Source of the DNA: Planctomycetota bacterium
GTDB lineage: Bacteria > Planctomycetota > JACOTG01 > JAJDCM01
DNA: 64,000 nt
Assembly (NCBI GenBank): GCA_029260825.1
Contig: JAJDCM010000322.1
Coordinates: 1-64,000 of the forward strand
Reading direction: 5' to 3'
The notes beneath the pieces were generated by a model. It did no database searches. It was given only the letters and a program-made list of their open reading frames with translations, and had not been told where the DNA came from. This document shows, piece after piece, positions 1-64,000 of this stretch (position 1 is the stretch's first letter; every line of letters begins with the position of its first letter). Position numbers and translations under genes: made by a program.

Positions 1-306
1 CTCTTGATATCCCCACTCCTCGCCCAGTTTGGCGCAGATGGCAAGCTCTTGCGGATCATCTCCCCCGAGCTGGAGTGCCAGGGGATGCTCGGCCTTGTCA
101 TGGGCGAGATGCTGGGGAACGTCTCCGTTACGGATAGCGCCGGTGGTAATCATCTCGGTGTAGAGGAGGCTCTTTTTCGTGATGAACCGAAGAAAGCTTC
201 GGAAATGCCGATCGGTTCGATCCATCATCGGGGCCACGCTGATGGGCCAGAGTTCTCCTCTTCGTCGGGCGGCGGGAGCCTTTGTTTGGTTCTTGAAAAG
301 GGGCAT
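1..306 (-). CDS. dusA: tRNA-dihydrouridine synthase, DusA-type (N-terminal part)
   Basis: This gene is cut by the left window edge; 102 codons are visible and it is absent from the ORF track because its stop lies outside. It is a flavin enzyme that reduces uridines in the tRNA D-loop. The N-terminal segment SVAPMMDRTDRHFRSF followed by LLYTEMITTGAI is the DusA signature at the FMN-binding barrel start. The downstream HPLALQLGGDDP matches the next strand. The ATG overlaps the ispH stop by one base (TGATG), so it is translationally coupled to ispH. The family assignment is solid. The DusA subclass is inferred from the DRTDRH and YTEM wording. Confidence 0.88.
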   Translation of the reverse strand, partial: MPLFKNQTKAPAARRRGELWPISVAPMMDRTDRHFRSFLRFITKKSLLYTEMITTGAIRNGDVPQHLAHDKAEHPLALQLGGDDPQELAICAKLGEEWGYQE

Positions 307-1328
307 CAGTTTGGCCTGGCCCGGTTCAAGGGCGGTACTCGTTTGGGCTCCCTGAAATGGATGTTTTCCCACTCCCCTTCTTCAATTACCTCGACCTCCG
401 GATTCTTGGCTTGGAAGTAGCTAACGATATCTTGAACGAGATCGTCGGGGGTCGAAGCGGCGGAGGTGATGCCGACGGATTCGACTCCGGAAAACCAACT
501 CGGGTCGAGATCCGGGGCTCCATCAACCCGATGGGCCGCTCCGGTGAGAGAGCCGGCGAGTTCGAGCAGTCGGGTTCCGTTGCTGCTGTAGTCGCTTGTA
601 ACCACGATGAACAGTTCAACGAAGGGAGCGATTTTCTTTACCGCGTCCTGTCGATTCTTCGTGGCAAAGCAGAGGTCGTCCCGGGATGGAAGGGTCAGGC
701 GGGGAAATCTCCTGCGCAACACCTCAATGGTTCGATCGGTGTCGTCAACGCTGAGGGTTGTCTGGGTGAGGATCACCACTTTCTCCGGGTCGGGAACTTC
801 CACCGTCAATGGATCAGCAAGCTTTGAATCTTCCTTGTGGTTTCCAAGAACGCTCACCACCGTGGTTGAATCGGGGGCCTCGCCCTGGGTTCCGATCACT
901 TCCTGGTGACGTGTTGAATCTCCGATCAACAAGATGTGATAGCCCTGTTTCGCGAATCGCTTTGCCTCATTGTGCACCTTGGTGACCAGCGGGCAGGTCG
1001 CATCGATGGTGGCAAGCCGGAGGTCCTCGGCCTGTTTCCGGATGTCCGGGCTGACCCCATGGGCGGAAAACACAACGGTATTGGAGATGCCTTGGTCAGT
1101 CCGAGGCTTGATCCCGTCGAGTTCGGTCAGGTCTTCAACGAAGTGGACGTCATGATCGTTCGCCAGGCGGTTGACGACCTCATCGTTATGAACGATCGAA
1201 TGGTAGACGGTGAGTTCTCCGTTTCCATCTTCCGCCATCGAGCTTGCGTTCTTTTTGACCGCATCGATCGCCATGACCACCCCGGCGCAGTAGCCTCGGG
1301 GCTTGGCGAGATAAACCTTTTGAACCAT
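306..1328 (-). CDS. ispH: 4-hydroxy-3-methylbut-2-enyl diphosphate reductase (IspH/LytB)
   Basis: This is the last step of the MEP isoprenoid pathway, converting HMBPP to IPP and DMAPP with a [4Fe-4S] cluster. Its 340 residues suit the family. The three cluster cysteines are visible: C14 in RGYCAGV, C112 in DATCPLV and C220 in DDLCFAT. Substrate-binding motifs SIVHN, TQTTLS, SSNGTRL and GITSAAST are also present. The usual GHxGH stretch reads GDSTRHQEV, a variant that keeps the HQEV histidine and glutamate. The start lies 10 bp after the HEAT gene and the stop overlaps dusA, so this looks like one operon. Confidence 0.95.
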
Positions 1329-1338
1329 GGAGGTGAGC

Positions 1339-2169
1339 TTACCTTCGTTTGGCGGCCTTGATTTTCTTCTTGTTCACGTCCATCCACTCGCGAAGGTTTT
1401 CGGGCTTTTCCAGTCTCTCTCCGGTCATTTTTTCAAGGGCGCTGCGGATCTCTTCCAGGATCTTCTGCTGGTTGGGGCGTCGTTTCTTTTGTCTGGACTT
1501 TCCCTTTGCGGCAGCAGCGGCCCGATCCCCGTTGCCCGCGGCGCCTGTGTCCACCCGCACGTTGACACCCTTTGCTCGGTCCATGATGTTGAGCTCGAAG
1601 ACGGGGAGCAACACTTTGGTCGATGTGAGGTTTCGGATCTCCCCCATGGCCCAGATGCTGGCCATGAAGACCTCGTCGCTGGGGTGGTCGAGGCATTTCC
1701 CGATGATGTCGAGGGACTTTCGATGACGATGGAAACCGAGAGCTCGTATGACGGCGGCAAGGAACGGACCGTCTTCTTCCTTGACGGAGAGAACCTTGGA
1801 GAGGCCCCGGGTCGCGGTCTTGGGAGAACTCTTCAGTCTTCCCAATGCCTTGGCCGCTTCGAGTCGATACGTTTTTATCTTTTCTCGAAGGAGAAGGCTC
1901 ATGCGCTTGACGATGAGCTCGTGGTCGTATTTTCCCAGCCGGCGGATCTCCTGTCGCTTCTCGTGCTCTTCAATGGCGGGAAGGGTCTTGCCGGTTACCT
2001 TGAAGGATTGATTGAACGAAGCGACCTTATCCTTTGCTTGCTGGGTCGTGAGCTCGGTGGAGTCTTCATCCGCTCGTCCTGGAATGCTCAGGAAGAAGAT
2101 GAAGAGGGTGATAAAAGCTGGAATTGCCAGATTTCTCACCATCAGGTTTTTCGAGAAACGAATTGCCAT
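1339..2169 (-). CDS. exported HEAT-repeat protein
   Basis: I chose the internal ATG at 2169 because GGGAGG lies nine bases upstream; the track start at 2202 has no such site. The 276-residue product opens with a basic stretch and a hydrophobic segment ([17 protein letters not shown]), a probable signal peptide. Helical HEAT-like repeats follow ([37 protein letters not shown]). A basic, glutamine-rich tail ends [14 protein letters not shown] repeats are protein-binding scaffolds and no catalytic motif is seen. It lies between the rluD-like gene and ispH on the same strand. Its function is unknown. Confidence 0.75.
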
Positions 2170-2221
2170 GTTGCTGCTACCTCCCGGGGATACAAGGACC
2201 AATCTTATTATAGGCCCTGGG

Positions 2222-3274
2222 TCAGGAGGGTGGGGCGGTTTCTGTCAAATCTGACGAAGGAGCCCTCCCGGTGTCCGATTCCGTCAGTTGACCCAGAAAA
2301 TCCAGCAGATCAGCCGGTAGATTCGTGCCGATGGTCACTTCTTCGCCGCTGACAGGGTGGGTGAGCTGCACCCGGAGGGCGTGCAGACACAAACGAGGAG
2401 GCGCTGGAATCCCCTCCGTTCGCCCGGGTTCAGTCCCCACTCCGTAAAGAGGGTCGCCACACACCGGGTGCCCGATCGATTTCATGTGCACCCGGATCTG
2501 GTGGGTTCTACCGGTGTGGAGCCTCACTTCCACGTGGGTGTGGGCCGAGAATCGGTTCACGACCCGGTAGGTCGTCAGCGACCGGACCCCGTCTTCTCGT
2601 ACGGCCATCATGATCTTGGAACGCCCGGATGGATCTTTTCCGATGGGGGAGTCGATCCGCCCCTCATCGTCTTGAATGACCCCATGGACGATGGTCTGGT
2701 AGGTCTTTTTGACCCAGCTTCGTTCGATCATTTTCTGGAAGATGGATCGCATCCGGGCGCTTTTTGCGACGAGGAGAACGCCGGATGTGTCCTTGTCGAG
2801 TCGATGAGCAAGGCGAGGAAGGATGTCCTTTGTGGGGTCGTCCATCCGACGATAGCGGTGATGAAGTGCGTTGATGAGGGTGTTGTAGAGGTTTCTTGAG
2901 ACCGGATGGCAGATGATCCCTGGCTGTTTATTCAGCGCCAGGAAGGAGTCATCCTCGTAGATGATATCCAGAGGGATGGTGTCGTGGTGAATCTCACCGT
3001 CTCTGGGTTTTGGGATCAGAACCCGGACTCGATCCCCAAAGAGTACTTTTCGGCTCATTTTTAGCCCGAAGGTCGAATCATTGACGAGAATCCGACCTGC
3101 TTCCAGGAGCCCGCGAATGCCCGACCGAGACCGCCAGCTCAGTTTAGCCGCGAGAAACCGGTCCAACCGGCATCGGTGGAAGGAGGGGTCGACAGGATAC
3201 GAGAGATCCTCGAGTGGTTTGGAGAGATCCGGCTTCATGACCTTGTTATGCTTTGCAACTTCGAGAACAACCAT
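2222..3274 (-). CDS. RluA/RluD-family pseudouridine synthase
   Basis: The enzyme isomerises uridine to pseudouridine in rRNA (RluC/RluD) or tRNA; the exact target cannot be read from sequence. Residues about 33-75 form an S4 RNA-binding domain (CRLDRFLAAKL, GRILVND). The catalytic motif HRLDKDTSG places the aspartate at D160. The family motifs LALNKQPGIICHP, GRTHQIRVH and HPVCGDPLYG follow. Its 350 aa is normal length. The start at 3274 is the longest option, and internal ATGs near residue 13 are possible. It lies 52 bp upstream of the HEAT-ispH-dusA run on the same strand. Confidence 0.9.
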   Translation of the reverse strand: MVVLEVAKHNKVMKPDLSKPLEDLSYPVDPSFHRCRLDRFLAAKLSWRSRSGIRGLLEAGRILVNDSTFGLKMSRKVLFGDRVRVLIPKPRDGEIHHDTIPLDIIYEDDSFLALNKQPGIICHPVSRNLYNTLINALHHRYRRMDDPTKDILPRLAHRLDKDTSGVLLVAKSARMRSIFQKMIERSWVKKTYQTIVHGVIQDDEGRIDSPIGKDPSGRSKIMMAVREDGVRSLTTYRVVNRFSAHTHVEVRLHTGRTHQIRVHMKSIGHPVCGDPLYGVGTEPGRTEGIPAPPRLCLHALRVQLTHPVSGEEVTIGTNLPADLLDFLGQLTESDTGRAPSSDLTETAPPS

Positions 3275-3409
3275 CTTCTGAGGACGAATTTTATGTGGGG
3301 CAATCGATCGAAACGGTGCGGTGAATCGGGGTGCGGGAGCTCATCGTTAACCTTGACCGATCGTTGCTGGCACCATCTTACGAGCCCGACAGAATACCTC
3401 CATCATCTC

Positions 3410-3829
3410 ATGTCGGCACTCAAAAACGGAATGCCCAAGGGGGCGCTTCGTCTGGACGGGGTGGATTGCTCCGGACAGGATTTTCACCTCTGCAACCTTC
3501 CCGGGGCCAGCCTGGTGGAGGCAAAACTCGCCCGATGTAACTTCTCCGGGGCCGATCTGATGGGGGCAGACCTCTCCCGTGCCGACCTCCAGAAGATCGA
3601 GGGAAGAGCCACCAAGTTCTTCAAGGCCAATCTCCAGCACACCGATCTGCGGTGCTCTGATCTGACCCGAGCCAACCTTCAAAAGGCCGACCTGACGGGT
3701 GCCGATCTTCGGGGCGCGATTCTGGTCAGGGCGAACCTTCGAGGAGCAACTCTCTCGGGAGCCAGGCTCGATGAGGCGATCACGGACGGGGCCCTTCTCC
3801 CCAGCCTGGACGAAATCGCCTCATCTTGA
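3410..3829 (+). CDS. pentapeptide-repeat protein
   Basis: A run of A(D/N)LXX pentapeptides fills residues about 25-130 (GASLVEAKLARCNFSGADL, GADLRGAILVRANLRGATL), folding as a right-handed quadrilateral beta-helix. Some members mimic DNA and protect gyrase; most have no known role. The ORF track starts it at 3176 inside the rluD region, which is implausible. I use the ATG at 3410; an ATG at 3293 in the same frame is the main alternative and neither has a strong ribosome site. It is convergent with the response regulator, leaving 6 bp between the stops. Confidence 0.7.
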   Translation: MSALKNGMPKGALRLDGVDCSGQDFHLCNLPGASLVEAKLARCNFSGADLMGADLSRADLQKIEGRATKFFKANLQHTDLRCSDLTRANLQKADLTGADLRGAILVRANLRGATLSGARLDEAITDGALLPSLDEIASS

Positions 3830-3835
3830 GCCCTG

Positions 3836-4462
3836 TTAGCCGACCCCGATGGGCACGGTTGCCGACATGGCGATCCTCACCATTTCGGCAAGGTTCGAGA
3901 CGTCGAGCTTCCTCATGATGGATCGGCGGTGAGCCTCGATGGTCTTCGTACTGCGGAAGATCTCCGCGGCGATTTCCTTGGTCGAAAAACCGCGAACGAT
4001 GAACTCGAGGATCTCCGCTTCTCGCTCGGTCAGTGTCACGAGGCGTCGGTCCGCATCGGCCCGAACGTGGCCAAGTGCCGCCTTTTCCATGGCTTCCGAG
4101 ACCCGCTCGAGAAGGAGCTTTTCGCAGAACGGCTTTTCGAGGAAGTCGACCGCACCCATCCGCATGGCCCGAACGGCGGTTTGCACGTCGCCATAACCCG
4201 TGACGAAGATGATGGGGATGGATGGGGAAGTGGAACTTAGACGGTCCTGAAGGGAAAGCCCACTCGTGTCAGGAAGTCGAATGTCCAGGACCAGACAGCA
4301 GAGCTGTTGAGGATGGTACTTGTTCTGAAACTCATCGATCGAAGCGCAAGGAATCACTTCAAAACCCGCGGATCTCACAAGAAGCGAGATCGATTCACGG
4401 ACGGCGGGATCGTCGTCGACAATGTAGACAAACCCCTTCCCTGAAATGGTTTTTGTTCCCAT
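3836..4462 (-). CDS. FixJ-type response regulator (REC + LuxR-type HTH)
   Basis: This is a two-component transcription regulator of 208 residues. The receiver domain (about 10-125) shows the acidic triad DDD (16-18), phospho-acceptor D60 in VLDIRLPD, the switch threonine in FVTGYGD and the lysine in EKPF. The output domain (about 145-195) is a LuxR/FixJ helix-turn-helix: LTEREAEILEFIVRGFSTKEIA and TIEAHRRSIMRKL. No histidine kinase lies beside it, so it is an orphan and its stimulus and targets are unknown. Confidence 0.9.
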   Translation of the reverse strand: MGTKTISGKGFVYIVDDDPAVRESISLLVRSAGFEVIPCASIDEFQNKYHPQQLCCLVLDIRLPDTSGLSLQDRLSSTSPSIPIIFVTGYGDVQTAVRAMRMGAVDFLEKPFCEKLLLERVSEAMEKAALGHVRADADRRLVTLTEREAEILEFIVRGFSTKEIAAEIFRSTKTIEAHRRSIMRKLDVSNLAEMVRIAMSATVPIGVG

Positions 4463-4632
4463 TTTACTATCTTGGCCCTTTCAAGTTGCTTGACGTGCAG
4501 GTGGATGAGCTCTTTGCCTCATCCTAGCTGCTCGCCTCCCGTAAGCAAAACTGATTCTGTACTGTCGATATCGGGTCGAAGAGGCCCCACGTTGACCGAT
4601 TTGTTTGGGGCGCTGCAACACTTTCCGGCCAC

Positions 4633-5811
4633 TCATCGGTCGGTGATTTCCAGTTGATAGGTGCGGTAGGTCCTGTAAAGCTTTGCCTCTAAAAGTCTTT
4701 CCAGTTTCTTTGGGTTCTCAAACGAGTCGGGGATGGGGCTGATCTCGGCGGTATCAAAGCCCTTATCCAGAGCTACGGCGAGAAAATCCCGGATGAGATA
4801 GCCAAGGATGGGGAGGTTCGTGTGAGACCTTCTCAATGAAAAGGCGAAGATCCGGAGACGGTCGATCTCGCCTTTTTTCCCGTAGAGAGCGATGGCCTGA
4901 AACGGCCGGTGATATTTGAGTGCCTCGAACCTCTGGGGATTTGAATCGGGGAGAGAAAGGATGCAACCCACCGGTTCTCCCTCGTCCTCCAGAATGCGGA
5001 TCAGATCCGGATCAATGAGCTTGCGGTGCCGAGAAAAAAGGAATTGGAGCTCGGGGAGGGTCCAGGAGCTCAGCCCCCAGCTATCTTGGCTCGACTCCTT
5101 CATCAGGTGCAAGAGGAGAGGAACCTCCCGATCAAGCTGGCCAAGATCAATCCTTCTTACCGCGAGCCCGGGGCTTGAGGCCGGTGCTCGACCTCCTCGG
5201 TCGAGCAAACGGTTGAAGGTCCGACTTTCCTGGAGTCGATCTCGAGTGATCGAGTAGCAGAGGTGGTCTTTTTGGGGTGAAAAACCGTACCCGGCGAAAA
5301 GAGCCCAGTAGTACCGGGGGTGATGAGGAAGCAAGACGGTCGGGGGGGTTTTGGGATCGTTGGTGAGGCAGCCGAGCTTCCCCGCAGGAGACGGATCCCA
5401 GGGCCCCACGATTCTCTTCAGCCCTCTGGATTGGCTCCACTCCGTGATTTTTTTGATCAGGGCGTCAAAGACCCTTCGATCGTTGACCCCCTCGAAAAAC
5501 GCCAGGCTGCAAACCGGGTTTGATTCCGTGTTTGGCCCCGGATTCCGGAGGAATGCCGCGGCACGGGCGGCGGGTTTTCCTTCCAATCGGGCGAGAAACA
5601 AAACCGGTTCGGTTCCGGGTGCAGGCGCATCATCTCCGGACAGAGTAAGATTTGTGATGACCTCCTTTTCCGCTGCCCTGTCTTTCGAAAACGATTCCAG
5701 GAGGGGGACATGGAACTCCTCTTTCTTCCTGATGTCAGGGCCTAAATTTAGAAATAATCTTAGCTTATGCCCATCGCTGGGGGGGAAGGAGTCGACGGTT
5801 ATTTTCGGCAT
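4633..5811 (-). CDS. GNAT-like N-acetyltransferase superfamily protein (YghO-like)
   Basis: The 392-residue protein resembles a group of two-lobed GNAT-fold proteins without a known substrate. The central stretch IVGPWDPSPAGKLGCL plus TVLLPHHPRYYWALFAGYGF matches their characteristic block, in which a GP(M/W)-type motif precedes a PP-YYP-like loop and AGF. The C-terminal third contains a second GNAT-like segment (EPVGCILSLPD). The assignment rests on my recall of this pattern, so it is moderate. It is divergent from the lysE-type gene, with about 150 bp between the starts. Confidence 0.55.
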   Translation of the reverse strand: MPKITVDSFPPSDGHKLRLFLNLGPDIRKKEEFHVPLLESFSKDRAAEKEVITNLTLSGDDAPAPGTEPVLFLARLEGKPAARAAAFLRNPGPNTESNPVCSLAFFEGVNDRRVFDALIKKITEWSQSRGLKRIVGPWDPSPAGKLGCLTNDPKTPPTVLLPHHPRYYWALFAGYGFSPQKDHLCYSITRDRLQESRTFNRLLDRGGRAPASSPGLAVRRIDLGQLDREVPLLLHLMKESSQDSWGLSSWTLPELQFLFSRHRKLIDPDLIRILEDEGEPVGCILSLPDSNPQRFEALKYHRPFQAIALYGKKGEIDRLRIFAFSLRRSHTNLPILGYLIRDFLAVALDKGFDTAEISPIPDSFENPKKLERLLEAKLYRTYRTYQLEITDR

Positions 5812-5965
5812 GGGGACGTCTCGATAGAAACTTTCGTTGGGCTTAGAGCTTGTCTAGCCTAAATCCTCTGCATAGACTGCGTCACCTTTGGCCGCAACGT
5901 CTCCGAATTGTGGGGGGGTTGCCCCGGGAATGCGCCTTTGCCGAATGCTTGAGGATGTGAGCTGC

Positions 5966-6616
5966 ATGGTTTTGTTAAAGACCCTCTTTATTGGTTGGGG
6001 TGTAGGTTTTGTCGCCGCGATCCCGGCGGGACCGGTGGGTGCATCGGTATTTGCCCAGGGAATCGAAGGACGTAGACGAAGCACGGCACCGGCCATGATC
6101 CTCGGGGCGATCGTCGTTGATGCAGTCTACTGTGCCCTGGCGTTTCTCGGGGTCAGCATCTATTTGAAGCCCTGGCTCGCCAATCCCATCGTCGGCGCCA
6201 TTGCCATGATCTTCTTGCTCGGTCTTGGTTACAAGATGGCGACCACGGTTCCCATCATGGATGGCGGCGGTCCGAACGTCGATCGGGCGGGCGGTACCGG
6301 GTCGGAGACGAGCCGAGGCGCCTTCTGCACCGGTTTCTTCATGAGTGTGGCGAACCCCATCCTTCCGGTCTCCTGGGCGGGAATCGTTTATGCTCTCCAG
6401 AGTTCGGGAACGGTGGGTGAGGAAATGCCTGTCCTCATCACCTTTGCCATCTTTGCCGCCCTCGGCATGGGTTGCTGGCTTCTCGTTCTTTACCGGACCG
6501 CCCGATTCGGCCGATCTTTCCTGAGCCCCAAGGCCGTGCGCTGGGTCATTCGAGGTCTCGGGATCATGGTGATGCTGATGGGGGTCTATTACGGGGTCTG
6601 GACCGTCATCAACTGA
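5966..6616 (+). CDS. LysE-family amino-acid exporter
   Basis: This is an inner-membrane translocator of the LysE/RhtB superfamily, which exports amino acids or small metabolites by proton antiport. The family signature AAIPAGPVGASVFAQG follows the first membrane helix. About six hydrophobic helices can be counted over 216 residues, the usual size. I moved the start from 5888 to the ATG at 5966 because the extra N-terminus is not family-like and GAGG lies upstream. It is convergent with hutU (13 bp apart), but the substrate is unknown and a link to histidine is only positional. Confidence 0.8.
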   Translation: MVLLKTLFIGWGVGFVAAIPAGPVGASVFAQGIEGRRRSTAPAMILGAIVVDAVYCALAFLGVSIYLKPWLANPIVGAIAMIFLLGLGYKMATTVPIMDGGGPNVDRAGGTGSETSRGAFCTGFFMSVANPILPVSWAGIVYALQSSGTVGEEMPVLITFAIFAALGMGCWLLVLYRTARFGRSFLSPKAVRWVIRGLGIMVMLMGVYYGVWTVIN

Positions 6617-6629
6617 GCAAAGGCTGCTC

Positions 6630-8309
6630 TTATTCCTCGGAAATCGGAATCCTCACACCTCGCTCCTTCGCCACCTCTTGAGCTCTCTCGTATCCCGCGT
6701 CCACGTGACGGATGACACCCATTCCCGGATCGCAGGTCAGCACTCGTTCGAGTCTTGCGTCTGCTTCTTTGGTTCCGTCGGCGACCGTCACCTGTCCGGC
6801 ATGGAGGGAATAGCCCATTCCCACTCCGCCTCCGTGATGGAACGAGACCCACGTGGCCCCCGAAGCGGTGTTCAAGAGGGCATTGAGGAGGGGCCAGTCG
6901 GCGATGGCGTCCGAGCCGTCCTTCATTCCTTCGGTTTCCCGATTGGGAGAAGCCACGGATCCACAGTCAAGATGATCCCGTCCGATCACGATCGGGGCGC
7001 TGACTTCCCCATCCCGAACCATCTGATTGAATCGGAGCCCGAGCCTGGCGCGTTCTCCGTATCCCAGCCAGCAGATCCGGGACGGCAAGCCCTGGAAGGC
7101 GACTCGCTCTTGTGCAAGTCGGATCCATCGACAGAGGGCCTCGTCTTCCGGGAACTCCGCCAGCACGGCCTCGTCGGTTTTTAGAATGTCTTCCGGATCA
7201 CCGGAAAGCGCCACCCATCGAAACGGTCCCTTTCCTTCGCAAAACAGGGGTCGGATGTAGGCCGGAACAAAACCCGGGAAGCCGAAGGCGTTCTCGAGAC
7301 CGGCTTCCTTCGCATGACCCCGGATGTTGTTTCCGTAGTCAAAAGTGATGGCGTTCATTTCCTGGAGCTTCAGCATGGCCCTCACGTGATCGGCCATCGT
7401 CGCCATCGAACGCTTGATGTATTCGGTGGGGTCATTTTGCCTGAGTTCCAGGGCTTCTTCGAACGAACACCCGGTCGGCACATAGCCCTGGAGAGGATCG
7501 TGAGCGCTGGTCTGGTCGGTCAAAAGATCCGGAACGATTTTTCGTTCGATCAAGACGTTGAGAAGATCGACCTGATTGGCAAGGACACCGATGGATCGGG
7601 CGACTTTACCGTCTCGTGCGGCGAGTGATTTTTCGATGGCCTCATCGATCGACTCGGTGAATTCATCCAGGTAGCGGGTGGCCACCCGTTTCTCAAGGCG
7701 CGAGCGGTCCACATCGGCGCCAAGATAAGTGGCTCCGTTCATGGTCGCGGCGAGTGGCTGGGCGCCTCCCATTCCTCCCATGCCGCCGCTGACCACGAGT
7801 CGACCGGCGAGACTCCCCGAGAAATGCTGTCTTGCGGCTTCAGCAAACGTCTCGTAGGTCCCTTGTAGAATCCCCTGACTTCCGATGTAGATCCAGCTTC
7901 CCGCGGTCATCTGACCGAACATGATGAGGCCCTTGTCCTCGAGATCATTGAAGGTTTCCCAGTTTGCCCACCTTGGAACAAGGTTTGAATTGGCGATCAG
8001 GACTCTCGGTGCGTTTTCATGGGTGCGAAAAATACCCACCGGCTTTCCGGACTGGACGAGGAGGGTTTCGTCGTCTTCCAGGTCGCGCAGGCATCGAAGA
8101 ATGGCGTGAAGCGCGGCGGGGGATCGAGCGGCTTTTCCGGATCCTCCGTAGACAACGAGATCTTCCGGTCTCTCCGCCACATCCGGGTCGAGGTTGTTCA
8201 GGAGCATTCGATAGGCAGCTTCGGTGAGCCAGCTCTTGCAGGTGAGCTCGGTTCCGTGAGGAGTCTTGGGAATCCCAATGTCGTTCGCAACCCCGGACTT
8301 CTGTGTCAT
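6630..8309 (-). CDS. hutU: urocanate hydratase
   Basis: This is the second step of histidine degradation, converting urocanate to 4-imidazolone-5-propionate with NAD+ as an electrophilic cofactor. At 559 residues it is full length. Family blocks are visible: [19 protein letters not shown] (NAD-binding glycines), [50 protein letters not shown] and [15 protein letters not shown]. It starts 40 bp after hutH on the same strand, so the two form a hutHU unit. No hutI, hutG or hutC is in the window. Confidence 0.96.
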
Positions 8310-8349
8310 TTTTGCTTCGCTTTCTTTTCGAGGAAGAATGTTTGTTCTT

Positions 8350-9885
8350 TCAGGCCAGGGGACCCACTGCGTTCTCGACCGCGGAAAGGAGTTCGCCCGA
8401 TCCGATCAGTTCGTCGATCGCCAGGATGTCATGGGCAAACACCCGGTCGCATTCGATCTTGGGCACCCGGGTGCGGATGACTTCGTAAGCTGCGCGAACC
8501 CCAGGTCCCGGTTTGAGCGGGAGGACGAACTCCAATCCCTGGGAGCCGCAAAGTAGCTCGATCGCCACCACCTTCTCCACGTTCCTCTCGATGTTGCGAG
8601 CGTATCGAGCGGCGATGGTGGACATGCTGACATGATCTTCCTGGTTTGCCGAGGTCGGAATGGAATCGACGGTGGCCGGATGGGCAAGCTTCTTGTTCTC
8701 GGAGACGAGGGAGGCAGCGACGACCTGGGGAATCATCATTCCCGAGTTCAGGCCCCCATCCGCAACGAGGAACGCAGGAAGGCCCTGGGATGTCTCCGGG
8801 TCAACGAGTGTTTCGATCCGTCGTTCCGAGATGGAACCCAGGTCCGCAAGGGAGAGGGCGAGATAGTCCATCACGTGACCCACCGGAGCACCGTGGAAGT
8901 TTCCGCCGGAGAGCACGTCTCCCTCCCTGGCAAAGACCAGGGGATTGTCCGTCGCCGAATTGAACTCCCGCTCGAGAACCTGACTCGTGTGGTCGAGGCA
9001 ATCCCTCACCGCGCCGTGAACCTGGGAGAGACAGCGAAGGCTGTAGCAATCCTGGACTCTTGAGCAATCATGATGGGAATCCAGGATCTCGCTTCCCTTC
9101 ATCAGCAACCGGATGTTCCGGGCGGTTCGAATCTGACCCGGGTGGGGGCGGATCGCGTGGATCCGTTCATCAAACGGAGTGAGACTCCCCTTGTGGGCTT
9201 CCAGCGTCATGGCCCCGGCAACGTCGGCGCAAGATAAAAGACGACGGGCTCGAAGGGCGGTTGCTCCTCCGATCGCCGCGGAAATCTGGACTCCATTGAT
9301 CAGGGCGAGTCCCTCCTTGGCGAGAAGGCGGTGGGGCTTGATTCCGGCATCCGCCATTGCCTCGGCGCTCGGCATCCGGCGTCCCTTGTACATCACTTCC
9401 CCTTCGCCCATCAGCGAGAGGGCCATGTGAGCTAGCGGCGCGAGGTCTCCGCTCGCTCCGACCGAACCCTGTTCTGGAATGATGGGAAGAACATCTTTTT
9501 CCAGCATGGAGAGGAGGGTCTGGACGCATTCGAGGGTGATCCCCGAGAACCCCAGGACGAGGGCGTTCGCCCGCAGCAGCATGGCAATCCTGGTTTCGTC
9601 CCGGGAAAGAGGTTCCCCCACCCCGGTCGAGTGGGAGCGCACCAGGTTGACCTGCAATGTCTCCAGGTTTTCCCGGGAGATGGCAACGTTGGCGAACTTG
9701 CCAAACCCGGTGGTCAGGCCATAAACGACCTTACCCGTGTCGACGGCATCCTGCACCAGCTCTCGAGCCCGGAGCATTCGCCGCCGGGCGTCTTTGGTGA
9801 TCTCGAACTGAATCTCTTTCGCCCCGAGAAAATCGGCAAGGGCGGTGAGAGTCAGGCTTCGGCCATCCAGAATGATTTTATGCAA
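8350..9885 (-). CDS. hutH: histidine ammonia-lyase
   Basis: The enzyme deaminates L-histidine to urocanate using the autocatalytic MIO prosthetic group. The MIO triad is Ala144-Ser145-Gly146 in [15 protein letters not shown]. The catalytic tyrosine lies in [12 protein letters not shown] (about Y55), and VQDCYSLRC and [12 protein letters not shown] are also present. Its 511 residues match the family. It is the first gene of the hutHU pair. About 125 bp separates it from the sugar-reductase gene upstream, leaving room for a promoter. Confidence 0.96.
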
Positions 9886-10010
9886 TCAGGGCATCCTTCT
9901 TCGGGTTTGATTCCTGGCGCTCCGTTCGGTCCCTCAGCTGACATTGCCATGGAAACCATCGAGCTTCGGTCGGTCTATCCTAATCCGAGGAAGCCCGGTT
10001 CGCCAGAGCC

Positions 10011-10955
10011 TCAGAGGACTCCTTTCAAGAAGTCTTCAATCACGCGGTAGACTCCTCGGAGTTCCCAGCCGAGTCTGTCCCGGAGTCGATGGCTGATGAG
10101 GGAGCAATTTGCCGGCCGAGCGGCTCCCGTCGGGGGGGCTTCTTCTTTCTTGATGAGTTGCTGGTCGTACCCTCGTAGCGGGGCCAACGCCCGGGCAAAC
10201 TCGTAGCGGTTGAGGCTGCTGGCTCCTCCAGCATGAAAGAGCTCGCTCGGGGCATCCGGAGCCCCGCCTTCGGAGGCGAGATGGAGGATGGCCTGGACCA
10301 GGTCCGATCGATCGGTGGGTGAGCGAAACTCCCACCCGTGGAGTGTTACCGGCCTGTTTTCCCGGGTTGCATTTTCGATGAAGCTTTCATGAGGTGCTGC
10401 TTCCCCCGGATCATAGATGAGGGACGGGCGGAGAATGATGGCCCGGCAAAGAGGCCTTACAAGCTCCTCAGCTTCGAGTTTCAGGGCTCCATAGGGAAGG
10501 AGGGGGGCTGGCCGATCCTCTTCCGCATACGCGCCCTGAGAGCCGCAAAAGACCAGATCGGTCGAGAGGTGAATCAGACGTGCTCCCACGGTCTTGACGC
10601 CGGCGACGACTCCGCGGGTTCCGGCGACGATGACTTTCTCCTGCTGGTCGGGCTCCTTGCTGTAGGCGCAATGAACAACAACATCCGGGGAGACCTCCTG
10701 GATGAGCTGGACCGTCTTTTTTTCGTTTGAAAGATCACAGACCCGGGTCTCGATGGACGTGGCAGCCGAGGGGAGGGGAGTTCGATGAAGGAGCGCGACA
10801 ACTCGCCATCCGGTCATTTTCGCCCTGATGGCAAGGTTCCGACCGACAAAACCGGCGGCACCGGTGATCAGAAGGGTCGGGGGGACCTCGCTCCGGGTGA
10901 GGTTGTTTTCGTTTTCCATCTCCCGGATTTGGTCATACATCCAGGATCGGGTCAA
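10011..10955 (-). CDS. RmlD-like NAD(P)-dependent sugar reductase
   Basis: This short-chain dehydrogenase of the extended type resembles dTDP-4-dehydrorhamnose reductases. The Rossmann glycine motif ITGAAGFVGRN is near residue 30, VVHCAYS follows, and the active-site YGALKLEAE provides Tyr and Lys in YxxxK. The upstream LSTDLVFCG supplies the S/T. The N-terminus is probably shorter than the track shows (MENENNLT, residue 13). Related products make rhamnose or similar sugars. It is divergent from a glycosyltransferase, which supports a role in surface glycans, but the true substrate is unknown. Confidence 0.75.
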   Translation of the reverse strand: MTRSWMYDQIREMENENNLTRSEVPPTLLITGAAGFVGRNLAIRAKMTGWRVVALLHRTPLPSAATSIETRVCDLSNEKKTVQLIQEVSPDVVVHCAYSKEPDQQEKVIVAGTRGVVAGVKTVGARLIHLSTDLVFCGSQGAYAEEDRPAPLLPYGALKLEAEELVRPLCRAIILRPSLIYDPGEAAPHESFIENATRENRPVTLHGWEFRSPTDRSDLVQAILHLASEGGAPDAPSELFHAGGASSLNRYEFARALAPLRGYDQQLIKKEEAPPTGAARPANCSLISHRLRDRLGWELRGVYRVIEDFLKGVL

Positions 10956-10959
10956 CCCG

Positions 10960-10988
10960 TTGCTCTTGCCCGTTCGTCATCCTAAAAT
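10960..10988 (+). promoter_or_regulatory. candidate sigma70-type promoter for the glycosyltransferase gene
   Basis: TTGCTC and TAAAAT are separated by 17 bases, about 90 bp upstream of the glycosyltransferase start. The match is by eye only. Confidence 0.4.
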
Positions 10989-11075
10989 CAAAGGGGTGGA
11001 GGAAGCCCGCCCCGAAGAAAAAAGTGAACCTGTCCTCGGTCTGGTGAAGGACGTGGGGATGAGAAGGGTGAGCCA

Positions 11076-12221
11076 TTGAATATCGGTTTCGACCTCAGCG
11101 TTCAGGAGGATCGTCCGGCGGGGGTCGCTCGGCTCCAGCTTTCTCTCCTGGAGGGGCTCGAGCAGAACGAGGCGGATCACCGGTATTTTCTCTATTCCCG
11201 TGTCCCTGTCGATCTTCCGGTCGAGCTCGGCAGCCGGTTTCAGCGGGTTGTCACGAACCATCCGAAGATGACGCCCCGGCGATGGCGGTCTAAAGTCGTC
11301 ACCGGGTGCATCCGGGAAGATGGGATCGGCATCTTTCATTCCCCGTTCGTTGCCATTCCGTATCGAGGTCCGGGGGCGCGCATTGCTACCGCCCACGACA
11401 TCCCCTGGGTTCATCACGAGACGGTGAGGGAAGGCGGGTCGTTCCGGAAGGCTCTCGCCATCGGAAAGACGATGATCCGAGCGTCCCGGGTTCTTGTTCC
11501 TTCCGAGTTCACTCGCGCTGACCTTGTTGGACTCAAAGCCAATTATGCCCGGAAGGTCGAGGTCGTGCGGCCGGGTCTTCTTCGCCGGTTCTTTGCCGAG
11601 CCGACACCGCTTGCAAGAGTGCGTGAACTCTGCCGGAGCCTTGGCCTCCCGGATCCACCGTTCCTTCTAGCGGTGGGAACATTGCGCATGCGAAAGAACA
11701 TGAATCTGATTCTGCGGGCATTTGCCCGCCTTGCAAAACTCGATGTCGATGGGACTCGATTGCCACCGCTGGTGGTCGTGGGGGCAACGGATGAGCCCCC
11801 GGAGAAGTTGCGAGCGTGGGTGTCCGAGTTCCTCGATCCTTCCCGGGTCTTCTTCACCGGTTATCTGAAGGAAGAGGCACTTGTTCCTCTCTACGATGGA
11901 TCGGCTTGCTTCCTTTTTCCTTCCCTCCTGGAGGGCTTTGGTTTTCCTCCGCTTGAGGCGTTCGCCCGCCGGGTTCCGGTGGTTGCCTCAACTTCCGGGG
12001 CGGTCCCTGAAGTTCTTGGGACTTCAAACGCGCTTTTTGTCGCTCCGGATGACGAGGACGGTTGGGTGGAGGCCGTCATGCGGGTGCTTTCCGAGGAGTC
12101 GGTGCGTCGTTCTCTGATGGACTCGGGGATGAAGAGGGCTCAGTCCTTCAATTCCGCGGACTTTGGATCTCGTGTACTATCGATTTACGAGGAGTTGGAG
12201 TCGGAAGCCGTTCGAAGTTAG
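11076..12221 (+). CDS. GT4-family glycosyltransferase
   Basis: This GT-B fold retaining glycosyltransferase transfers a sugar from a nucleotide donor during polysaccharide or glycolipid synthesis. The C-terminal donor domain shows GTLRMRKNMNLILRAFA and the family E-x7-E site in EGFGFPPLEAF, then PVVASTSGAVPEV. The N-terminal acceptor domain contains FHSPFVAIPYRG and HDIPWVHH. The start codon is TTG with GAGAAGG just upstream. It is 381 residues long. It is divergent from the RmlD-like reductase, which fits a small surface-sugar locus. Confidence 0.85.
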   Translation: MNIGFDLSVQEDRPAGVARLQLSLLEGLEQNEADHRYFLYSRVPVDLPVELGSRFQRVVTNHPKMTPRRWRSKVVTGCIREDGIGIFHSPFVAIPYRGPGARIATAHDIPWVHHETVREGGSFRKALAIGKTMIRASRVLVPSEFTRADLVGLKANYARKVEVVRPGLLRRFFAEPTPLARVRELCRSLGLPDPPFLLAVGTLRMRKNMNLILRAFARLAKLDVDGTRLPPLVVVGATDEPPEKLRAWVSEFLDPSRVFFTGYLKEEALVPLYDGSACFLFPSLLEGFGFPPLEAFARRVPVVASTSGAVPEVLGTSNALFVAPDDEDGWVEAVMRVLSEESVRRSLMDSGMKRAQSFNSADFGSRVLSIYEELESEAVRS

Positions 12222-12324
12222 GGTCCACACTTGCATTATGATGTGCTATCCGATCCAATGACGGGTAGGGAATAGTCATTTTACTGGTTAACAGGTGGTC
12301 TAAGAGGGGAGCCCCCATCCACTG

Positions 12325-13719
12325 GTGATCCTTGACGGGTACGAAGTGGGTTCAACGGGCTATGAGAGGATGTTTCTGGTGAAACCTCCGATTTCAATCA
12401 TCGAGGTCGTTCTTGCCGCTTTGAGCTGTGTGGTTTTTCTATGCCCCGCCCAGGGGGAAGAAACTCGCGGGCTCCCGATTCTGCAGCCGAATTTCATCGT
12501 GATCCTGACGGACGATCTGCGGGCTGATTGCCTGGGGTACGCCGGCAATCAGGTCGTGCGCACTCCTGTTCTGGACGCGTTTGCCGCGGAGTCGGCTTGC
12601 TTTACACAGATGTATACCTGCAATCCGCTCTGTAGTCCAAGTCGTTCGGTGATCCTGAGCGGCCTCTATTCTCACCAGGCGGCAAACGGAATCCTTTCCA
12701 ATCGATCTTGGGTGGATTTCCCGTCGGACACGACAACCCTGGCTTCAGAGCTCAATACCGCTGGTTACCGGACCGCCTTTATCGGGAAAACCCATCTCGG
12801 GGGGGATCCTCGAGCCTGGGGGTTTCAGGATGTTCCCATGTGGTTGCCCACCGGATCCATCGCGTATGAAGATCCGACCCTTTTTGTGAATGGTCGCTAC
12901 CGCCGTGTCGCCGGGAATATTACCCGATCGTTTGCGACTGCGGCCCTTCGCTTCTTGCGCCTTCGAGGGAACGGGAAGGCTCCCTGGTTGCTGTTCGTTT
13001 CAACCACTGCGCCCCACGGACCCTACTGCTGTACGGATACTTATCCTTACACTCAAAAAGAAATCGAAGCCGATCCTCCTCCGGATTTTCCTCCGGGTAC
13101 TCCCATGGACGAGTTCGATTGGGCCAGCTACTATGCGACGATTTCCGATCTGGATGCCGAAGTCGGTCGGATCTTGACCGAAGTGAACGATCTTGGCCTT
13201 CGGGAAAAGACCTACGTCCTGTTCACCAGCGACCAGGGCCTCATGGCCGGGAGTCATGATACCGGCCAGATCAAATCGGTCTGGTTTAACGAGGCGATCC
13301 GGGTGCCGGGTTTGTTTCGGGGGCCGGGAGTGAGTGCGGGGGACGTGAATGTTCCGGTGATGACCTTGGACATCCTCCCGACCTTGCTCGAGCTTGCGGG
13401 CATTCGGCCTCCGTCGACCCTCTCGGGAAAGAGTCTTGTGGGACCCATCCTGAACGGGAACCCCATCCACGATTCGGTCTTCTCGGAAAGCGAGACGTTT
13501 ACCGGTTCGGTCCCGACCTGGCAGATGGTGCGTTCCTATGAAGGGCTGAGCGCGGGCTTCAAGTACGTCATCGAGCCGGGCGAAGGAAACGAGTATCTCT
13601 ACGACGAAATCAAAGATCCCTTCGAGCTTCAGAACCTTCTCGATCTTCCCGACCCTCCCCAGAAGGTTTTGGATCGCCTCCGTCTTCTTCACAGCTCCTG
13701 GTTCACGTCGACGCCTTAG
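12325..13719 (+). CDS. exported type I sulfatase
   Basis: This is an arylsulfatase-type sulfate ester hydrolase. The formylglycine motif CSPSR places the modified cysteine at C103, and the metal ligands D63-D64 lie in LTDDLRADCLGY. HTTAPHG-type ligands (TTAPHGPYCC) and FTSDQGLMAGSH follow. The signal peptide near IIEVVLAALSCVVFL implies export. The start may be GTG 12325 or, more likely for a signal peptide, ATG 12370. Activity needs a formylglycine-generating enzyme or anSME, neither of which is in the window. It closely resembles the second sulfatase at 20929. Confidence 0.9.
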   Translation: MILDGYEVGSTGYERMFLVKPPISIIEVVLAALSCVVFLCPAQGEETRGLPILQPNFIVILTDDLRADCLGYAGNQVVRTPVLDAFAAESACFTQMYTCNPLCSPSRSVILSGLYSHQAANGILSNRSWVDFPSDTTTLASELNTAGYRTAFIGKTHLGGDPRAWGFQDVPMWLPTGSIAYEDPTLFVNGRYRRVAGNITRSFATAALRFLRLRGNGKAPWLLFVSTTAPHGPYCCTDTYPYTQKEIEADPPPDFPPGTPMDEFDWASYYATISDLDAEVGRILTEVNDLGLREKTYVLFTSDQGLMAGSHDTGQIKSVWFNEAIRVPGLFRGPGVSAGDVNVPVMTLDILPTLLELAGIRPPSTLSGKSLVGPILNGNPIHDSVFSESETFTGSVPTWQMVRSYEGLSAGFKYVIEPGEGNEYLYDEIKDPFELQNLLDLPDPPQKVLDRLRLLHSSWFTSTP

Positions 13720-13741
13720 CAGCCTCTTCGTCGGCGAACCG

Positions 13742-14335
13742 CTACGTTCCCTTTGTGATCAGGAATGCTCCGAAAAAGAGCCCGGCTCCAATAGCCAAGA
13801 GCCCGATGACCACGAGCGCTTTGAAGATAAACCCTCTTTGGGCGATGTCCTCACGAAGAAGGCCTGACTCTTTCTTCCCGGCATAGGGGCTGAACTGGAG
13901 GGCCGAGTCTCTTGCCTGGAGATCGCTCCGCCCCGCCTGAAGGACTTCTTTTTTGGCGGGAGCCTGGCGAATTTCGTCCTCTTCTTTTGGAGGGAGAGGA
14001 GCCGCTTGTGGAGTGGGTTTTGGGGGCAGCGGTCTTCTGGGTCGAGCCGCCGCATCTCCCTCGAACCGGAGGAGGGTGGATCCGACCCGGATGGTATCTC
14101 CCACCTGAAGAGGGTTGCTTGTGGCGGGCACATCGTTGACCTTGGTGCCGTTTGAACTCTGCAGGTCGACCACGAAGTAGTCGTTCCCCGACCGGTAGAG
14201 CCGTGCGTGTCGCCGGGAAAGAGTGGTGTCAGCGAGACGAACTTCCGCCTCTTTTCCGCGTCCGATGATGGCCTTGTCGGGGAGGTCGAACCGTTCACCT
14301 TGGTTCTTTCCTTCCAGCACGATGATGGATGACAT
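13742..14335 (-). CDS. FHA-domain membrane protein
   Basis: The track ORF (535 aa) runs back over the ABC gene. The true start is the ATG at 14335, where the FHA domain begins. Residues 1-90 are a forkhead-associated phosphothreonine-binding domain: IIGRGKEAEVRLAD, SRRHARL and DLQSSNGTKVND carry the Arg, Ser-Arg-His and Asn signature. A proline- and charge-rich linker follows, then one C-terminal membrane helix (ALVVIGLLAIGAGLFFGAF). It probably recruits a phosphorylated partner at the inner membrane. No Ser/Thr kinase is adjacent. It is divergent from the ABC pair. Confidence 0.85.
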   Translation of the reverse strand: MSSIIVLEGKNQGERFDLPDKAIIGRGKEAEVRLADTTLSRRHARLYRSGNDYFVVDLQSSNGTKVNDVPATSNPLQVGDTIRVGSTLLRFEGDAAARPRRPLPPKPTPQAAPLPPKEEDEIRQAPAKKEVLQAGRSDLQARDSALQFSPYAGKKESGLLREDIAQRGFIFKALVVIGLLAIGAGLFFGAFLITKGT

Positions 14336-14398
14336 CGCGCAAGTGTACCATGGAGTAAAAGAAGCGAGAAACAGGGTACGAAGCCAGGAGTTCAAGAA

Positions 14399-15274
14399 AT
14401 GAACGTGGACGGGCCAAAGGTCAAGGCTCATCATCTGAAGAAGGAATACCGGGATTTCTGGGGGCGGCGCCGGGTGCCGGCGCTCTCCAACTTCAGCCTC
14501 GAAATCCGGGCGGGTGAGGTCGTCGGTCTCGTGGGAAGAAATGGGTCGGGAAAGACCACCGCTCTCAAATGCCTTCTTGGTTTGATTCGACCGACCCAGG
14601 GTGACGTCGAAGTCCTTTCCGGGGATCCACGAGATCCGGCGGTTCGACGGCAGGTCGGCTACGTCCCCGAGAAAACCGACCTGAACCCGCTTCTCACGCC
14701 CGTCGAACTCTTTCACTATCACGGTCGTCTCCTGGGAGTGGATCCGGCCACCCGGCGGAAAAGGACCGATGAACTCCTCTCCAAGCTTGACCTGCAGCGG
14801 GATTCCAGGAGACAGCTTCGACGCCTGTCCCTCGGAACCGCACGAAGAACGGCCCTGGGTGTGGCCCTCATGAATGAGCCAAAAGTCCTCTTTCTTGATG
14901 AGCCTCTTTCGGCGGTTGACCCGGAAGGGGTGGCTCGTTTTCGTGATCTCCTGATGGGGCTCAAGGGGAGGGGGGCGGCGATTCTTCTTTCGTCCCACAT
15001 CCTCTCTCATCTTCCGGACATCGCGGACAGGATCCTCTTTCTTCACGACGGAGAGATCAAACTCTCGGGAGGGGTGGATGAGATCTTGAAGAGGGACGAG
15101 GGGACTCGCCTTGCGCTTTCCGGGCTGAGCGAAGGCCAGGTCGAAGAGGTCATCCGGGAAATTCGAGCCCGGGGCGGGAAGGTCGAGGATGTCGGGCCGG
15201 GCCGTCGGAGCCTGGAGAGCCTCTATCTGGAAATCGTCGGCTCCTTCCGGGCGGAGGGAGAGGATGGTCCATGA
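14399..15274 (+). CDS. ABC transporter ATP-binding protein
   Basis: A nucleotide-binding subunit of 291 residues. Walker A is GRNGSGKTT (K52), the signature is LRRLSLGTARR, Walker B is VLFLDEPLSAVDP, and the switch histidine is in LLSSHILSHL. The layout matches ABC-2-type exporters of the CcmA/Nod-like class rather than importers. The stop overlaps the start of the membrane protein (ATGA), so the two form a complex. The substrate is unknown. Confidence 0.92.
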   Translation: MNVDGPKVKAHHLKKEYRDFWGRRRVPALSNFSLEIRAGEVVGLVGRNGSGKTTALKCLLGLIRPTQGDVEVLSGDPRDPAVRRQVGYVPEKTDLNPLLTPVELFHYHGRLLGVDPATRRKRTDELLSKLDLQRDSRRQLRRLSLGTARRTALGVALMNEPKVLFLDEPLSAVDPEGVARFRDLLMGLKGRGAAILLSSHILSHLPDIADRILFLHDGEIKLSGGVDEILKRDEGTRLALSGLSEGQVEEVIREIRARGGKVEDVGPGRRSLESLYLEIVGSFRAEGEDGP

Positions 15275-16512
15275 TTCTCCTGGTTCTTTCTGAAGCTCTG
15301 CACTGCCTCCGTGTCCTGACTCGATCGCCCTATCTCTTGCCGTTTGCAATCGGGTTTCTTGTCGTTCGGGGCTTTCTTCTGATCTCTTTGGGTGAGGACG
15401 CGACTCTTCCCGAGCAGGAGATGCGGGCCAGGCTAAGCCTTGCCCTGATTTCGGTTCCCCTTTCGATTTATCTGGCCATGTACACGGTCACGAGAGATCG
15501 TTCTTCAGCCTCCTCGATTCTCTCCATTTCCGGGAAGCTTGGCTGGTCGGGGTTCCTCCTCGGCCGGGGTCTTGGGGGTTGTCTCTTCCTGGCTTGTTTC
15601 TGGGGAATGGCTCTGATCGCGGATGTTGGCGTCTTTTCCTTTTTCGAATCGGAGTCCGGGGAGAAAAAGCCCCGACCCGCCAGCCGCTTTGCGCGGTACG
15701 TCCCCGGGGAAAGGGAAATCACGAGGGACTCGGAGGGCTATTTCTGGCTCCGCAAGGGGAAGGGCGTGGCGACATTTCGGTTTGCTCCCTCGGGTCGGGA
15801 GGGGCGGGCTGAATTTGTTTACGCCCGAGCTCGTGTGCGCTGGATGCCCGGCGCCGAACAGGTCTCCCGGAGCATCGGTCTTACCTATGAGTTTTCCGAC
15901 CTTCGGGGAAACGGGGAGAATGGAGAAGAGCCAGAGACCGGGAGGCTCCTTCTTTCCGGGGCCTGCGGGGTGAAGGCGCCGGTGCCTGATTGGCTCGCGG
16001 ACGGGGGCCAGGCCTTTTTGCTCCACTTGTCGGTCCCTTCGAAGGCCGGAGTGGTCGGCCTCGAGCAGGGTCGGATCATGTGCCTTGGGGCCGTTTCGGC
16101 CTATCCTCCTTTTTATGCCAAGACTCTCCTTTCTCTTCTGGCCCTCTGCTGTTACCTGCATCTCATCACCGTCTTCGTATCGGCGTCCATCTCCGGTCTG
16201 GTCGGGCTGGGGGTCTCCCTCGGGCTCACCGTTCTGGGATCGGTGAGGCACCTTCTTCTGGAAGCCATCGGGACGGAGGGGTTTGAGGCATCTTCTCAGA
16301 TGAGCTGGCTTCTGGCCCTTCAGGTGAAGCTCCTCCGGCTCGTCACGATTCCAAGCCCGCGTCTCTCAGATCTTTGGAGTCCCGGGTTTCTGATGGATCG
16401 GGTCGATCTTCCTCTGGGCTTCCTTGCTTCGGACGCAGGAGTTTTGGCATTGTACTGCCTTCCGTTTTTTGTTATTGCGTGGGCCCTTTGTTGGATGCGA
16501 GAGGGCCGGTGA
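15271..16512 (+). CDS. membrane subunit of the ABC system (permease-like)
   Basis: The 413-residue protein has hydrophobic helices at the start (YLLPFAIGFLVVRGFLL, ALISVPLSIYLAMYTV) and at the end (LLSLLALCCYLHLITVF, VLALYCLPFFVIAWALC). Between about 130 and 270 lies a soluble, probably periplasmic, domain. There is no sequence motif that names a family. It is called a permease because it overlaps the ATPase gene by four bases and has an ABC-2-like arrangement of helices around a large extracytoplasmic insert. Confidence 0.65.
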   Translation: MILLVLSEALHCLRVLTRSPYLLPFAIGFLVVRGFLLISLGEDATLPEQEMRARLSLALISVPLSIYLAMYTVTRDRSSASSILSISGKLGWSGFLLGRGLGGCLFLACFWGMALIADVGVFSFFESESGEKKPRPASRFARYVPGEREITRDSEGYFWLRKGKGVATFRFAPSGREGRAEFVYARARVRWMPGAEQVSRSIGLTYEFSDLRGNGENGEEPETGRLLLSGACGVKAPVPDWLADGGQAFLLHLSVPSKAGVVGLEQGRIMCLGAVSAYPPFYAKTLLSLLALCCYLHLITVFVSASISGLVGLGVSLGLTVLGSVRHLLLEAIGTEGFEASSQMSWLLALQVKLLRLVTIPSPRLSDLWSPGFLMDRVDLPLGFLASDAGVLALYCLPFFVIAWALCWMREGR

Positions 16513-16591
16513 GCGTGTTCTCTTTGGCTTGAACGCCGGTATTTTCCCGGCGAGCCCCGGAGATCAACTTCATTGAAGCGATCTTGTATTG

Positions 16592-17590
16592 ATGCGAAGC
16601 GGCCTGATTCTTTTCACGCTCCTACTTCTTGTGGTGGCACAGTTTCTGGTGATCCGAGCTCTTGAGCCATCTGGTGTTGTTTCCAGGTCGGCTTCCGGTC
16701 TCACCGAGATTGACGATGCGACCGGTGGCGAGGATGGAGCGACCAGGCTCGAAAGACAGGCGATGTTCGCGCCTGACTTACCCGGAGTTTTGTTGGCCGG
16801 GTTTCGGGGCCTGGTGGTGGACCTCCTGTTTCTCAAGGCGCAGAGTGATCTTCGCCGGGGGGATAAGTGGGTTCTTCCGGAAGATTACCGCCTGATCGTC
16901 TCCCTGATGCCGCACAATGTCGAAATCTGGGACTTTTTGGCCTATCAGCTATCGTTCAACCTGGCGGACGAGGACCTTGAATCAAGGCGAGTCTGGCATC
17001 GAGAAGGACTGCGTTTTCTCGACGAAGGGCTGGCTGAAAACCCGGATTCTCCCCTTCTTCATCATTTAAAGGGTCGAATCCTGAGCCGGAGGCTGTTTGA
17101 TCCGGCTTTTGCTTGGTTGAAGGATGAGCACCTCCGGTTGGAGGGAGAGAGTGATCTGGCTCGGGCTGCCCACCATTTTCGGCGGGCATCAGAGCTTCTG
17201 CCGGACGAGCCAAGCTACTCGTTGGCCTGGGCCTCGGTCGAGATTGATCTTGGCGAGGAACGGGCCATGAGCGGCGATCTTGATCAGGCTTGTAAAGCGT
17301 TTGTTCGGGCCAGAGCGGCTGTAGGACGCTCCATTGCCCGTGGAGAGGAGGGGGGACTCGGCTTTCGAGTCGCCTGGCCTCGCATCAACCTCGCCCTGGA
17401 TGCTGTGGTTCAAAGCCGTAAGGCCTTGGCCGGGAAGGGCGGGTTTGACGGTACCGAAATCGACGGGGCCGTGAAGTTGCTGAACGACTTCAAGGCAATT
17501 GACCCCGAGAGTGAAGCTGCCTGGGTGGATGAACTCTTGCGCCGGCTTTTGGCGCGGCGCTCAAGAAACCCGGCAGGAGTTGACGAATAA
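16592..17590 (+). CDS. membrane-anchored TPR-like protein
   Basis: The track uses TTG 16589; the adjacent ATG at 16592 is the likelier start. A single N-terminal hydrophobic segment (LILFTLLLLVVAQFLVI) anchors the 332-residue protein. The rest is helical with TPR-like spacing (ARAAHHFRRASELLPDEPSYSLAWA, DQACKAFVRARAAVGR). FLKAQSDLRRGDKW and RLIVSLMPHNVEIWDFLAYQ look like the conserved head of a family found next to ABC-2 exporters. Position 79 bp after the permease suggests it serves that transporter. Its function is unproven. Confidence 0.6.
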   Translation: MRSGLILFTLLLLVVAQFLVIRALEPSGVVSRSASGLTEIDDATGGEDGATRLERQAMFAPDLPGVLLAGFRGLVVDLLFLKAQSDLRRGDKWVLPEDYRLIVSLMPHNVEIWDFLAYQLSFNLADEDLESRRVWHREGLRFLDEGLAENPDSPLLHHLKGRILSRRLFDPAFAWLKDEHLRLEGESDLARAAHHFRRASELLPDEPSYSLAWASVEIDLGEERAMSGDLDQACKAFVRARAAVGRSIARGEEGGLGFRVAWPRINLALDAVVQSRKALAGKGGFDGTEIDGAVKLLNDFKAIDPESEAAWVDELLRRLLARRSRNPAGVDE

Positions 17591-17607
17591 TCCGTGAATT
17601 TGATCGC

Positions 17608-17643
17608 AAGGCACTGCCCTCGATGACAGGGCAGGCCTTTTTT
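17608..17643 (+). terminator. Rho-independent terminator
   Basis: AAGGC-(A)-CTGCCCT pairs with AGGGCAG-GCCTT across a 7-base loop, with a one-base bulge, and is followed by a run of T. It ends the ABC/TPR unit 18 bp after the TPR gene and about 50 bp before hppA. Confidence 0.8.
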
Positions 17644-17689
17644 GGAAATCGATCTGAGAAGAATCAGAGGTCGAGGAAGAGGGAGTTAA

Positions 17690-19828
17690 ATGGAAGAGTT
17701 TGGACAGATTCTCACGATAGTGATCCCGATCGTCGGGCTTATTTTTGCCTTCAATCTTTACAAGAAGATCCTGAAGGAGCCGGAAGGCACCGACAAGATG
17801 AAAAAGATCGCCAAGGCGGTGCAGGATGGGGCTCGAGCCTTCATCACCACCGAGTACAAGGTGATCTCGATTTTTGCCGTCGTGCTCTTTGTTGTTCTGG
17901 GGCTGGGCATCAACTGGGGAACCGCATTTTGCTACATCCTCGGTGCGGCGATTTCTGCCACCGCTGGCTACGTCGGTCTTCGAGTTGCCACCATGGCTGC
18001 GGTTCGAACCACGGAAGGTGCGAAAACGAGCCTGAGCAAGGCTCTTGAGATTGCCTTTTCGAGTGGTTCGGTCATGGGCTTCACCGTGGTGGGTCTTGGC
18101 CTCATGGGCCTTTCCATCCTGCTCATTTTCCTGGATCCGACCGAGGTGTTTGGGTTCAGTCTCGGGGCCTCCTCGATCGCTCTGTTCGCTCGCGTCGGTG
18201 GAGGAATCTTCACCAAGGCGGCTGATGTTGGAGCCGACCTGGTGGGCAAGGTTGAGGCTGGAATTCCCGAGGATGATCCACGAAACCCGGCAGTGATCGC
18301 CGACAACGTTGGTGACAATGTTGGTGATGTCGCCGGGATGGGGGCCGACCTCTTCGAGAGCTATGTGGGATCCATCATTGCCTCGGTGGCGATTGCCGCG
18401 CTCATCGGAGCTTCGATGGCCGGTGAGTGGACGGCGGGACAGGCGTTTCCCGTGCTTCTTGCCGCCCTGGGTATCCTGGCTTCGATCGCTGGTACGTTCT
18501 TCGTCAAGACCGAAGACGAAACCGAACTCCACGCCGCTCTCTTCAAGGGGCTCCTGGTTTCAAGCGGTATAGTCCTCGGCTTTGCCGCGATCCTGACTCT
18601 TCTGCTGGATCTCGACTTTACCTGGAACGGCAAGGAATACGGAAGCTGGGGAGTCTTCTTCTCGGTCTTCTGCGGCCTGGCTCTGGGAGTCGTGGTCGGA
18701 AAGATAACCGAATACTACACGTCTGAATCCAAGCCACCGGCTCGGGAGATCGCCAAGCAATCCGAGACCGGAGCCGCGACCAACCTGATTCACGGTCTTG
18801 CGGTTGGAATGGCCTCGACGGCTCTTCCCGTGGTGTTCGTCTGTATTGCCATCGGCCTCTCCTATTACTTTGCTGACCTTTACGGCATTGCCATTGCCGC
18901 AGTAGGGATGCTTTCGACCCTGGGCATTTCTCTTGGGGTTGACGCCTACGGTCCTGTGGCTGACAACGCGGGTGGAATTGCCGAAATGGCCGAGTGTGAT
19001 CCCGAGATTCGAAAGAGGACGGATGCGCTCGACGCGGTTGGAAACACGACCGCCGCCATCGGAAAGGGTTTTGCCATCGGCTCCGCCGCTCTGACTGCTC
19101 TTGCTCTTTTTGCGACCTATTGCCAGAGCGCCAAGCTTACCGACGGCATCAACATCGTCGAGCCCATCGTGATCATCGGACTTCTCCTTGGAGGCATGTT
19201 GCCCTTCCTCTTCTCGTCGCTGACGATGCAGGCGGTGGGCCGGGCCGCGAACAAGATGATCGAAGAAGTTCGACGTCAGTTCCGGGAGAACAAGGGCATC
19301 ATGGAAGGAACCGTGGAGCCTGACTACGCTCGCTGCGTTTCCATCAGCACCAAGGCTTCCTTGATGGAGATGGTGATTCCCGGCCTCATGGCTGTGATCG
19401 CTCCCATCTTGATCGGTTGCCTTCTTGGTCCTGAGGCTCTCGGAGGCATGCTTGCCGGATCTTTGGTGACCGGCGTTCTCATGGCGATCAACATGTCCAA
19501 TGCCGGTGGCGCCTGGGACAATGCCAAGAAGTACATCGAGAGTGGTGCCCATGGTGGCAAGGGATCCGACGCTCACAAGGCGGCGGTTGTCGGCGACACG
19601 GTTGGAGATCCGTTCAAAGATACTTCCGGTCCGTCCCTCAATATTCTCGTGAAGCTGATGAGCATCGTGGCGCTGGTATTCATTCCCTTGTTCATCAGCA
19701 TTCACAGTGATGATGAGGGAGATACGAGTTCCAATGCGACTCTTTCTGCGCCCGCTAGCCTTCCCGATCACGGGGTGGCAAAGGGCGAAGAGGATGAGTC
19801 AGAAGAGAAGAACGAAGAAGAAGGCTAG
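17690..19828 (+). CDS. hppA: membrane-bound ion-translocating pyrophosphatase (K+-dependent type)
   Basis: The 712-residue integral membrane protein couples pyrophosphate hydrolysis to H+ or Na+ pumping. Catalytic blocks are visible: [20 protein letters not shown], then the acidic [19 protein letters not shown], and later [12 protein letters not shown] and [14 protein letters not shown]. Downstream the motif reads [17 protein letters not shown]. The Ala in GNTTAA (K in K+-independent forms) marks the K+-dependent subclass. Whether H+ or Na+ is moved cannot be told from this reading. The C-terminus carries a charged tail ([12 protein letters not shown]). rsfS follows within 55 bp. Confidence 0.95.
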
Positions 19829-19881
19829 TCGTTACTCGCTCATGCGTCGCGCGCAATCAGGCGTGCGACGCAATCAGCGAG

Positions 19882-20346
19882 ATGAATCGATGTAGCTCGA
19901 GGAGGTTCACCATCGAGCCCAAGAAGCTTGCCGAATTCTGCGCCCGTTTGGCTGCAGAGAAGAAGGCAGAAAAGATTGCGGTCTTGCACGTCGGCGAATT
20001 GCTGGCGATTGTCGAGTATTTTGTGATTTGCACCGGCCTGAACACCCGTCAGGTGAAGAGCATCGCCGAAGAAATCGACAAGAGTGCGAAGAGAGAAGGG
20101 GTCAAGAAGCTGTTCATTGACGGCACCGAGCACGGGAAATGGGTCTGTCTCGATTTCTCGGATGTGGTGGTGCACGTCATGCTTCCCGAACAGCGGGAGT
20201 TCTACGGCCTTGAGCACCTCTGGGCCGATGCGCCTCGACACACGATCGAGGGAATCACCAACAGAAAACCCAGGTCGGATTCTGATTCCGATTCGGATTC
20301 CGAATCAGAATCGGAAACTCTGGATGGTGCCGAAGCCGCCAGTTGA
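19882..20346 (+). CDS. rsfS: ribosome silencing factor RsfS with acidic Ser/Asp tail
   Basis: This DUF143 protein binds uL14 on the large subunit and blocks subunit joining under starvation. Conserved blocks are YFVICTGLNTRQVKSIAEEI, DGTEHGKWVCLDFSDVVVHVM and REFYGLEHLWADAP. At 154 residues it is about 30 longer than usual. The excess is a C-terminal DSDSDSDSESESE-type tail encoded by a simple GATTC/GAATC-rich repeat. It follows hppA closely on the same strand and is convergent with the DinB gene, with 7 bp between the stops. Confidence 0.92.
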   Translation: MNRCSSRRFTIEPKKLAEFCARLAAEKKAEKIAVLHVGELLAIVEYFVICTGLNTRQVKSIAEEIDKSAKREGVKKLFIDGTEHGKWVCLDFSDVVVHVMLPEQREFYGLEHLWADAPRHTIEGITNRKPRSDSDSDSDSESESETLDGAEAAS

Positions 20347-20353
20347 CGGGCTG

Positions 20354-20812
20354 CTACGGCATGAAGAGAGTTGAGCTATCCAGGGGAAGCCCCAGGGTCT
20401 TCAGGTAGAGGAAGAGCTGGGTGCGGTGATGCACCTCGTGCAGGATCAGTCCCATGAACGCCACTTCTGCTTTGATGGCGGGCTGTCCGGGCGGGTTCAC
20501 GTCCTTGTTCAGGAACTTCCCCTCCGGAAACTCCTTCATCGCTTTAAGAGTCCTGGCGTAGGTTTGATCCAGTAGTTTGACCACGGCATCCACCGTTTCC
20601 ATCTGCTCTTCGGTGTCCGGGTTCCAGTCGTCGGAAACAATCCCGTTTCGGGTCATGGATTCGGCGAAGATGAAGTGGTTGGCCAGCTCCTTGATGGAGA
20701 ACATGTTGTCCTGGGGGCGAAAGTTGAATTGATCCTCGGGGATCATCGCCACGAGTCGCCGGGTCGCGGTGCGGACGAACTTCAGGTACTCGAGAAAACC
20801 ACTCTTGGTCAT
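20354..20812 (-). CDS. DinB/YfiT-family putative metalloprotein
   Basis: A 152-residue four-helix bundle of the DinB superfamily, thiol-dependent or metal-binding enzymes of mostly unknown reaction. Likely metal histidines lie in KELANHFIFAES and in LILHEVHHRTQLFLYL near the C-terminus, the usual pattern for the family. The N-terminus WxxxR-like portion is FLEYLKFVRTATRRLVAMI. It is a single gene on the minus strand between rsfS and the sulfatase operon. No specific function can be assigned. Confidence 0.8.
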   Translation of the reverse strand: MTKSGFLEYLKFVRTATRRLVAMIPEDQFNFRPQDNMFSIKELANHFIFAESMTRNGIVSDDWNPDTEEQMETVDAVVKLLDQTYARTLKAMKEFPEGKFLNKDVNPPGQPAIKAEVAFMGLILHEVHHRTQLFLYLKTLGLPLDSSTLFMP

Positions 20813-20928
20813 GGGATGGACTCGCTATTCCTGGGTGACTGATCCGGCCAGAACTCGGATCACACTTCTCTGCCTGGCCCGACCGGTTCCTGAACCCGCA
20901 CATTACCAAAAACAGGGTCTGCCGGAGC

Positions 20929-22305
20929 TTACGGAGTTCGGATTTTCCAGGAGGTGTGGAGGGCTCGGAGCTCCAGCAAGAGCTCCAGCTGAAACGAGCC
21001 GTCGGTCATGAGGTTCACCATCTCGTGAGGATCGTTGTTCAGGTTGTACAAGCGTTCCATTCCCGTCCGGATGTCGATCACGTATTTGAATCCGGAGGTC
21101 GGTCCCTCGAAACTAAAAGTGCTCTCCCAGTGACCGGCACCGGGTGCATCGCCTTCAAGGTGGATCGTGGATCGGATGGGGCGGTCCTGAAAGATGAGGG
21201 GCAACATGCTCGCTCCCGGAAGGCTGGGTGCTGCCGGAAGGCCGGCGAGCTCGAGCAGGGTCGGAAGCAAGTCGACCGCCGACGCGGGATGGGTCACGAT
21301 CTTTTCGGGAATCCCAGGGCCGGCCAGAATCGCCGGAACCCGGCAGCTTTCTTCGTACCAGTATCCCTTGTGATTGGCGAGGCCGTGGCTTCCTCCCATG
21401 ACCCCGTTGTCGCTGGTGAAGAGGATGTACGTCTTGTCTTTCAGGCCGAGCATTTCAAGCTCGGCGATGATGCGGGCGATCTGGTGGTCAAGGTCCGTGA
21501 TCGACGAGTAGTAAGAAGGCCAGTCAAAATCCTCCACGGGCCCCGGAGGAAGCCCGGGTGCGGGATTGTCTTCGGTTGCCTGTTGTGAATAGGGGAACTC
21601 ACTCTGGCAGCAGTAGGGGCCGTGGGGAGCGGTTGTTGAGAGGAACAGGAGCCATTCCTTGCGATCAGAGCTGCGCTTTCTGAGGAAGTCGATGCTGGCG
21701 TCCGTGAAGACGTGGGTGACGTTTCCAGGCACGGTTTCGAGGGTGCCCCGGACTTCCAGCTCCGGGTCGGTGTAGTTGGAGGATCCGCTCGGGAGCCAGA
21801 GGGGAGTTTCTTGAAATCCCCAGCCGCGAGGGTCGCCGCCAAGATGGGCCTTCCCGATGTAACCGGTTCGATAACCGGCCGAATTGAATCTTGATGCCAG
21901 GGTTGGAGTTTCGGGAGGAAAGTCGATCCAGGCCCGATTCCGGATGAGATCGTTCAGGCTGTTTTGATGGCCGTAGTTGCCGGTCAGAATCGTTGCTCGG
22001 CTCGGGCTACAGAGGGGAGTTGGAATGTAGAAACGATCGAAGTAAGTGCCGCTTGCGGCGAGTGAATCGAGAGTCGGGGTTTGCACGACCAGATTTCCCG
22101 TGGACTTCAGGCAATCCCAGCGCATGTCATCGACCAGGATGATCAGGAAGTTGGGGCGATCCTTCGGGGGCTCCTCGTTGGCAAATGCCGGCCTTTCGAG
22201 AGGGGCCAGGGAGAGACCCAGGAGAAGGATAGCAATCAGACCCTTGATGAGCTTTTGGGGGGCGGTTTGGCGACTCACGTTGCGTCCTTTATGTCGTCGA
22301 TTCAT
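20929..22305 (-). CDS. exported type I sulfatase
   Basis: It carries a signal peptide (LIAILLLGLSLAPLERPAFA) and is 458 residues long. The formylglycine motif CSPSR has its cysteine at C99, the metal ligands are D59-D60 in LVDDMRWDCL, and LFTSDNGVMGGSHG follows. It shares long stretches with the sulfatase at 12325 (IGKAHLGGDPRGWGFQ against IGKTHLGGDPRAWGFQ; TTAPHGPYCC in both), so the two are paralogues of one specialised subfamily. The SBBP protein gene ends 9 bp upstream on the same strand, so they are probably co-transcribed. Confidence 0.9.
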   Translation of the reverse strand: MNRRHKGRNVSRQTAPQKLIKGLIAILLLGLSLAPLERPAFANEEPPKDRPNFLIILVDDMRWDCLKSTGNLVVQTPTLDSLAASGTYFDRFYIPTPLCSPSRATILTGNYGHQNSLNDLIRNRAWIDFPPETPTLASRFNSAGYRTGYIGKAHLGGDPRGWGFQETPLWLPSGSSNYTDPELEVRGTLETVPGNVTHVFTDASIDFLRKRSSDRKEWLLFLSTTAPHGPYCCQSEFPYSQQATEDNPAPGLPPGPVEDFDWPSYYSSITDLDHQIARIIAELEMLGLKDKTYILFTSDNGVMGGSHGLANHKGYWYEESCRVPAILAGPGIPEKIVTHPASAVDLLPTLLELAGLPAAPSLPGASMLPLIFQDRPIRSTIHLEGDAPGAGHWESTFSFEGPTSGFKYVIDIRTGMERLYNLNNDPHEMVNLMTDGSFQLELLLELRALHTSWKIRTP

Positions 22306-22314
22306 GAATGAGAC

Positions 22315-24498
22315 TTACCGAGACGGGGTGGCGGGGAGCATGAAGCGGGCGGCGAAAACATCCCACGCTCCTGACCAGGTTGGATCTTGAGATCCTGGTG
22401 TCGTCGGAAAACTTCGACTGAGAGTCTGACCCACGATGACGACTCCTTCGGGGCCGTCCAGCGCGAGCACGCTGCCGGCGTCGAGGTCTCTGTGGCCAAA
22501 GTAAGTGCTGTATACGAGCTCTGATCCGTTGGCCGAGATTCGGGAGAGGAACGCGTCGGAGCCTCGCAACCCTTGTGGACCGGTTCCAATCGCATCCGGG
22601 GTGGTGGGGAACGTGTCCGAGACGGTCGAGCCGGTGAGAGTCACCCCGCTGGCGTCATCGACCGCGATGTCGAAGCTGTATTCGAGCTTGTTGCCCCCGA
22701 GATAGGTGGACCAGATGACGTCGGCGAGAGAGGCGCCTCCGCGACGAAGGCGGGTGACGAAGACTTCCAGGCCTCCCGCTCGCTGGGTTTGAAAGGCTCC
22801 GGGTGTCACCGGAAATTGATTGCTCCAGGAGAACCCGGTGGTGACGATGTCGCCGGTCAAGGTAAACGCCAGGCTTGTGACCGAGTCGTTCCCTTTCCCG
22901 CCGAGCAGGGTGGAATAGTCAAGATCTGCCCCACCAGGCGTGAAGGAGGAAACGAATGCATCCCCTTTGCCGCCGTACTCGGTGCGAACCGAGCCCACCG
23001 TGGTGGGAAAATCGGGGGAGAATGTCATGCCTCCGACAACCAGGCCATGAATCGGATCATGGGCAAGGTCGTTGATCGTGTCGTTCCTGGACCCTCCAAG
23101 ATAGGTGGAGTAGACCGTGTGAGCTGCACCGACTGCACTGGTGAAGCTGAGAATCGTGACGAATCCCTCCCGTTCCCCGGCTGATTCCCGCTGGTATGCG
23201 TTCTGGGTGACGGGGAAATCGGCTGAATCGGTTTCTCCGGCGACGATGAGCTGGCGAGAGCTGGTGAAGGCGAGGGTGGTGATCCTGTCATCGTCACTTC
23301 CCCCCAGATACCCGGAATAGTTGAGGCGGACTCCGTTGGGTGCCATTTGCACCACGAATCCGTCAAGCTCGCCGGAGAGCTCGTTGTCGACTGCGTTATC
23401 GGTGGTCGGAAAATCAACGGAGAATGTCTCACCGGTGATGATCGAGCCTCCCGTGATGGGATCGACATAGATGTCGGAGATCTTCTCTCCACCCCGTCCG
23501 CCGACGAACGTGGAGAACAGGATCTTGTCTCCCTCCGGGCTAAGAGCGGTCACGTACACGTCTGACCGACCGGTGACTTCTCGGTCTTGAGCGCCGGGGG
23601 TCGTGGGGAAGTCGGGGGAGGCGGTTTCCCCGGCAATGACGACCATCCCGGTGGGATTGACCGCCACCGCGCGAGCGTATTCCGAATCCGAATCGCCAAG
23701 GAACGTGGACCATTCGAGCTGAGGGTCGATCACAAGACGATCGGATGAATCCCAGGTCGGAGCGGTGAAGCCGTAGGTCGTTGAACCGAGCAAGACGAAG
23801 GAGGCTTGAATTTCCTTCCTCTGACCGTTCGGACTTTCGATGTAGGAAATCGGGGGGCGGTGTCGGATGGACCCGACCTGGGTCGTCATGACCAGGGCAC
23901 CGTCGTCATCGATTTCGAGCCTGGTGACACCTTCGCATTTGATCTTCACCTGGTTCAGGTCGGCGCCGGGGCCGAGGAGGAGATCGTATTCAAGGGTTGT
24001 CCCCTGGGAGTAAGCACGGACATCGATTCCGGGATAGATGGCCTGGTACCGCACGCTCGCGAAACAAGGGACTTGCGAGCGCCATTTTTTCGGGTTGTTC
24101 CCGAAGAAGTAGTTGTAGATCGTGTCTTGCTTTCCTTCGCCGATGAGTTGGGCTTGGTTCCCTTTTTCGAAGGTGAGCTTGACCACGCAGGTTCTCTGGT
24201 TCCCGGAGGCTTCTTGTCCATCGACCTGAAGGATCATTCCCCTCGGAAAGAGCCGGGTGTAGGTGGAGCCGTTTCGAAGAACGAACTGATCGGAAGTGTC
24301 CCACTGCCCTCGGTTTTCGATGAACGAAAGAGGGATGTTCTTTCCGAGCGGCTGCACTTTTACATCGGTGGCAGATGCGGGTTTTTTCTCTGGAAAGCCA
24401 TACGCCGACCCATTGAACCCTAGGACTAGGATTACTAGAAGCGGCAGAATGGCCCGTCCGGACTGGCCCCCGGTTTTGGGCAATTCAAACGTCGACAA
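22315..24498 (-). CDS. secreted SBBP-repeat beta-propeller protein
   Basis: The protein has 727 residues and opens with a hydrophobic segment (AILPLLVILVLGFNGSAYG), a likely signal peptide. An N-terminal domain follows with SFIENRGQWDTSDQFVLRNG, the usual head of SBBP proteins. At least eight beta-propeller-like repeats follow, each with YSTYLGG or a variant and an F-P-T-T-P motif (ASPDFPTTPGA, SRSFPTTPGS). Such proteins are exported and their ligands are unknown. The C-terminus shows no sorting signal I recognise. It lies upstream of, and nearly adjacent to, the second sulfatase. Confidence 0.88.
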   Translation of the reverse strand: MSTFELPKTGGQSGRAILPLLVILVLGFNGSAYGFPEKKPASATDVKVQPLGKNIPLSFIENRGQWDTSDQFVLRNGSTYTRLFPRGMILQVDGQEASGNQRTCVVKLTFEKGNQAQLIGEGKQDTIYNYFFGNNPKKWRSQVPCFASVRYQAIYPGIDVRAYSQGTTLEYDLLLGPGADLNQVKIKCEGVTRLEIDDDGALVMTTQVGSIRHRPPISYIESPNGQRKEIQASFVLLGSTTYGFTAPTWDSSDRLVIDPQLEWSTFLGDSDSEYARAVAVNPTGMVVIAGETASPDFPTTPGAQDREVTGRSDVYVTALSPEGDKILFSTFVGGRGGEKISDIYVDPITGGSIITGETFSVDFPTTDNAVDNELSGELDGFVVQMAPNGVRLNYSGYLGGSDDDRITTLAFTSSRQLIVAGETDSADFPVTQNAYQRESAGEREGFVTILSFTSAVGAAHTVYSTYLGGSRNDTINDLAHDPIHGLVVGGMTFSPDFPTTVGSVRTEYGGKGDAFVSSFTPGGADLDYSTLLGGKGNDSVTSLAFTLTGDIVTTGFSWSNQFPVTPGAFQTQRAGGLEVFVTRLRRGGASLADVIWSTYLGGNKLEYSFDIAVDDASGVTLTGSTVSDTFPTTPDAIGTGPQGLRGSDAFLSRISANGSELVYSTYFGHRDLDAGSVLALDGPEGVVIVGQTLSRSFPTTPGSQDPTWSGAWDVFAARFMLPATPSR

Positions 24499-24704
24499 TG
24501 CGCGTCCCCTTTAGTTAGCCGCCCTAATCTCCTTCTGGCGACCCCTCTATTAAATGGCTTGCGGCAAGAAATGGCAAGAGGTAAAGACTGATCAGGCTTG
24601 ATCGTTGGCGGAATTGGCAACCTGAGGCGGTTTCGTTCGAATCGCTCGAGCGATTTGCCTCAATTTGACGGATTCGTGCTCTTTGGCCCGGCGTGATGGA
24701 TCAA

Positions 24705-27071
24705 TCAGGACGCGGGTTCTGGGGTCTTGGCCGAGGGATCCTCGGGTTCCGCGTCGGTCTTTTTCGGATCGTCCTTTGAGTCTTTCCCGAGCGACATGGT
24801 GTTGCGGCATTTTGGATAGCCGGTGCAGGCTACAAAACGACCTCGCCGTCCGACCTTGACGGTCATGGGCTTTCCACATTTGTCGCATTTCTCGTGTCCC
24901 TTTTCCGGAAGAAGGGGTTGGTCCTTCTCGTCGACCGCATAGGTGTGGCGACATTTGGGGAAGGCGGAACACGCCAGGAATTTTCCTCGTTTACCCGTTC
25001 GTAGATAGAGCATCGAATCGCAGAGCGGGCATTTGTGATCGGTTTCTTTGGGCGGTTCTTTTGGCCCGTCGGAGCCGATGGAGCGGGTGTTCTTGCAGTC
25101 AGGGTAGCCCGTGCAAGCGTAGAACTTTCCCCGGCTTCCCTGTTTGAGAGCCATGTTGCTTCCGCATTGATCGCAGGTGAGCTCTTCGCCGTCTTCGGCT
25201 TCTTCTTCACCGTATTCGCTGATGGCTCTTGTGTTCTTGCAGTCGGGATATCCGGAGCAGGCGAGGAACTTTCCGTTCTTGTTGTAGCGGATGACGAAGG
25301 GCTTCTTGCACTTGTCGCAGTTCTCTTCGCTCTTTTCCGGGTTTCGCTTGATGTCCTGCATGTTCTCGTAGGCTTTGGCGAGATCTTCATCGAAGATCTT
25401 GTAGAAGCTTCCGACAACATTGACCCAGTCGGCGGTGGCGTCTTCGACTTTATCGAGGTTGTCCTCGAGCTTGGAAGTGAAGTCGACTTTCAGGATCTCG
25501 GGGAAATGCTCCTGGAGCTTGTCGGTGACAACGATGCCAAGCTCGGTGGCGAAGAACTTGCGGCTTCGCTGGAGAACGTATCCTCGATCTTGAATGGTCG
25601 AGATGATGGGGGCGTAGGTACTGGGTCGCCCGATCCCTTCTTTTTCCAGAGCTTTGACCAGGGTTGCTTCGCTGAATCGATTGGGCGGTTTGGTGAAGTG
25701 CTGGGTCGGTAGGAGTTCCTTCAACTGGAGGACTTCCTGTTCCGTGAGGCTTGGAAGGGCTTGTTCATCGGAAGGTCGTTCCCGTCTGAACACCTTGGTG
25801 TGTCCATCGAACAGGAGTTCTTTTCCGCTTGTGGTGAAGGTTCCGCGTCCTGCCTTGATCTTGACGTTGGTGAGAGCGAAACGGGCAGGCATCATCTGAC
25901 TTGCGACGAACCGTTCCCAGATCAGGTTGTAGAGCCTGAATTGATCATGGGTGAGGTGCTTTTGAATGTCGGTTGGGCTGCGCAAGGCGGAGGTTGGACG
26001 AACCGCTTCGTGAGCTTCCTGGCTTCGTTTTTTGGCCTTGTAGATGCTTGGCTTTTCGGGAAGGTACTTTTCGCCGAAGGCATCCAGGATGACGCCCCTT
26101 ACTTCTTTTACGGCTTCCGGGTCGATGTTGAGGGAGTCGGTTCTCATGTAGGTGATGAGGCCGGTGGCTCCCTCGGCCCCGAGTTCGATTCCTTCATAGA
26201 GCTGCTGGGCGACCATCATTGTTTTCTTCGCGCTGAAGCGAAGTTTGACGGAGGCTTGTTGCTGGAGTTGGCTTGTGTTGAAGGGGGGCAGGGGGCGTTC
26301 TGTTTTGTTTTGCCGGGTGATTTCATCGACGACAAAGGGTTTTTCTTTGATGTCGTTGAAGAACCCCATGGCTTCTTCTTCGTTGGTGGGTTTGACGGGT
26401 TTGTTGTCGATCCGTTTCAGCTCGGCCTTGAAGATCTCCTCTTCGGTTCCGTCGGTCCCTTTTTGGTGGAGGGTCGCGGTGATCTTCCAGTATTCCTCGG
26501 AGACGAACGCGCGGATTTCTTTTTCACGCTCGACGATGAGTTTCACGGCAACGGATTGGACCCGGCCGGCGGAGAGACCCTTGGCGATCTTGTCCCAGAG
26601 GAGGGGGGAGAGCTTGTAGCCCACGATGCGATCGAGAACCCGCCGAGCTTGCTGTGCATAGACCTTGTCCATGCTGATCTTGCCCGGGTTGTCGAAGGCT
26701 TCTTCGATTGCTTTTTTGGTGATGGCGTTGAAGGTGACCCGAATGGCTTTGTCTTCCGGGATGCTGAGAGCTTCGACGAGATGCCATGCGATGGCCTCTC
26801 CTTCGCGGTCGAGATCGGATGCGAGATAAACTTTCTCGGCGCTCGCGACCGCCTTCTTCAGTTCCCCGATGGTTTTGCCACGGCCTCGAATGGTGATGTA
26901 GTCGGGTTCGAACCCGCCCTTCTCTTCGAGGTTGATCCCGATCTTGTTCTTGGGAAGATCGCGAACATGGCCCATGGAGGCCTTCACGATGTAGTTGCTG
27001 CCAAGGACCTTATTGATGGTCTTGGCTTTGGCGGGGGACTCGACAATAACGACCGACTTCCCTTTTGCCAT
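24705..27071 (-). CDS. topA: DNA topoisomerase I
   Basis: A type IA topoisomerase of 788 residues that relaxes negative supercoils. The Toprim domain opens with SVVIVESPAKAKTINKVLG and has ASDLDREGEAIAWHL. The catalytic tyrosine is in GLITYMRTDSLNI. After about residue 590 come four C4 zinc ribbons (CDKCKKPF, CDQCGSNM, CPLCDSML, CDKCGKPM, each followed by CSGYPDC or a variant). An acidic/proline tail ends the protein. It is transcribed away from the tRNA and the island. Confidence 0.97.
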   Translation of the reverse strand: MAKGKSVVIVESPAKAKTINKVLGSNYIVKASMGHVRDLPKNKIGINLEEKGGFEPDYITIRGRGKTIGELKKAVASAEKVYLASDLDREGEAIAWHLVEALSIPEDKAIRVTFNAITKKAIEEAFDNPGKISMDKVYAQQARRVLDRIVGYKLSPLLWDKIAKGLSAGRVQSVAVKLIVEREKEIRAFVSEEYWKITATLHQKGTDGTEEEIFKAELKRIDNKPVKPTNEEEAMGFFNDIKEKPFVVDEITRQNKTERPLPPFNTSQLQQQASVKLRFSAKKTMMVAQQLYEGIELGAEGATGLITYMRTDSLNIDPEAVKEVRGVILDAFGEKYLPEKPSIYKAKKRSQEAHEAVRPTSALRSPTDIQKHLTHDQFRLYNLIWERFVASQMMPARFALTNVKIKAGRGTFTTSGKELLFDGHTKVFRRERPSDEQALPSLTEQEVLQLKELLPTQHFTKPPNRFSEATLVKALEKEGIGRPSTYAPIISTIQDRGYVLQRSRKFFATELGIVVTDKLQEHFPEILKVDFTSKLEDNLDKVEDATADWVNVVGSFYKIFDEDLAKAYENMQDIKRNPEKSEENCDKCKKPFVIRYNKNGKFLACSGYPDCKNTRAISEYGEEEAEDGEELTCDQCGSNMALKQGSRGKFYACTGYPDCKNTRSIGSDGPKEPPKETDHKCPLCDSMLYLRTGKRGKFLACSAFPKCRHTYAVDEKDQPLLPEKGHEKCDKCGKPMTVKVGRRGRFVACTGYPKCRNTMSLGKDSKDDPKKTDAEPEDPSAKTPEPAS

Positions 27072-27514
27072 GTTTTTTACCTACCTGCGCCTTCTTAACC
27101 CCAATCCCAATAACTATTTATCATGCCGTACGGGCCTGATCTCGCCGGGTTTCCGGTCGACCTTCTCGGGGGGACTGCTGTATAGCAAAAGCCCAAAAGA
27201 AGTGTCAAGCGAACCTGGTGAGGGGTCCTGTCACGACATCCCAAGCCACGAGCTTCCTGAACATTAATATGTAGGTCAAGGTTTGGGCAAGGCAGAAAGA
27301 GGGTGGAGGCCGGGTCAATGTGGATGTAAGTTGTTTATAGGTAATCGGTAAAATAAATTTATGCCTCTTTTTCTTGGAGGGGGAAGATCGGACCTGTGGT
27401 CAAACCTGACAGGAGAGGGAGACAAATCCCGAAAGATCGAAAACTGGCACCCCTGGATTCTGGAAGGGGCCCGGGGGAGCTGTTAGAATTCGCCGCTTGG
27501 AGATGCGTCTTTTC
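27072..27514. other. intergenic region between topA and the tRNA
   Basis: About 440 bp with no credible gene. It must hold the topA promoter (minus strand) and the tRNA promoter; a TAGAAT box lies at 27484-27489, 26 bp before the tRNA, but I see no convincing -35 box. Parts are AT-rich, around 27320-27370. Nothing else is recognised. Confidence 0.5.
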
Positions 27515-27588
27515 GGGCCTATAGCTCAGTCGGTTAGAGCACCGGACTCATAATCCGTCGGTCCCAGGTTCGAGTCCTGGTGGGCCCA
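27515..27588 (+). tRNA. tRNA with CAU anticodon, probably tRNA-Ile2 (lysidine type)
   Basis: A 74-nt cloverleaf: acceptor GGGCCTA/TGGGCCC with discriminator A, D-stem GCTC/GAGC, anticodon loop CTCATAA and T-arm CCAGG-TTCGAGT-CCTGG. The anticodon is CAU. The wording around it (GGACTCATAATCC) resembles tRNA-Ile2, where TilS changes C34 to lysidine, more than elongator tRNA-Met; this assignment is inferred. The CCA end is not encoded. Its 3' 49 bases are part of the island attachment site, so the present 3' half was supplied by the element. Confidence 0.92.
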
Positions 27589-28958
27589 TCTTTATGACCC
27601 TTCGTGTCATCGTCAGCCAATGAGTGACAAGGCGTGACGCTACCTTCACTTGCGGCGAGGTTGTGGTCGCCAATTCCAGCGTCAGATGATGTGACACTGT
27701 CTGTCACCCGCGGACAAGGAAAGGCATCTTTCACCCCAAGTGTCACCCCAAGCGATCCTGGGTCAGTCCCCGTAGCGAGTTGCTTTTCCTCGGATTTGGT
27801 CTCGGATGTCGGCGGGGGTGTAAGCTTTTCGAGGGCGTGGCCTAGATCGACGCGTCGGACATGGGTGTAACGGTCGATTGTGAGCGCGATCGTCGAGTGT
27901 CTAGCGAGGGCCTGGGCCTCGGCGGGGTGAATGCCGCTTTGCGCGAGATCGGTGATGTAGGCGTGTCGAAGAGCGTGGAAGTCGATGATTCGACCAGTGT
28001 CGTCCGTGGCGTCGATTCCGGCCGCTTTCAAGTCCCGACGCAGCATCTCAGCGGCACGCTCTCTCCAGGTACCGGGCCAAAGGAGTGCACGGGGTAAGCG
28101 GGTCTCGAGCCAAAGAACGAGCTCTTTTGTCAGGAAGGTTGGAAGTGGTTGGACATCGCATCGTCGTCTTTTGGAATAAGCGGCTTCTACGGTGACGCTG
28201 GGCGGAGTAGCTTCAAGGTCAAAGCTACTCCGTGTCAGGCTTGCCAGCTCCGACACCCTTAGGCCGGAGAAGCGTGCCACTACATAGAGGCGGGCCCGAT
28301 CCTCTCCGGATACACCTCGGAAAGCTGGGCCGACTCGTGTGGCGGCGAGTAGGTTTGTCAGCTCCTCGGGCTCGATGCATCGTCGCACCCGCCTTACGTC
28401 GGCACGTTCGTTCACAGCCGCAAGCGAGAGAAACGGATTACGCGCGATCCGGTCCGTCGATAGGGCCCATCGGGCAAATGACCGAATTGCAGCGATGTAG
28501 GCATTGATTGTCCGAAGTGCAAGTCCCTTCCTCTTGTCGGTCTCTTGGCGGAGCGTTCCTAAATGAGCGACGACCTTAGTGGCGTCTAGGTGCGCGAGGC
28601 GGGTGATGCCGCAGGAATCAAAAACTTCCTTTAGTCGAGACAGCGTGAGCTTTACATGCTTCTGAGAGTCATTTTTGGCTTCCAGGTGGGCCTTGTAGTC
28701 TGCGATGTGATCCTTGAGCTCTCGCGCAGCGTGCAGGGCGAGCGTGCCATCGTAGAGCCCGGCGGATTCCTTCTCGGCTCTTTTTACGAGATCAGTCATT
28801 AGTGCTTGGGTCGCGGATTTGTCGGTATAGCCGCGAATGCGTTGGCGGACACCGTTTGAGTCCGCAAGCTCAACGTACCAGCGTGAGGCTCGCTTGCGTG
28901 TCTTCTTCCCGGTGGTGGGGTCGGCTACGGTGTATACCGGCTTGAAGATGTGCGCCAC
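27534..28958 (-). CDS. tyrosine recombinase (island integrase)
   Basis: A site-specific integrase of 474 residues. The start is GTG at 28958 with AAGGAG nine bases upstream. The N-terminal part holds the arm-binding and core-binding domains. The catalytic domain shows Arg in FSGLRVSELASL, HALRH (HxxR), ARHS and the nucleophile tyrosine in DRYTHV. The last residues (GPTRTRTWDRRIMSPVL) are encoded by the att core and the tRNA. The stop lies in the tRNA 5' of the core, so integration supplies the present C-terminus. In the excised form the frame would continue into the tail now at 52026-52217. Confidence 0.95.
   Translation of the reverse strand: MAHIFKPVYTVADPTTGKKTRKRASRWYVELADSNGVRQRIRGYTDKSATQALMTDLVKRAEKESAGLYDGTLALHAARELKDHIADYKAHLEAKNDSQKHVKLTLSRLKEVFDSCGITRLAHLDATKVVAHLGTLRQETDKRKGLALRTINAYIAAIRSFARWALSTDRIARNPFLSLAAVNERADVRRVRRCIEPEELTNLLAATRVGPAFRGVSGEDRARLYVVARFSGLRVSELASLTRSSFDLEATPPSVTVEAAYSKRRRCDVQPLPTFLTKELVLWLETRLPRALLWPGTWRERAAEMLRRDLKAAGIDATDDTGRIIDFHALRHAYITDLAQSGIHPAEAQALARHSTIALTIDRYTHVRRVDLGHALEKLTPPPTSETKSEEKQLATGTDPGSLGVTLGVKDAFPCPRVTDSVTSSDAGIGDHNLAASEGSVTPCHSLADDDTKGHKDGPTRTRTWDRRIMSPVL
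27540..27589 (+). repeat. attL, 50-bp direct repeat in the tRNA 3' half
   Basis: This 50-bp sequence, starting CACCGGACTCATAATCC and ending GGGCCCAT, is repeated without a mismatch at 52218-52267. It covers the anticodon arm to the discriminator base plus one base. The integrase ORF (minus strand) runs through it. Confidence 0.95.
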
Positions 28959-29070
28959 GGGTATTTCTCCTTACTCATAGATTCGTTGTTGTGAAAATCC
29001 ACAACAGAACCTTGTGGTTCGCGTTGGTGTCGAGTCATTATTCTGAGCCGCTATGACATCCTAGTTTACA

Positions 29071-29298
29071 TCAAGGTTTCCAGTTGGGCCCTCTCTGGTT
29101 TTCCCATTTGTCCAGGTGCGGTGCCCCTTCTGCGAGCCAGACCATGATCTCATCTCGACGCCACCGGACTGATTCACCGATTCTGAGGGGACGTGGGAGT
29201 TTGCCCGCCGAGCGTAGTCGGTGAATTGTCCGCACTGAGACCGAGAGAAATCGCGCGAGCTCTTTGGTCGAAAGAAGAGCGTTTTCGTAGGTGCGCAT
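29071..29298 (-). CDS. AlpA/excisionase-like DNA-binding protein
   Basis: I use the ATG at 29298, preceded by GAAGGGA, rather than the track start at 29379. The 75-residue product has a MerR/excisionase-type winged helix: LLSTKELARFLSVSVRTIHRL, then SAGKLPRPLRIGESVRWRRDEI. Proteins of this type sit next to integrases of tRNA-borne islands and act as excision factors or as activators of the integrase gene. That role is inferred from position, about 110 bp from the integrase start on the same strand. Confidence 0.85.
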   Translation of the reverse strand: MRTYENALLSTKELARFLSVSVRTIHRLRSAGKLPRPLRIGESVRWRRDEIMVWLAEGAPHLDKWENQRGPNWKP

Positions 29299-29561
29299 GA
29301 CGGTCCCTTCGTGTGGGTGTACGCGCCCGTTGGCTGAACTGCCTGGGGTCATCGGCTGCCCCCATTGAATGCGCCCCATCCTGTGTCGGAATCTGCGACG
29401 CGCATGAACTGGTGTTGCATACCGGACCCAGCGCCGCTCCCATTCTTGCCATCAATGTCTGGTCGCTTCATTCTTGCTTCCACCTGTCCCGCAGGGAGCA
29501 TAGGGATGATCTCTCTATACTCTTTCTGAGACCCATCAGTTTCTAGGAAAAGGACGTAAAC

Positions 29562-29592
29562 ATAGGTCCCTAAGGTCCCTATGATCCCTATG
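29562..29592. repeat. iteron-like GGTCCCTAT repeats near the primase gene
   Basis: Three near-repeats lie head to tail: ATAGGTCCCTA, AAGGTCCCTAT and ATGATCCCTATG. An inverted relative, CATAGGGATGATC, lies around 29500. The repeats sit 21 bp beyond the primase stop, in the 314-bp gap between alpA and primase genes that otherwise holds nothing recognisable. Iterons beside a primase suggest an origin of replication, but three short copies are weak evidence. Confidence 0.35.
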
Positions 29593-29612
29593 GCTGCTCC
29601 CAGTGGCTAGAG

Positions 29613-31799
29613 CTAGTTCAGGGTTAGATTTTGGTAGATCATCCGGCCGTCGGACTTCTTTTTCTTGTAGCCGGCTTGGCCAAGCCTTTTGCCGAATTCC
29701 CGTTGTGTCATTGGGTCCTCGTCATGGTCTTCACACCAAACGCGATACGAATCGTGGAGCTTTGTCGCACCAATTCCAGCGCCCTTCTTGTCAACAACAC
29801 ATTCCATCAGGAATCTCGCCAAGACATCTCTTTCGAATCGGTAGGCTTTTGTCTCTTGCTGCACGGGCGTCGGTTCACACAAGCCTCTAGCTTGCCAATC
29901 CTTGAATCCCTTGACTGCCCAAGCGAGAATTCCCTCGCGCTCCAAACTGAGTTTGTCGACCAGCTTGCGGTCACGCTCTTTGTTTGGGATTTCCACTGGA
30001 AAACGGATCACTACTACGCGTCGCCAAATGGCCTCATCAGTTCCCTGAATCTTTGGTAACTGGTTCGTGGACAACCACAAGTGATGAGTTGGCTTGAATT
30101 CCCAAAAGTCCTCACGCATTCGACGCGCTCGGATTGAATCACCTCCGGTAAGCTGCTTCACGAGCGGCTCGTCCAGTTGTACGTTTTGGCCAATCTCACC
30201 CGTTAGTGCCATCCGCTTTCCAAATAGGTCCGCTTGCTCCGTCGGATGATTCCGTTGCCGCTTCGCCAGCAACACCTCAGGAGCCATCTGGATTGCGAAG
30301 TCTTTCCCGAGGACGCTCGTAAGGGTCCCGAAAAGAGTGCTTTTTCCATTGGCTCCTTCTCCGTAGCAGAGGAAAAAGACCTGCTCGGAAACGTCGCCAG
30401 AGAGTGAATATCCGATAGCTCGCTGGATGTAGCGCCTTACTTGTGCGTTGGGAAGGACCCGTTGAAGAAACGCTTCCCAATGAGAGCATTTCGCCTCGGG
30501 GACATAGTCGACGTCAACGATCTTTGTGAGGTAGTCCTCGCGCCGGTGGGCGCCCAGTTTGCCGGATTCTAGTTGGAGGGTTCCGTTCTGGCAATTCAAG
30601 GCGAATGGCTGACAGTCCAGCTCGTCTAGACGAATGGAGATCCCCTTCTCACATTGCGCCAGTTTGATTATTGCGCGTCGTTGTGTCGAAGACTCAGTTC
30701 GTTTTGCCCAGACCTTGATCGCTCTACTCGAATCCGCGTCGTCGCACTCTTTCGACTCCGCGTAGAGTTGATGGATCAGGTCCTTTGTCTTGCTCAAGAC
30801 AAGATTGTCGCTGACTGGCTTCCAACGGCGCCCATCCCAGGCGAGCCATTTTTTCCATGCGGAGCAGTACCGCAAATTGTCACCGTGCAACTCGACGAGT
30901 CGCTCAGCGTTTCCAGTGTCGGTGAGATGCTTGAGCAGCCTGCCCTCACGTGCGTAGAGGAGATCGTGAACATTTGAATCGTTCTCCTCCATCCCGGCGG
31001 TCAGACCGCTTTGAATCGTCTTCGGAATTTCGTCTTCCTCCAGCCCGGCGTCTTCGGCCGCTTTCCTTGCTTGGTTCTCGACCTCGCAACGGTCTAGGAG
31101 CCCCACTCTCACAATCCCACCGAGGCGAAACATCTCTCGATTTAGAGTGTCATTGCGCTCTCCGTTCGCCGCAAGTCGAATTGTTTCGCACGACTCTCGG
31201 AGCATGATTTCGGCACGCCGCATGTCCGAGTGAGAAGGCTGTGTTCTTGCCGCCCTAGGTCTCTTTGCTGCTCTTGGCCTGCCCTTTTTGGTGTTTCGGA
31301 TGACCAGATGAGCGGGGAACATCGCCAGAGGAGCGTCCTCTGGCGATAATCCAGGTGCCCAATAGTAGGGTTCCCCGGTTTCTGGATGGAGGGACCCAGG
31401 GAAGACGACCTGACCACCGTCGCACCTGATGTCGACGTCCTTTGCGAGCTTGCCTACCCAGTTCTTGAGTTGCTTAGCGGGCGGCTTGAAGTAGTAATGT
31501 CGCCTCTCACTGCCGGTCACAACCGTCGTGGTCTTGGGAAGCCCAAGTGTCTTTGCCCCGGACCCATCTGCCGTGTCGTCGTCGATGACCACAACTCCGG
31601 AGACCTCTCCCGTTCGAAGGCCGATGTTTCCTTTTCTGGCCCATTTCTTGACAGTTTCTAGGTCGGGAGGATCTTGTTTCTGCCAAGCTTTGAGGATTGG
31701 TTTTTTGCCTCTTAGCGGAGTGAGCACCCAGCCTCGCTTGAATGCCTTCAAAGCTTCCTCGATGCGGATTTGCTCTTGAGTCTTCTTACGTCGTTGCAT
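29613..31799 (-). CDS. primase-helicase (Prim-Pol + D5/P4-type ATPase)
   Basis: The start is the ATG at 31799, preceded by AGGGAGG, giving 728 residues. The N-terminal bifunctional primase/polymerase domain has GWVLTPLRGKKPI and acidic metal ligands in VVVIDDDTADGSG, then GSERRHYYFK. The middle is the D5-N domain. The C-terminal helicase of the phage/plasmid P4 type has Walker A CYGEGANGKSTLFG, ADLFGKRMALTGEI and the sensor LWLSTNQLPKI. It should start autonomous replication of the excised island. Its first bases overlap the upstream HTH gene by 14 bp, so the two are co-translated. Confidence 0.93.
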   Translation of the reverse strand: MQRRKKTQEQIRIEEALKAFKRGWVLTPLRGKKPILKAWQKQDPPDLETVKKWARKGNIGLRTGEVSGVVVIDDDTADGSGAKTLGLPKTTTVVTGSERRHYYFKPPAKQLKNWVGKLAKDVDIRCDGGQVVFPGSLHPETGEPYYWAPGLSPEDAPLAMFPAHLVIRNTKKGRPRAAKRPRAARTQPSHSDMRRAEIMLRESCETIRLAANGERNDTLNREMFRLGGIVRVGLLDRCEVENQARKAAEDAGLEEDEIPKTIQSGLTAGMEENDSNVHDLLYAREGRLLKHLTDTGNAERLVELHGDNLRYCSAWKKWLAWDGRRWKPVSDNLVLSKTKDLIHQLYAESKECDDADSSRAIKVWAKRTESSTQRRAIIKLAQCEKGISIRLDELDCQPFALNCQNGTLQLESGKLGAHRREDYLTKIVDVDYVPEAKCSHWEAFLQRVLPNAQVRRYIQRAIGYSLSGDVSEQVFFLCYGEGANGKSTLFGTLTSVLGKDFAIQMAPEVLLAKRQRNHPTEQADLFGKRMALTGEIGQNVQLDEPLVKQLTGGDSIRARRMREDFWEFKPTHHLWLSTNQLPKIQGTDEAIWRRVVVIRFPVEIPNKERDRKLVDKLSLEREGILAWAVKGFKDWQARGLCEPTPVQQETKAYRFERDVLARFLMECVVDKKGAGIGATKLHDSYRVWCEDHDEDPMTQREFGKRLGQAGYKKKKSDGRMIYQNLTLN

Positions 31800-32067
31800 T
31801 TTGTTTGCCTCCCTGTTCGTCGTTATCTTGGCTTTTGCGGGTTTGTGAAGCGGCCTCTCGAAGTGTGGCTCGAAGCTCATCCGTTAGTAACTTGAGCGTT
31901 GTAGCTGCCTGAAGAATGTGTGTGGCTTGCCACAAGCGCCTCCCAGCGAGTACTGAGGGCTTCGGTTTGATTTTGCCTCTACGGACAGTCTCAGCGAGAC
32001 GAGGCTCCGTCGTGCCGAGCAGATGAGCTGCCTGACCGGTGGACATGGGGAACTTGGTTGTAGTCAT
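31786..32067 (-). CDS. small helix-turn-helix protein of the island replication unit
   Basis: A 93-residue protein with a MerR/excisionase-like N-terminus (MSTGQAAHLLGTTEPRLAETVRRGKI) and a coiled, charged C-terminus. GGAGGTCAAGA stands just before the ATG at 32067. Its end overlaps the primase start, so it is the first gene of a two-gene unit with it. It may be a replication or copy-control regulator; this is inferred from context only. Confidence 0.75.
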   Translation of the reverse strand: MTTTKFPMSTGQAAHLLGTTEPRLAETVRRGKIKPKPSVLAGRRLWQATHILQAATTLKLLTDELRATLREAASQTRKSQDNDEQGGKQNATT

Positions 32068-32222
32068 TCTTGACCTCCGTCGGCCGACGCATGATCGGTC
32101 CTCAACCTATCCCCGGACGCTCTGGGGGACAGCTATCGGACACATCGATGTCCGCCACGGACAGTCAGGACTGAGAGGGAGAAGACTGGTTGAGATGAAC
32201 AAGGTGGAGAGGAGAGTAAGGA

Positions 32223-33224
32223 CTATTGAGGATCGGGGAATCCGGTGAGGTCGACGGGGCAATTGGAGTGCCAGCTTACACCAAAGGACCCTCTTTCGAG
32301 GTAGAACGCATATTCTCCGAGGTTCCTTCGGAGTCTCCGGACACACTTTTCTAGAGTCTCAATAGTTGTGATTCCTCGCCCGTGGTCGTGATACTGCTTG
32401 AGCAGATCATTCCATGAGCAGTCTCGGCGAGGGGACTGCATAACTAGACGAAGAAGAAGAATTTGTGACGGTCCGGTCACGAAGACAGATCGAAGGCCTC
32501 TCCTAGAAATCTCAATCTTTTTCTCTGATAAGCGTTCGATCTTTATTGGGGCCAATTCGTCGGCAGGCTCGGGTTTCTTGATCTTCGCTGGAGAATCATC
32601 GCTCTCAATATCGGAGTGTTCGCAGAGGAACCTCCAAGCTCGTTCAGATGCTCTCACGAATTGGGTGGCATTGGTAAGGGCGAGGTCAGAAATGAGATAG
32701 ACGAATTCCCCGTTCGTCATTAGAGCAATCCACGGTTCAAGCTCAAATGTTTCGGGCAGAACCGACGGGAAACGTTCAGGCATCCACTTCGCCACCGCTT
32801 CATGCCAGACATGACGATCCCTATGGGCGCGTGCTGAATTAAGCGAATCGACCCCCTGAGCCGTCTCATAGCGACTTTGTTGCGTTCTGATCCTCTCCAT
32901 GAGATCCTCGACGCCAAAGGAGGATGTGGGTTCGCAAAAGTTGCCATCATGCAGCAGTTCAAGCCAAAACTCAGAGTTCTCATCATGCCCATGTTCGACT
33001 CCTAAGAACTTCAGTTGCGGACTCTCATTGAGAGCGAAACCTAACCACGGGGCCGGTGGGTCTGGAGCGTGTATCTTGTCAGCGCGAATTAGCTCGCATA
33101 GCAACCCGCCTGCCCTAGCTGAGCAGTCTCTGAATTCAGCGACGTCATCTACATCGCCGGTGAATCCGCTAACGAGACGTTGAAAATCGCGAAGTAGGAG
33201 CTTTGCCGGAGTTTTCATGGTCAT
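32223..33224 (-). CDS. unknown protein with C-terminal winged-helix domain
   Basis: A 333-residue protein. The N-terminal 230 residues are rich in acidic and aromatic residues and match no family I recognise. From about 245 the segment QILLLRLVMQSPRRDCSWNDL, then TIETLEKCVRRLRRNLG and YLERGSFGVSW, has the spacing of an OmpR/PhoB-type winged helix. A DNA-binding regulator is likely. A receiver domain is not apparent. Start at 33224 (ATG ACC ATG), with weak ribosome site. It is the last minus-strand gene before the 1.7-kb non-coding stretch and could control either side of it. Confidence 0.7.
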   Translation of the reverse strand: MTMKTPAKLLLRDFQRLVSGFTGDVDDVAEFRDCSARAGGLLCELIRADKIHAPDPPAPWLGFALNESPQLKFLGVEHGHDENSEFWLELLHDGNFCEPTSSFGVEDLMERIRTQQSRYETAQGVDSLNSARAHRDRHVWHEAVAKWMPERFPSVLPETFELEPWIALMTNGEFVYLISDLALTNATQFVRASERAWRFLCEHSDIESDDSPAKIKKPEPADELAPIKIERLSEKKIEISRRGLRSVFVTGPSQILLLRLVMQSPRRDCSWNDLLKQYHDHGRGITTIETLEKCVRRLRRNLGEYAFYLERGSFGVSWHSNCPVDLTGFPDPQ

Positions 33225-33690
33225 CGGATGGCCTCAGATCACTTCATTTACGGCAAGCCATGAGACGCTGGTTCGGTGGGAAATGCCAGTCTATTACAGG
33301 GATTGATAGAATCGACCGTTGGTTAGCATGTTGAGACTCCAATGGTGCCGATCTGGCCCTAGCTGCAATTTTTTGGGACATCCCCTTGCTCAAATTGCCG
33401 CTGACCCGCCGTCTCGTTCCCCCGGTGCCCAGAGCCACGAATGAACTGTGAGGACAGCGAGGAACCTTCCGCAGTTTCTTACGGGGTACGGTGTTTCGTA
33501 GTCTTGGGGGCCGCCTCCGATTTTGCTATCTGATAGCAACAAAAGGAGTACCGCGCACCAATCGTGAGTGGGCTGGGAACCTTCTCGACTAAGTTGGCGG
33601 GTCAAGCTAGGACAGAGCGGCGCCCGGGTGGTCAAATTCTAGATCGCCTCATCCGGATCTGAAGATTTCGAGACATAGAGGTGCGATGCC

Positions 33691-33920
33691 GTGCAAACGT
33701 CTGCACTCTGCCACACTGCGTTGACCGCCCGCCGAGGGTTCTCGTGGAAGATGGATCGAGATCCCAAATCATTTGTTTGGTTGTAAGGTCCGCTGCAATT
33801 CCGGTCGGCAAGATCGCCATTCGAGGTGCACTGCAAACGCTTGCAGTCCGGAGCGCCACGGGGCGCGAGCCGCGCAAATCCTCTTTGCTATTTCTGAGAG
33901 CCGACTGCTAGCGCTAGCAG
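33691..33920. promoter_or_regulatory. three LacI/GalR-type operator-like palindromes
   Basis: Sites at 33691-33706 (GTGCAAACGTCTGCAC), 33831-33846 (CTGCAAACGCTTGCAG) and 33905-33920 (CTGCTAGCGCTAGCAG, a perfect palindrome). All share TGC-N3-CG-N3-GCA with a central CG, the shape of LacI/GalR-family operators (TGnAAnCGnTTnCA). The spacing of centres is 140 and 74 bp. No LacI-family gene is seen in the window, so the binding protein is unknown. Confidence 0.45.
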
Positions 33921-34165
33921 TGATTGAAGAGATGAGAATCTGCGCCCATCGGAAGTCAGAAACCCAAGAGAGCAAGAGCGTCGATGAAAGAGGCAAGAGG
34001 AAGAAGAGAGCGAAGGGAGGAGAGGGGGTTTCAAGACACGGAATCGTCAATACAGGAGCGCCACAACGCCCCAAGAGGCTTTCTGCCCTGGTTCGAGCCC
34101 AGGAAGGCTGTTACTACACCTCCTCCACTCCGGGGCGGGGGCCGGGTTTGGAGGCTCTCATAGTA

Positions 34166-34187
34166 TCTGGCAGACTGAACTGCCAGA
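34166..34187. repeat. short perfect inverted repeat
   Basis: TCTGGCAG and CTGCCAGA surround a six-base loop. There is no T-run, so it is not a classical terminator; it could be an operator or an RNA hairpin. Confidence 0.5.
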
Positions 34188-34939
34188 CTGCCATAAACTA
34201 GCGATGATGCATGATTCTGGCGGGAACGACCGCAGAGGGGCCGTCTCCGACCAAACCTACGAGTACGCGTCAAGTCGTTTGGGGGGGTATATAGTTGATG
34301 CCGGAAGACCCTCAACGTAAGCGACAAGGGGTGTGAAGAGTAGGATAATATTGAATATTCATTGCAAAGAAAGGATCGAGTCGAACCTGATCCTGCGCAG
34401 CGCAAGGATTCAACCACAGGTCGGGACGACGTAAGTTAGCTAGATATCGCCCTCCCGATCTTTTTGTCTGAGAATTGGGAAAGGCAAGATCGCGGCTTGG
34501 CCGGTCCGGTGGTTCGGAGTGGTCCGTGGCCAGATTGGCGGCATGTCGAGGTCACAGGATCGTCCTTGCACCGAGGAAGGATTTGACCTGCCGTGAAGGG
34601 GGCTTCAGGGCATCTACAAGTCGATCTCCTGTTCCTTTTGGGAAGAGGGTGAATGCATTTGCTCTGGGCTATTGAAAAGGCGGCAACAGGGTGACTGGGT
34701 TATGTGTTTACTCCCCATAACCTACAGGAAACGGAGTGCTTATCGATTCGAATCGAGCTGATAAAGGGGTTCGTCGTGGCCCATTCGGATTGTTGCTCTT
34801 TGTGCTGTCTCAGCTTACCGCCACCTTAATTTTTGTTCGTCCAATTCTTTCTGTTGCCGTCGCCTTATGCTTCGCTTTTGTCAGAGGGTGAGATAAGGTC
34901 ATGGTGTCAACAGTTTCGGTGTAATTGGAGAGGTGTTAC

Positions 34940-35131
34940 ATGGCTGAGGTCATGTTGTGGGTTTCAAGTGTAACCGAACGGCTCAAGGTTGCGGGGAAGA
35001 TCACCTCGAGGAAGATATCCGGCGACAAGAGAGGGGACGAGTACGGTATTGACCCCGTTAAGCTCGAGACCTGGATTCGAGATTGCTCCTTGGCAGGGGC
35101 GTGCACAGCTTCCGTCCGAGGTGCAGGATGA
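34940..35131 (+). CDS. short HTH-like ORF coupled to drmD
   Basis: A 63-residue ORF with GGAGAGG before its ATG. Its stop overlaps the drmD start in ATGA, so it is translated with the operon. The segment VTERLKVAGKITSRKISGDK followed by YGIDPVKLETWI resembles the end of a MerR/excisionase-like winged helix, in which a strand leads to IDPxxLExW. Most of the recognition half seems missing. It may be a truncated operon regulator or leader peptide. The move from AT-richer to GC-rich sequence falls within its first third, close to the left edge of the GC-rich DISARM cassette. Confidence 0.4.
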   Translation: MAEVMLWVSSVTERLKVAGKITSRKISGDKRGDEYGIDPVKLETWIRDCSLAGACTASVRGAG

Positions 35132-38100
35132 CCCTTCAGCCCGGCCAAATCGTCCGCGTCCGCTCGCGCAGGTATCTCGTCGAGGGGGTGATTCCTCCTC
35201 CCGAACCGGTCGATAGTCCGCTGGTCCGGCTTTCGTGCGTGGAGGATGACGCCCTTGGCGAGTCCCTCGAAGTCCTGTGGGACAAAGAGATAGATTCCCA
35301 GGCCCTGGACGGGGCGAATTGGCAGGCCATCGCCAACCGGGGTTTCGACGAGCCACGCCTGTTTTCGGCTTACCTGAATACCCTCCGGTGGAACTGCGTG
35401 ACCTCCACAAACGCCCGCCTCTTCCAAGCCCCTTACCGGGCCGGGATCGAGGTGAAGGCGTTCCAGCTTGAGCCCCTGCGCAAGGCGTTGCTCATGCCCC
35501 GAGTCAACCTCTTCATCGCTGACTCCGTTGGGCTCGGGAAGACTATAGAGGCCGGGCTGATCCTGCGGGAGATGCTCATGCGCCAGAAGGTGCGGCGCAC
35601 CGTCATCTGCTGTCCTCCATCGGTCGTCCGGCAGTGGAAGGACGAGATGGAGCAGCGGTTCGGCCTGACTTTCGTGATCTACGATCGAGACTACGTAACT
35701 GCCAGGCGCCAGGAGCGGGGCTACGGCATCAACCCCTGGACGACCCACAACCGCTTCATCATCTCCCAGGCACTCATCCGAAACGAGGTCTACGCCGGTC
35801 CCCTACGGAACTGGCTCGAGGAGTTCCCAAGTGGCTCGATGTTCATCCTGGACGAGGCCCACAATGCGGCGCCCGCCAGCGGCACCAAGTACGCCATAGA
35901 CTCCAAGCTGACCCGTGCCATCCGCGACCTCACCCCCCGCTTCGAGCACAAGCTCTTCCTCTCGGCGACTCCCCACAACGGCCACTCCAACAGCTTCTCA
36001 GCTCTCCTGGAAATGCTCGATCCGCAGAAGTTTTGCCGCGGCGTCCCCGTGCACCACGCCTCCCGCGACGCGGTGATGATCCGCCGGCTCAAGCACGACC
36101 TCCGTGAGATCGGCGAGGAGTTTCCCGACCGGAAGGTTGTCCGGATCGACATCGACGGGCTGTCCGAGGACGCCCCCGAGCTGGTCCTCTCGCATTTGCT
36201 CCAGCAGTATCGGCGGGCCCGGGAGGCCCGGCTCAAGGAAGCAACCCGCTCCCAGCGGGCTTCGGCGATGCTTGTGGTCATCTCGCTGCAAAAGCGGCTG
36301 CTCTCCTCCATCGAAGCCTTCGCCCGCACCCTGGACGTCCACGGAAAGGCTATGAAGCGGCAGGCGGACGCGCCGCTGCCGCCGGAGATGCTCCCTGAGA
36401 CGCTGTCGTTGCTCCTCGCCCCGCCCGGGTCCGACGACGAGCGTGCGGCGTTGGCTGAAGATGAGGTCGCCGCCGAAGAGGACCTTCAGATGAAGGTGGC
36501 CACAGCCGCTTCCGCCGGCCCGGCTCACTCCCTGGGGGCCGAGCTTGAGCTCTTGGACGAGATGTCCCGCATCGCCAACCAGGCTCGTTACGATCCTGAC
36601 AGCCGGATCCGGCACCTCATCGCATGGGTGAAAGAGAACCTGTGCCCCGAGCTTGGAACCGCGAGGGCCAGATGGAATGACCGACGCGTCCTCATTTTCA
36701 CCGAGTACACGGACACCAAACGGTACCTCGTGCAGAGCCTGCAGGCGGCCATCGCGGGGTCTGACCGGGACAGCGACCGGATCATGACCTTCCACGGAGG
36801 CATCGGCGAGGAGCGCCGCGAGGACATCAAGGCCGCCTTTAACGCCGATCCGGCGCGACACCCGCTGCGGATCCTGGTGGCGACGGATGCCGCCCGGGAG
36901 GGGATCAACCTCCAGAACCACTGCGCCGACCTGTTCCACCTCGACATCCCGTGGAACCCGAGTCGGATGGAGCAACGTAACGGCCGAATCGACCGCAAGC
37001 TCCAGCGATCGCCGGAGGTCCGCTGCCACTACTTCGTGGTCAACCAACGGGCCGAAGACCGTGTGCTTGACGTTTTGGTAAGAAAATCCGAGGTCATCCA
37101 CGAGGAACTGGGCAGCCTCGCCCCTGTGGTCGCCAGACGGGTGGACAGAATGTTGTCGGAGGGCATCCACCACGAGAAGGTAGAGGATCTCTTCAGCACG
37201 TTGGACCGGATCGACGGCGAGGTCCAAGCCAGCTCGGCGGGGAAGGTCGTGCTGGAGGACCTCGAAGAGGCCCGGGAGCGCAAGGCGAAGCTCACCACCC
37301 AGGTAGAGCGTCTGGAACAGATGCTCAAGGTCTCCCGCGACTGGATCGGGCTGGACGACCGCCACTTCCGCGACGCTCTGTCGGCCTCGCTGGAGATTCT
37401 CGGTGCCGAGTCCCTTCAGCCCTTGAACGACGCCGCAGCTGCTCAGGACCCATCAACGGCCCAGTGGGTCATCCCCCATTTGCACGAGCGGATGGGTGCC
37501 GACCACACCTGGGTGCACACACTCGATGCCTTGCGAGCTCCCATCAAGAAGGGCCAGAAGCCGTGGGAATGGCGGAAGGAAGCCCCCATCCGCCCGGTGG
37601 TATTCCGAGACCCGGGAACGCTCGACCGCAAGGCGGTTCACCTCCACCTGGAGCATCGAGTGGTGCAGCGCCTGCTCGGACGTTTTCTCGCCCAGGGGTT
37701 CCTCCATGACGAGCTGACCCGAGCCTGCGTGCTGCGCACCGACGACCCCTTACCCCGGGTAGTGGCCCTCGGCCGCCTGTCGCTCTACGGGGATGGAGCA
37801 ACCCGGCTCCACGACGAGATCCTGGCGGTCGCCGCCGAGTGGCAGGACCCCGCCAATCGAGGACGAGGCAAGCTAAGGCCCCTCGGTGAGGGAATCAAGA
37901 ACGAGGTCCTCAAGCTACTCGACAATGCACTCGCGCAGCCCCGCCTGCGGGAGGTGCCCGATGCCATCCGGAGGCGTCTTCAGGCCCACGCTGCCCAGGA
38001 TGTCGGCGAGCTCCATCCACACCTCGAGCGCCGGGCCGAGGCGCTCTCAAACCAGGCGAAGCGGGCGCTGGAGTCTCGCGGTGAGCAAGAGGCTCGAGAG

Positions 38101-38364
38101 ATGAAGAAGATTCTCGAAGGCCAGAGGGACCGGATCGAGAGGCAGCACAAGAAGGCGGCTGGAGATAGCCTCCAGCTTACCCTGGGTTTCTCCCAGGACG
38201 AGGAGCGGCAGTTCGCCGCAAACCGGAAGCACTGGGCCAGCCGTCTGAGTGATTTGGAGAACGAGATCATCGGCGAGCCTGCTCGAATCCGCGCTGGGTA
38301 CGAAGTGCAGGCTCACCGCGTGGAGCCAGTGGGGCTGGTCTACCTTTGGCCGGTGTCTGGATGA
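35128..38364 (+). CDS. drmD: DISARM class 1 protein DrmD (SNF2-like helicase)
   Basis: DrmD is the SNF2-family ATPase that defines class 1 DISARM. I use the ATG at 35128 (residue 16 of the track ORF), giving 1078 residues. The helicase core has motif I DSVGLGKTIEAG (GKT 137-139), motif II LDEAHNA (DEAH 242-245), motif III LSATPHNGHSNSF and motif VI MEQRNGRIDRKL. A basic coiled region (about 1000-1050) precedes the C-terminus. It acts in the cytoplasm with the other Drm proteins. Only 10 bp separates it from drmMI. The codon use is markedly GC-rich. Confidence 0.92.
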   Translation: MTLQPGQIVRVRSRRYLVEGVIPPPEPVDSPLVRLSCVEDDALGESLEVLWDKEIDSQALDGANWQAIANRGFDEPRLFSAYLNTLRWNCVTSTNARLFQAPYRAGIEVKAFQLEPLRKALLMPRVNLFIADSVGLGKTIEAGLILREMLMRQKVRRTVICCPPSVVRQWKDEMEQRFGLTFVIYDRDYVTARRQERGYGINPWTTHNRFIISQALIRNEVYAGPLRNWLEEFPSGSMFILDEAHNAAPASGTKYAIDSKLTRAIRDLTPRFEHKLFLSATPHNGHSNSFSALLEMLDPQKFCRGVPVHHASRDAVMIRRLKHDLREIGEEFPDRKVVRIDIDGLSEDAPELVLSHLLQQYRRAREARLKEATRSQRASAMLVVISLQKRLLSSIEAFARTLDVHGKAMKRQADAPLPPEMLPETLSLLLAPPGSDDERAALAEDEVAAEEDLQMKVATAASAGPAHSLGAELELLDEMSRIANQARYDPDSRIRHLIAWVKENLCPELGTARARWNDRRVLIFTEYTDTKRYLVQSLQAAIAGSDRDSDRIMTFHGGIGEERREDIKAAFNADPARHPLRILVATDAAREGINLQNHCADLFHLDIPWNPSRMEQRNGRIDRKLQRSPEVRCHYFVVNQRAEDRVLDVLVRKSEVIHEELGSLAPVVARRVDRMLSEGIHHEKVEDLFSTLDRIDGEVQASSAGKVVLEDLEEARERKAKLTTQVERLEQMLKVSRDWIGLDDRHFRDALSASLEILGAESLQPLNDAAAAQDPSTAQWVIPHLHERMGADHTWVHTLDALRAPIKKGQKPWEWRKEAPIRPVVFRDPGTLDRKAVHLHLEHRVVQRLLGRFLAQGFLHDELTRACVLRTDDPLPRVVALGRLSLYGDGATRLHDEILAVAAEWQDPANRGRGKLRPLGEGIKNEVLKLLDNALAQPRLREVPDAIRRRLQAHAAQDVGELHPHLERRAEALSNQAKRALESRGEQEAREMKKILEGQRDRIERQHKKAAGDSLQLTLGFSQDEERQFAANRKHWASRLSDLENEIIGEPARIRAGYEVQAHRVEPVGLVYLWPVSG

Positions 38365-38374
38365 GGGGGGTGTG

Positions 38375-41300
38375 ATGGCAAAGATCGATCCCGAGCTGCG
38401 TGTTCATAAGGACTGGCTGGGCCTGCTTCAGCCGGTGGGCCTCGTGGTCTCTCCGCCTGCTCTGGTCAAGGCCCAGGCGGTGCCGAGCGAGAACGTGGCC
38501 GAGCTCCAGCAGCAGCTCGTTTCGGTAGTGGAGATCCCGCCCGAGTCGCCCTTGGGCAGCGACGACGAGCCCTCTATCTGCGACCTTCCGGCCTTCCTGC
38601 GGACCGTGCTCGGTTGGTCCGCCGACGATATCGCCGGCGAACCGGGCGGCCCGCCCATGCCCGACCGACTCGAGCTGGTGCTGCCCGACTATGACGAGAC
38701 TGTGCGCCCCACCCATGCCGTGGTGGACAGCATGGGCGACGGAGAGCCACTGATGCTCGTCCAGGTGCTTTCCCCGGGCACCCCGCTCGATGAGGTGCGC
38801 GACGATGTCGCTCGCATCGGTTGGTCGGCGCCCCCCCAGGCCAAGCTCGAGCGCCTGATGCGCGAGGTGAAAGTACCGGCGGGCCTGCTCTGCAACGGCA
38901 ACGCCCTCCGCTTAGTCTACGCACCCAGCGGCGAATCCTCAGGGCACCTGACTTTCCCCGTCGCCGCCATGTGCGAGGTGAGCGGGCGGCCCATCCTTGC
39001 CGCCCTTCACATGCTGCTCTCGGAGCACCGGGTCTTCTCCGCCGCGAACGGCCGTCGGCTGCTCGACGTGCTCTCCGAGAGCCGAAAGTACCAGGCCGAG
39101 GTTTCCAACGCCCTCTCCGATCAGGTCCTGGGCGCGCTGTGGGAGCTCCTGCGAGGTTTCCAAGCCTCCGACACCGAGGATGGCCCACACATCTTCGATC
39201 AGACCGCCCGGGAAGATCCCGAGCACGTATACGGCGGACAGCTCACGCTGCTCATGCGCCTCATCTTCGTGCTCTACGCTGAGGACGAGGGACTGATGCC
39301 CGAGGGCGACGTCTATGCCAACAATTACTCGGTCTCGGGCCTCTACGACCGCTTGCGCTCGGACGCCGGCTGCTACCCCGACACGATGGACCAGAGGTAT
39401 GGGGCATACGCCTGGCTGCTTTCGCTTTTCCGCCTGATCTTCGACGGTGGCGGACATGGTGGGCTACGGTTACCGACCCGTCATGGTCAGCTCTTCAATC
39501 CCGACGAGTTTCCCTTCCTCGAAGGGCGGCCGCGTGGCGTTGGCCGGGTGATGAACGAGAAGTTCGAGGCTCCGCGGGTTTCGGACGGCTGCATCTACCG
39601 GGTGATCGAAGCCCTGCTGATCCTCGACGGCGAACGTCTCTCTTACCGGGCGCTGGATGTGGAGCAAGTGGGCTCGGTCTACGAGGCGATGATGGGCTAC
39701 GAGGTCGAGCGAGCTTTCGGATGCTGCATCGCCGTACGGCCTAAGCACGTGGTCGTTGACGTAAACGCATTGCTCGAGGTTGATGGAACCAAGCGCAAGA
39801 AACGGCTCAAAGACAAGGCGGACAGCGATCTCACGGGGGCTTCCGCCGCGGCCCTTAAGGCGGCGACCACGGTCGATGACGTGGTTGCGGCCCTAGGGCG
39901 ACGGGTCTCGCCCCGCTCCCTGGACGCAGCCGGCACGCCACGGTTGATGACCCCGGGTGCCCTCTATCTCCAGCCCGGAGAGGAGCGCCGGCGTACCGGC
40001 TCCCATTACACCCCACGGGAGCTGACCGAGCCTATCGTGTGTACCACCCTCCGGCCGGTGTTGGAGGCCCTGGGCGAGCGGCCCACGCCCGAGCAGATCC
40101 TTGACCTCAAGGTCTGCGACCCGGCCATGGGCTCCGGCGCCTTCCTGGTGGAGACTTGCCGACAGCTCGCCGAGCGCCTGGTGACCGCGTGGGAGGTCCA
40201 CGATGTCACGCCCAAGATCGACGCTGACGAGGAGCCCATCCTCCACGCCCGGCGGCTGGTGGCCCAGCGGTGCCTCTACGGCGTCGACAAGAACCCCTTC
40301 GCCGTGAATCTCGCGAAGCTCTCCATCTGGCTGGTGACCCTGGCCAAGAACCACGCGTTCACCTTCATCGACCACGCGCTCAAGCACGGCGACTCCCTGG
40401 TGGGGCTCACCAAGAAGCAGATCGCAGCCTTCCACTGGAAGACGGACACCGGCCCGGCCATGGACCTCTTCGAACTCAAGCTGAGGCAGGACATCGAGGA
40501 GGCCTTGGGCTGGCGGGACGCCCTTCAAGGGCTCGACGAGGGGGACTACAACCAGAAGAAGGAGGCGTGGTGGGAGGCCGAGAACGCACTCTCCGACGTC
40601 CGGCTCATCGGTGACCTGGCGGTGGCGGCCTTCTTCGGGGCCGACAAGGACAAGGCCCGCGAAGAGCTACGCGGTCAGTACCTCAGCAAGGTGGAGGCGT
40701 GGCGGGCGAACGAGGCCATCCGGCACGACCTGGAGGGCATCGTCGAGGAGCTGCGGGGCGGCGAGAAGCAGGTGCCGCCGATGCACTGGGAGATCGAGTT
40801 CCCCGAGGTGTTCGGGCGGGAGAATCCGGGCTTCGATGCGATGGTGGGGAATCCGCCTTTTCTGGGTGGTAGACGGATATCAACGGTTCATGGGTCGAGC
40901 TATCTTCGTTTGCTCTTAACTATCCATCCTGGGGCCGAGAACCTATGTGATTTGGTCGCACACTTTCTGAGGCGTGCCTATGGGCTCTTACGGGAACGAG
41001 GCACCGTGGGGATGGTCGCGACAAACAGCGTAGCGCAGGGGGATACTCGCACAGGCGGTCTATCACACATTTGCGCCAGACAAACCGGAACAATTTTTGC
41101 GGCAAGACGCCGGTATAAATGGCCAAATGTCTCAGTGGTTGTCAGTGTCGTTCATGTCATTAAGGGCGCCTTCCATGGGCCCCGCTATCTGGATGACACG
41201 GTAGTTCCAGCAATCACCGCGTTCCTATTCCACAAGGGGGGCCATGTTGACCCGGCCCGGTTTGCTGGACGCAACGCACTCTTCTCCTCAGGAAGTCAAA

Positions 41301-42382
41301 TCTATGGTCAAGGATTCCTCTTCGCGGACAATGACAAAAAAGCCAACTCTCTTGCATGCAGGCGCAGGTTACTTTCCGAGTACCCACGAGAAGCTTCACG
41401 GGTACATCCATACATGGGTGGAAGCGAGCTCAACACAAGCCCAACTCAAGCTCCTCACCGATGTGTAATCTACCTGAGTGATGTTTCTACAGAAGATGAA
41501 CTCGATAAGTACCCCGGCCTTGCGCAAATCGTACGCGAGAAGGTGAAACCGGAACGAGATCGCCTACCGCCTGGTGGCAGCAATACACCATTGAAGCGTC
41601 GTTGGTGGGCGTATCAAGCCCACCGACCTGAATTGTATGCGGCGATGGAGAAGCTTGATCGCGTACTCGTTTGCTCAAAGGTGGCTCCATATTTCACTTT
41701 CGCCCTGTTGCCGACAGACATAGTGTTCTCCCAGAAGCTAAATGTTTTCTTACTCAACAGCAGGAATGACTTTGCGATACTTCAGTCGCGACCGCACATA
41801 GTTTGGGCACGTTTCTTCAGTAGCACTTCAATGGAGTTGCCCAACTATGTTCCCTCTGATTGTTTCGAGACTTTCCCCTTCCCTGAGAACTGGCAGACCG
41901 ACCCCACCCTCGAAGCCGCGAGCAAGATCTACTACGAGTTTCGCGCCGACCTGATGGTCCGAAACGACGAGGGACTCACCAAGACCTACAACCGTTTCCA
42001 CGACCCGGACAACCACGACACGGACATCGTGAAACTCCGCGAACTGCACGCCGACATGGACCGGGCGGTGCTGGACGCCTACGACTGGAACGACATCTCC
42101 ACCGACTGCGAGTTCCTCCTCGACTACGAGATCGACGAGGAGACCTGGGGCACCAAGAAGAAACCATATCGCTACCGATGGCCTGACGCAGTCCATGACG
42201 AGGTCCTGGCTCGCCTGCTTGACTTGAACCAGGAGCGGTACCAGGAAGAAGTCGCCGCCGGGCTGCATGCCGAGATCGGCAAGAAGAATTCAGCAACGAA
42301 GAAGACCAAATCCAAGGCCGCACCCGCGTCCGACGGCACCCTGCCACTTTTCGCCGAAATGAATCGGTCTGAGGACGGGTGA
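38375..42382 (+). CDS. drmMI: DISARM class 1 DNA methyltransferase DrmMI
   Basis: This adenine-N6 methyltransferase of the Eco57I/PglX-like type marks host DNA as self in class 1 DISARM. The start is the ATG at 38375, ten bases after the drmD stop, giving 1335 residues. The SAM-binding motif DPAMGSGAFLVE lies near 582 and the catalytic NPPF near 826 (DAMVGNPPFLGG). Before these is a long N-terminal domain. From about 40,855 to 41,880 (residues about 827-1168, the likely target-recognition part) the DNA becomes clearly AT-richer with rarer codons. GC-rich coding then resumes, which suggests a swapped specificity domain. Confidence 0.9.
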   Translation: MAKIDPELRVHKDWLGLLQPVGLVVSPPALVKAQAVPSENVAELQQQLVSVVEIPPESPLGSDDEPSICDLPAFLRTVLGWSADDIAGEPGGPPMPDRLELVLPDYDETVRPTHAVVDSMGDGEPLMLVQVLSPGTPLDEVRDDVARIGWSAPPQAKLERLMREVKVPAGLLCNGNALRLVYAPSGESSGHLTFPVAAMCEVSGRPILAALHMLLSEHRVFSAANGRRLLDVLSESRKYQAEVSNALSDQVLGALWELLRGFQASDTEDGPHIFDQTAREDPEHVYGGQLTLLMRLIFVLYAEDEGLMPEGDVYANNYSVSGLYDRLRSDAGCYPDTMDQRYGAYAWLLSLFRLIFDGGGHGGLRLPTRHGQLFNPDEFPFLEGRPRGVGRVMNEKFEAPRVSDGCIYRVIEALLILDGERLSYRALDVEQVGSVYEAMMGYEVERAFGCCIAVRPKHVVVDVNALLEVDGTKRKKRLKDKADSDLTGASAAALKAATTVDDVVAALGRRVSPRSLDAAGTPRLMTPGALYLQPGEERRRTGSHYTPRELTEPIVCTTLRPVLEALGERPTPEQILDLKVCDPAMGSGAFLVETCRQLAERLVTAWEVHDVTPKIDADEEPILHARRLVAQRCLYGVDKNPFAVNLAKLSIWLVTLAKNHAFTFIDHALKHGDSLVGLTKKQIAAFHWKTDTGPAMDLFELKLRQDIEEALGWRDALQGLDEGDYNQKKEAWWEAENALSDVRLIGDLAVAAFFGADKDKAREELRGQYLSKVEAWRANEAIRHDLEGIVEELRGGEKQVPPMHWEIEFPEVFGRENPGFDAMVGNPPFLGGRRISTVHGSSYLRLLLTIHPGAENLCDLVAHFLRRAYGLLRERGTVGMVATNSVAQGDTRTGGLSHICARQTGTIFAARRRYKWPNVSVVVSVVHVIKGAFHGPRYLDDTVVPAITAFLFHKGGHVDPARFAGRNALFSSGSQIYGQGFLFADNDKKANSLACRRRLLSEYPREASRVHPYMGGSELNTSPTQAPHRCVIYLSDVSTEDELDKYPGLAQIVREKVKPERDRLPPGGSNTPLKRRWWAYQAHRPELYAAMEKLDRVLVCSKVAPYFTFALLPTDIVFSQKLNVFLLNSRNDFAILQSRPHIVWARFFSSTSMELPNYVPSDCFETFPFPENWQTDPTLEAASKIYYEFRADLMVRNDEGLTKTYNRFHDPDNHDTDIVKLRELHADMDRAVLDAYDWNDISTDCEFLLDYEIDEETWGTKKKPYRYRWPDAVHDEVLARLLDLNQERYQEEVAAGLHAEIGKKNSATKKTKSKAAPASDGTLPLFAEMNRSEDG

Positions 42383-42400
42383 TGTGCAGGAGGTGATGCC

Positions 42401-45400
42401 ATGAACGACGTTGCTGCAGTCCGCAGCCGCATTCTCGACGCCCTGCAGCTTGACCTCGTAGGCCCCCGCCATGGCGAGCCGGGTCACGAGGCCTACGCCG
42501 AGGAGATCCTGCCCGTCGCCCCGTCCAAGTGGTATTTGGCGGGCTTTCTCGTGCCCTACGAGGCGCCCGCCGAGCAGCGGTCCGACGACGACGGCGACGA
42601 TTCCCTGGACCAAGTAGAACGGCCGGTGGATGGCGACGACGACAACGCCCCCGAGTCCACCTCGGCCCGCAAAGCATTCTTCCCCTCGTCCATGGGTCTC
42701 TCGGTGCTGGTGCCCCGCGATACCGATCGGCTCCAGGTGCGAATCTCCTGGGCCGACTACGCCCCAGTGGTCGACGACGGTGATGAGAAGGGCGACGGCG
42801 ATTCCGTCGGTGAGCCGGTTACGGAAGAGCTCGCCGTCGAGCAGATCGAGGGCGAGGACAGCGAGGCCGGGGGTGACCCGGAGCGCCGCAAACGCCCCCG
42901 AGGTTGGCGACGACTTCTCCGCGAAGCGGAAGTCGAGCTCACGCTCCGGGAGGGGGAGCCCGTGCCGACCGAGGTCCCAAGGGGCGAGGGGCTCCGGGTC
43001 GTGGTGTCTGTCCGTCGGGTGGATGACACCGAGCTGGTCCCGACCGGCACCCGCTCGGCCTCAGTCTTCCTCGTCAACCACCGGCGGCCATCGCCGGACA
43101 TGACTCGGGACGCGGCCTATGTGTTCCAGGCCGAGCTGTCGCTAATCGCAATCCAGCCCTTTGTCCCCCGGCCCAACTTACGCGGGCACCAGAGCGACGA
43201 CTGGGACGAGAAGGTGGCCGACCTTCAGTACGCCGACGCCGTAGAGTATGCCGTGGGCCACAACATCTCGGCGGTGGCGCTGACCGGCGAAGGCGGCTGC
43301 CGGGAGGTGCGAACCACCTGGATGCCCACCGCGGACGTGGAAAAGGTCGTTCCGGCGCAGCTTGACGAGGTGGAGCTGGGCATCGAGGCTTTGGCGGGTG
43401 CCGAGTCGGCCGAGGCCGTCCGCGCCATGGTGGGTCCGATGGTCGAGAGCTACGGGGAGTGGATCGAGGGCCAGCTTCACCAGCTCCCGGGAGACCCGAA
43501 GCGAGCCCAGGTGGGCCGGGATCTCATGGCCCGAGCGGGGCGGGCCCGGGACCGCATCCAGACTGGGCTTGACGCCTTGGACCAACCCCATGTACTCGAG
43601 GCGTTCCGGATTGCTAACAAGGCTATCGCCACGGCGATCCGCCAGCGGGACTGCCACGGCACGCCCGAGGCGAACCCCGCCGACATGGGTACGCCCGTCT
43701 GGTATCCATTCCAGCTCGCCTTCCTCCTGACGAATATCGTGGGTGTTGTCGACGGGGAGCACCCGGACCGAAAGGTGGTGGACCTGCTCTTCTTCCCCAC
43801 CGGCGGCGGCAAGACCGAGGCGTACCTGGGCCTGGCGGCCTTCACCATGGTGCTGCGCCGCCTTCGGGACCCGTCCATCCAGTCGGCGGGCCTTTCGGTG
43901 ATCATGCGCTACACCCTGCGCCTCTTGACTCTCGACCAACTCGGTCGCGCGGCGACCCTCATCTGTGCTCTTGAGCTCGAGCGGCAGGACGACGTCCCCA
44001 AGCTAGGCGCATGGCCCTTCGAGATCGGCCTGTGGGTGGGCCAAACGGCGACGCCGAACGTGATGGGCAAGAAGGGTGATAAGAACCGCTACTCAGCTCG
44101 GGCGCGGACCGTCGCCTTCCTCAATGACGACCGCCGCAAGCCCTCACCAATCCCGCTGGAGAACTGCCCCTGGTGCGGGACCAAGTTCCAGAAGGATAGC
44201 TTCACCCTGCTCCCCGACGCCAACGAGCCGACGGATTTGCGGGTGATGTGTGTTAACCGTCGGTGTGCATTCCACGTGCGCCGGCAGGAGCGCGGCTTGC
44301 CCATCCTCGCTGTGGACGATCCCATTTACCGGCGACTCCCTACCTTCATCATCGCTACCGTCGATAAATTCGCGAACTTGCCATGGGTGGGCGAGACCGC
44401 CGGGCTTTTCGGCCGGGTGGAGCGGTACGATTCGGATGGCTTCTATGGTCCGACCCGGGCCGGTGTGGGGCGGGCCCTGGAGCAGCCATTGCCGCCGCCC
44501 GACCTCATCATCCAGGACGAGTTGCACCTGATTTCCGGGCCGCTCGGCACCTTGGTCGGGCTTTACGAGACGGCCATTGACGCCCTGTGCACTAATCCCG
44601 TGGGCGGCGAGGGCGTGCGGCCAAAGATCGTTGCCTCCACGGCGACGGTGCGCCGGGCGGAGCGGCAGATCCGCGGCCTGTTCGGCCGGGCCAATGTGGA
44701 TATCTTTCCGCCACCGGGTCCGGACCGTCGGGACTCTTTCTTCGCGAAGACCGTGAGCTCGTCAGAGCGCAATCCACGCACCTACGTGGGCATTGCCGCA
44801 CAGGGCCGGAACCTGAAAGTGGTGCTTTTACGGACTTACCTCGCGCTGCTTTCAGCGGGACAGAAGGTCTGGCAGGAATCCGGCGGGGTCCGAAACTCCG
44901 ACAACCCGGCTGACCCCTATATGACGTTGCTCGGCTATTTCAACTCGCTCCGGGAGTTGGGCGGTAGCCGCCGCATCGTCGAGGACGAAGTGCGCTCTCG
45001 GCTCGGGGACTATGGCCTTCGCCGTCGTCGCAAGGACATGGAGCAGTTACTCTTCGCCAACCGCAAGAATTTCGCGGAGCCTCGGGAGCTCACTAGCCGG
45101 GTAAGCACGAACGAGGTTGCCGACACGAAGCGGCGACTCGCACTCGCCTTCCAGGATAAGGAGCGCGTGGACGTGGCACTGGCCACCAACATGATCTCCG
45201 TGGGCCTCGACATCACGCGCCTGGGGCTCATGGTGGTTTTGGGCCAGCCCAAGACAGCCGCGGAGTATATCCAGGCCACTAGCCGAGTGGGCCGTGACGA
45301 CAAGCGGCCGGGGTTGGTGGTGACCCTGCTCAACGTTCACCGCCCCCGGGACCGGTCCCACTACGAGCGGTTCGAAGCCTGGCACGAGAGCTTCTACCGG

Positions 45401-45889
45401 GCCATCGAGGCCACCAGCGTCACCCCGTTCTCGCCTCGGGCGATCGATCGTGGAATCGCAGGGATCACGGTTGCGCTTGCTCGTCTGGGGCACCCAGGGC
45501 TCACTGCCCCGCGCCATGCGGCGGCCATAACCCGGCACCGCAACGAACTGGACTTCGTGCTTGACTCAATCTCAAGGCGGGCGGAGGGCCACGACGGAGG
45601 GCTAACGGGCGAGGAGCAGGAGGAATTGCGTCAGAAACTCCGGGGGCGGGTCCAGGACCTGCTCGACACTTGGGCGAGCATCGCAAGTCGCAAGGGCGAG
45701 CTACAATACCAGCGAGAAGTAGGGGTGGCGCCGCCCCTACTCTTCGACCCGCTGGACCCCGATTTGGAACGGCAGCCCAGGGAAGCACGCAAGTTCACGG
45801 CGCACCGCAGTCTGCGGGACGTGGAGCCCACGGTTAACCTGTGGCTGTGCAACCCCGACGGCTTCGAGATCGAGGGGGAGCGGCTATGA
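42401..45889 (+). CDS. drmA: DISARM helicase-like protein DrmA
   Basis: DrmA is a DISARM core component, a DNA-binding helicase-like ATPase of 1162 residues. AGGAGGTG stands before the ATG, one of the strongest ribosome sites in the window. Walker A is FFPTGGGKTEAY (T467-T472), then ATVDKFANLPW, a DEAD-like box IIQDELHLISGPLG (about 706) and STATVRRAERQIRGLF. Motif VI is QATSRVGRDDKRPG. A zinc site is suggested by CPWCGTKF and CVNRRCAF. An acidic stretch lies near residues 60-160. Its stop overlaps drmB (ATGA). Confidence 0.93.
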   Translation: MNDVAAVRSRILDALQLDLVGPRHGEPGHEAYAEEILPVAPSKWYLAGFLVPYEAPAEQRSDDDGDDSLDQVERPVDGDDDNAPESTSARKAFFPSSMGLSVLVPRDTDRLQVRISWADYAPVVDDGDEKGDGDSVGEPVTEELAVEQIEGEDSEAGGDPERRKRPRGWRRLLREAEVELTLREGEPVPTEVPRGEGLRVVVSVRRVDDTELVPTGTRSASVFLVNHRRPSPDMTRDAAYVFQAELSLIAIQPFVPRPNLRGHQSDDWDEKVADLQYADAVEYAVGHNISAVALTGEGGCREVRTTWMPTADVEKVVPAQLDEVELGIEALAGAESAEAVRAMVGPMVESYGEWIEGQLHQLPGDPKRAQVGRDLMARAGRARDRIQTGLDALDQPHVLEAFRIANKAIATAIRQRDCHGTPEANPADMGTPVWYPFQLAFLLTNIVGVVDGEHPDRKVVDLLFFPTGGGKTEAYLGLAAFTMVLRRLRDPSIQSAGLSVIMRYTLRLLTLDQLGRAATLICALELERQDDVPKLGAWPFEIGLWVGQTATPNVMGKKGDKNRYSARARTVAFLNDDRRKPSPIPLENCPWCGTKFQKDSFTLLPDANEPTDLRVMCVNRRCAFHVRRQERGLPILAVDDPIYRRLPTFIIATVDKFANLPWVGETAGLFGRVERYDSDGFYGPTRAGVGRALEQPLPPPDLIIQDELHLISGPLGTLVGLYETAIDALCTNPVGGEGVRPKIVASTATVRRAERQIRGLFGRANVDIFPPPGPDRRDSFFAKTVSSSERNPRTYVGIAAQGRNLKVVLLRTYLALLSAGQKVWQESGGVRNSDNPADPYMTLLGYFNSLRELGGSRRIVEDEVRSRLGDYGLRRRRKDMEQLLFANRKNFAEPRELTSRVSTNEVADTKRRLALAFQDKERVDVALATNMISVGLDITRLGLMVVLGQPKTAAEYIQATSRVGRDDKRPGLVVTLLNVHRPRDRSHYERFEAWHESFYRAIEATSVTPFSPRAIDRGIAGITVALARLGHPGLTAPRHAAAITRHRNELDFVLDSISRRAEGHDGGLTGEEQEELRQKLRGRVQDLLDTWASIASRKGELQYQREVGVAPPLLFDPLDPDLERQPREARKFTAHRSLRDVEPTVNLWLCNPDGFEIEGERL

Positions 45890-47733
45890 ATAGACGGAAC
45901 CAGGCCAAGAACATCCCTCCCACGGGCGAGTTGCGTCAGAGCCAGCTCCTCACGACCTTCGGCCCGGGGTCCATGGTCGACCTACCCAACCAAGCGGTCT
46001 TGATCGGGGGGCTGGATCACTGGCAGTTCGCCGAGCGAAAGCGGGTATTTGAGGATCGCCTCGAGGGCTATCTTCGCGAGCTTCTGTCCCTCGACGAGCT
46101 GACCCTCTACGAGCCGCCGGTCGACAACGGCGATCCGATGGCGCCACGGTCAGGCATTACGGCCTTCCTCTTCCCGGCGTGGTTCCTGGCGCAGGTAGAC
46201 GAGACCTACGAAGCCCCTGGCGGACGCGTGTACCGGACCCGACCGCTTGTCCCCTGGGACAGGCTGGTGAGGGGCGGCTACCTGAACCGGGACCGCAAGG
46301 TCGTCCCGGTAGTGCCGGTTCGCTTCGTTCAGGCCTGCGTGAAAGGGCACATCAGCGACATCGACTGGTACGCCTTCGTCCGTGAGACCTTTGACCATGA
46401 TCGGGCCGGACAGCTGTGGCTGGACGAAGGCGGCGCCGGTAATGATTTCGCCGAGATCTATCTCCGAGACGAGCGGAATAGCAACCATCGCAGGCCGTTG
46501 GGCCACGCTACTGTCCCCGGCGCTAAGGTGCTGGGAAACTGCTCCGGCCGGATGCCTTGGCTCGGACCTCGGCACTGGGACAAGTGTGAGGAGCCGAACC
46601 GCTTGCTCACCCGCTCGGCGTCGAACGCCTACTTCTCGCAGACCGTGAACGTGATCGCCATCCCCGACACCGACGCTGCCCTGAAGGGTGCCGTCGACGA
46701 GGTGTTCGATGACTTCCTGCAATATTCCGAGAGCTGCGAGGACGTGACTCGGGAGCGCCGAAAGCAGCGGGTGATGAACGCCCTCGAGGGGCACAGTAGT
46801 GAGGCGGTCTGGGCGGACATTCAGCGTCGGAAGGGGGGCGTCCCGGCAGAGAGCCGCAGCATCAAGCAAGCGGAGATCGAGACTTTGATGGCCTCTCCCG
46901 ACACCGTGGGAGAGGATGTTCCTGGGGGCGACTTCTACGCCCGGGCGAGATCGCTGACGGGGCTGCCCGCCCCGTTCCAGGGCCGCCTCGACCGGGTGGT
47001 TCTGGTGCACCGGCTTCGCGAGGTGATGGCCCAGGTGGGCTTCACTCGTTTCGAGCCGGTCATGCCCGACATCGACGGTGAGCTCGACCTCCATGTGGAG
47101 CCGGCCCCCCTCGCCCGGGAGACGACCTGGTTGCCGGCCATCGAGAACAGGGGCGAAGGCGTGTTTCTCTCTTTCTCCCGGGCCGCCATCGAGAGTTGGA
47201 TGTCCCGGCCCGGGGTGCGGGCTCGCTCGGCGCAGTTGGTGGCAGGTTTCGAGTCCTGGGTGGAGCGGAAGGGGGCCGACAACGCGACATTTCCTGGGGT
47301 TCCCTACCTGATGCTACACAGCCTCTCGCACCTCCTGATCACCGCGGTCGCCCTTGAATGTGGATACTCGGCGAGCGCCATTCGCGAGCGGGTCTACGCC
47401 GGAGAGTACGGCTTCGGGATCCTGCTCTACACCGGATCGGCCGGGTCTGAGGGCACTCTCGGCGGCCTGGTAGAGGTTGGGCGAGATATAGAGAGCCACC
47501 TCCGTCGTGCCCTGGAGCTTGGTCGCCTGTGCTCTAACGACCCGGTCTGTGCCCAGCACGACTCCCCGAACCCCCACGAGGAGCGTTTCCTTCACGGGTC
47601 CGCGTGCCACGGCTGCTTGCTCATCGCCGAGACGAGCTGTGAGCGTTGCAACGAATTTCTGGACCGGGCGCTGGTGGTCCCCACTGTGTCGATACGGGAC
47701 TCGGCTTTCTTCGGGGGGGAGGGCTGCGGATGA
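45886..47733 (+). CDS. drmB: DISARM protein DrmB (DUF1998)
   Basis: The core partner of DrmA, with 615 residues from the ATG at 45886 inside the drmA stop (ATGA). The C-terminal DUF1998 region has YLMLHSLSHLLITAVALECG, YGFGILLYTGSAGSEGTLGG and a cysteine-rich end (CSNDPVC, SACHGCLLIAETSCERC) that probably binds zinc. DrmA and DrmB form a complex; that is family knowledge. The gene overlaps drmC in the same ATGA manner. Confidence 0.93.
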   Translation: MNRRNQAKNIPPTGELRQSQLLTTFGPGSMVDLPNQAVLIGGLDHWQFAERKRVFEDRLEGYLRELLSLDELTLYEPPVDNGDPMAPRSGITAFLFPAWFLAQVDETYEAPGGRVYRTRPLVPWDRLVRGGYLNRDRKVVPVVPVRFVQACVKGHISDIDWYAFVRETFDHDRAGQLWLDEGGAGNDFAEIYLRDERNSNHRRPLGHATVPGAKVLGNCSGRMPWLGPRHWDKCEEPNRLLTRSASNAYFSQTVNVIAIPDTDAALKGAVDEVFDDFLQYSESCEDVTRERRKQRVMNALEGHSSEAVWADIQRRKGGVPAESRSIKQAEIETLMASPDTVGEDVPGGDFYARARSLTGLPAPFQGRLDRVVLVHRLREVMAQVGFTRFEPVMPDIDGELDLHVEPAPLARETTWLPAIENRGEGVFLSFSRAAIESWMSRPGVRARSAQLVAGFESWVERKGADNATFPGVPYLMLHSLSHLLITAVALECGYSASAIRERVYAGEYGFGILLYTGSAGSEGTLGGLVEVGRDIESHLRRALELGRLCSNDPVCAQHDSPNPHEERFLHGSACHGCLLIAETSCERCNEFLDRALVVPTVSIRDSAFFGGEGCG

Positions 47734-49229
47734 AGTCGGCGTTTTGCGGATTGGGCCGTCCAGCCATGAATGCTCTGGCGGAGGCACTAGAGGGGGGACG
47801 TATTGCTCCGCCGTTTCGCGATAGCCAAGTACGGGGGCAGGTCCCGGACGAACTTGTGGAGGGAATCCTCGACGAGATGCAGGAGCTGTCCGAACGTGGT
47901 ATGGCGCCAGCGCACATCGCCCACATGCTCCGGGTTCTGGCCGAAGAGCGTGCTGCCGCACAAGTCATCGCCGACCGGGTAGCGCTTGTGTGGTCGGGAA
48001 CTGAGGTCTTGGCCGGTCGAAGCCGGGATACGGCGGTGGTTGTCCAGGAGCTGTTCCGCGAGGCCCGGGACAGCGTGCTGGTGGCTAGTTACGCATTGGA
48101 CACCGGAAGCAAAGCTGAGGCGCTCTTTGGGCTCCTCGCCGCAAGGATGGACGTAGAGCCGGACCTTCATGTGCGGCTGTTCCTGAACGTCCATCGCAAG
48201 CATAGGGACGAGACTTCTGACGTCGTCCTGCTGCGGGAGTTTGCCGATGCTTTCTGCAATGAGGTTTGGCCGGGCACGCGACTCCCGGAGGTATTTCACG
48301 ACCCACGGTCCCTCGCGATCGACGGCACGAAGCGGGCTTGCTTGCACGCCAAGTGCGTCGTTATCGATGAAGACCGCGCACTCATTACATCGGCCAACTT
48401 CACCGAGGCTGCCCACGAGCGGAATATCGAGGCTGGCACCGTCATAACGGACGCCATTCACGCCCGAGCACTGAAGGCCCAATTCGACACCCTGGTGGAC
48501 CATGGCGCGCTCAAGCGGGTGCCTGGGATTGAGAAACTGTGCGCTCAGTGTGGCAAGCCAATGCAGCGTTTGCGCACCGTTTTTGAGAGCGGGGAAGTGA
48601 AATTCACTTATGAGTGTAGGGATTTCAAATGTTCAAGTGGCCCCGGCGGTCTGCTTACTATTCGGACAATTGACAAGCTTACGGGCGAAACGACAAAGGA
48701 GGCAAAGTTCTGGGATCTCGAGAGTTTTGAAGAATGGGAGGTCGGAAGGCCTTCACAAGGTGAACAGAACGTAGCGTCGGTCGCGACTGTCTTTATGCAG
48801 GGGGTCAACCGAACGCTCGGCACCTCCTTCGATACGCTGGTTCCTGGGCCAGAGAGCTCGCGCGAGGAAGGTGGATTCGATTGTGTCGTGAGGTCCGGCT
48901 CTGAAGGTTACGAGCTGAAGCTTCAAGTTACGCGAGCGCTACCGAGCAACGTCCAAGCCAAGCAAGGTAGGGCTGGGAGGCGTGATCTACAAGGAACGAC
49001 TGAAGCTGTGTCTGAATGGTTGACCGAGGCTGTTAGAAGAAAAACAAACAGTGCTGCATCAGATATCGCACTGGTGTTGGACGGCATCCAATCTCCAGTG
49101 CTTGCACTCGTATCCGACATTCGATGCCGTGAGCGTGACCGGGAATTTCTGGAGGCTCAGCGGTGGCACAGCATTTGGGTGGTTGGCCCTGAGTGGGTTT
49201 CGCAACTTGCGGGGAAGACACTACCTTGA
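47730..49229 (+). CDS. drmC: DISARM protein DrmC, extended PLD protein with zinc ribbon and PD-(D/E)XK-like segment
   Basis: The start is the ATG at 47730 overlapping the drmB stop, giving 499 residues; a typical DrmC is, from memory, about half that. Residues about 90-260 form a phospholipase-D domain with the HxK motif H206-A-K208, D213 and SANF. After it comes a C2C2 zinc-ribbon candidate (C271, C274, C296, C301). Next is a segment with D384 (GGFDCVV), then E395-L-K397 (YELKLQV), which fits the D-x(n)-ExK pattern of PD-(D/E)XK nucleases. The DNA is AT-richer from about 48,560, so the C-terminal half looks acquired. The nuclease reading is inferred. Confidence 0.88.
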   Translation: MKSAFCGLGRPAMNALAEALEGGRIAPPFRDSQVRGQVPDELVEGILDEMQELSERGMAPAHIAHMLRVLAEERAAAQVIADRVALVWSGTEVLAGRSRDTAVVVQELFREARDSVLVASYALDTGSKAEALFGLLAARMDVEPDLHVRLFLNVHRKHRDETSDVVLLREFADAFCNEVWPGTRLPEVFHDPRSLAIDGTKRACLHAKCVVIDEDRALITSANFTEAAHERNIEAGTVITDAIHARALKAQFDTLVDHGALKRVPGIEKLCAQCGKPMQRLRTVFESGEVKFTYECRDFKCSSGPGGLLTIRTIDKLTGETTKEAKFWDLESFEEWEVGRPSQGEQNVASVATVFMQGVNRTLGTSFDTLVPGPESSREEGGFDCVVRSGSEGYELKLQVTRALPSNVQAKQGRAGRRDLQGTTEAVSEWLTEAVRRKTNSAASDIALVLDGIQSPVLALVSDIRCRERDREFLEAQRWHSIWVVGPEWVSQLAGKTLP

Positions 49230-49372
49230 GCGGTTCCACTCGAGGCAGCTGCTGGCCACCTCAGAGCAGCGGATACTCTGCGACGAAAGCACTTTGCCAT
49301 TGACACTGCCTCTCCAGATTTCCATCACCTTGGGTTTGGGAGAGCTAGATAGAGATTGGCGACACACTCAAA

Positions 49373-50431
49373 GTGGCCATAGGCAGCAGACTTAAGGGGA
49401 GCTTCCTTGGTTATTCTGTTCAGCTTCTGGCTGGGGGCGCTCTTATAGCGCAAGAGGCTTCCTTAAGTCCGGCGGCGGGGACATTCGAAACATCCACGCT
49501 GTCATACACTGCACAGGCCGGAGATCCCCATCTTGGCTTGCCGCTAGAGATACGATTGGCCTCGGTTGGCCTCCGGGCCCAGGTTAGCTTTGACAACGTC
49601 CAATTAACAGCTTGCCCATCCGTCGCAGACGTGTTGGTCGTGGCAACTCCGACCACTGCATGCGTCTTTCCTGGTGGAACTCTGCGCTTTGACGTTAGCG
49701 CCCTGAACACAACTGGAAGCACGGTGGTACAGGACATTTGGATCGATGCATTCAAACCAAATGGAGACCCGTTAGCAGGCAATCCCATCGTAGGCCCGCG
49801 AGCGGTGACCTTCGCACCGTTTCGTCAGATCCAGGGATCAGTGAGCTTTCCCATCCCTGCGAGTGTCCCAGCTCCCTCTGGACCTTTTACCTTGAAGACG
49901 CTGATTGGCACTTTCCCAGACTGCCCGACGGACAGCAGCTCTTTCGACATCTCCCTGGTTCCGCAGCAAAACACGGCTTGTCCGCAAGGCGTGACTGTCA
50001 CCCACGTAGGGACAATTACTGATGGAAATCGGCTGGGCGAACAATTCCAATACACGTTCACGCCTCAGCAAGATTATTTCATTGACTTCCGCGAGGTCGT
50101 AACAACTCCACCAGGAGACGATGGCTGCAACTGCGGTTTGGACGAGACCATCATCATAGAATCTGTTTTTGGGTGTTTTGATGGTCCCATAAGGTTTGCG
50201 ACTGACGACATTTTCAACACGGTGCATGCTGGCACTGCCTGCGGATGTGCTAGCGTCAGCACACAGGAGCTTCAATGCCGCCCAAGAGGCGGAGGCGATA
50301 ATGATTGGATGACGTTCCACGTCAATGAACTCAAGTGGGAGCGTGCTTCTAACGGCGATATCGTTGTCACCGTGACCCCTCAAGGCGGTTCGCCAGTCAG
50401 TGCTTCACAGCCAGGGCCTACCTGCCGGTAG
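49373..50431 (+). pseudogene. 5'-truncated exported-type protein, Ig-like repeats
   Basis: The 352-residue frame begins in what looks like the end of a secreted-protein domain (GYSVQLLAGGALIAQEA, LPLEIRLASVG, VSFDNVQL), the usual close of a lectin-like or PEP-CTERM-associated domain. An Ig-like region (about 80-180) and a cysteine-rich region follow (DGCNCGLDE, TACGCASVS). No signal peptide precedes it and no family-like residues are coded upstream, so the gene has lost its 5' part. It lies 143 bp after drmC. A recombination junction there is inferred. Confidence 0.5.
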
Positions 50432-50532
50432 AAAGTTCCGAGGTCTTGATCTGCCCACCTTTCACGATAACAGGTCGGGGCCGTCCCGTGTAGAATGTCG
50501 AGAGCTTTCAATACACCTAGGAGAAAAACCAA

Positions 50533-51921
50533 ATGACGCCTTTTCGCTGCGGCATCTTCCTTGCGCTTCTCGTTCTGGTTGGCTGCACAGGAACGCAGCC
50601 TCGAAAGACGGCGTCTCCGAAATCGAAAACGAAGACAGCGCTGAGCGAATCGCTTGGGGAGGCCGCGGCCAATGGGAACCTGGATCAGGTCCAAAAGGCC
50701 CTTGCCAGTGGCGCCGACGTCAATGCAAAGAACGCCCGTAACGGCTTTACGTCCTTGATGTCCGCCTCCGGGAATGGCCATGCGGACATCGTCGAGGTGC
50801 TTCTGGCCAAGGGCGCCCACGTCGATGCAAAGACCAGCGAGTACGGCTTTACGGCCTTAGGGATCGCCTCTGATAGAGGCTACGGAAACGTTGTCGAGAT
50901 ACTTCTTGCCAGTGGGGCCGACGTCAATACAAAGGGCAAGAAGGGTGTAACGGCGTTGATGTCCGCCGCACATAATGGCCATTCGGACATCGTCGAGATG
51001 CTTCTTGCCAAGGGCGCCCATGTCAATGCAGGGACCGCACTTGGCGGCGAAACGGCGTTGATGTCCGCCTCCGGGAATGGCCATGCGGACATCGTCGAAA
51101 TGCTTCTGGCCAAGGGAGCTGACGTCAATGCAAAGAACGACGACGGCATAACGGCGTTGATGCCCGCCGCGCAGAATGGCCATTAGGACATCGTCGAGGT
51201 GCTTCTTGCCAAGGGAGCCGACGCCAATGCAAAGGCCGCCAACAGCGGAACGGCTTTGATAGTCGCCTCCCATAATGGCCATTCGGACATCGTCGGGGTG
51301 CTTCTGGCCAAGGGCGCCCACGTCAATGCAAAGAGCAATGACGGCTTTACGGCGTTGATTGTCGCCTCCCAGTTTGGCCATTAGGACATCGTCGAGGTGC
51401 TTCTTGCCAAGGGCGCCCACGTCGATGCAAAGAACAGCGACGGCTTTACGGCGTTGATCGCCGCCTCCCAGAATGGCCATGCGGACATCGTCGAAATGCT
51501 TCTGGCCAAGCGCGCCCATGTTGATGCAAAGAACAACGACAGCGGAACGGCGTTGATGGTCGCCTCCCAGAATGGCCACGGAGACGTGGTCAAGATCCTC
51601 CTTGCCAAGGGAGCCGACGTCGATGCAAAGGCCGACTTCGGCTCAACGGCGTTGATACTCGCCTCCCAGAATGGTCACGGGGACGTGGTCAAGGCACTCC
51701 TCACCAAGGGAGCCGACGTCAATGCAAAGAACGACGACGGCATAACGGCGTTGATGTTCGCCTCCCAGTATGGCAACGGAGACGTTGTCAAAATACTCCT
51801 AGGCAGCGGCGCCGACGTTAATGCAGAGAAAAAGACGGGTGCAACGGCGTTGATGCTCGCCTCTCAGAATGGCCACGAGGACATCGTCGAGATACTCGAG
51901 AAAAGCGGGGCTCAAGAGTAA
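50533..51921 (+). pseudogene. ankyrin-repeat lipoprotein gene with two in-frame amber codons
   Basis: One frame of 462 codons is interrupted by TAG at 51184-51186 and 51382-51384 and shows as three ORFs in the track. The N-terminus is a lipoprotein signal (FLALLVLVGCTG, lipobox LVGC) after TAGGAGAAAAACCAA. About twelve 33-residue ankyrin repeats follow (VEMLLAKGADVNAKNDDGITAL). Both stops arise at the same repeat position, where neighbours read CAT-TCG-GAC or CAT-GCG-GAC. Either it is a pseudogene spread by gene conversion, or TAG is read through. TAG is a true stop for the sulfatase at 13719. Confidence 0.8.
50656..51911 (+). repeat. 99-bp tandem repeat array (ankyrin units)
   Basis: About twelve 99-bp units, several nearly identical, each with GGCCAT-NNG-GACATCGTCGA or a variant and AAGGG(A/C)GCC. 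Edges are approximate. Such identity invites unequal recombination between units. Confidence 0.75.
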
Positions 51922-52025
51922 AGAAACAAAGGAACCTAGACGCTGGTCCAGGGCCCTGGCTCTCTTGGTCCGTTGACAACAAAACATCAGCATGGCGAAC
52001 GCAGTAGGAGTGAGAGTTGCCGCTT

Positions 52026-52217
52026 TCAGTTTTTCGCTGATGACGCCTTTACGAGCACCATTATTGCACCCTTGGTTTCATCCTGGATCGAAGGCCATAG
52101 ATCGATGAGGTCGGCAAGCTCGGGGTGTGTTTTCATGATCTCACCCCAAGCTACGCCCCAAGCGGATTTGGCTTCGTCTCTAAGTACCTCAGAATCAAAG
52201 AACTTGGGTGAACCCGA
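52026..52217 (-). pseudogene. detached 3' end of the island integrase gene
   Basis: On the minus strand, the codons left of attR read SGSPKFFDSEVLRDEAKSAW and so on to KASSAKN and a stop, 63 residues. The frame matches the integrase frame across the att core exactly (offset 24,678 bp, a multiple of three). The last part, LADLIDLWPSIQDETKGAI, resembles the tails of related integrases. In the excised circle it would be fused to the integrase. In the integrated state it has no start. Confidence 0.85.
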
Positions 52218-52267
52218 CACCGGACTCATAATCCGTCGGTCCCAGGTTCGAGTCCTGGTGGGCCCAT
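52218..52267 (+). repeat. attR, 50-bp direct repeat
   Basis: It is identical to attL at 27540-27589. The bases outside differ (ACCCGA before it, TTGTTTTCC after), so the matched core is exactly 50 bp. This is the right edge of the island. Confidence 0.95.
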
Positions 52268-52276
52268 TTGTTTTCC

Positions 52277-52606
52277 TTACTCCTCTGATCTGAGCAGCCG
52301 GTTCATCCGTTCGCGCAGGCGCGCTATGAGATCCATCTTCTTGTGGAACACAGCTACGATCAGCGTTCCGAGCTTGTCGTCTCGCGCGAAGAAGACGAAG
52401 TGGTGTTGACAACGGGAGACGCGGATGTCGTCTCGGTGCTCGAATGCAGCCTTCTCGAGCACGTTCTTGCGGCTGATCTCCTCGAAGTGGCACTCCAGCG
52501 CTAAGAGATAACGCTCGGCCTGTTCAAGGCTCCGTGTCCGGGCCGTATAGCGGCCAATTTCCAGGAGGTCGATTTCGGCGTTGAGCTCGAGTGTGTACTC
52601 AGGCAT
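52277..52606 (-). CDS. ParE/RelE-family toxin
   Basis: A 109-residue protein with the ParE/RelE fold pattern: PEYTLELNAEIDLLEIGRYTA, then DIRVSRCQHHFVFFARDDKLGTLIVAVFHKKMDLIARLRERM. Toxins of this fold poison gyrase or cut mRNA; which applies here is unclear, and the sequence is closest in style to ParE. Its start overlaps the antitoxin stop by eight bases. It lies only ten bases outside attR, in DNA that may be a remnant of another element. Confidence 0.85.
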   Translation of the reverse strand: MPEYTLELNAEIDLLEIGRYTARTRSLEQAERYLLALECHFEEISRKNVLEKAAFEHRDDIRVSRCQHHFVFFARDDKLGTLIVAVFHKKMDLIARLRERMNRLLRSEE

Positions 52607-52862
52607 GGGGCTCTGGGCCCGCCAGCTCCCGCTTTACTTGCTCAAGGATCTCTCCGACACTTCGTTTGCTCACACCGCCGGATCGCGCGTTCTGTAACCG
52701 CTTGTCTAGCAGGGCCTCGAGTTCGGCCAAGTCCGCCTCGAGCGCCTGGTCTCCGATCGTCCGTGCGAGCACGAAGTCCTTCAGTGACTGGCCCTGGATC
52801 GCGGCTAGCGCCTTTAGCTTCCTGTGCTCTGCGTCGGTGACGTCGATCGAAATGCGGCTCAT
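52599..52862 (-). CDS. ParD-type antitoxin
   Basis: I take the ATG at 52862, preceded by AAGGAG six bases before, not the track start at 52910. The 87-residue product starts with a ribbon-helix-helix-like DNA-binding domain (MSRISIDVTDAEHRKLKALAAI, GQSLKDFVLART). The acidic C-terminus (EADLAELEALLDKRL, GEILEQVKREL) binds the toxin. It is the first gene of the pair and should repress its own promoter. The AT-rich stretch upstream to about 52930 probably holds this promoter. Confidence 0.85.
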   Translation of the reverse strand: MSRISIDVTDAEHRKLKALAAIQGQSLKDFVLARTIGDQALEADLAELEALLDKRLQNARSGGVSKRSVGEILEQVKRELAGPEPHA

Positions 52863-52952
52863 GGAGGTCTCCTTACTTATTGTTCTTTTAGTGTAGCACG
52901 TTGCCCACATTTTGTCAAAATGTGGGTGCTGATGCTCAGTTGCTTACATTAA

Positions 52953-52995
52953 GGAGTCTAAGTCATCGGTAGAAGGCGAGTCCTGGAGGACCCAT
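52953..52995 (+). repeat. degenerate third copy of the tRNA 3' end
   Basis: GGAGTCTAAGTCATCGGT, then AAGG, then CGAGTCCTGGAGGACCCAT aligns with the att core with a few gaps and changes; the last 19 bases differ at only two positions. It suggests an older attachment site. The ParDE pair lies between it and attR. Confidence 0.6.
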
Positions 52996-53562
52996 CTACC
53001 CTTGCGCTCGTTGTCTATTCCTGCCTCGGAGTGGCAAGGATGGCCTTTACACCCGACCTCACCATTCAACCGAAACAGCTTTTTCGGAGTCGCTTGGCGG
53101 TCTGTCTTACTGCCAGATGGGAATAGGCGCCGGGTAACTCTCATTAGCAGCTGATCGGCTTGATTGGGATTACATTCACGGCTGGACGGATGAACATGGG
53201 ACAACCCGCACTCTTGAAGAAATCCGGGGGGAAATTCCACCGATGAGCGGCTCGTAGTGGCGAGTCGTGACCGGACACCTTGTGGCTCGCCGCCACTCGG
53301 CGCGGGTGCGCTCACAACGCTTGGGCCATACACGATTGGACTTCGATTCGTCGACCCTTCCACGGGCGACCCGATGGCCGAGGGAACGAGTGTCTTCGAC
53401 ATTGCACTCTCCGTTTGTGCAGCCCTTGGTCGGCCAGTTCCTGTTGAAGTCGCCTGACGGGGTCGCCAAGGCGGCTACGCGCCGACTCGATGCTCGGGGA
53501 CAGCCGTCGGAGGAATCCCGACATGCATCATTCAGTCAGGAGCCCCCGTCGTCGCGGGCGGG
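52996..53562. other. gene-free region right of the island
   Basis: About 570 bp with only short, overlapping ORFs in conflicting frames and no family match. It may be a decayed remnant between the old att site and the MITE-like element. Nothing else is seen. Confidence 0.4.
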
Positions 53563-53729
53563 CTAGCAGTCCGTTGATAAAGTGCTTTTCGTCAAGGGCG
53601 AGTCATTTCGGCTCAGATCAAGGAGCCGGAATGGACTCGAATTTGTTGATTCTTGTGCTTTTCGGCGACGCAGAGCTGGGTCGAAAGGGCTGCCCTCGGC
53701 GGAATCTGACTTTGTCAACGGGCTGCTAG
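53563..53729. mobile_element. 167-bp MITE-like element with 20-bp inverted repeats
   Basis: CTAGCAGTCCGTTGATAAAG at 53563-53582 is matched in inverse by CTTTGTCAACGGGCTGCTAG at 53710-53729 (18 of 20 bases). The CTAG at each end could be the target duplication. Between them there is no transposase, so it would depend on a full element elsewhere. It ends 22 bp from the stop of the acyl-CoA dehydrogenase gene. Confidence 0.6.
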
Positions 53730-53751
53730 GCGCAACTTCTGAGACGCACCA

Positions 53752-54948
53752 CTACCAGAGCGCTCCGCTTCCGTCCTGGCCCAGGAGAGTCTTGGCGATC
53801 GTCTGGAGCTGCATGAAGGATGTCCCTTCGTAGATCTTTCCGATCTTGGCGTCCCGAAAGAGCTTCTCAACCGGATACTCGGTCGTAAATCCATATCCAC
53901 CATAGATCTCGACAACTTCCGAGGAGATCTTCTCGGCAACTCGGCTCGCCATGAGCTTTGCCATCGCCGCCTCTTTGACGAACGGGCGTCCTTCCTCGTT
54001 GAGTCTGGCGGCGTTGTAGACCATGAGCCGAGCGGCCTCCAGGTCGGTTGCCAGGTCAGCGATCTTGAACTGCATTGCCTGAAAATCGGCGATGGGCCTT
54101 TTGAACTGCTCCCGGGTCTTGGCGTACTCGATCCCCAGCTCCAGGGAACGCCGAGCAAGACCCAGCATCTGGGCGCCAATCCCGATCCTCCCCTCGTTCA
54201 AGGTTTCGATAGCAACCTTGTAGCCCATCCCAACTTCACCGACAACCTGGGCCTTGGGCACCCGGCAGCCGTCGAAAAAGATCTCACAGGTACTGCTGGC
54301 CCGGATCCCTAGCTTGGATTCCCGTTTCCCCACGGTGAAGCCGGGCTGGCCGCTCTCAAGGATGAAGGCGGTGATTCCCTTGTAACCGTTCGCAGGGTTC
54401 ACGGTGGCGAATACGAGGAAGATCTCCGCCTCCTTGGCGTTCGTCACGAAGATCTTTTGGCCGCTAAGGACGTAGTCATCCCCGTCCGGTACGGCCTTGC
54501 ACTTCAGACCAAACGCATCACTTCCTGCCGATGGCTCGCTCAGGGAGTAAGCCCCGATTTTCTCGGTTGCCAGCTGGGGAAGATAGCGCTGCTTGAGCTC
54601 GTCGGATCCCCACCGGAGGAGAGCCTTTACGATCAGAGTATTGTGCACATCCACCAGGACACCCACCGCGGGATCGACGGCGGAAACCTCCTCAATGGCA
54701 AGGGCTGACATGAAAAATGAGCCGCCCCCCCCACCCCATTTCTCCGGAATCTCCACCCCCATGATCCCGAGCTCGAAGAGCTGCTTGAGGATATCGGGAT
54801 CGTATTCCGCGTTCTTGTCCATGGCCTCCACGCGAGGAAGAAGTTGCTCGCTAGCAAAGTCGCGAACCATACTCCTCAACATCTCCTCCTCTTCCGTGAG
54901 GGTATTGAGGGAGGTAGATCGGAGGCTTTCGATTGGATTCATCTCCAT
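53752..54948 (-). CDS. acyl-CoA dehydrogenase (short-chain/butyryl type)
   Basis: A FAD enzyme making 2-enoyl-CoA from acyl-CoA, 398 residues. The catalytic glutamate lies in KIYEGTSFMQL near the C-terminus, where Glu stands in a YEGTS motif as in SCAD. Other blocks are AYSLSEPSAGSDAF, GITAFILESGQPG, YGGYGFTTEYPVEKLFRDAK and LGIRASSTCEIFFDGCRVP. No ETF or thiolase gene is in the window, so the electron partner must be elsewhere. It is 90 bp after the nuclease-helicase on the same strand. Confidence 0.93.
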   Translation of the reverse strand: MEMNPIESLRSTSLNTLTEEEEMLRSMVRDFASEQLLPRVEAMDKNAEYDPDILKQLFELGIMGVEIPEKWGGGGGSFFMSALAIEEVSAVDPAVGVLVDVHNTLIVKALLRWGSDELKQRYLPQLATEKIGAYSLSEPSAGSDAFGLKCKAVPDGDDYVLSGQKIFVTNAKEAEIFLVFATVNPANGYKGITAFILESGQPGFTVGKRESKLGIRASSTCEIFFDGCRVPKAQVVGEVGMGYKVAIETLNEGRIGIGAQMLGLARRSLELGIEYAKTREQFKRPIADFQAMQFKIADLATDLEAARLMVYNAARLNEEGRPFVKEAAMAKLMASRVAEKISSEVVEIYGGYGFTTEYPVEKLFRDAKIGKIYEGTSFMQLQTIAKTLLGQDGSGALW

Positions 54949-55038
54949 TCAGTTCTCTCTAAGATGGGTTTGGCGAAGCCAAGACTCCACGACTGGATCC
55001 TGTCGCCCGGCATGATCTGGTATCAGGCGAGAAAAGGG

Positions 55039-57645
55039 TCAAAACAGAAGGGACTGATCCCCGGGTTCCGCCGCCTCGACTGGATCAGGATCCTTTCCCT
55101 TGAAAAACTCGCGAACCGCCGCGATCGGATACTTCTCGATCAGCTCTTCAACCGCTTCAGAATACCAATCCCGGGGAAATAACGAACAGTAGGTAGGCGT
55201 TGCAAATCGATCCCCGATCAACAGTACCACTCCCCGGTCGGTGTCAGCGCGGATCAATCTCCCCGCAGCCTGGATGACCCTGGACATACCAGGATAGACA
55301 TAAGCGTACTCGAACCCGCGCTCGTATCGTTCCTGAAAGTGGGAACGAATCAGCTCCCGCTCAAGATCGTAGCGCGGAAGGGCCGGACTGACCACGAAAA
55401 CGCCAATACACAGGTCTCCAACGTAATCGATCCCCTCCGAAAAAATCCCGCCCTGCACGCCTAAAACAAGCCTCCCCCGGGGAGACGGTGGAGTCGCCAG
55501 GGTCGCCAGGAAATCCTCACGTTGGTCTTCGGACATCTTCCGGGTCTGAACCAGAAGGTCCGGCCCTTCCATCGGAATCAGCTCCCGGACCCGATGAAGA
55601 TAGGCGTGACTCGGGAAAAAGGCCAGGTAGTTTCCTGGATGAACCGCCGTCACCTCATGCAACAGCTGAGCAATCGGATCATAGCTGCCATCCCGGTCCC
55701 GGTAGCGGGTCGAAACCTGGGGCACGACAAAGACCTTCCTGTTCTCGGGTGGAAATGGCGAGGGAAGAGACACCGAAAGGGTCCGATCGTCAGAGAGACC
55801 AAGAAGGCGCTGATGGAACTCCATGGGTCTCAAGGTAGCCGACATCAAGATCGTGGCGTGGAACCCGTCCAACCGGCGGGAGAGGAACCGAGACGGATCC
55901 TTGCAGAGAATCTTGATCCGCTCCTCCTGGTCCTCGGCCTGAAAAAAGTGAATGGTCGAAAACTCAGGGCCCGTAAGCGAAATCACGTAGGTGAAGTACA
56001 ACAGGTCATACAGGAAGAGGAGCAGAGGGTCATCCCCCCCGACAATGTCTCTGTCTCTTCGATAGGAAAGATAATCTGTTAGCAGGCACTCAACTTCTCC
56101 CCGGAGGTCTCGAAAGCGAAGAACATCCGGTTCAATGAGACACGCTTTTCCAGAAAAACAAACCGTTTCTTGATCCGGGTCCCGCTCAAACAACCGATCG
56201 GTATCCGAAAGAACCAGCATCGCATGGTGAAAGACTTCCTCGCCCCGAAGGGAGCATTCCTTTCGCACATCCGCCACCCGATCGCGGGAAAGTTCGGGGG
56301 AGTAGTATCCCGCACCACGCGGGTGAAGGTTATGGGCTTCATCGACAACCAGCACCCAGTCATCATAGGGAGGATCCCGAAAGTAATCGTGAAGATACAC
56401 CCTGGGGTCGAAGACGTAGTTGTAATCCCCGACCACGACGTCCGCCTCGTCAATGAGATCAAGGCTCACTTCGAAAGGGCAGACTTCCGCCGCAACCGAC
56501 GCGTCATAGATTCGATCGGATGAAAGCGTTCCGACCTCGCACAAAGACGCCAGGAGATTCGAGGTCATCATCTTACCCGAATAGTTGGCGGCGTATCGGC
56601 AGTACTCCTCGTGACAGATGATCTCGGTGTTCGCGCACATTTTCGCCTTTGCCCGGAGAAACACCGTCTTCATGAAAGATCCCTTTTCCATGAACCTGGA
56701 CACCGTATCGAGTACCATCCTCGCCTGGGTTGTCTTGGCCGTGGCAAAGTAGACCTTCTTACCCGTTGAAAGGGCATGTTTGATGGCGGGGTAAAGAGCC
56801 GCCGCCGTCTTGCCGATTCCCGGGGGAGCTTCGAGCAAGAGATGGGCCTTGCCGTGAAGAGCCTCGGTGACGATCTCCATCGCTTCTTTTTGATGAGGTC
56901 GTACCTCCGGATACGGAAAGGTGAGCCCTTCGCCAATCTCCCGCCGGCGTTCGTGATGGATGCGACGACTCTCGGCCTCGGCAACGAGCGCCTCCATGCG
57001 CAAGGACAGCTCAGCGCCAACCCTCTCACTCTCAAAGGGTATGTCGACGAGAGTCGTTGATCGGTCATGGATGCTGACCAGAAGTAAACGACACACAAAC
57101 CGAGTGTCCGGGTGCTGAAGCGAGAGAAGATAGGCGTAGAGTCGCACCTGGGTGGCATAGGAAAGACGCAGTGAACCGGGCAGTTCCTCCCAGCGAGGAG
57201 GAGTGCTGCTCACGGATTTGATCTCCTCGACCACCCCCGGGGAGTCGGGCTCATCGGAGGGAGAGTAAAGCCCATCGATCCGACCGGAAACGATGAGCTT
57301 GTAGCCAAGGTGGGAGAACTCGGCCTTCACCGAGACCTCCTTTTGAAATCCCGGATGTTCGGCGAGGAGGATCTCCTGCAATTCGGTATGAAGAGTCTGC
57401 CCCTGGGCGTAACGAGCATAGGGTGATCCGGGGACCGACGAGAAACGCTCCTGGGCGGTGGTCTCGGCCAGATCACGGACCGAAAGGCGAATGAGCCGCC
57501 CCTCAAAATCGATCCGAATCGTCAACCTGTAGGCCTCCGTGAATGGCAAGGGACAGTACCCTGTTTCAGCCACGATAACATGGACAAGTTGGCCGGGAGA
57601 AGGCCTCCTGAAGGCGCCTCTCTCAGGCCTTTTCTCAGCCCTCAC
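55039..57645 (-). CDS. PD-(D/E)XK nuclease fused to XPD/DinG-like helicase
   Basis: An 868-residue protein of two parts. The first third carries a RecB/Cas4-like nuclease signature: SGRIDGLY then VVEEIKS (D..ExK) and TQVRLYAYLLSL. The rest is an XPD/DinG-type superfamily 2 helicase: PHQKEAMEIV, Walker A APPGIGKTAAA, DEAH box VVDEAHNL, motif VI VIQAAGRLIR. Cysteines in AKMCANTEIICHEEYCRY fit the [4Fe-4S] site of XPD-like helicases. The reaction is probably 5'-3' unwinding with cleavage, for DNA repair. The fused layout is known in other bacteria. The N-terminal start at 57645 is the track start. Confidence 0.88.
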   Translation of the reverse strand: MRAEKRPERGAFRRPSPGQLVHVIVAETGYCPLPFTEAYRLTIRIDFEGRLIRLSVRDLAETTAQERFSSVPGSPYARYAQGQTLHTELQEILLAEHPGFQKEVSVKAEFSHLGYKLIVSGRIDGLYSPSDEPDSPGVVEEIKSVSSTPPRWEELPGSLRLSYATQVRLYAYLLSLQHPDTRFVCRLLLVSIHDRSTTLVDIPFESERVGAELSLRMEALVAEAESRRIHHERRREIGEGLTFPYPEVRPHQKEAMEIVTEALHGKAHLLLEAPPGIGKTAAALYPAIKHALSTGKKVYFATAKTTQARMVLDTVSRFMEKGSFMKTVFLRAKAKMCANTEIICHEEYCRYAANYSGKMMTSNLLASLCEVGTLSSDRIYDASVAAEVCPFEVSLDLIDEADVVVGDYNYVFDPRVYLHDYFRDPPYDDWVLVVDEAHNLHPRGAGYYSPELSRDRVADVRKECSLRGEEVFHHAMLVLSDTDRLFERDPDQETVCFSGKACLIEPDVLRFRDLRGEVECLLTDYLSYRRDRDIVGGDDPLLLFLYDLLYFTYVISLTGPEFSTIHFFQAEDQEERIKILCKDPSRFLSRRLDGFHATILMSATLRPMEFHQRLLGLSDDRTLSVSLPSPFPPENRKVFVVPQVSTRYRDRDGSYDPIAQLLHEVTAVHPGNYLAFFPSHAYLHRVRELIPMEGPDLLVQTRKMSEDQREDFLATLATPPSPRGRLVLGVQGGIFSEGIDYVGDLCIGVFVVSPALPRYDLERELIRSHFQERYERGFEYAYVYPGMSRVIQAAGRLIRADTDRGVVLLIGDRFATPTYCSLFPRDWYSEAVEELIEKYPIAAVREFFKGKDPDPVEAAEPGDQSLLF

Positions 57646-57908
57646 AGGGGGACGGATTTTGCCCCCTTTTCGTTGTCATAAGTAATTAAATAACAACAAC
57701 TTAAATCTTTCTAATCCACTCGTTGACTTGGCTCCGCACCTTCAGTTATAGTCGATTCTGTTCTGTTGAAGCCACGCGCGCGAATCCTGATTACGGGGGG
57801 CAGGAGGCGCAACCAAAAAGCCACTTCAGGAGCCATTTTCTAATCATCATTCTGGCCCTCGGTGTGTCGTTTTCGCGGCACCGAGAGGCTTTCAATTGGA
57901 GAACCCCC
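57646..57908. promoter_or_regulatory. AT-rich divergent promoter region
   Basis: The 263 bp between the nuclease-helicase and the JAMM gene start are AT-rich near 57675-57720 (GTAATTAAATAACAAC). The gap is the place for both promoters; I cannot point to definite boxes. Confidence 0.4.
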
Positions 57909-58466
57909 GTGGACATTTTTCTCGAAGAATCCGCCCTTCTTGGGCTCCTCGTTGCCAGCGCTGAAGTCTATAAAAAGGAATGTTATGGGGTCCTCCTGGG
58001 ATACAGGCTCAACGACCGCTTTATCGTCTCCGGGTCGATCGCCTACCAGAGCGCGGATCGAAAGCCTTCTGAGGTCTATCTTCGCCCTCACCGTCGCCGG
58101 GTCGTCGAGTCGGTCCTGAAAAACATCCCCAAATACAGGGTTCTCGGAGAATTTCACTCTCACCCCATGTTTGCCGATCGACGGGCTACCATTCGCCTGG
58201 GCCCCATGGACGCGGAAGATATGGCGGGTGAAGACGTCCAGATCCTCGTTGCCATCAACGACAAGAGTCGGAACCAGAAATGGATCGCCAAAGCCGATGG
58301 CTCCATCTCGGGAACCTTCGGCAACCATCATTTCAACATCGGGGCCTACTATTACCGCGGCGGGGTAAAGAAGCGTAAACCGATCCTTGGACGGCTATGC
58401 TGCCCGTTTGCCACCACGTTACAGGGTCCAACGGGGAAGAACTCGACCCGCCGCAAGGTGGGCTAA
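57909..58466 (+). CDS. JAMM/MPN-domain protein with atypical metal motif
   Basis: I use the GTG at 57909 (GGAG seven bases before), giving 185 residues; the track start at 57723 adds a non-family part. The fold is the MPN/JAB1 metalloprotease type. Glu of KKECYG, the HSHP after GEFHSHP and a later Asp (LGPMDAEDM) are visible. The loop between HSH and that Asp is longer than the canonical HxHx7Sx2D, and a glycine stands where serine should be. It could be an unusual or inactive JAMM isopeptidase. No ubiquitin-like or E1/E2 gene is near. Confidence 0.7.
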   Translation: MDIFLEESALLGLLVASAEVYKKECYGVLLGYRLNDRFIVSGSIAYQSADRKPSEVYLRPHRRRVVESVLKNIPKYRVLGEFHSHPMFADRRATIRLGPMDAEDMAGEDVQILVAINDKSRNQKWIAKADGSISGTFGNHHFNIGAYYYRGGVKKRKPILGRLCCPFATTLQGPTGKNSTRRKVG

Positions 58467-58591
58467 GTCGCCGTCAGAAAAACCACTACTGCTCTCCCTG
58501 CATGAAGACCGAAAAGTTCATCAAACTGATAGACTGATGCGATGGCCACCTGACCTTGAGAACTTGAAGACCCAACCCCCAGAGGGAAACC

Positions 58592-59023
58592 ATGGCGAAG
58601 ATCAGCGACCTCAATCCTATCGACCGCAGAAACTTTCTTCACAACCCGAAGACAACCACTCAGCAGCTCATCGAATCAGGATCACTCCTCCTTGCCAGCG
58701 GAAGTCTGTATGACGCCCTCCAGTTCTTCCTGAAGGCGAACCATCCAGAGGGAGCTCAGCAGGTGAAGCAGAAGGCGGTCGAGCTCGGAGATCCATTCAC
58801 CATCTCTCTCATTGCTGCTCGAGATGCAGAAGGTGTGAGCAAGGATGATTGGCTTGCTGCCGCAAAGGTTGCCGAATCAAAAGCCAAGTTCCGATACGCC
58901 GCCTGGGCATTCGAAGAAGGCGGAGATGAGAGTGCTGCCAAACGAACGCTTCAAAAGATTGAAGCCGCCGAGCCTGCATCCCAGAATGTGGCTGAGGTTG
59001 GCGGGATAGCCCCCGTGAAGTAA
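58592..59023 (+). CDS. small helical hypothetical protein
   Basis: A 143-residue protein, GAGGG before the ATG. It is predicted helical with TPR-like pairs (QLIESGSLLLASGSLYDALQF, DWLAAAKVAESKAKFRYAAWAFEEGG). There is no named family, no signal peptide and no membrane helix. It follows the JAMM gene by about 125 bp on the same strand. Its function is not known. Confidence 0.65.
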   Translation: MAKISDLNPIDRRNFLHNPKTTTQQLIESGSLLLASGSLYDALQFFLKANHPEGAQQVKQKAVELGDPFTISLIAARDAEGVSKDDWLAAAKVAESKAKFRYAAWAFEEGGDESAAKRTLQKIEAAEPASQNVAEVGGIAPVK

Positions 59024-59066
59024 GAACACTTCTTGTCCACTCACTACGGCAAGCGGTGAAATAGGC

Positions 59067-59099
59067 GAGGGCCGCTCACATTTGAAGCAAGCGGCCCTC
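59067..59099. terminator. strong hairpin between convergent genes
   Basis: GAGGGCCGCT and AGCGGCCCTC form a perfect 10-bp stem with a 13-base loop. No T-run follows on either strand, so Rho-independent function is uncertain. It lies between the small helical gene (+) and the PilZ gene (-). Confidence 0.55.
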
Positions 59100-59148
59100 A
59101 ACAACGACTCAATTCCCACTCATATCCCCATTGCGGGCAATCAGGAAT

Positions 59149-59562
59149 TCATTTGACGATGAGTTGGTCTCGGACATAGGACTTCAGCCCCTCATGAGCC
59201 GGCTCCTCGATGCCAGTCCAAAGAAACTCCACCGAAACCCTCGAAGAATCGCCCCCTTCACCATCGGTGCGGACCACGGTTCCAAGGGCAGTGATCGGTT
59301 GGGGAAGATCCGCAGAACTGAGTTCCAACGCCAGCAGGCATCCGACATCCATCGTCTTTTCGGTCACGAAGCAGACACCACCGAAGCTCACGTTCTTTGA
59401 CCGCCCCAGCTTGTATTCCGAGAGCAGATGGTCGTTATCAAGAATCTTGAAGTGAACATCGAGATGACCGTCTTCGGCTCTCGGAAAGTCCCTTCGCTCC
59501 TGAGTGTCTGTCGATTCCTGGTACTGGTTTTCCTCTTTTGAGGCTGGATGATGCTGGCCCAT
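59149..59562 (-). CDS. PilZ-domain protein
   Basis: A 137-residue protein with the PilZ c-di-GMP-binding pattern: RRDFPR for the RxxxR site and NVSFGG for the (D/N)xSxxG site. The strand order after it (ALELSSADLPQPITALGTVVR, VSVEFLWTG) also fits. It is probably a c-di-GMP effector. No GGDEF or EAL gene is adjacent. The first of the two motif positions has N for the usual D. Confidence 0.8.
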   Translation of the reverse strand: MGQHHPASKEENQYQESTDTQERRDFPRAEDGHLDVHFKILDNDHLLSEYKLGRSKNVSFGGVCFVTEKTMDVGCLLALELSSADLPQPITALGTVVRTDGEGGDSSRVSVEFLWTGIEEPAHEGLKSYVRDQLIVK

Positions 59563-59819
59563 GCGACTCGTCCTCGTCTGTCCGTTTGCCTGTGCCTACT
59601 TTCTCCTCATACCGAAGGAAACGACACGGGCGCCTGGCGGCGCCAACCGGCGAGAAACGTGGATGGTAGGCAGTCCTAAGACCTCAATTGTCGAGGTCAA
59701 GAAACCCAATCCAGATTCCTATCGGAGTGATCAAAGTGCGGACTTGAGCCAATTTCACGACAGACAGTGAGAACAATGAAGGTCCGTCTAGTGATGAATA
59801 TCGGTCAGGGATTGGTGAA

Positions 59820-61199
59820 TCAGAGCGAATCCTGGGCAAGGCGATGGAGAATGGCCAGGCAAACGCCCACCCGGAAGCGTGGACCTGACTTTTGGCCCTG
59901 GGCTTCCTTGTCATCCCACATCTTGAGAAGCTCCAGGTACATGGAACGATCCGTGACTCTTCCCAGAGCCGTAATGGCCGCTCCCTGCACTGCCATGTTC
60001 GAATCCCCAAGAGCGTCGCGAAGAGCTGCGGTTGCGTCATCCGTACCGATGAGACCGAGGGCTGAAGCGGCGGCGCTTCGGACCGAAGCCTGGGAATCTT
60101 CGCTCATGACCTTCTTCAGCGGCTCAACACTCTGAGGATCTGCGTAAGTTCCAAGCTGATCGGCCGCCCAGGTCCTGACCTTGCCTTCCTCATCCGATAG
60201 GGCGGAAATCAGCATGGGTACCGCCCTCTCGTCCTTCAGGTCACCCAGGGCCAGAACTGCGGTAGCTCGAACATCTTTGTGGCCATCGTGAAGGGCCGCC
60301 TCAAGAAGGGGCAACACAACGTCTGCATCCCCCCCGGTGGAAAGCGCGGCAACCGCCGACTTTCGCGTTCCGGATTCACCGGATTGAAGAGCCTGACGGA
60401 TAACGGGCGCCGCAGTCGGATCTGAGAGTCCAAGGGCAAACGCCGCAGCGAGTCGAGTGTCACCGTTCGAACTCGATTTCTTCAGCAGCTCCTTCACCCG
60501 ATCCTTGGCGTCTTTTCCACCATCAAGCTTTCCGAGGGCAAAAGCCGCGTTCAGCCGAACCACGTCTCGATCGTCGGAAAGGAGAGGCTTGATGTCGGAG
60601 GCAATCGAGGCATCGCCGATCACGGCAAGAGTCTTCAAAGCGGCAACCTTGACGACGGGAGAGGAATCGGAAAGAGCAAGGACAACGTAAGGGGCCGCCT
60701 TCGGGCCCAGATCTTTAGCCGAAGTGACCGCGGCTTTTCGAACCTCTTCGTTCGAGTCATTCGCGGCCTGCTTCAAGAATGGAAGGGCCTCGGGACTGGC
60801 ACTGTCGACAAGAGCCGAAACGACGGCCTTTCGCACGATCACTTCCGAGTCCGTGAGGGCATTTCCGATGAGCGGAAGAAGTTCGGGCATCTTGAGCTTC
60901 CCGAGAGAACGAACCGCTGCCCGCCTTACTTGAGGAGACGGATCTTCAACCAGGCTCCGCAAGATCTCCACCGCCACTGGATCTTGAATGTCGGCAAGCC
61001 CGGCGGCGAGGGTTCTCTTGTGGTCGGCATTCTGGGAAGTCTGGGCGAAGTCCTGAAGGAAGCGGACAACCCGGTTCTTCACCTTCCCCGGTTCCATTTC
61101 TTGAAGCCGAGCCTGGACCCCCTCTTCCGCCACAACCCCAGTCATCTGGGTGAGGGTCAAGACAGATGCCAGAACGAGAGAACTAAACCTAGATGCCAT
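59820..61199 (-). CDS. exported HEAT/PBS-repeat protein
   Basis: A signal peptide (SSLVLASVLTLTQMTGVVAE) precedes about ten HEAT-like repeats in 459 residues (VRRAAVRSLGKLKMPELLPLI, VVRLNAAFALGKLDGG, DVRATAVLALGDLKDERAV). It is a second exported HEAT protein in the window, after the one at 1339, and is longer. Such arrays bind proteins; the partner is unknown. The next gene upstream is a membrane-anchored protein on the same strand, 165 bp away. Confidence 0.85.
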   Translation of the reverse strand: MASRFSSLVLASVLTLTQMTGVVAEEGVQARLQEMEPGKVKNRVVRFLQDFAQTSQNADHKRTLAAGLADIQDPVAVEILRSLVEDPSPQVRRAAVRSLGKLKMPELLPLIGNALTDSEVIVRKAVVSALVDSASPEALPFLKQAANDSNEEVRKAAVTSAKDLGPKAAPYVVLALSDSSPVVKVAALKTLAVIGDASIASDIKPLLSDDRDVVRLNAAFALGKLDGGKDAKDRVKELLKKSSSNGDTRLAAAFALGLSDPTAAPVIRQALQSGESGTRKSAVAALSTGGDADVVLPLLEAALHDGHKDVRATAVLALGDLKDERAVPMLISALSDEEGKVRTWAADQLGTYADPQSVEPLKKVMSEDSQASVRSAAASALGLIGTDDATAALRDALGDSNMAVQGAAITALGRVTDRSMYLELLKMWDDKEAQGQKSGPRFRVGVCLAILHRLAQDSL

Positions 61200-61364
61200 C
61201 GAACCTTCCTCCTGCTTACGTCAAACCGAGCCGAGCTGGCCGAGAACTCCCACTCAAGAGCGGGCGATCGAACCGGCGCTTCAAAGTCGTTACCAGTATA
61301 CGTGTCAAAAGACCTCGAGCAAGGTCCAAAGAACTTGGGGCCGAACCCGGCAACCCGGTGGGCT

Positions 61365-62045
61365 CTAGTTCCAGTCTTCTGCCGTAAAGTCGAACATAGC
61401 AGTAATTTGTGCAGCTTCAGCCGAGTCAAGAAGTGAAGCAATCTTGGATTGAACGATGTCAATATTCTGGGCCGGGATGATAATTCGCCGAGGATCCAGG
61501 TGGGGCTCCATCGGGCCCGGCTTCTTTTTGCCGGCTTGAGCGCCGATCCAGATGTTGTTTCCAGGATCGCTGGCTTTTCGATTCACCTTGACCAGCTCTT
61601 CGAATTCCGGGTATTGCTCCGGGTCGGCATCCACCAGTCGAAGCACGAGCGACACCTCCCGGCTGTACCACCTGAATTCCTCAAGAGACATCTCATTCTC
61701 GGTGAGGATCTCTGTAGTCTTTCGGACCAGATCAGGAATCGAAGAAATGACTTTCATCGGTTTCTTCCAGTTCGACTCCTCCTCAAGATCGGTGGTGAAA
61801 TCAACGAGTGCCGACGCAACCTGCGACCGCGAAGCCAGGTAGACGTCGAAACGATCGGCCAGAATGACCCAGTCTTCGGGCGGCGTGAACGGGAATTTTT
61901 CCTCGAGTTCGTTGAATGTCTTCCCCGAGTCCTCGATTCCTTCCACCATGGTTTTGACGTTGCCAAAGAGGAAGTAGCCTCCCGCAAAGAGAATCACGAC
62001 CCCCACCGCCAGAACGACCGCGCAGCCAATCATTAGACCCTTCAA
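61365..62045 (-). CDS. membrane-anchored hypothetical protein
   Basis: A 226-residue protein with one N-terminal membrane helix (GCAVVLAVGVVILFAGGYFLFG) and a mostly helical, acidic exterior part. There is no named family. The arrangement (helix, then an all-helical domain of about 180) is common for periplasmic or surface proteins of unknown function. It lies upstream of the HEAT gene on the same strand and they may be linked. Confidence 0.65.
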   Translation of the reverse strand: MKGLMIGCAVVLAVGVVILFAGGYFLFGNVKTMVEGIEDSGKTFNELEEKFPFTPPEDWVILADRFDVYLASRSQVASALVDFTTDLEEESNWKKPMKVISSIPDLVRKTTEILTENEMSLEEFRWYSREVSLVLRLVDADPEQYPEFEELVKVNRKASDPGNNIWIGAQAGKKKPGPMEPHLDPRRIIIPAQNIDIVQSKIASLLDSAEAAQITAMFDFTAEDWN

Positions 62046-62319
62046 CCCAAACCCTCCTTATGACTGTTTTCGCCGGATCGAATCGCTGTATACCGACCGT
62101 TTTGACAACCAGGTCCAAGAAACTCTCTATACGCAAGATCCGGATTCTGGCCCGGACTATTCATGAGTTCGGCAGAAATCGCCCCATCGGGGTCGACTTA
62201 TCCGTCTGATTCCCGGGACGGACTTGAAATCGCCCCCCGGTCTGTCACAGACTGGTGTCCTGCCGCAGGTCACCAGGACAAGATTCCCCTCAGTATCATT
62301 TTCCGTAATCGGAGATTCC

Positions 62320-63264
62320 ATGGAATACCGAAAGCTCGGTCGATCAGGACTTCGGGTCAGTGCCGTTTCCCTCGGCAGCTGGATCACCCTGGGCTACAAG
62401 GTCGATGCCCAGAAAACCGCCGAGATCGTGCGAACTGCCTTTGACCTCGGGGTCAACTTCTATGATACGGCCGACGTTTACAGCGGCGGCGAAGCGGAAA
62501 GAGTGCTCGGGAGCGCCCTTTCCCACATCCCCCGAAAAGACTACGTTCTCGCCTCAAAATGCTACTTCCCCAGCGCAGAAGGTCCCAACGACCGAGGTCT
62601 TTCACGCAAGCACATCATGGAGTCGTGCCACGCAAGCCTGAAGCGGCTTTCGGTGGACTACCTTGACCTCTATCAGTGTCACCGATTCGACCCGGACACC
62701 CCGACGGAAGAAACGATGCGAGCTCTCTCTGATCTCATTCGCCAGGGGAAAATCCTCTACGCCGGAGTCAGTGAGTGGACGGCGGAGCAGATCGTTGATG
62801 CGTGCCATCTCTGCCGCTCGATGAACCTCGATCCGCTCGTCTCCAACCAGCCCGTTTACAACATGCTGGAGCGCAAGATCGAACCGGAAATTCTCCCCGC
62901 CTGCGCACGGGAAGGAATCGGGAACATCGTTTTCTCTCCCCTCGCCCAGGGAGTTCTGACCGGCAAATACGCCGGAGGAACCATCCCCAAGGACAGTCGA
63001 GCGGCCGACAAAAACACCGAGGGTTTCATCCAGCGTTATCTCGATGAGAAGTCCCTTTCACTCGCCAAGCGTGTGGCTGAAGTGGCCAAATCATACGGCG
63101 CAACTTCGGGACAATTTGCTTTGAGGTGGTGCCTGCGACGGCCGGAACTTGCCAGCGTCATCATCGGCGTCACGTCCGCCACACAGCTTCGTGAGAACAT
63201 CGCCGCCATGGATCTTGAACTTCCGCCTTCAGTGTTCGATGAGTTTGAGGAATCATCATCATGA
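62320..63264 (+). CDS. aldo/keto reductase (Kv-beta-like type)
   Basis: I take the ATG at 62320 with GGAG before it; the track start is 96 bases earlier. The 314-residue product is an NADPH-dependent aldo/keto reductase, TIM-barrel fold. The tetrad has Asp and Tyr in YDTADVYSGGEAE, Lys in LASKCYFP and His in YQCHRFDPDTP. The start MEYRKLGRSGLRVSAVSLGS resembles bacterial Kv-beta homologues. Its stop overlaps the carbamoyltransferase start (ATGA), so they act together or are at least co-translated. The substrate is unknown. Confidence 0.9.
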   Translation: MEYRKLGRSGLRVSAVSLGSWITLGYKVDAQKTAEIVRTAFDLGVNFYDTADVYSGGEAERVLGSALSHIPRKDYVLASKCYFPSAEGPNDRGLSRKHIMESCHASLKRLSVDYLDLYQCHRFDPDTPTEETMRALSDLIRQGKILYAGVSEWTAEQIVDACHLCRSMNLDPLVSNQPVYNMLERKIEPEILPACAREGIGNIVFSPLAQGVLTGKYAGGTIPKDSRAADKNTEGFIQRYLDEKSLSLAKRVAEVAKSYGATSGQFALRWCLRRPELASVIIGVTSATQLRENIAAMDLELPPSVFDEFEESSS

Positions 63265-64000
63265 TCATTCTGGGAATCGGTAGTCCCTTTCATCACGACG
63301 CGGCAGCCGCTCTCCTCGTAGACGGAAAAATCGTCGCCGCGGTGGAGGAAGAGCGGTTCATCCGGGAAAAGCATGCCACCCGAAAGCTTCCGATCAACGC
63401 GGTTCGCTACTGCCTTGAGGAGGCGGGGATCTCCCCCACTGCGATTGATGTGGTGGCTTTTCCGTGGTGCCCAGACGAAGCCAAAAACAAACGTTCCGCC
63501 TATGTCAAACGATGCATGGCGAACCGGCCCTCCCGCGCCGTGAAGGCGATTTTTTCCACGGATGGGGAGCTCGGTCGACGAGAGCGAAAAATCAAGGACA
63601 CCCTCGCCGCCATCGACCTGGATCGCTCGAAAGTCGACGTGCGGTTCGTTGATCACCACATTGCTCATGCTTCCTCGGCCTACCATCTGTCCGGATATGA
63701 CGAGTCGGCCATCATGACCATTGATGGTAGCGGTGAATACACGACGACGATGTTTGCCAATGGAACAGCGGGGAAGATCGAAAAGATCCACGAGATCATC
63801 AACCCCGACTCCCTTGGCTTTTTCTACTCCACCGTGACCGAGTTTCTCGGATTCAATCGGGACGATGGGGAATTCAAAACAATGGGAATGTCCGCCTACG
63901 GGGATCCCGCCAAGATCGACATCAGTCCTCTCATCAGCCAGACAGAAGACGGCTTCCGCATCAACGATGATTTCGTCTGGTCGATCAGATCAAGACGGCA
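63261..64000 (+). CDS. NodU/CmcH-family carbamoyltransferase (5' part)
   Basis: The gene runs off the window; 246 codons are seen. Members transfer a carbamoyl group from carbamoyl phosphate to a hydroxyl, through a carbamoyladenylate made by a YrdC-like C-terminal domain not visible here. The N-terminal Kae1-like domain shows ILGIGSPFHHDAAAALL, EEERFIREKHA, DHHIAHASSAYH, IMTIDGSGEYTT and FYSTVTEFLGFN. The His in DHHIAHA is a metal ligand. The start overlaps the aldo/keto reductase stop by four bases. It probably acts on a sugar or a secondary metabolite. Confidence 0.93.
   Translation, partial: MIILGIGSPFHHDAAAALLVDGKIVAAVEEERFIREKHATRKLPINAVRYCLEEAGISPTAIDVVAFPWCPDEAKNKRSAYVKRCMANRPSRAVKAIFSTDGELGRRERKIKDTLAAIDLDRSKVDVRFVDHHIAHASSAYHLSGYDESAIMTIDGSGEYTTTMFANGTAGKIEKIHEIINPDSLGFFYSTVTEFLGFNRDDGEFKTMGMSAYGDPAKIDISPLISQTEDGFRINDDFVWSIRSRR

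Follow-up and report, generated by a model that had tools for sequence, protein, structure and literature searches.

The window, a 64,000-nucleotide stretch of a planctomycete contig, carries five open reading frames at positions 35128–49229, all on the forward strand and without internal stops, in the order drmD–drmMI–drmA–drmB–drmC. The first two junctions are gaps of 10 bp and 18 bp, and drmA/drmB and drmB/drmC overlap as ATGA. Genes and spacing are as given in the original prediction, which had named the operon class 1 DISARM. This naming is borne out by profile searches: the top PADLOC match of each gene is DrmD, DrmMI, DrmA, DrmB, and DrmC, respectively, the NCBIfam cut-offs are exceeded by DrmD, DrmA, DrmB, and DrmC, and neither a BREX nor a Pgl system scores higher.

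The first gene, drmD (35128–38364), encodes an SNF2-like helicase (PADLOC DrmD, 1086 bits; NF038317, 1121 bits versus an equivalog cut-off of 610) with the motifs GLGKT at residue 135 and DEAH at residue 242. It is followed by drmMI (38375–42382), encoding an MmeI-like N6-adenine methyltransferase without the nuclease lysine (Pfam MmeI_Mtase and MmeI_TRD). No NCBIfam DrmMI model matched this protein, and its identification comes from PADLOC DrmMI (1284 bits). It features DPAMGSG at residue 582 and NPPF at residue 826, and the N, P, and P of the latter are invariant among homologs. The YprA-family helicase encoded by drmA (42401–45889; PADLOC DrmA, 1028 bits) is a short-form DrmA (NF038325, 1201 bits versus an equivalog cut-off of 950) with TGGGKT at residue 467 and DELH at residue 706. 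It matches the solved DrmA from Serratia (PDB code 7s9v, E 5e-173) and is homologous over residues 164–1102; however, it comprises 1162 amino acids instead of 1325, and the Serratia operon possesses two methylases, whereas the window operon has one. A search of viral contigs for DrmA found none. The product of drmB (45886–47733) is a DUF1998/MZB protein (PADLOC DrmB, 232 bits; NF038324, 556 bits versus a subfamily cut-off of 240; Pfam MZB), and drmC (47730–49229) encodes a PLD nuclease with HAK at residue 206 and a C-terminal addition. The class I DrmC model NF038319 covers only residues 7–256 of DrmC (180 bits versus an equivalog cut-off of 133), and the PADLOC DrmC profile covers residues 2–267 (371 bits). 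Thus, the diagnostic motifs that had been predicted are found in DrmD, DrmMI, DrmA, and DrmC, and DrmB is supported by its PADLOC, NF038324, and Pfam MZB matches.

Judged by its genes, their order, motifs, and profile scores, all of which it has in common with class 1 DISARM, the operon is an intact member of this class. The description as intact holds for the core operon but not for DrmMI and DrmC, which are mosaics: DrmMI has a replaced target-recognition (TRD) cassette, and DrmC consists of 499 residues instead of ∼267 as a result of a fusion. Neither the TRD replacement nor the 232-residue non-DrmC C terminus was described in the original prediction of this operon. DISARM as a system is already known, and the novelty lies in this mosaic state. 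The operon lacks the accessory genes that some relatives possess between drmMI and drmA or between drmB and drmC. Directly upstream, the stop codon of a 63-residue open reading frame (34940–35131) overlaps the drmD start codon (ATGA); this frame has no significant family match in Pfam or PHROG, and a related class 1 operon (L010) lacks an equivalent ahead of drmD.

The MmeI_Mtase and MmeI_TRD domains of DrmMI and the similarity of DrmD to BrxH helicases (PADLOC) could also indicate a BREX, Pgl, ARMADA, or type IIL (MmeI) system that was misread as DISARM, and a BrxHII-like helicase and a PglX-like methylase are common to ARMADA and class 1 DISARM (PMC12458937). However, the operon includes a separate DrmB and a PLD-type DrmC, and DrmA scores above the DISARM cut-off. 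PglX reaches only ∼35–36 bits versus an NCBIfam cut-off of 400, and the PADLOC type IIG profile 585 bits versus 1284 bits for DrmMI. Type IIL enzymes resemble DrmMI in methylase and TRD, but the N-terminal nuclease motif of DrmMI is without its catalytic lysine, and separate DISARM effectors are needed. Indeed, this lysine is absent from all ∼21 DrmMI sequences covering the site, in which the aligned residue is always Leu, Ile, or Val. We assign almost no probability to a misread system of this kind. Because the lysine is absent, DrmMI is probably a methylase only.

The operon resides in an island of 24.7 kb between two perfect direct repeats of 50 bp that correspond to a tRNA-Met 3′ end, in agreement with the tRNA-borne island of the original prediction. 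The tRNA-Met gene (anticodon CAT; 27515–27588, forward strand; ARAGORN; Rfam RF00005, 71.7 bits) represents the integration site, and Rfam found no RNA families in addition to the tRNA. The left (27540–27589) and right (52218–52267) attachment repeats are both on the forward strand, and the genome contains no other full copy. Four genes on the reverse strand occupy the left side of the island. These encode a tyrosine integrase (27534–28958; Pfam Phage_integrase, 1.8e-13; PHROG integrase), an excisionase-like HTH protein (29071–29379; Pfam HTH_17, 5.6e-13; PHROG 66), a Prim-Pol/D5_N replication protein (29613–31880; Pfam; TIGR01613; PHROG primase; phage primases), and a 333-residue protein (32223–33224) with a weak C-terminal regulator (wHTH) signal that is below the cut-off (Pfam Trans_reg_C, 0.0056). 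The GC content of the operon is ∼0.65 versus ∼0.55 in the remainder of the island.

Between the regulator-like gene and the operon, ∼1.7 kb (33225–34939) contains no convincing gene or Rfam match. Directly after drmC, a protein encoded at 49373–50431 begins in the middle of an HpiC1-like domain (Pfam), the first half of which is missing, and resembles the product of a 5′-cut gene. An ankyrin-repeat lipoprotein-like gene (50533–51921) is broken by two in-frame stop codons. They lie two repeats apart, each at the identical site of its unit (NGH*DIV); a single nonsense change may have been copied between repeats by conversion.

The nearest operons are found in Myxococcota (L018, JAJRTE010000294.1) and Planctomycetota (L019), with DrmA 85–87% identical, which suggests that such operons have moved from one phylum to another. 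The myxococcal operon shares 87% identity in DrmA, 83% in DrmB, 80% in DrmC, and 81% in DrmD, the last compared over the C-terminal part; its DrmC stops at residue 267. The two DrmMI proteins align well in the N-terminal domain (84%), the methylase domain (80%), and the C-terminal domain (82%), whereas the TRD is only 28% identical. In 80-residue segments, protein identity is 70–91% before residue ∼800, 25–54% at residues 800–1200, and 85% thereafter. The same break is seen in the DNA, where a cassette of ∼1 kb (∼40,900–41,975, forward strand; residues ∼843–1200, edges approximate) is 40–52% identical versus 78–86% in the flanks. The GC content drops to 0.49–0.55 inside the cassette versus ∼0.65 around it, and this dip coincides exactly with the cassette. 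Relatives of the TRD at 32–34% identity occur among plasmid proteins with MmeI and PglX annotations. On this evidence, the TRD cassette was replaced through recombination, and the conserved machinery was kept; the motif that the operon marks has probably changed as a result.

The same pattern recurs in other operons. Among 26 class 1 operon pairs whose DrmA identity is ≥94%, the TRD is <70% identical in 20; some of the 26 have a common TRD at 93–99%. Two operons from Nostocales (L021 and L028) are 94–98% identical over most of ∼10 kb, but their TRD is only 47–67% identical. When 33 close pairs were scanned along DrmMI, the median identity was lowest (43%) at residues 1041–1120 versus 89–98% over almost the entire first 800 residues. 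These differences might instead be ascribed to fast divergence in an otherwise ordinary class 1 DISARM, given that TRDs change fast in all restriction–modification systems. However, point mutation cannot give 47–67% in one block between operons whose flanking DNA is 98% identical. TRD exchange by recombination is general, affecting many class 1 operons, as judged from the close pairs. Module replacement by recombination has precedents in type I and type III restriction–modification systems (PMC10273834), and we found no report of TRD or specificity recombination in DISARM in the literature searched, the coverage of which is incomplete.

Tree tests gave a mixed picture and carry no weight for this conclusion. 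Among four DrmA-defined groups, the TRD tree rejected one (p 0.004), was borderline for one (p 0.053), and did not reject two. The TRD tree did not reject the group formed by the window operon and its two nearest relatives (L018 and L019; p 0.60), in which branches are very long. For the methylase domain of drmMI, two of the four groups are rejected; therefore, larger drmMI pieces move too.

The second mosaic feature is a 232-residue C-terminal addition to DrmC (residues 268–499; 48531–49226, forward strand). The PADLOC match ends at residue 267, and ∼85 other class 1 DrmC proteins terminate at the corresponding codon, none with a tail longer than 11 residues. GC3 is 0.54 in the addition, 0.70 in the DrmC core, and 0.76–0.82 in the other four operon genes. 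Four cysteines of the addition (Cys-271, Cys-274, Cys-296, and Cys-301) form the CxxC...CxxxxC pattern of a zinc ribbon. They are followed by an FD...ELK pattern (Asp-384, Glu-395-x-Lys-397), the motif order of which fits PD-(D/E)xK, a fold with an α-β-β-β-α-β core bearing D and E-x-K. Two single-sequence AlphaFold models, both with low confidence (pLDDT 37–39), predict strands followed by a helix, strands, a helix, and strands. From the motif spacing and these two models, the leading candidate for the addition is a PD-(D/E)xK-type nuclease domain, although the odds are somewhat against this assignment.

Searches for relatives of the addition returned nothing real in plasmids and phages (tblastn, E up to 1), in the PDB, Pfam (E 10), PHROGs, and NCBIfam, or in genome contigs, viral contigs, and ∼800 planctomycete genomes. 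Three candidates were discarded: a phage baseplate-like protein (L098) and two acetyltransferase-like proteins (L099 and L100) that matched by chance.

The reading as an ordinary class 1 DISARM treats this tail as read-through sequence without meaning, exposed when the stop codon was lost. In favor of it are the lack of homologs, the low confidence of the predicted folds, and a codon score only slightly above that of shuffled sequences (−0.06 versus −0.24, SD 0.06). However, none of 5000 shuffles produced an open frame of 232 codons, 5 and 15 stops interrupt the two remaining forward frames across the addition, and the tail has the CxxC...CxxxxC pattern. Together with the block-like identity drop in the TRD, these features make an ordinary DISARM with a diverged TRD and a read-through tail improbable. 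Alternatively, the addition might be an assembly chimera of drmC with an unrelated downstream gene; it is unique among ∼85 homologs, the composition changes abruptly at the junction, and the source genome is fragmented and probably metagenome-assembled. The join, however, is in frame and exactly at the codon where relatives stop, and the sequence 3′ of the junction matches the composition of the rest of the island and continues to the right attachment repeat. We consider a chimera very improbable. Rather, the position of the junction argues that DrmC gained the addition by an in-frame fusion at its former stop codon, an event unique in the sampled set. DrmC is reported to be dispensable and to lie outside the DrmAB core (PMC9142583), which would allow for change such as a C-terminal addition.

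We therefore favor, with a probability of roughly 0.85, a class 1 DISARM operon that is the cargo of an integrative element at a planctomycete tRNA-Met gene and in which the DrmMI TRD was swapped and DrmC extended. An element with an integrase, an excisionase-like HTH protein, and a Prim-Pol/D5 protein entered the planctomycete chromosome at the tRNA-Met gene. DrmMI would methylate adenine in a host-specific motif set by the TRD and thereby mark self. DrmAB is known to bind DNA with 5′ overhangs, to be autoinhibited by a trigger loop, and to be less active on methylated DNA (PMC9142583); it would load on unmodified DNA that enters with single-stranded 5′ ends and, together with DrmD, block or unwind it, and DrmC would cut the incoming DNA. 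Recombination has swapped the specificity cassette of DrmMI and kept the other machinery, and DrmC has acquired a zinc ribbon and a possible nuclease-like domain by in-frame fusion.

The role of sequence-specific methylation in DISARM is disputed. Structural work proposes that DrmAB recognizes DNA ends and not sequence (PMC9142583). Operons that are otherwise near-identical but have repeatedly had just the specificity module replaced suggest selection on the motif itself. The tolerance of the conserved effectors for more than one TRD, and so probably for more than one motif, is an argument against direct reading of the motif by the effectors. A wider reading, which we put forward tentatively and regard as rather unlikely, is that class 1 DISARM has interchangeable specificity, the TRD cassette being swapped next to near-identical DrmABC, so that self-recognition would proceed via the methylase motif instead of a fixed DrmAB sequence preference, and that DrmC is here also a double nuclease (PLD and zinc-ribbon PD-(D/E)xK). 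The DrmC fusion is in any case a candidate for a new effector form.

The Nostocales operons (L017, L021, and L028) provide natural matched pairs that differ essentially in the TRD and in nearby accessory slots and allow the role of methylation to be tested. The accessory slot between drmMI and drmA holds an ATP-binding protein and a DUF4435 gene in one of them (L017, 12650–14633), and this stretch differs completely between otherwise near-identical operons. Other class 1 operons carry additional genes as well. A 931-residue helicase-like gene occupies the drmB/drmC slot of a related operon (L010, 15503–18298), and in a related planctomycete operon (L009, 897–6467), a 1856-residue open reading frame with a P-loop (GPPGSGKST), possibly a further defense gene, lies directly downstream of drmC.
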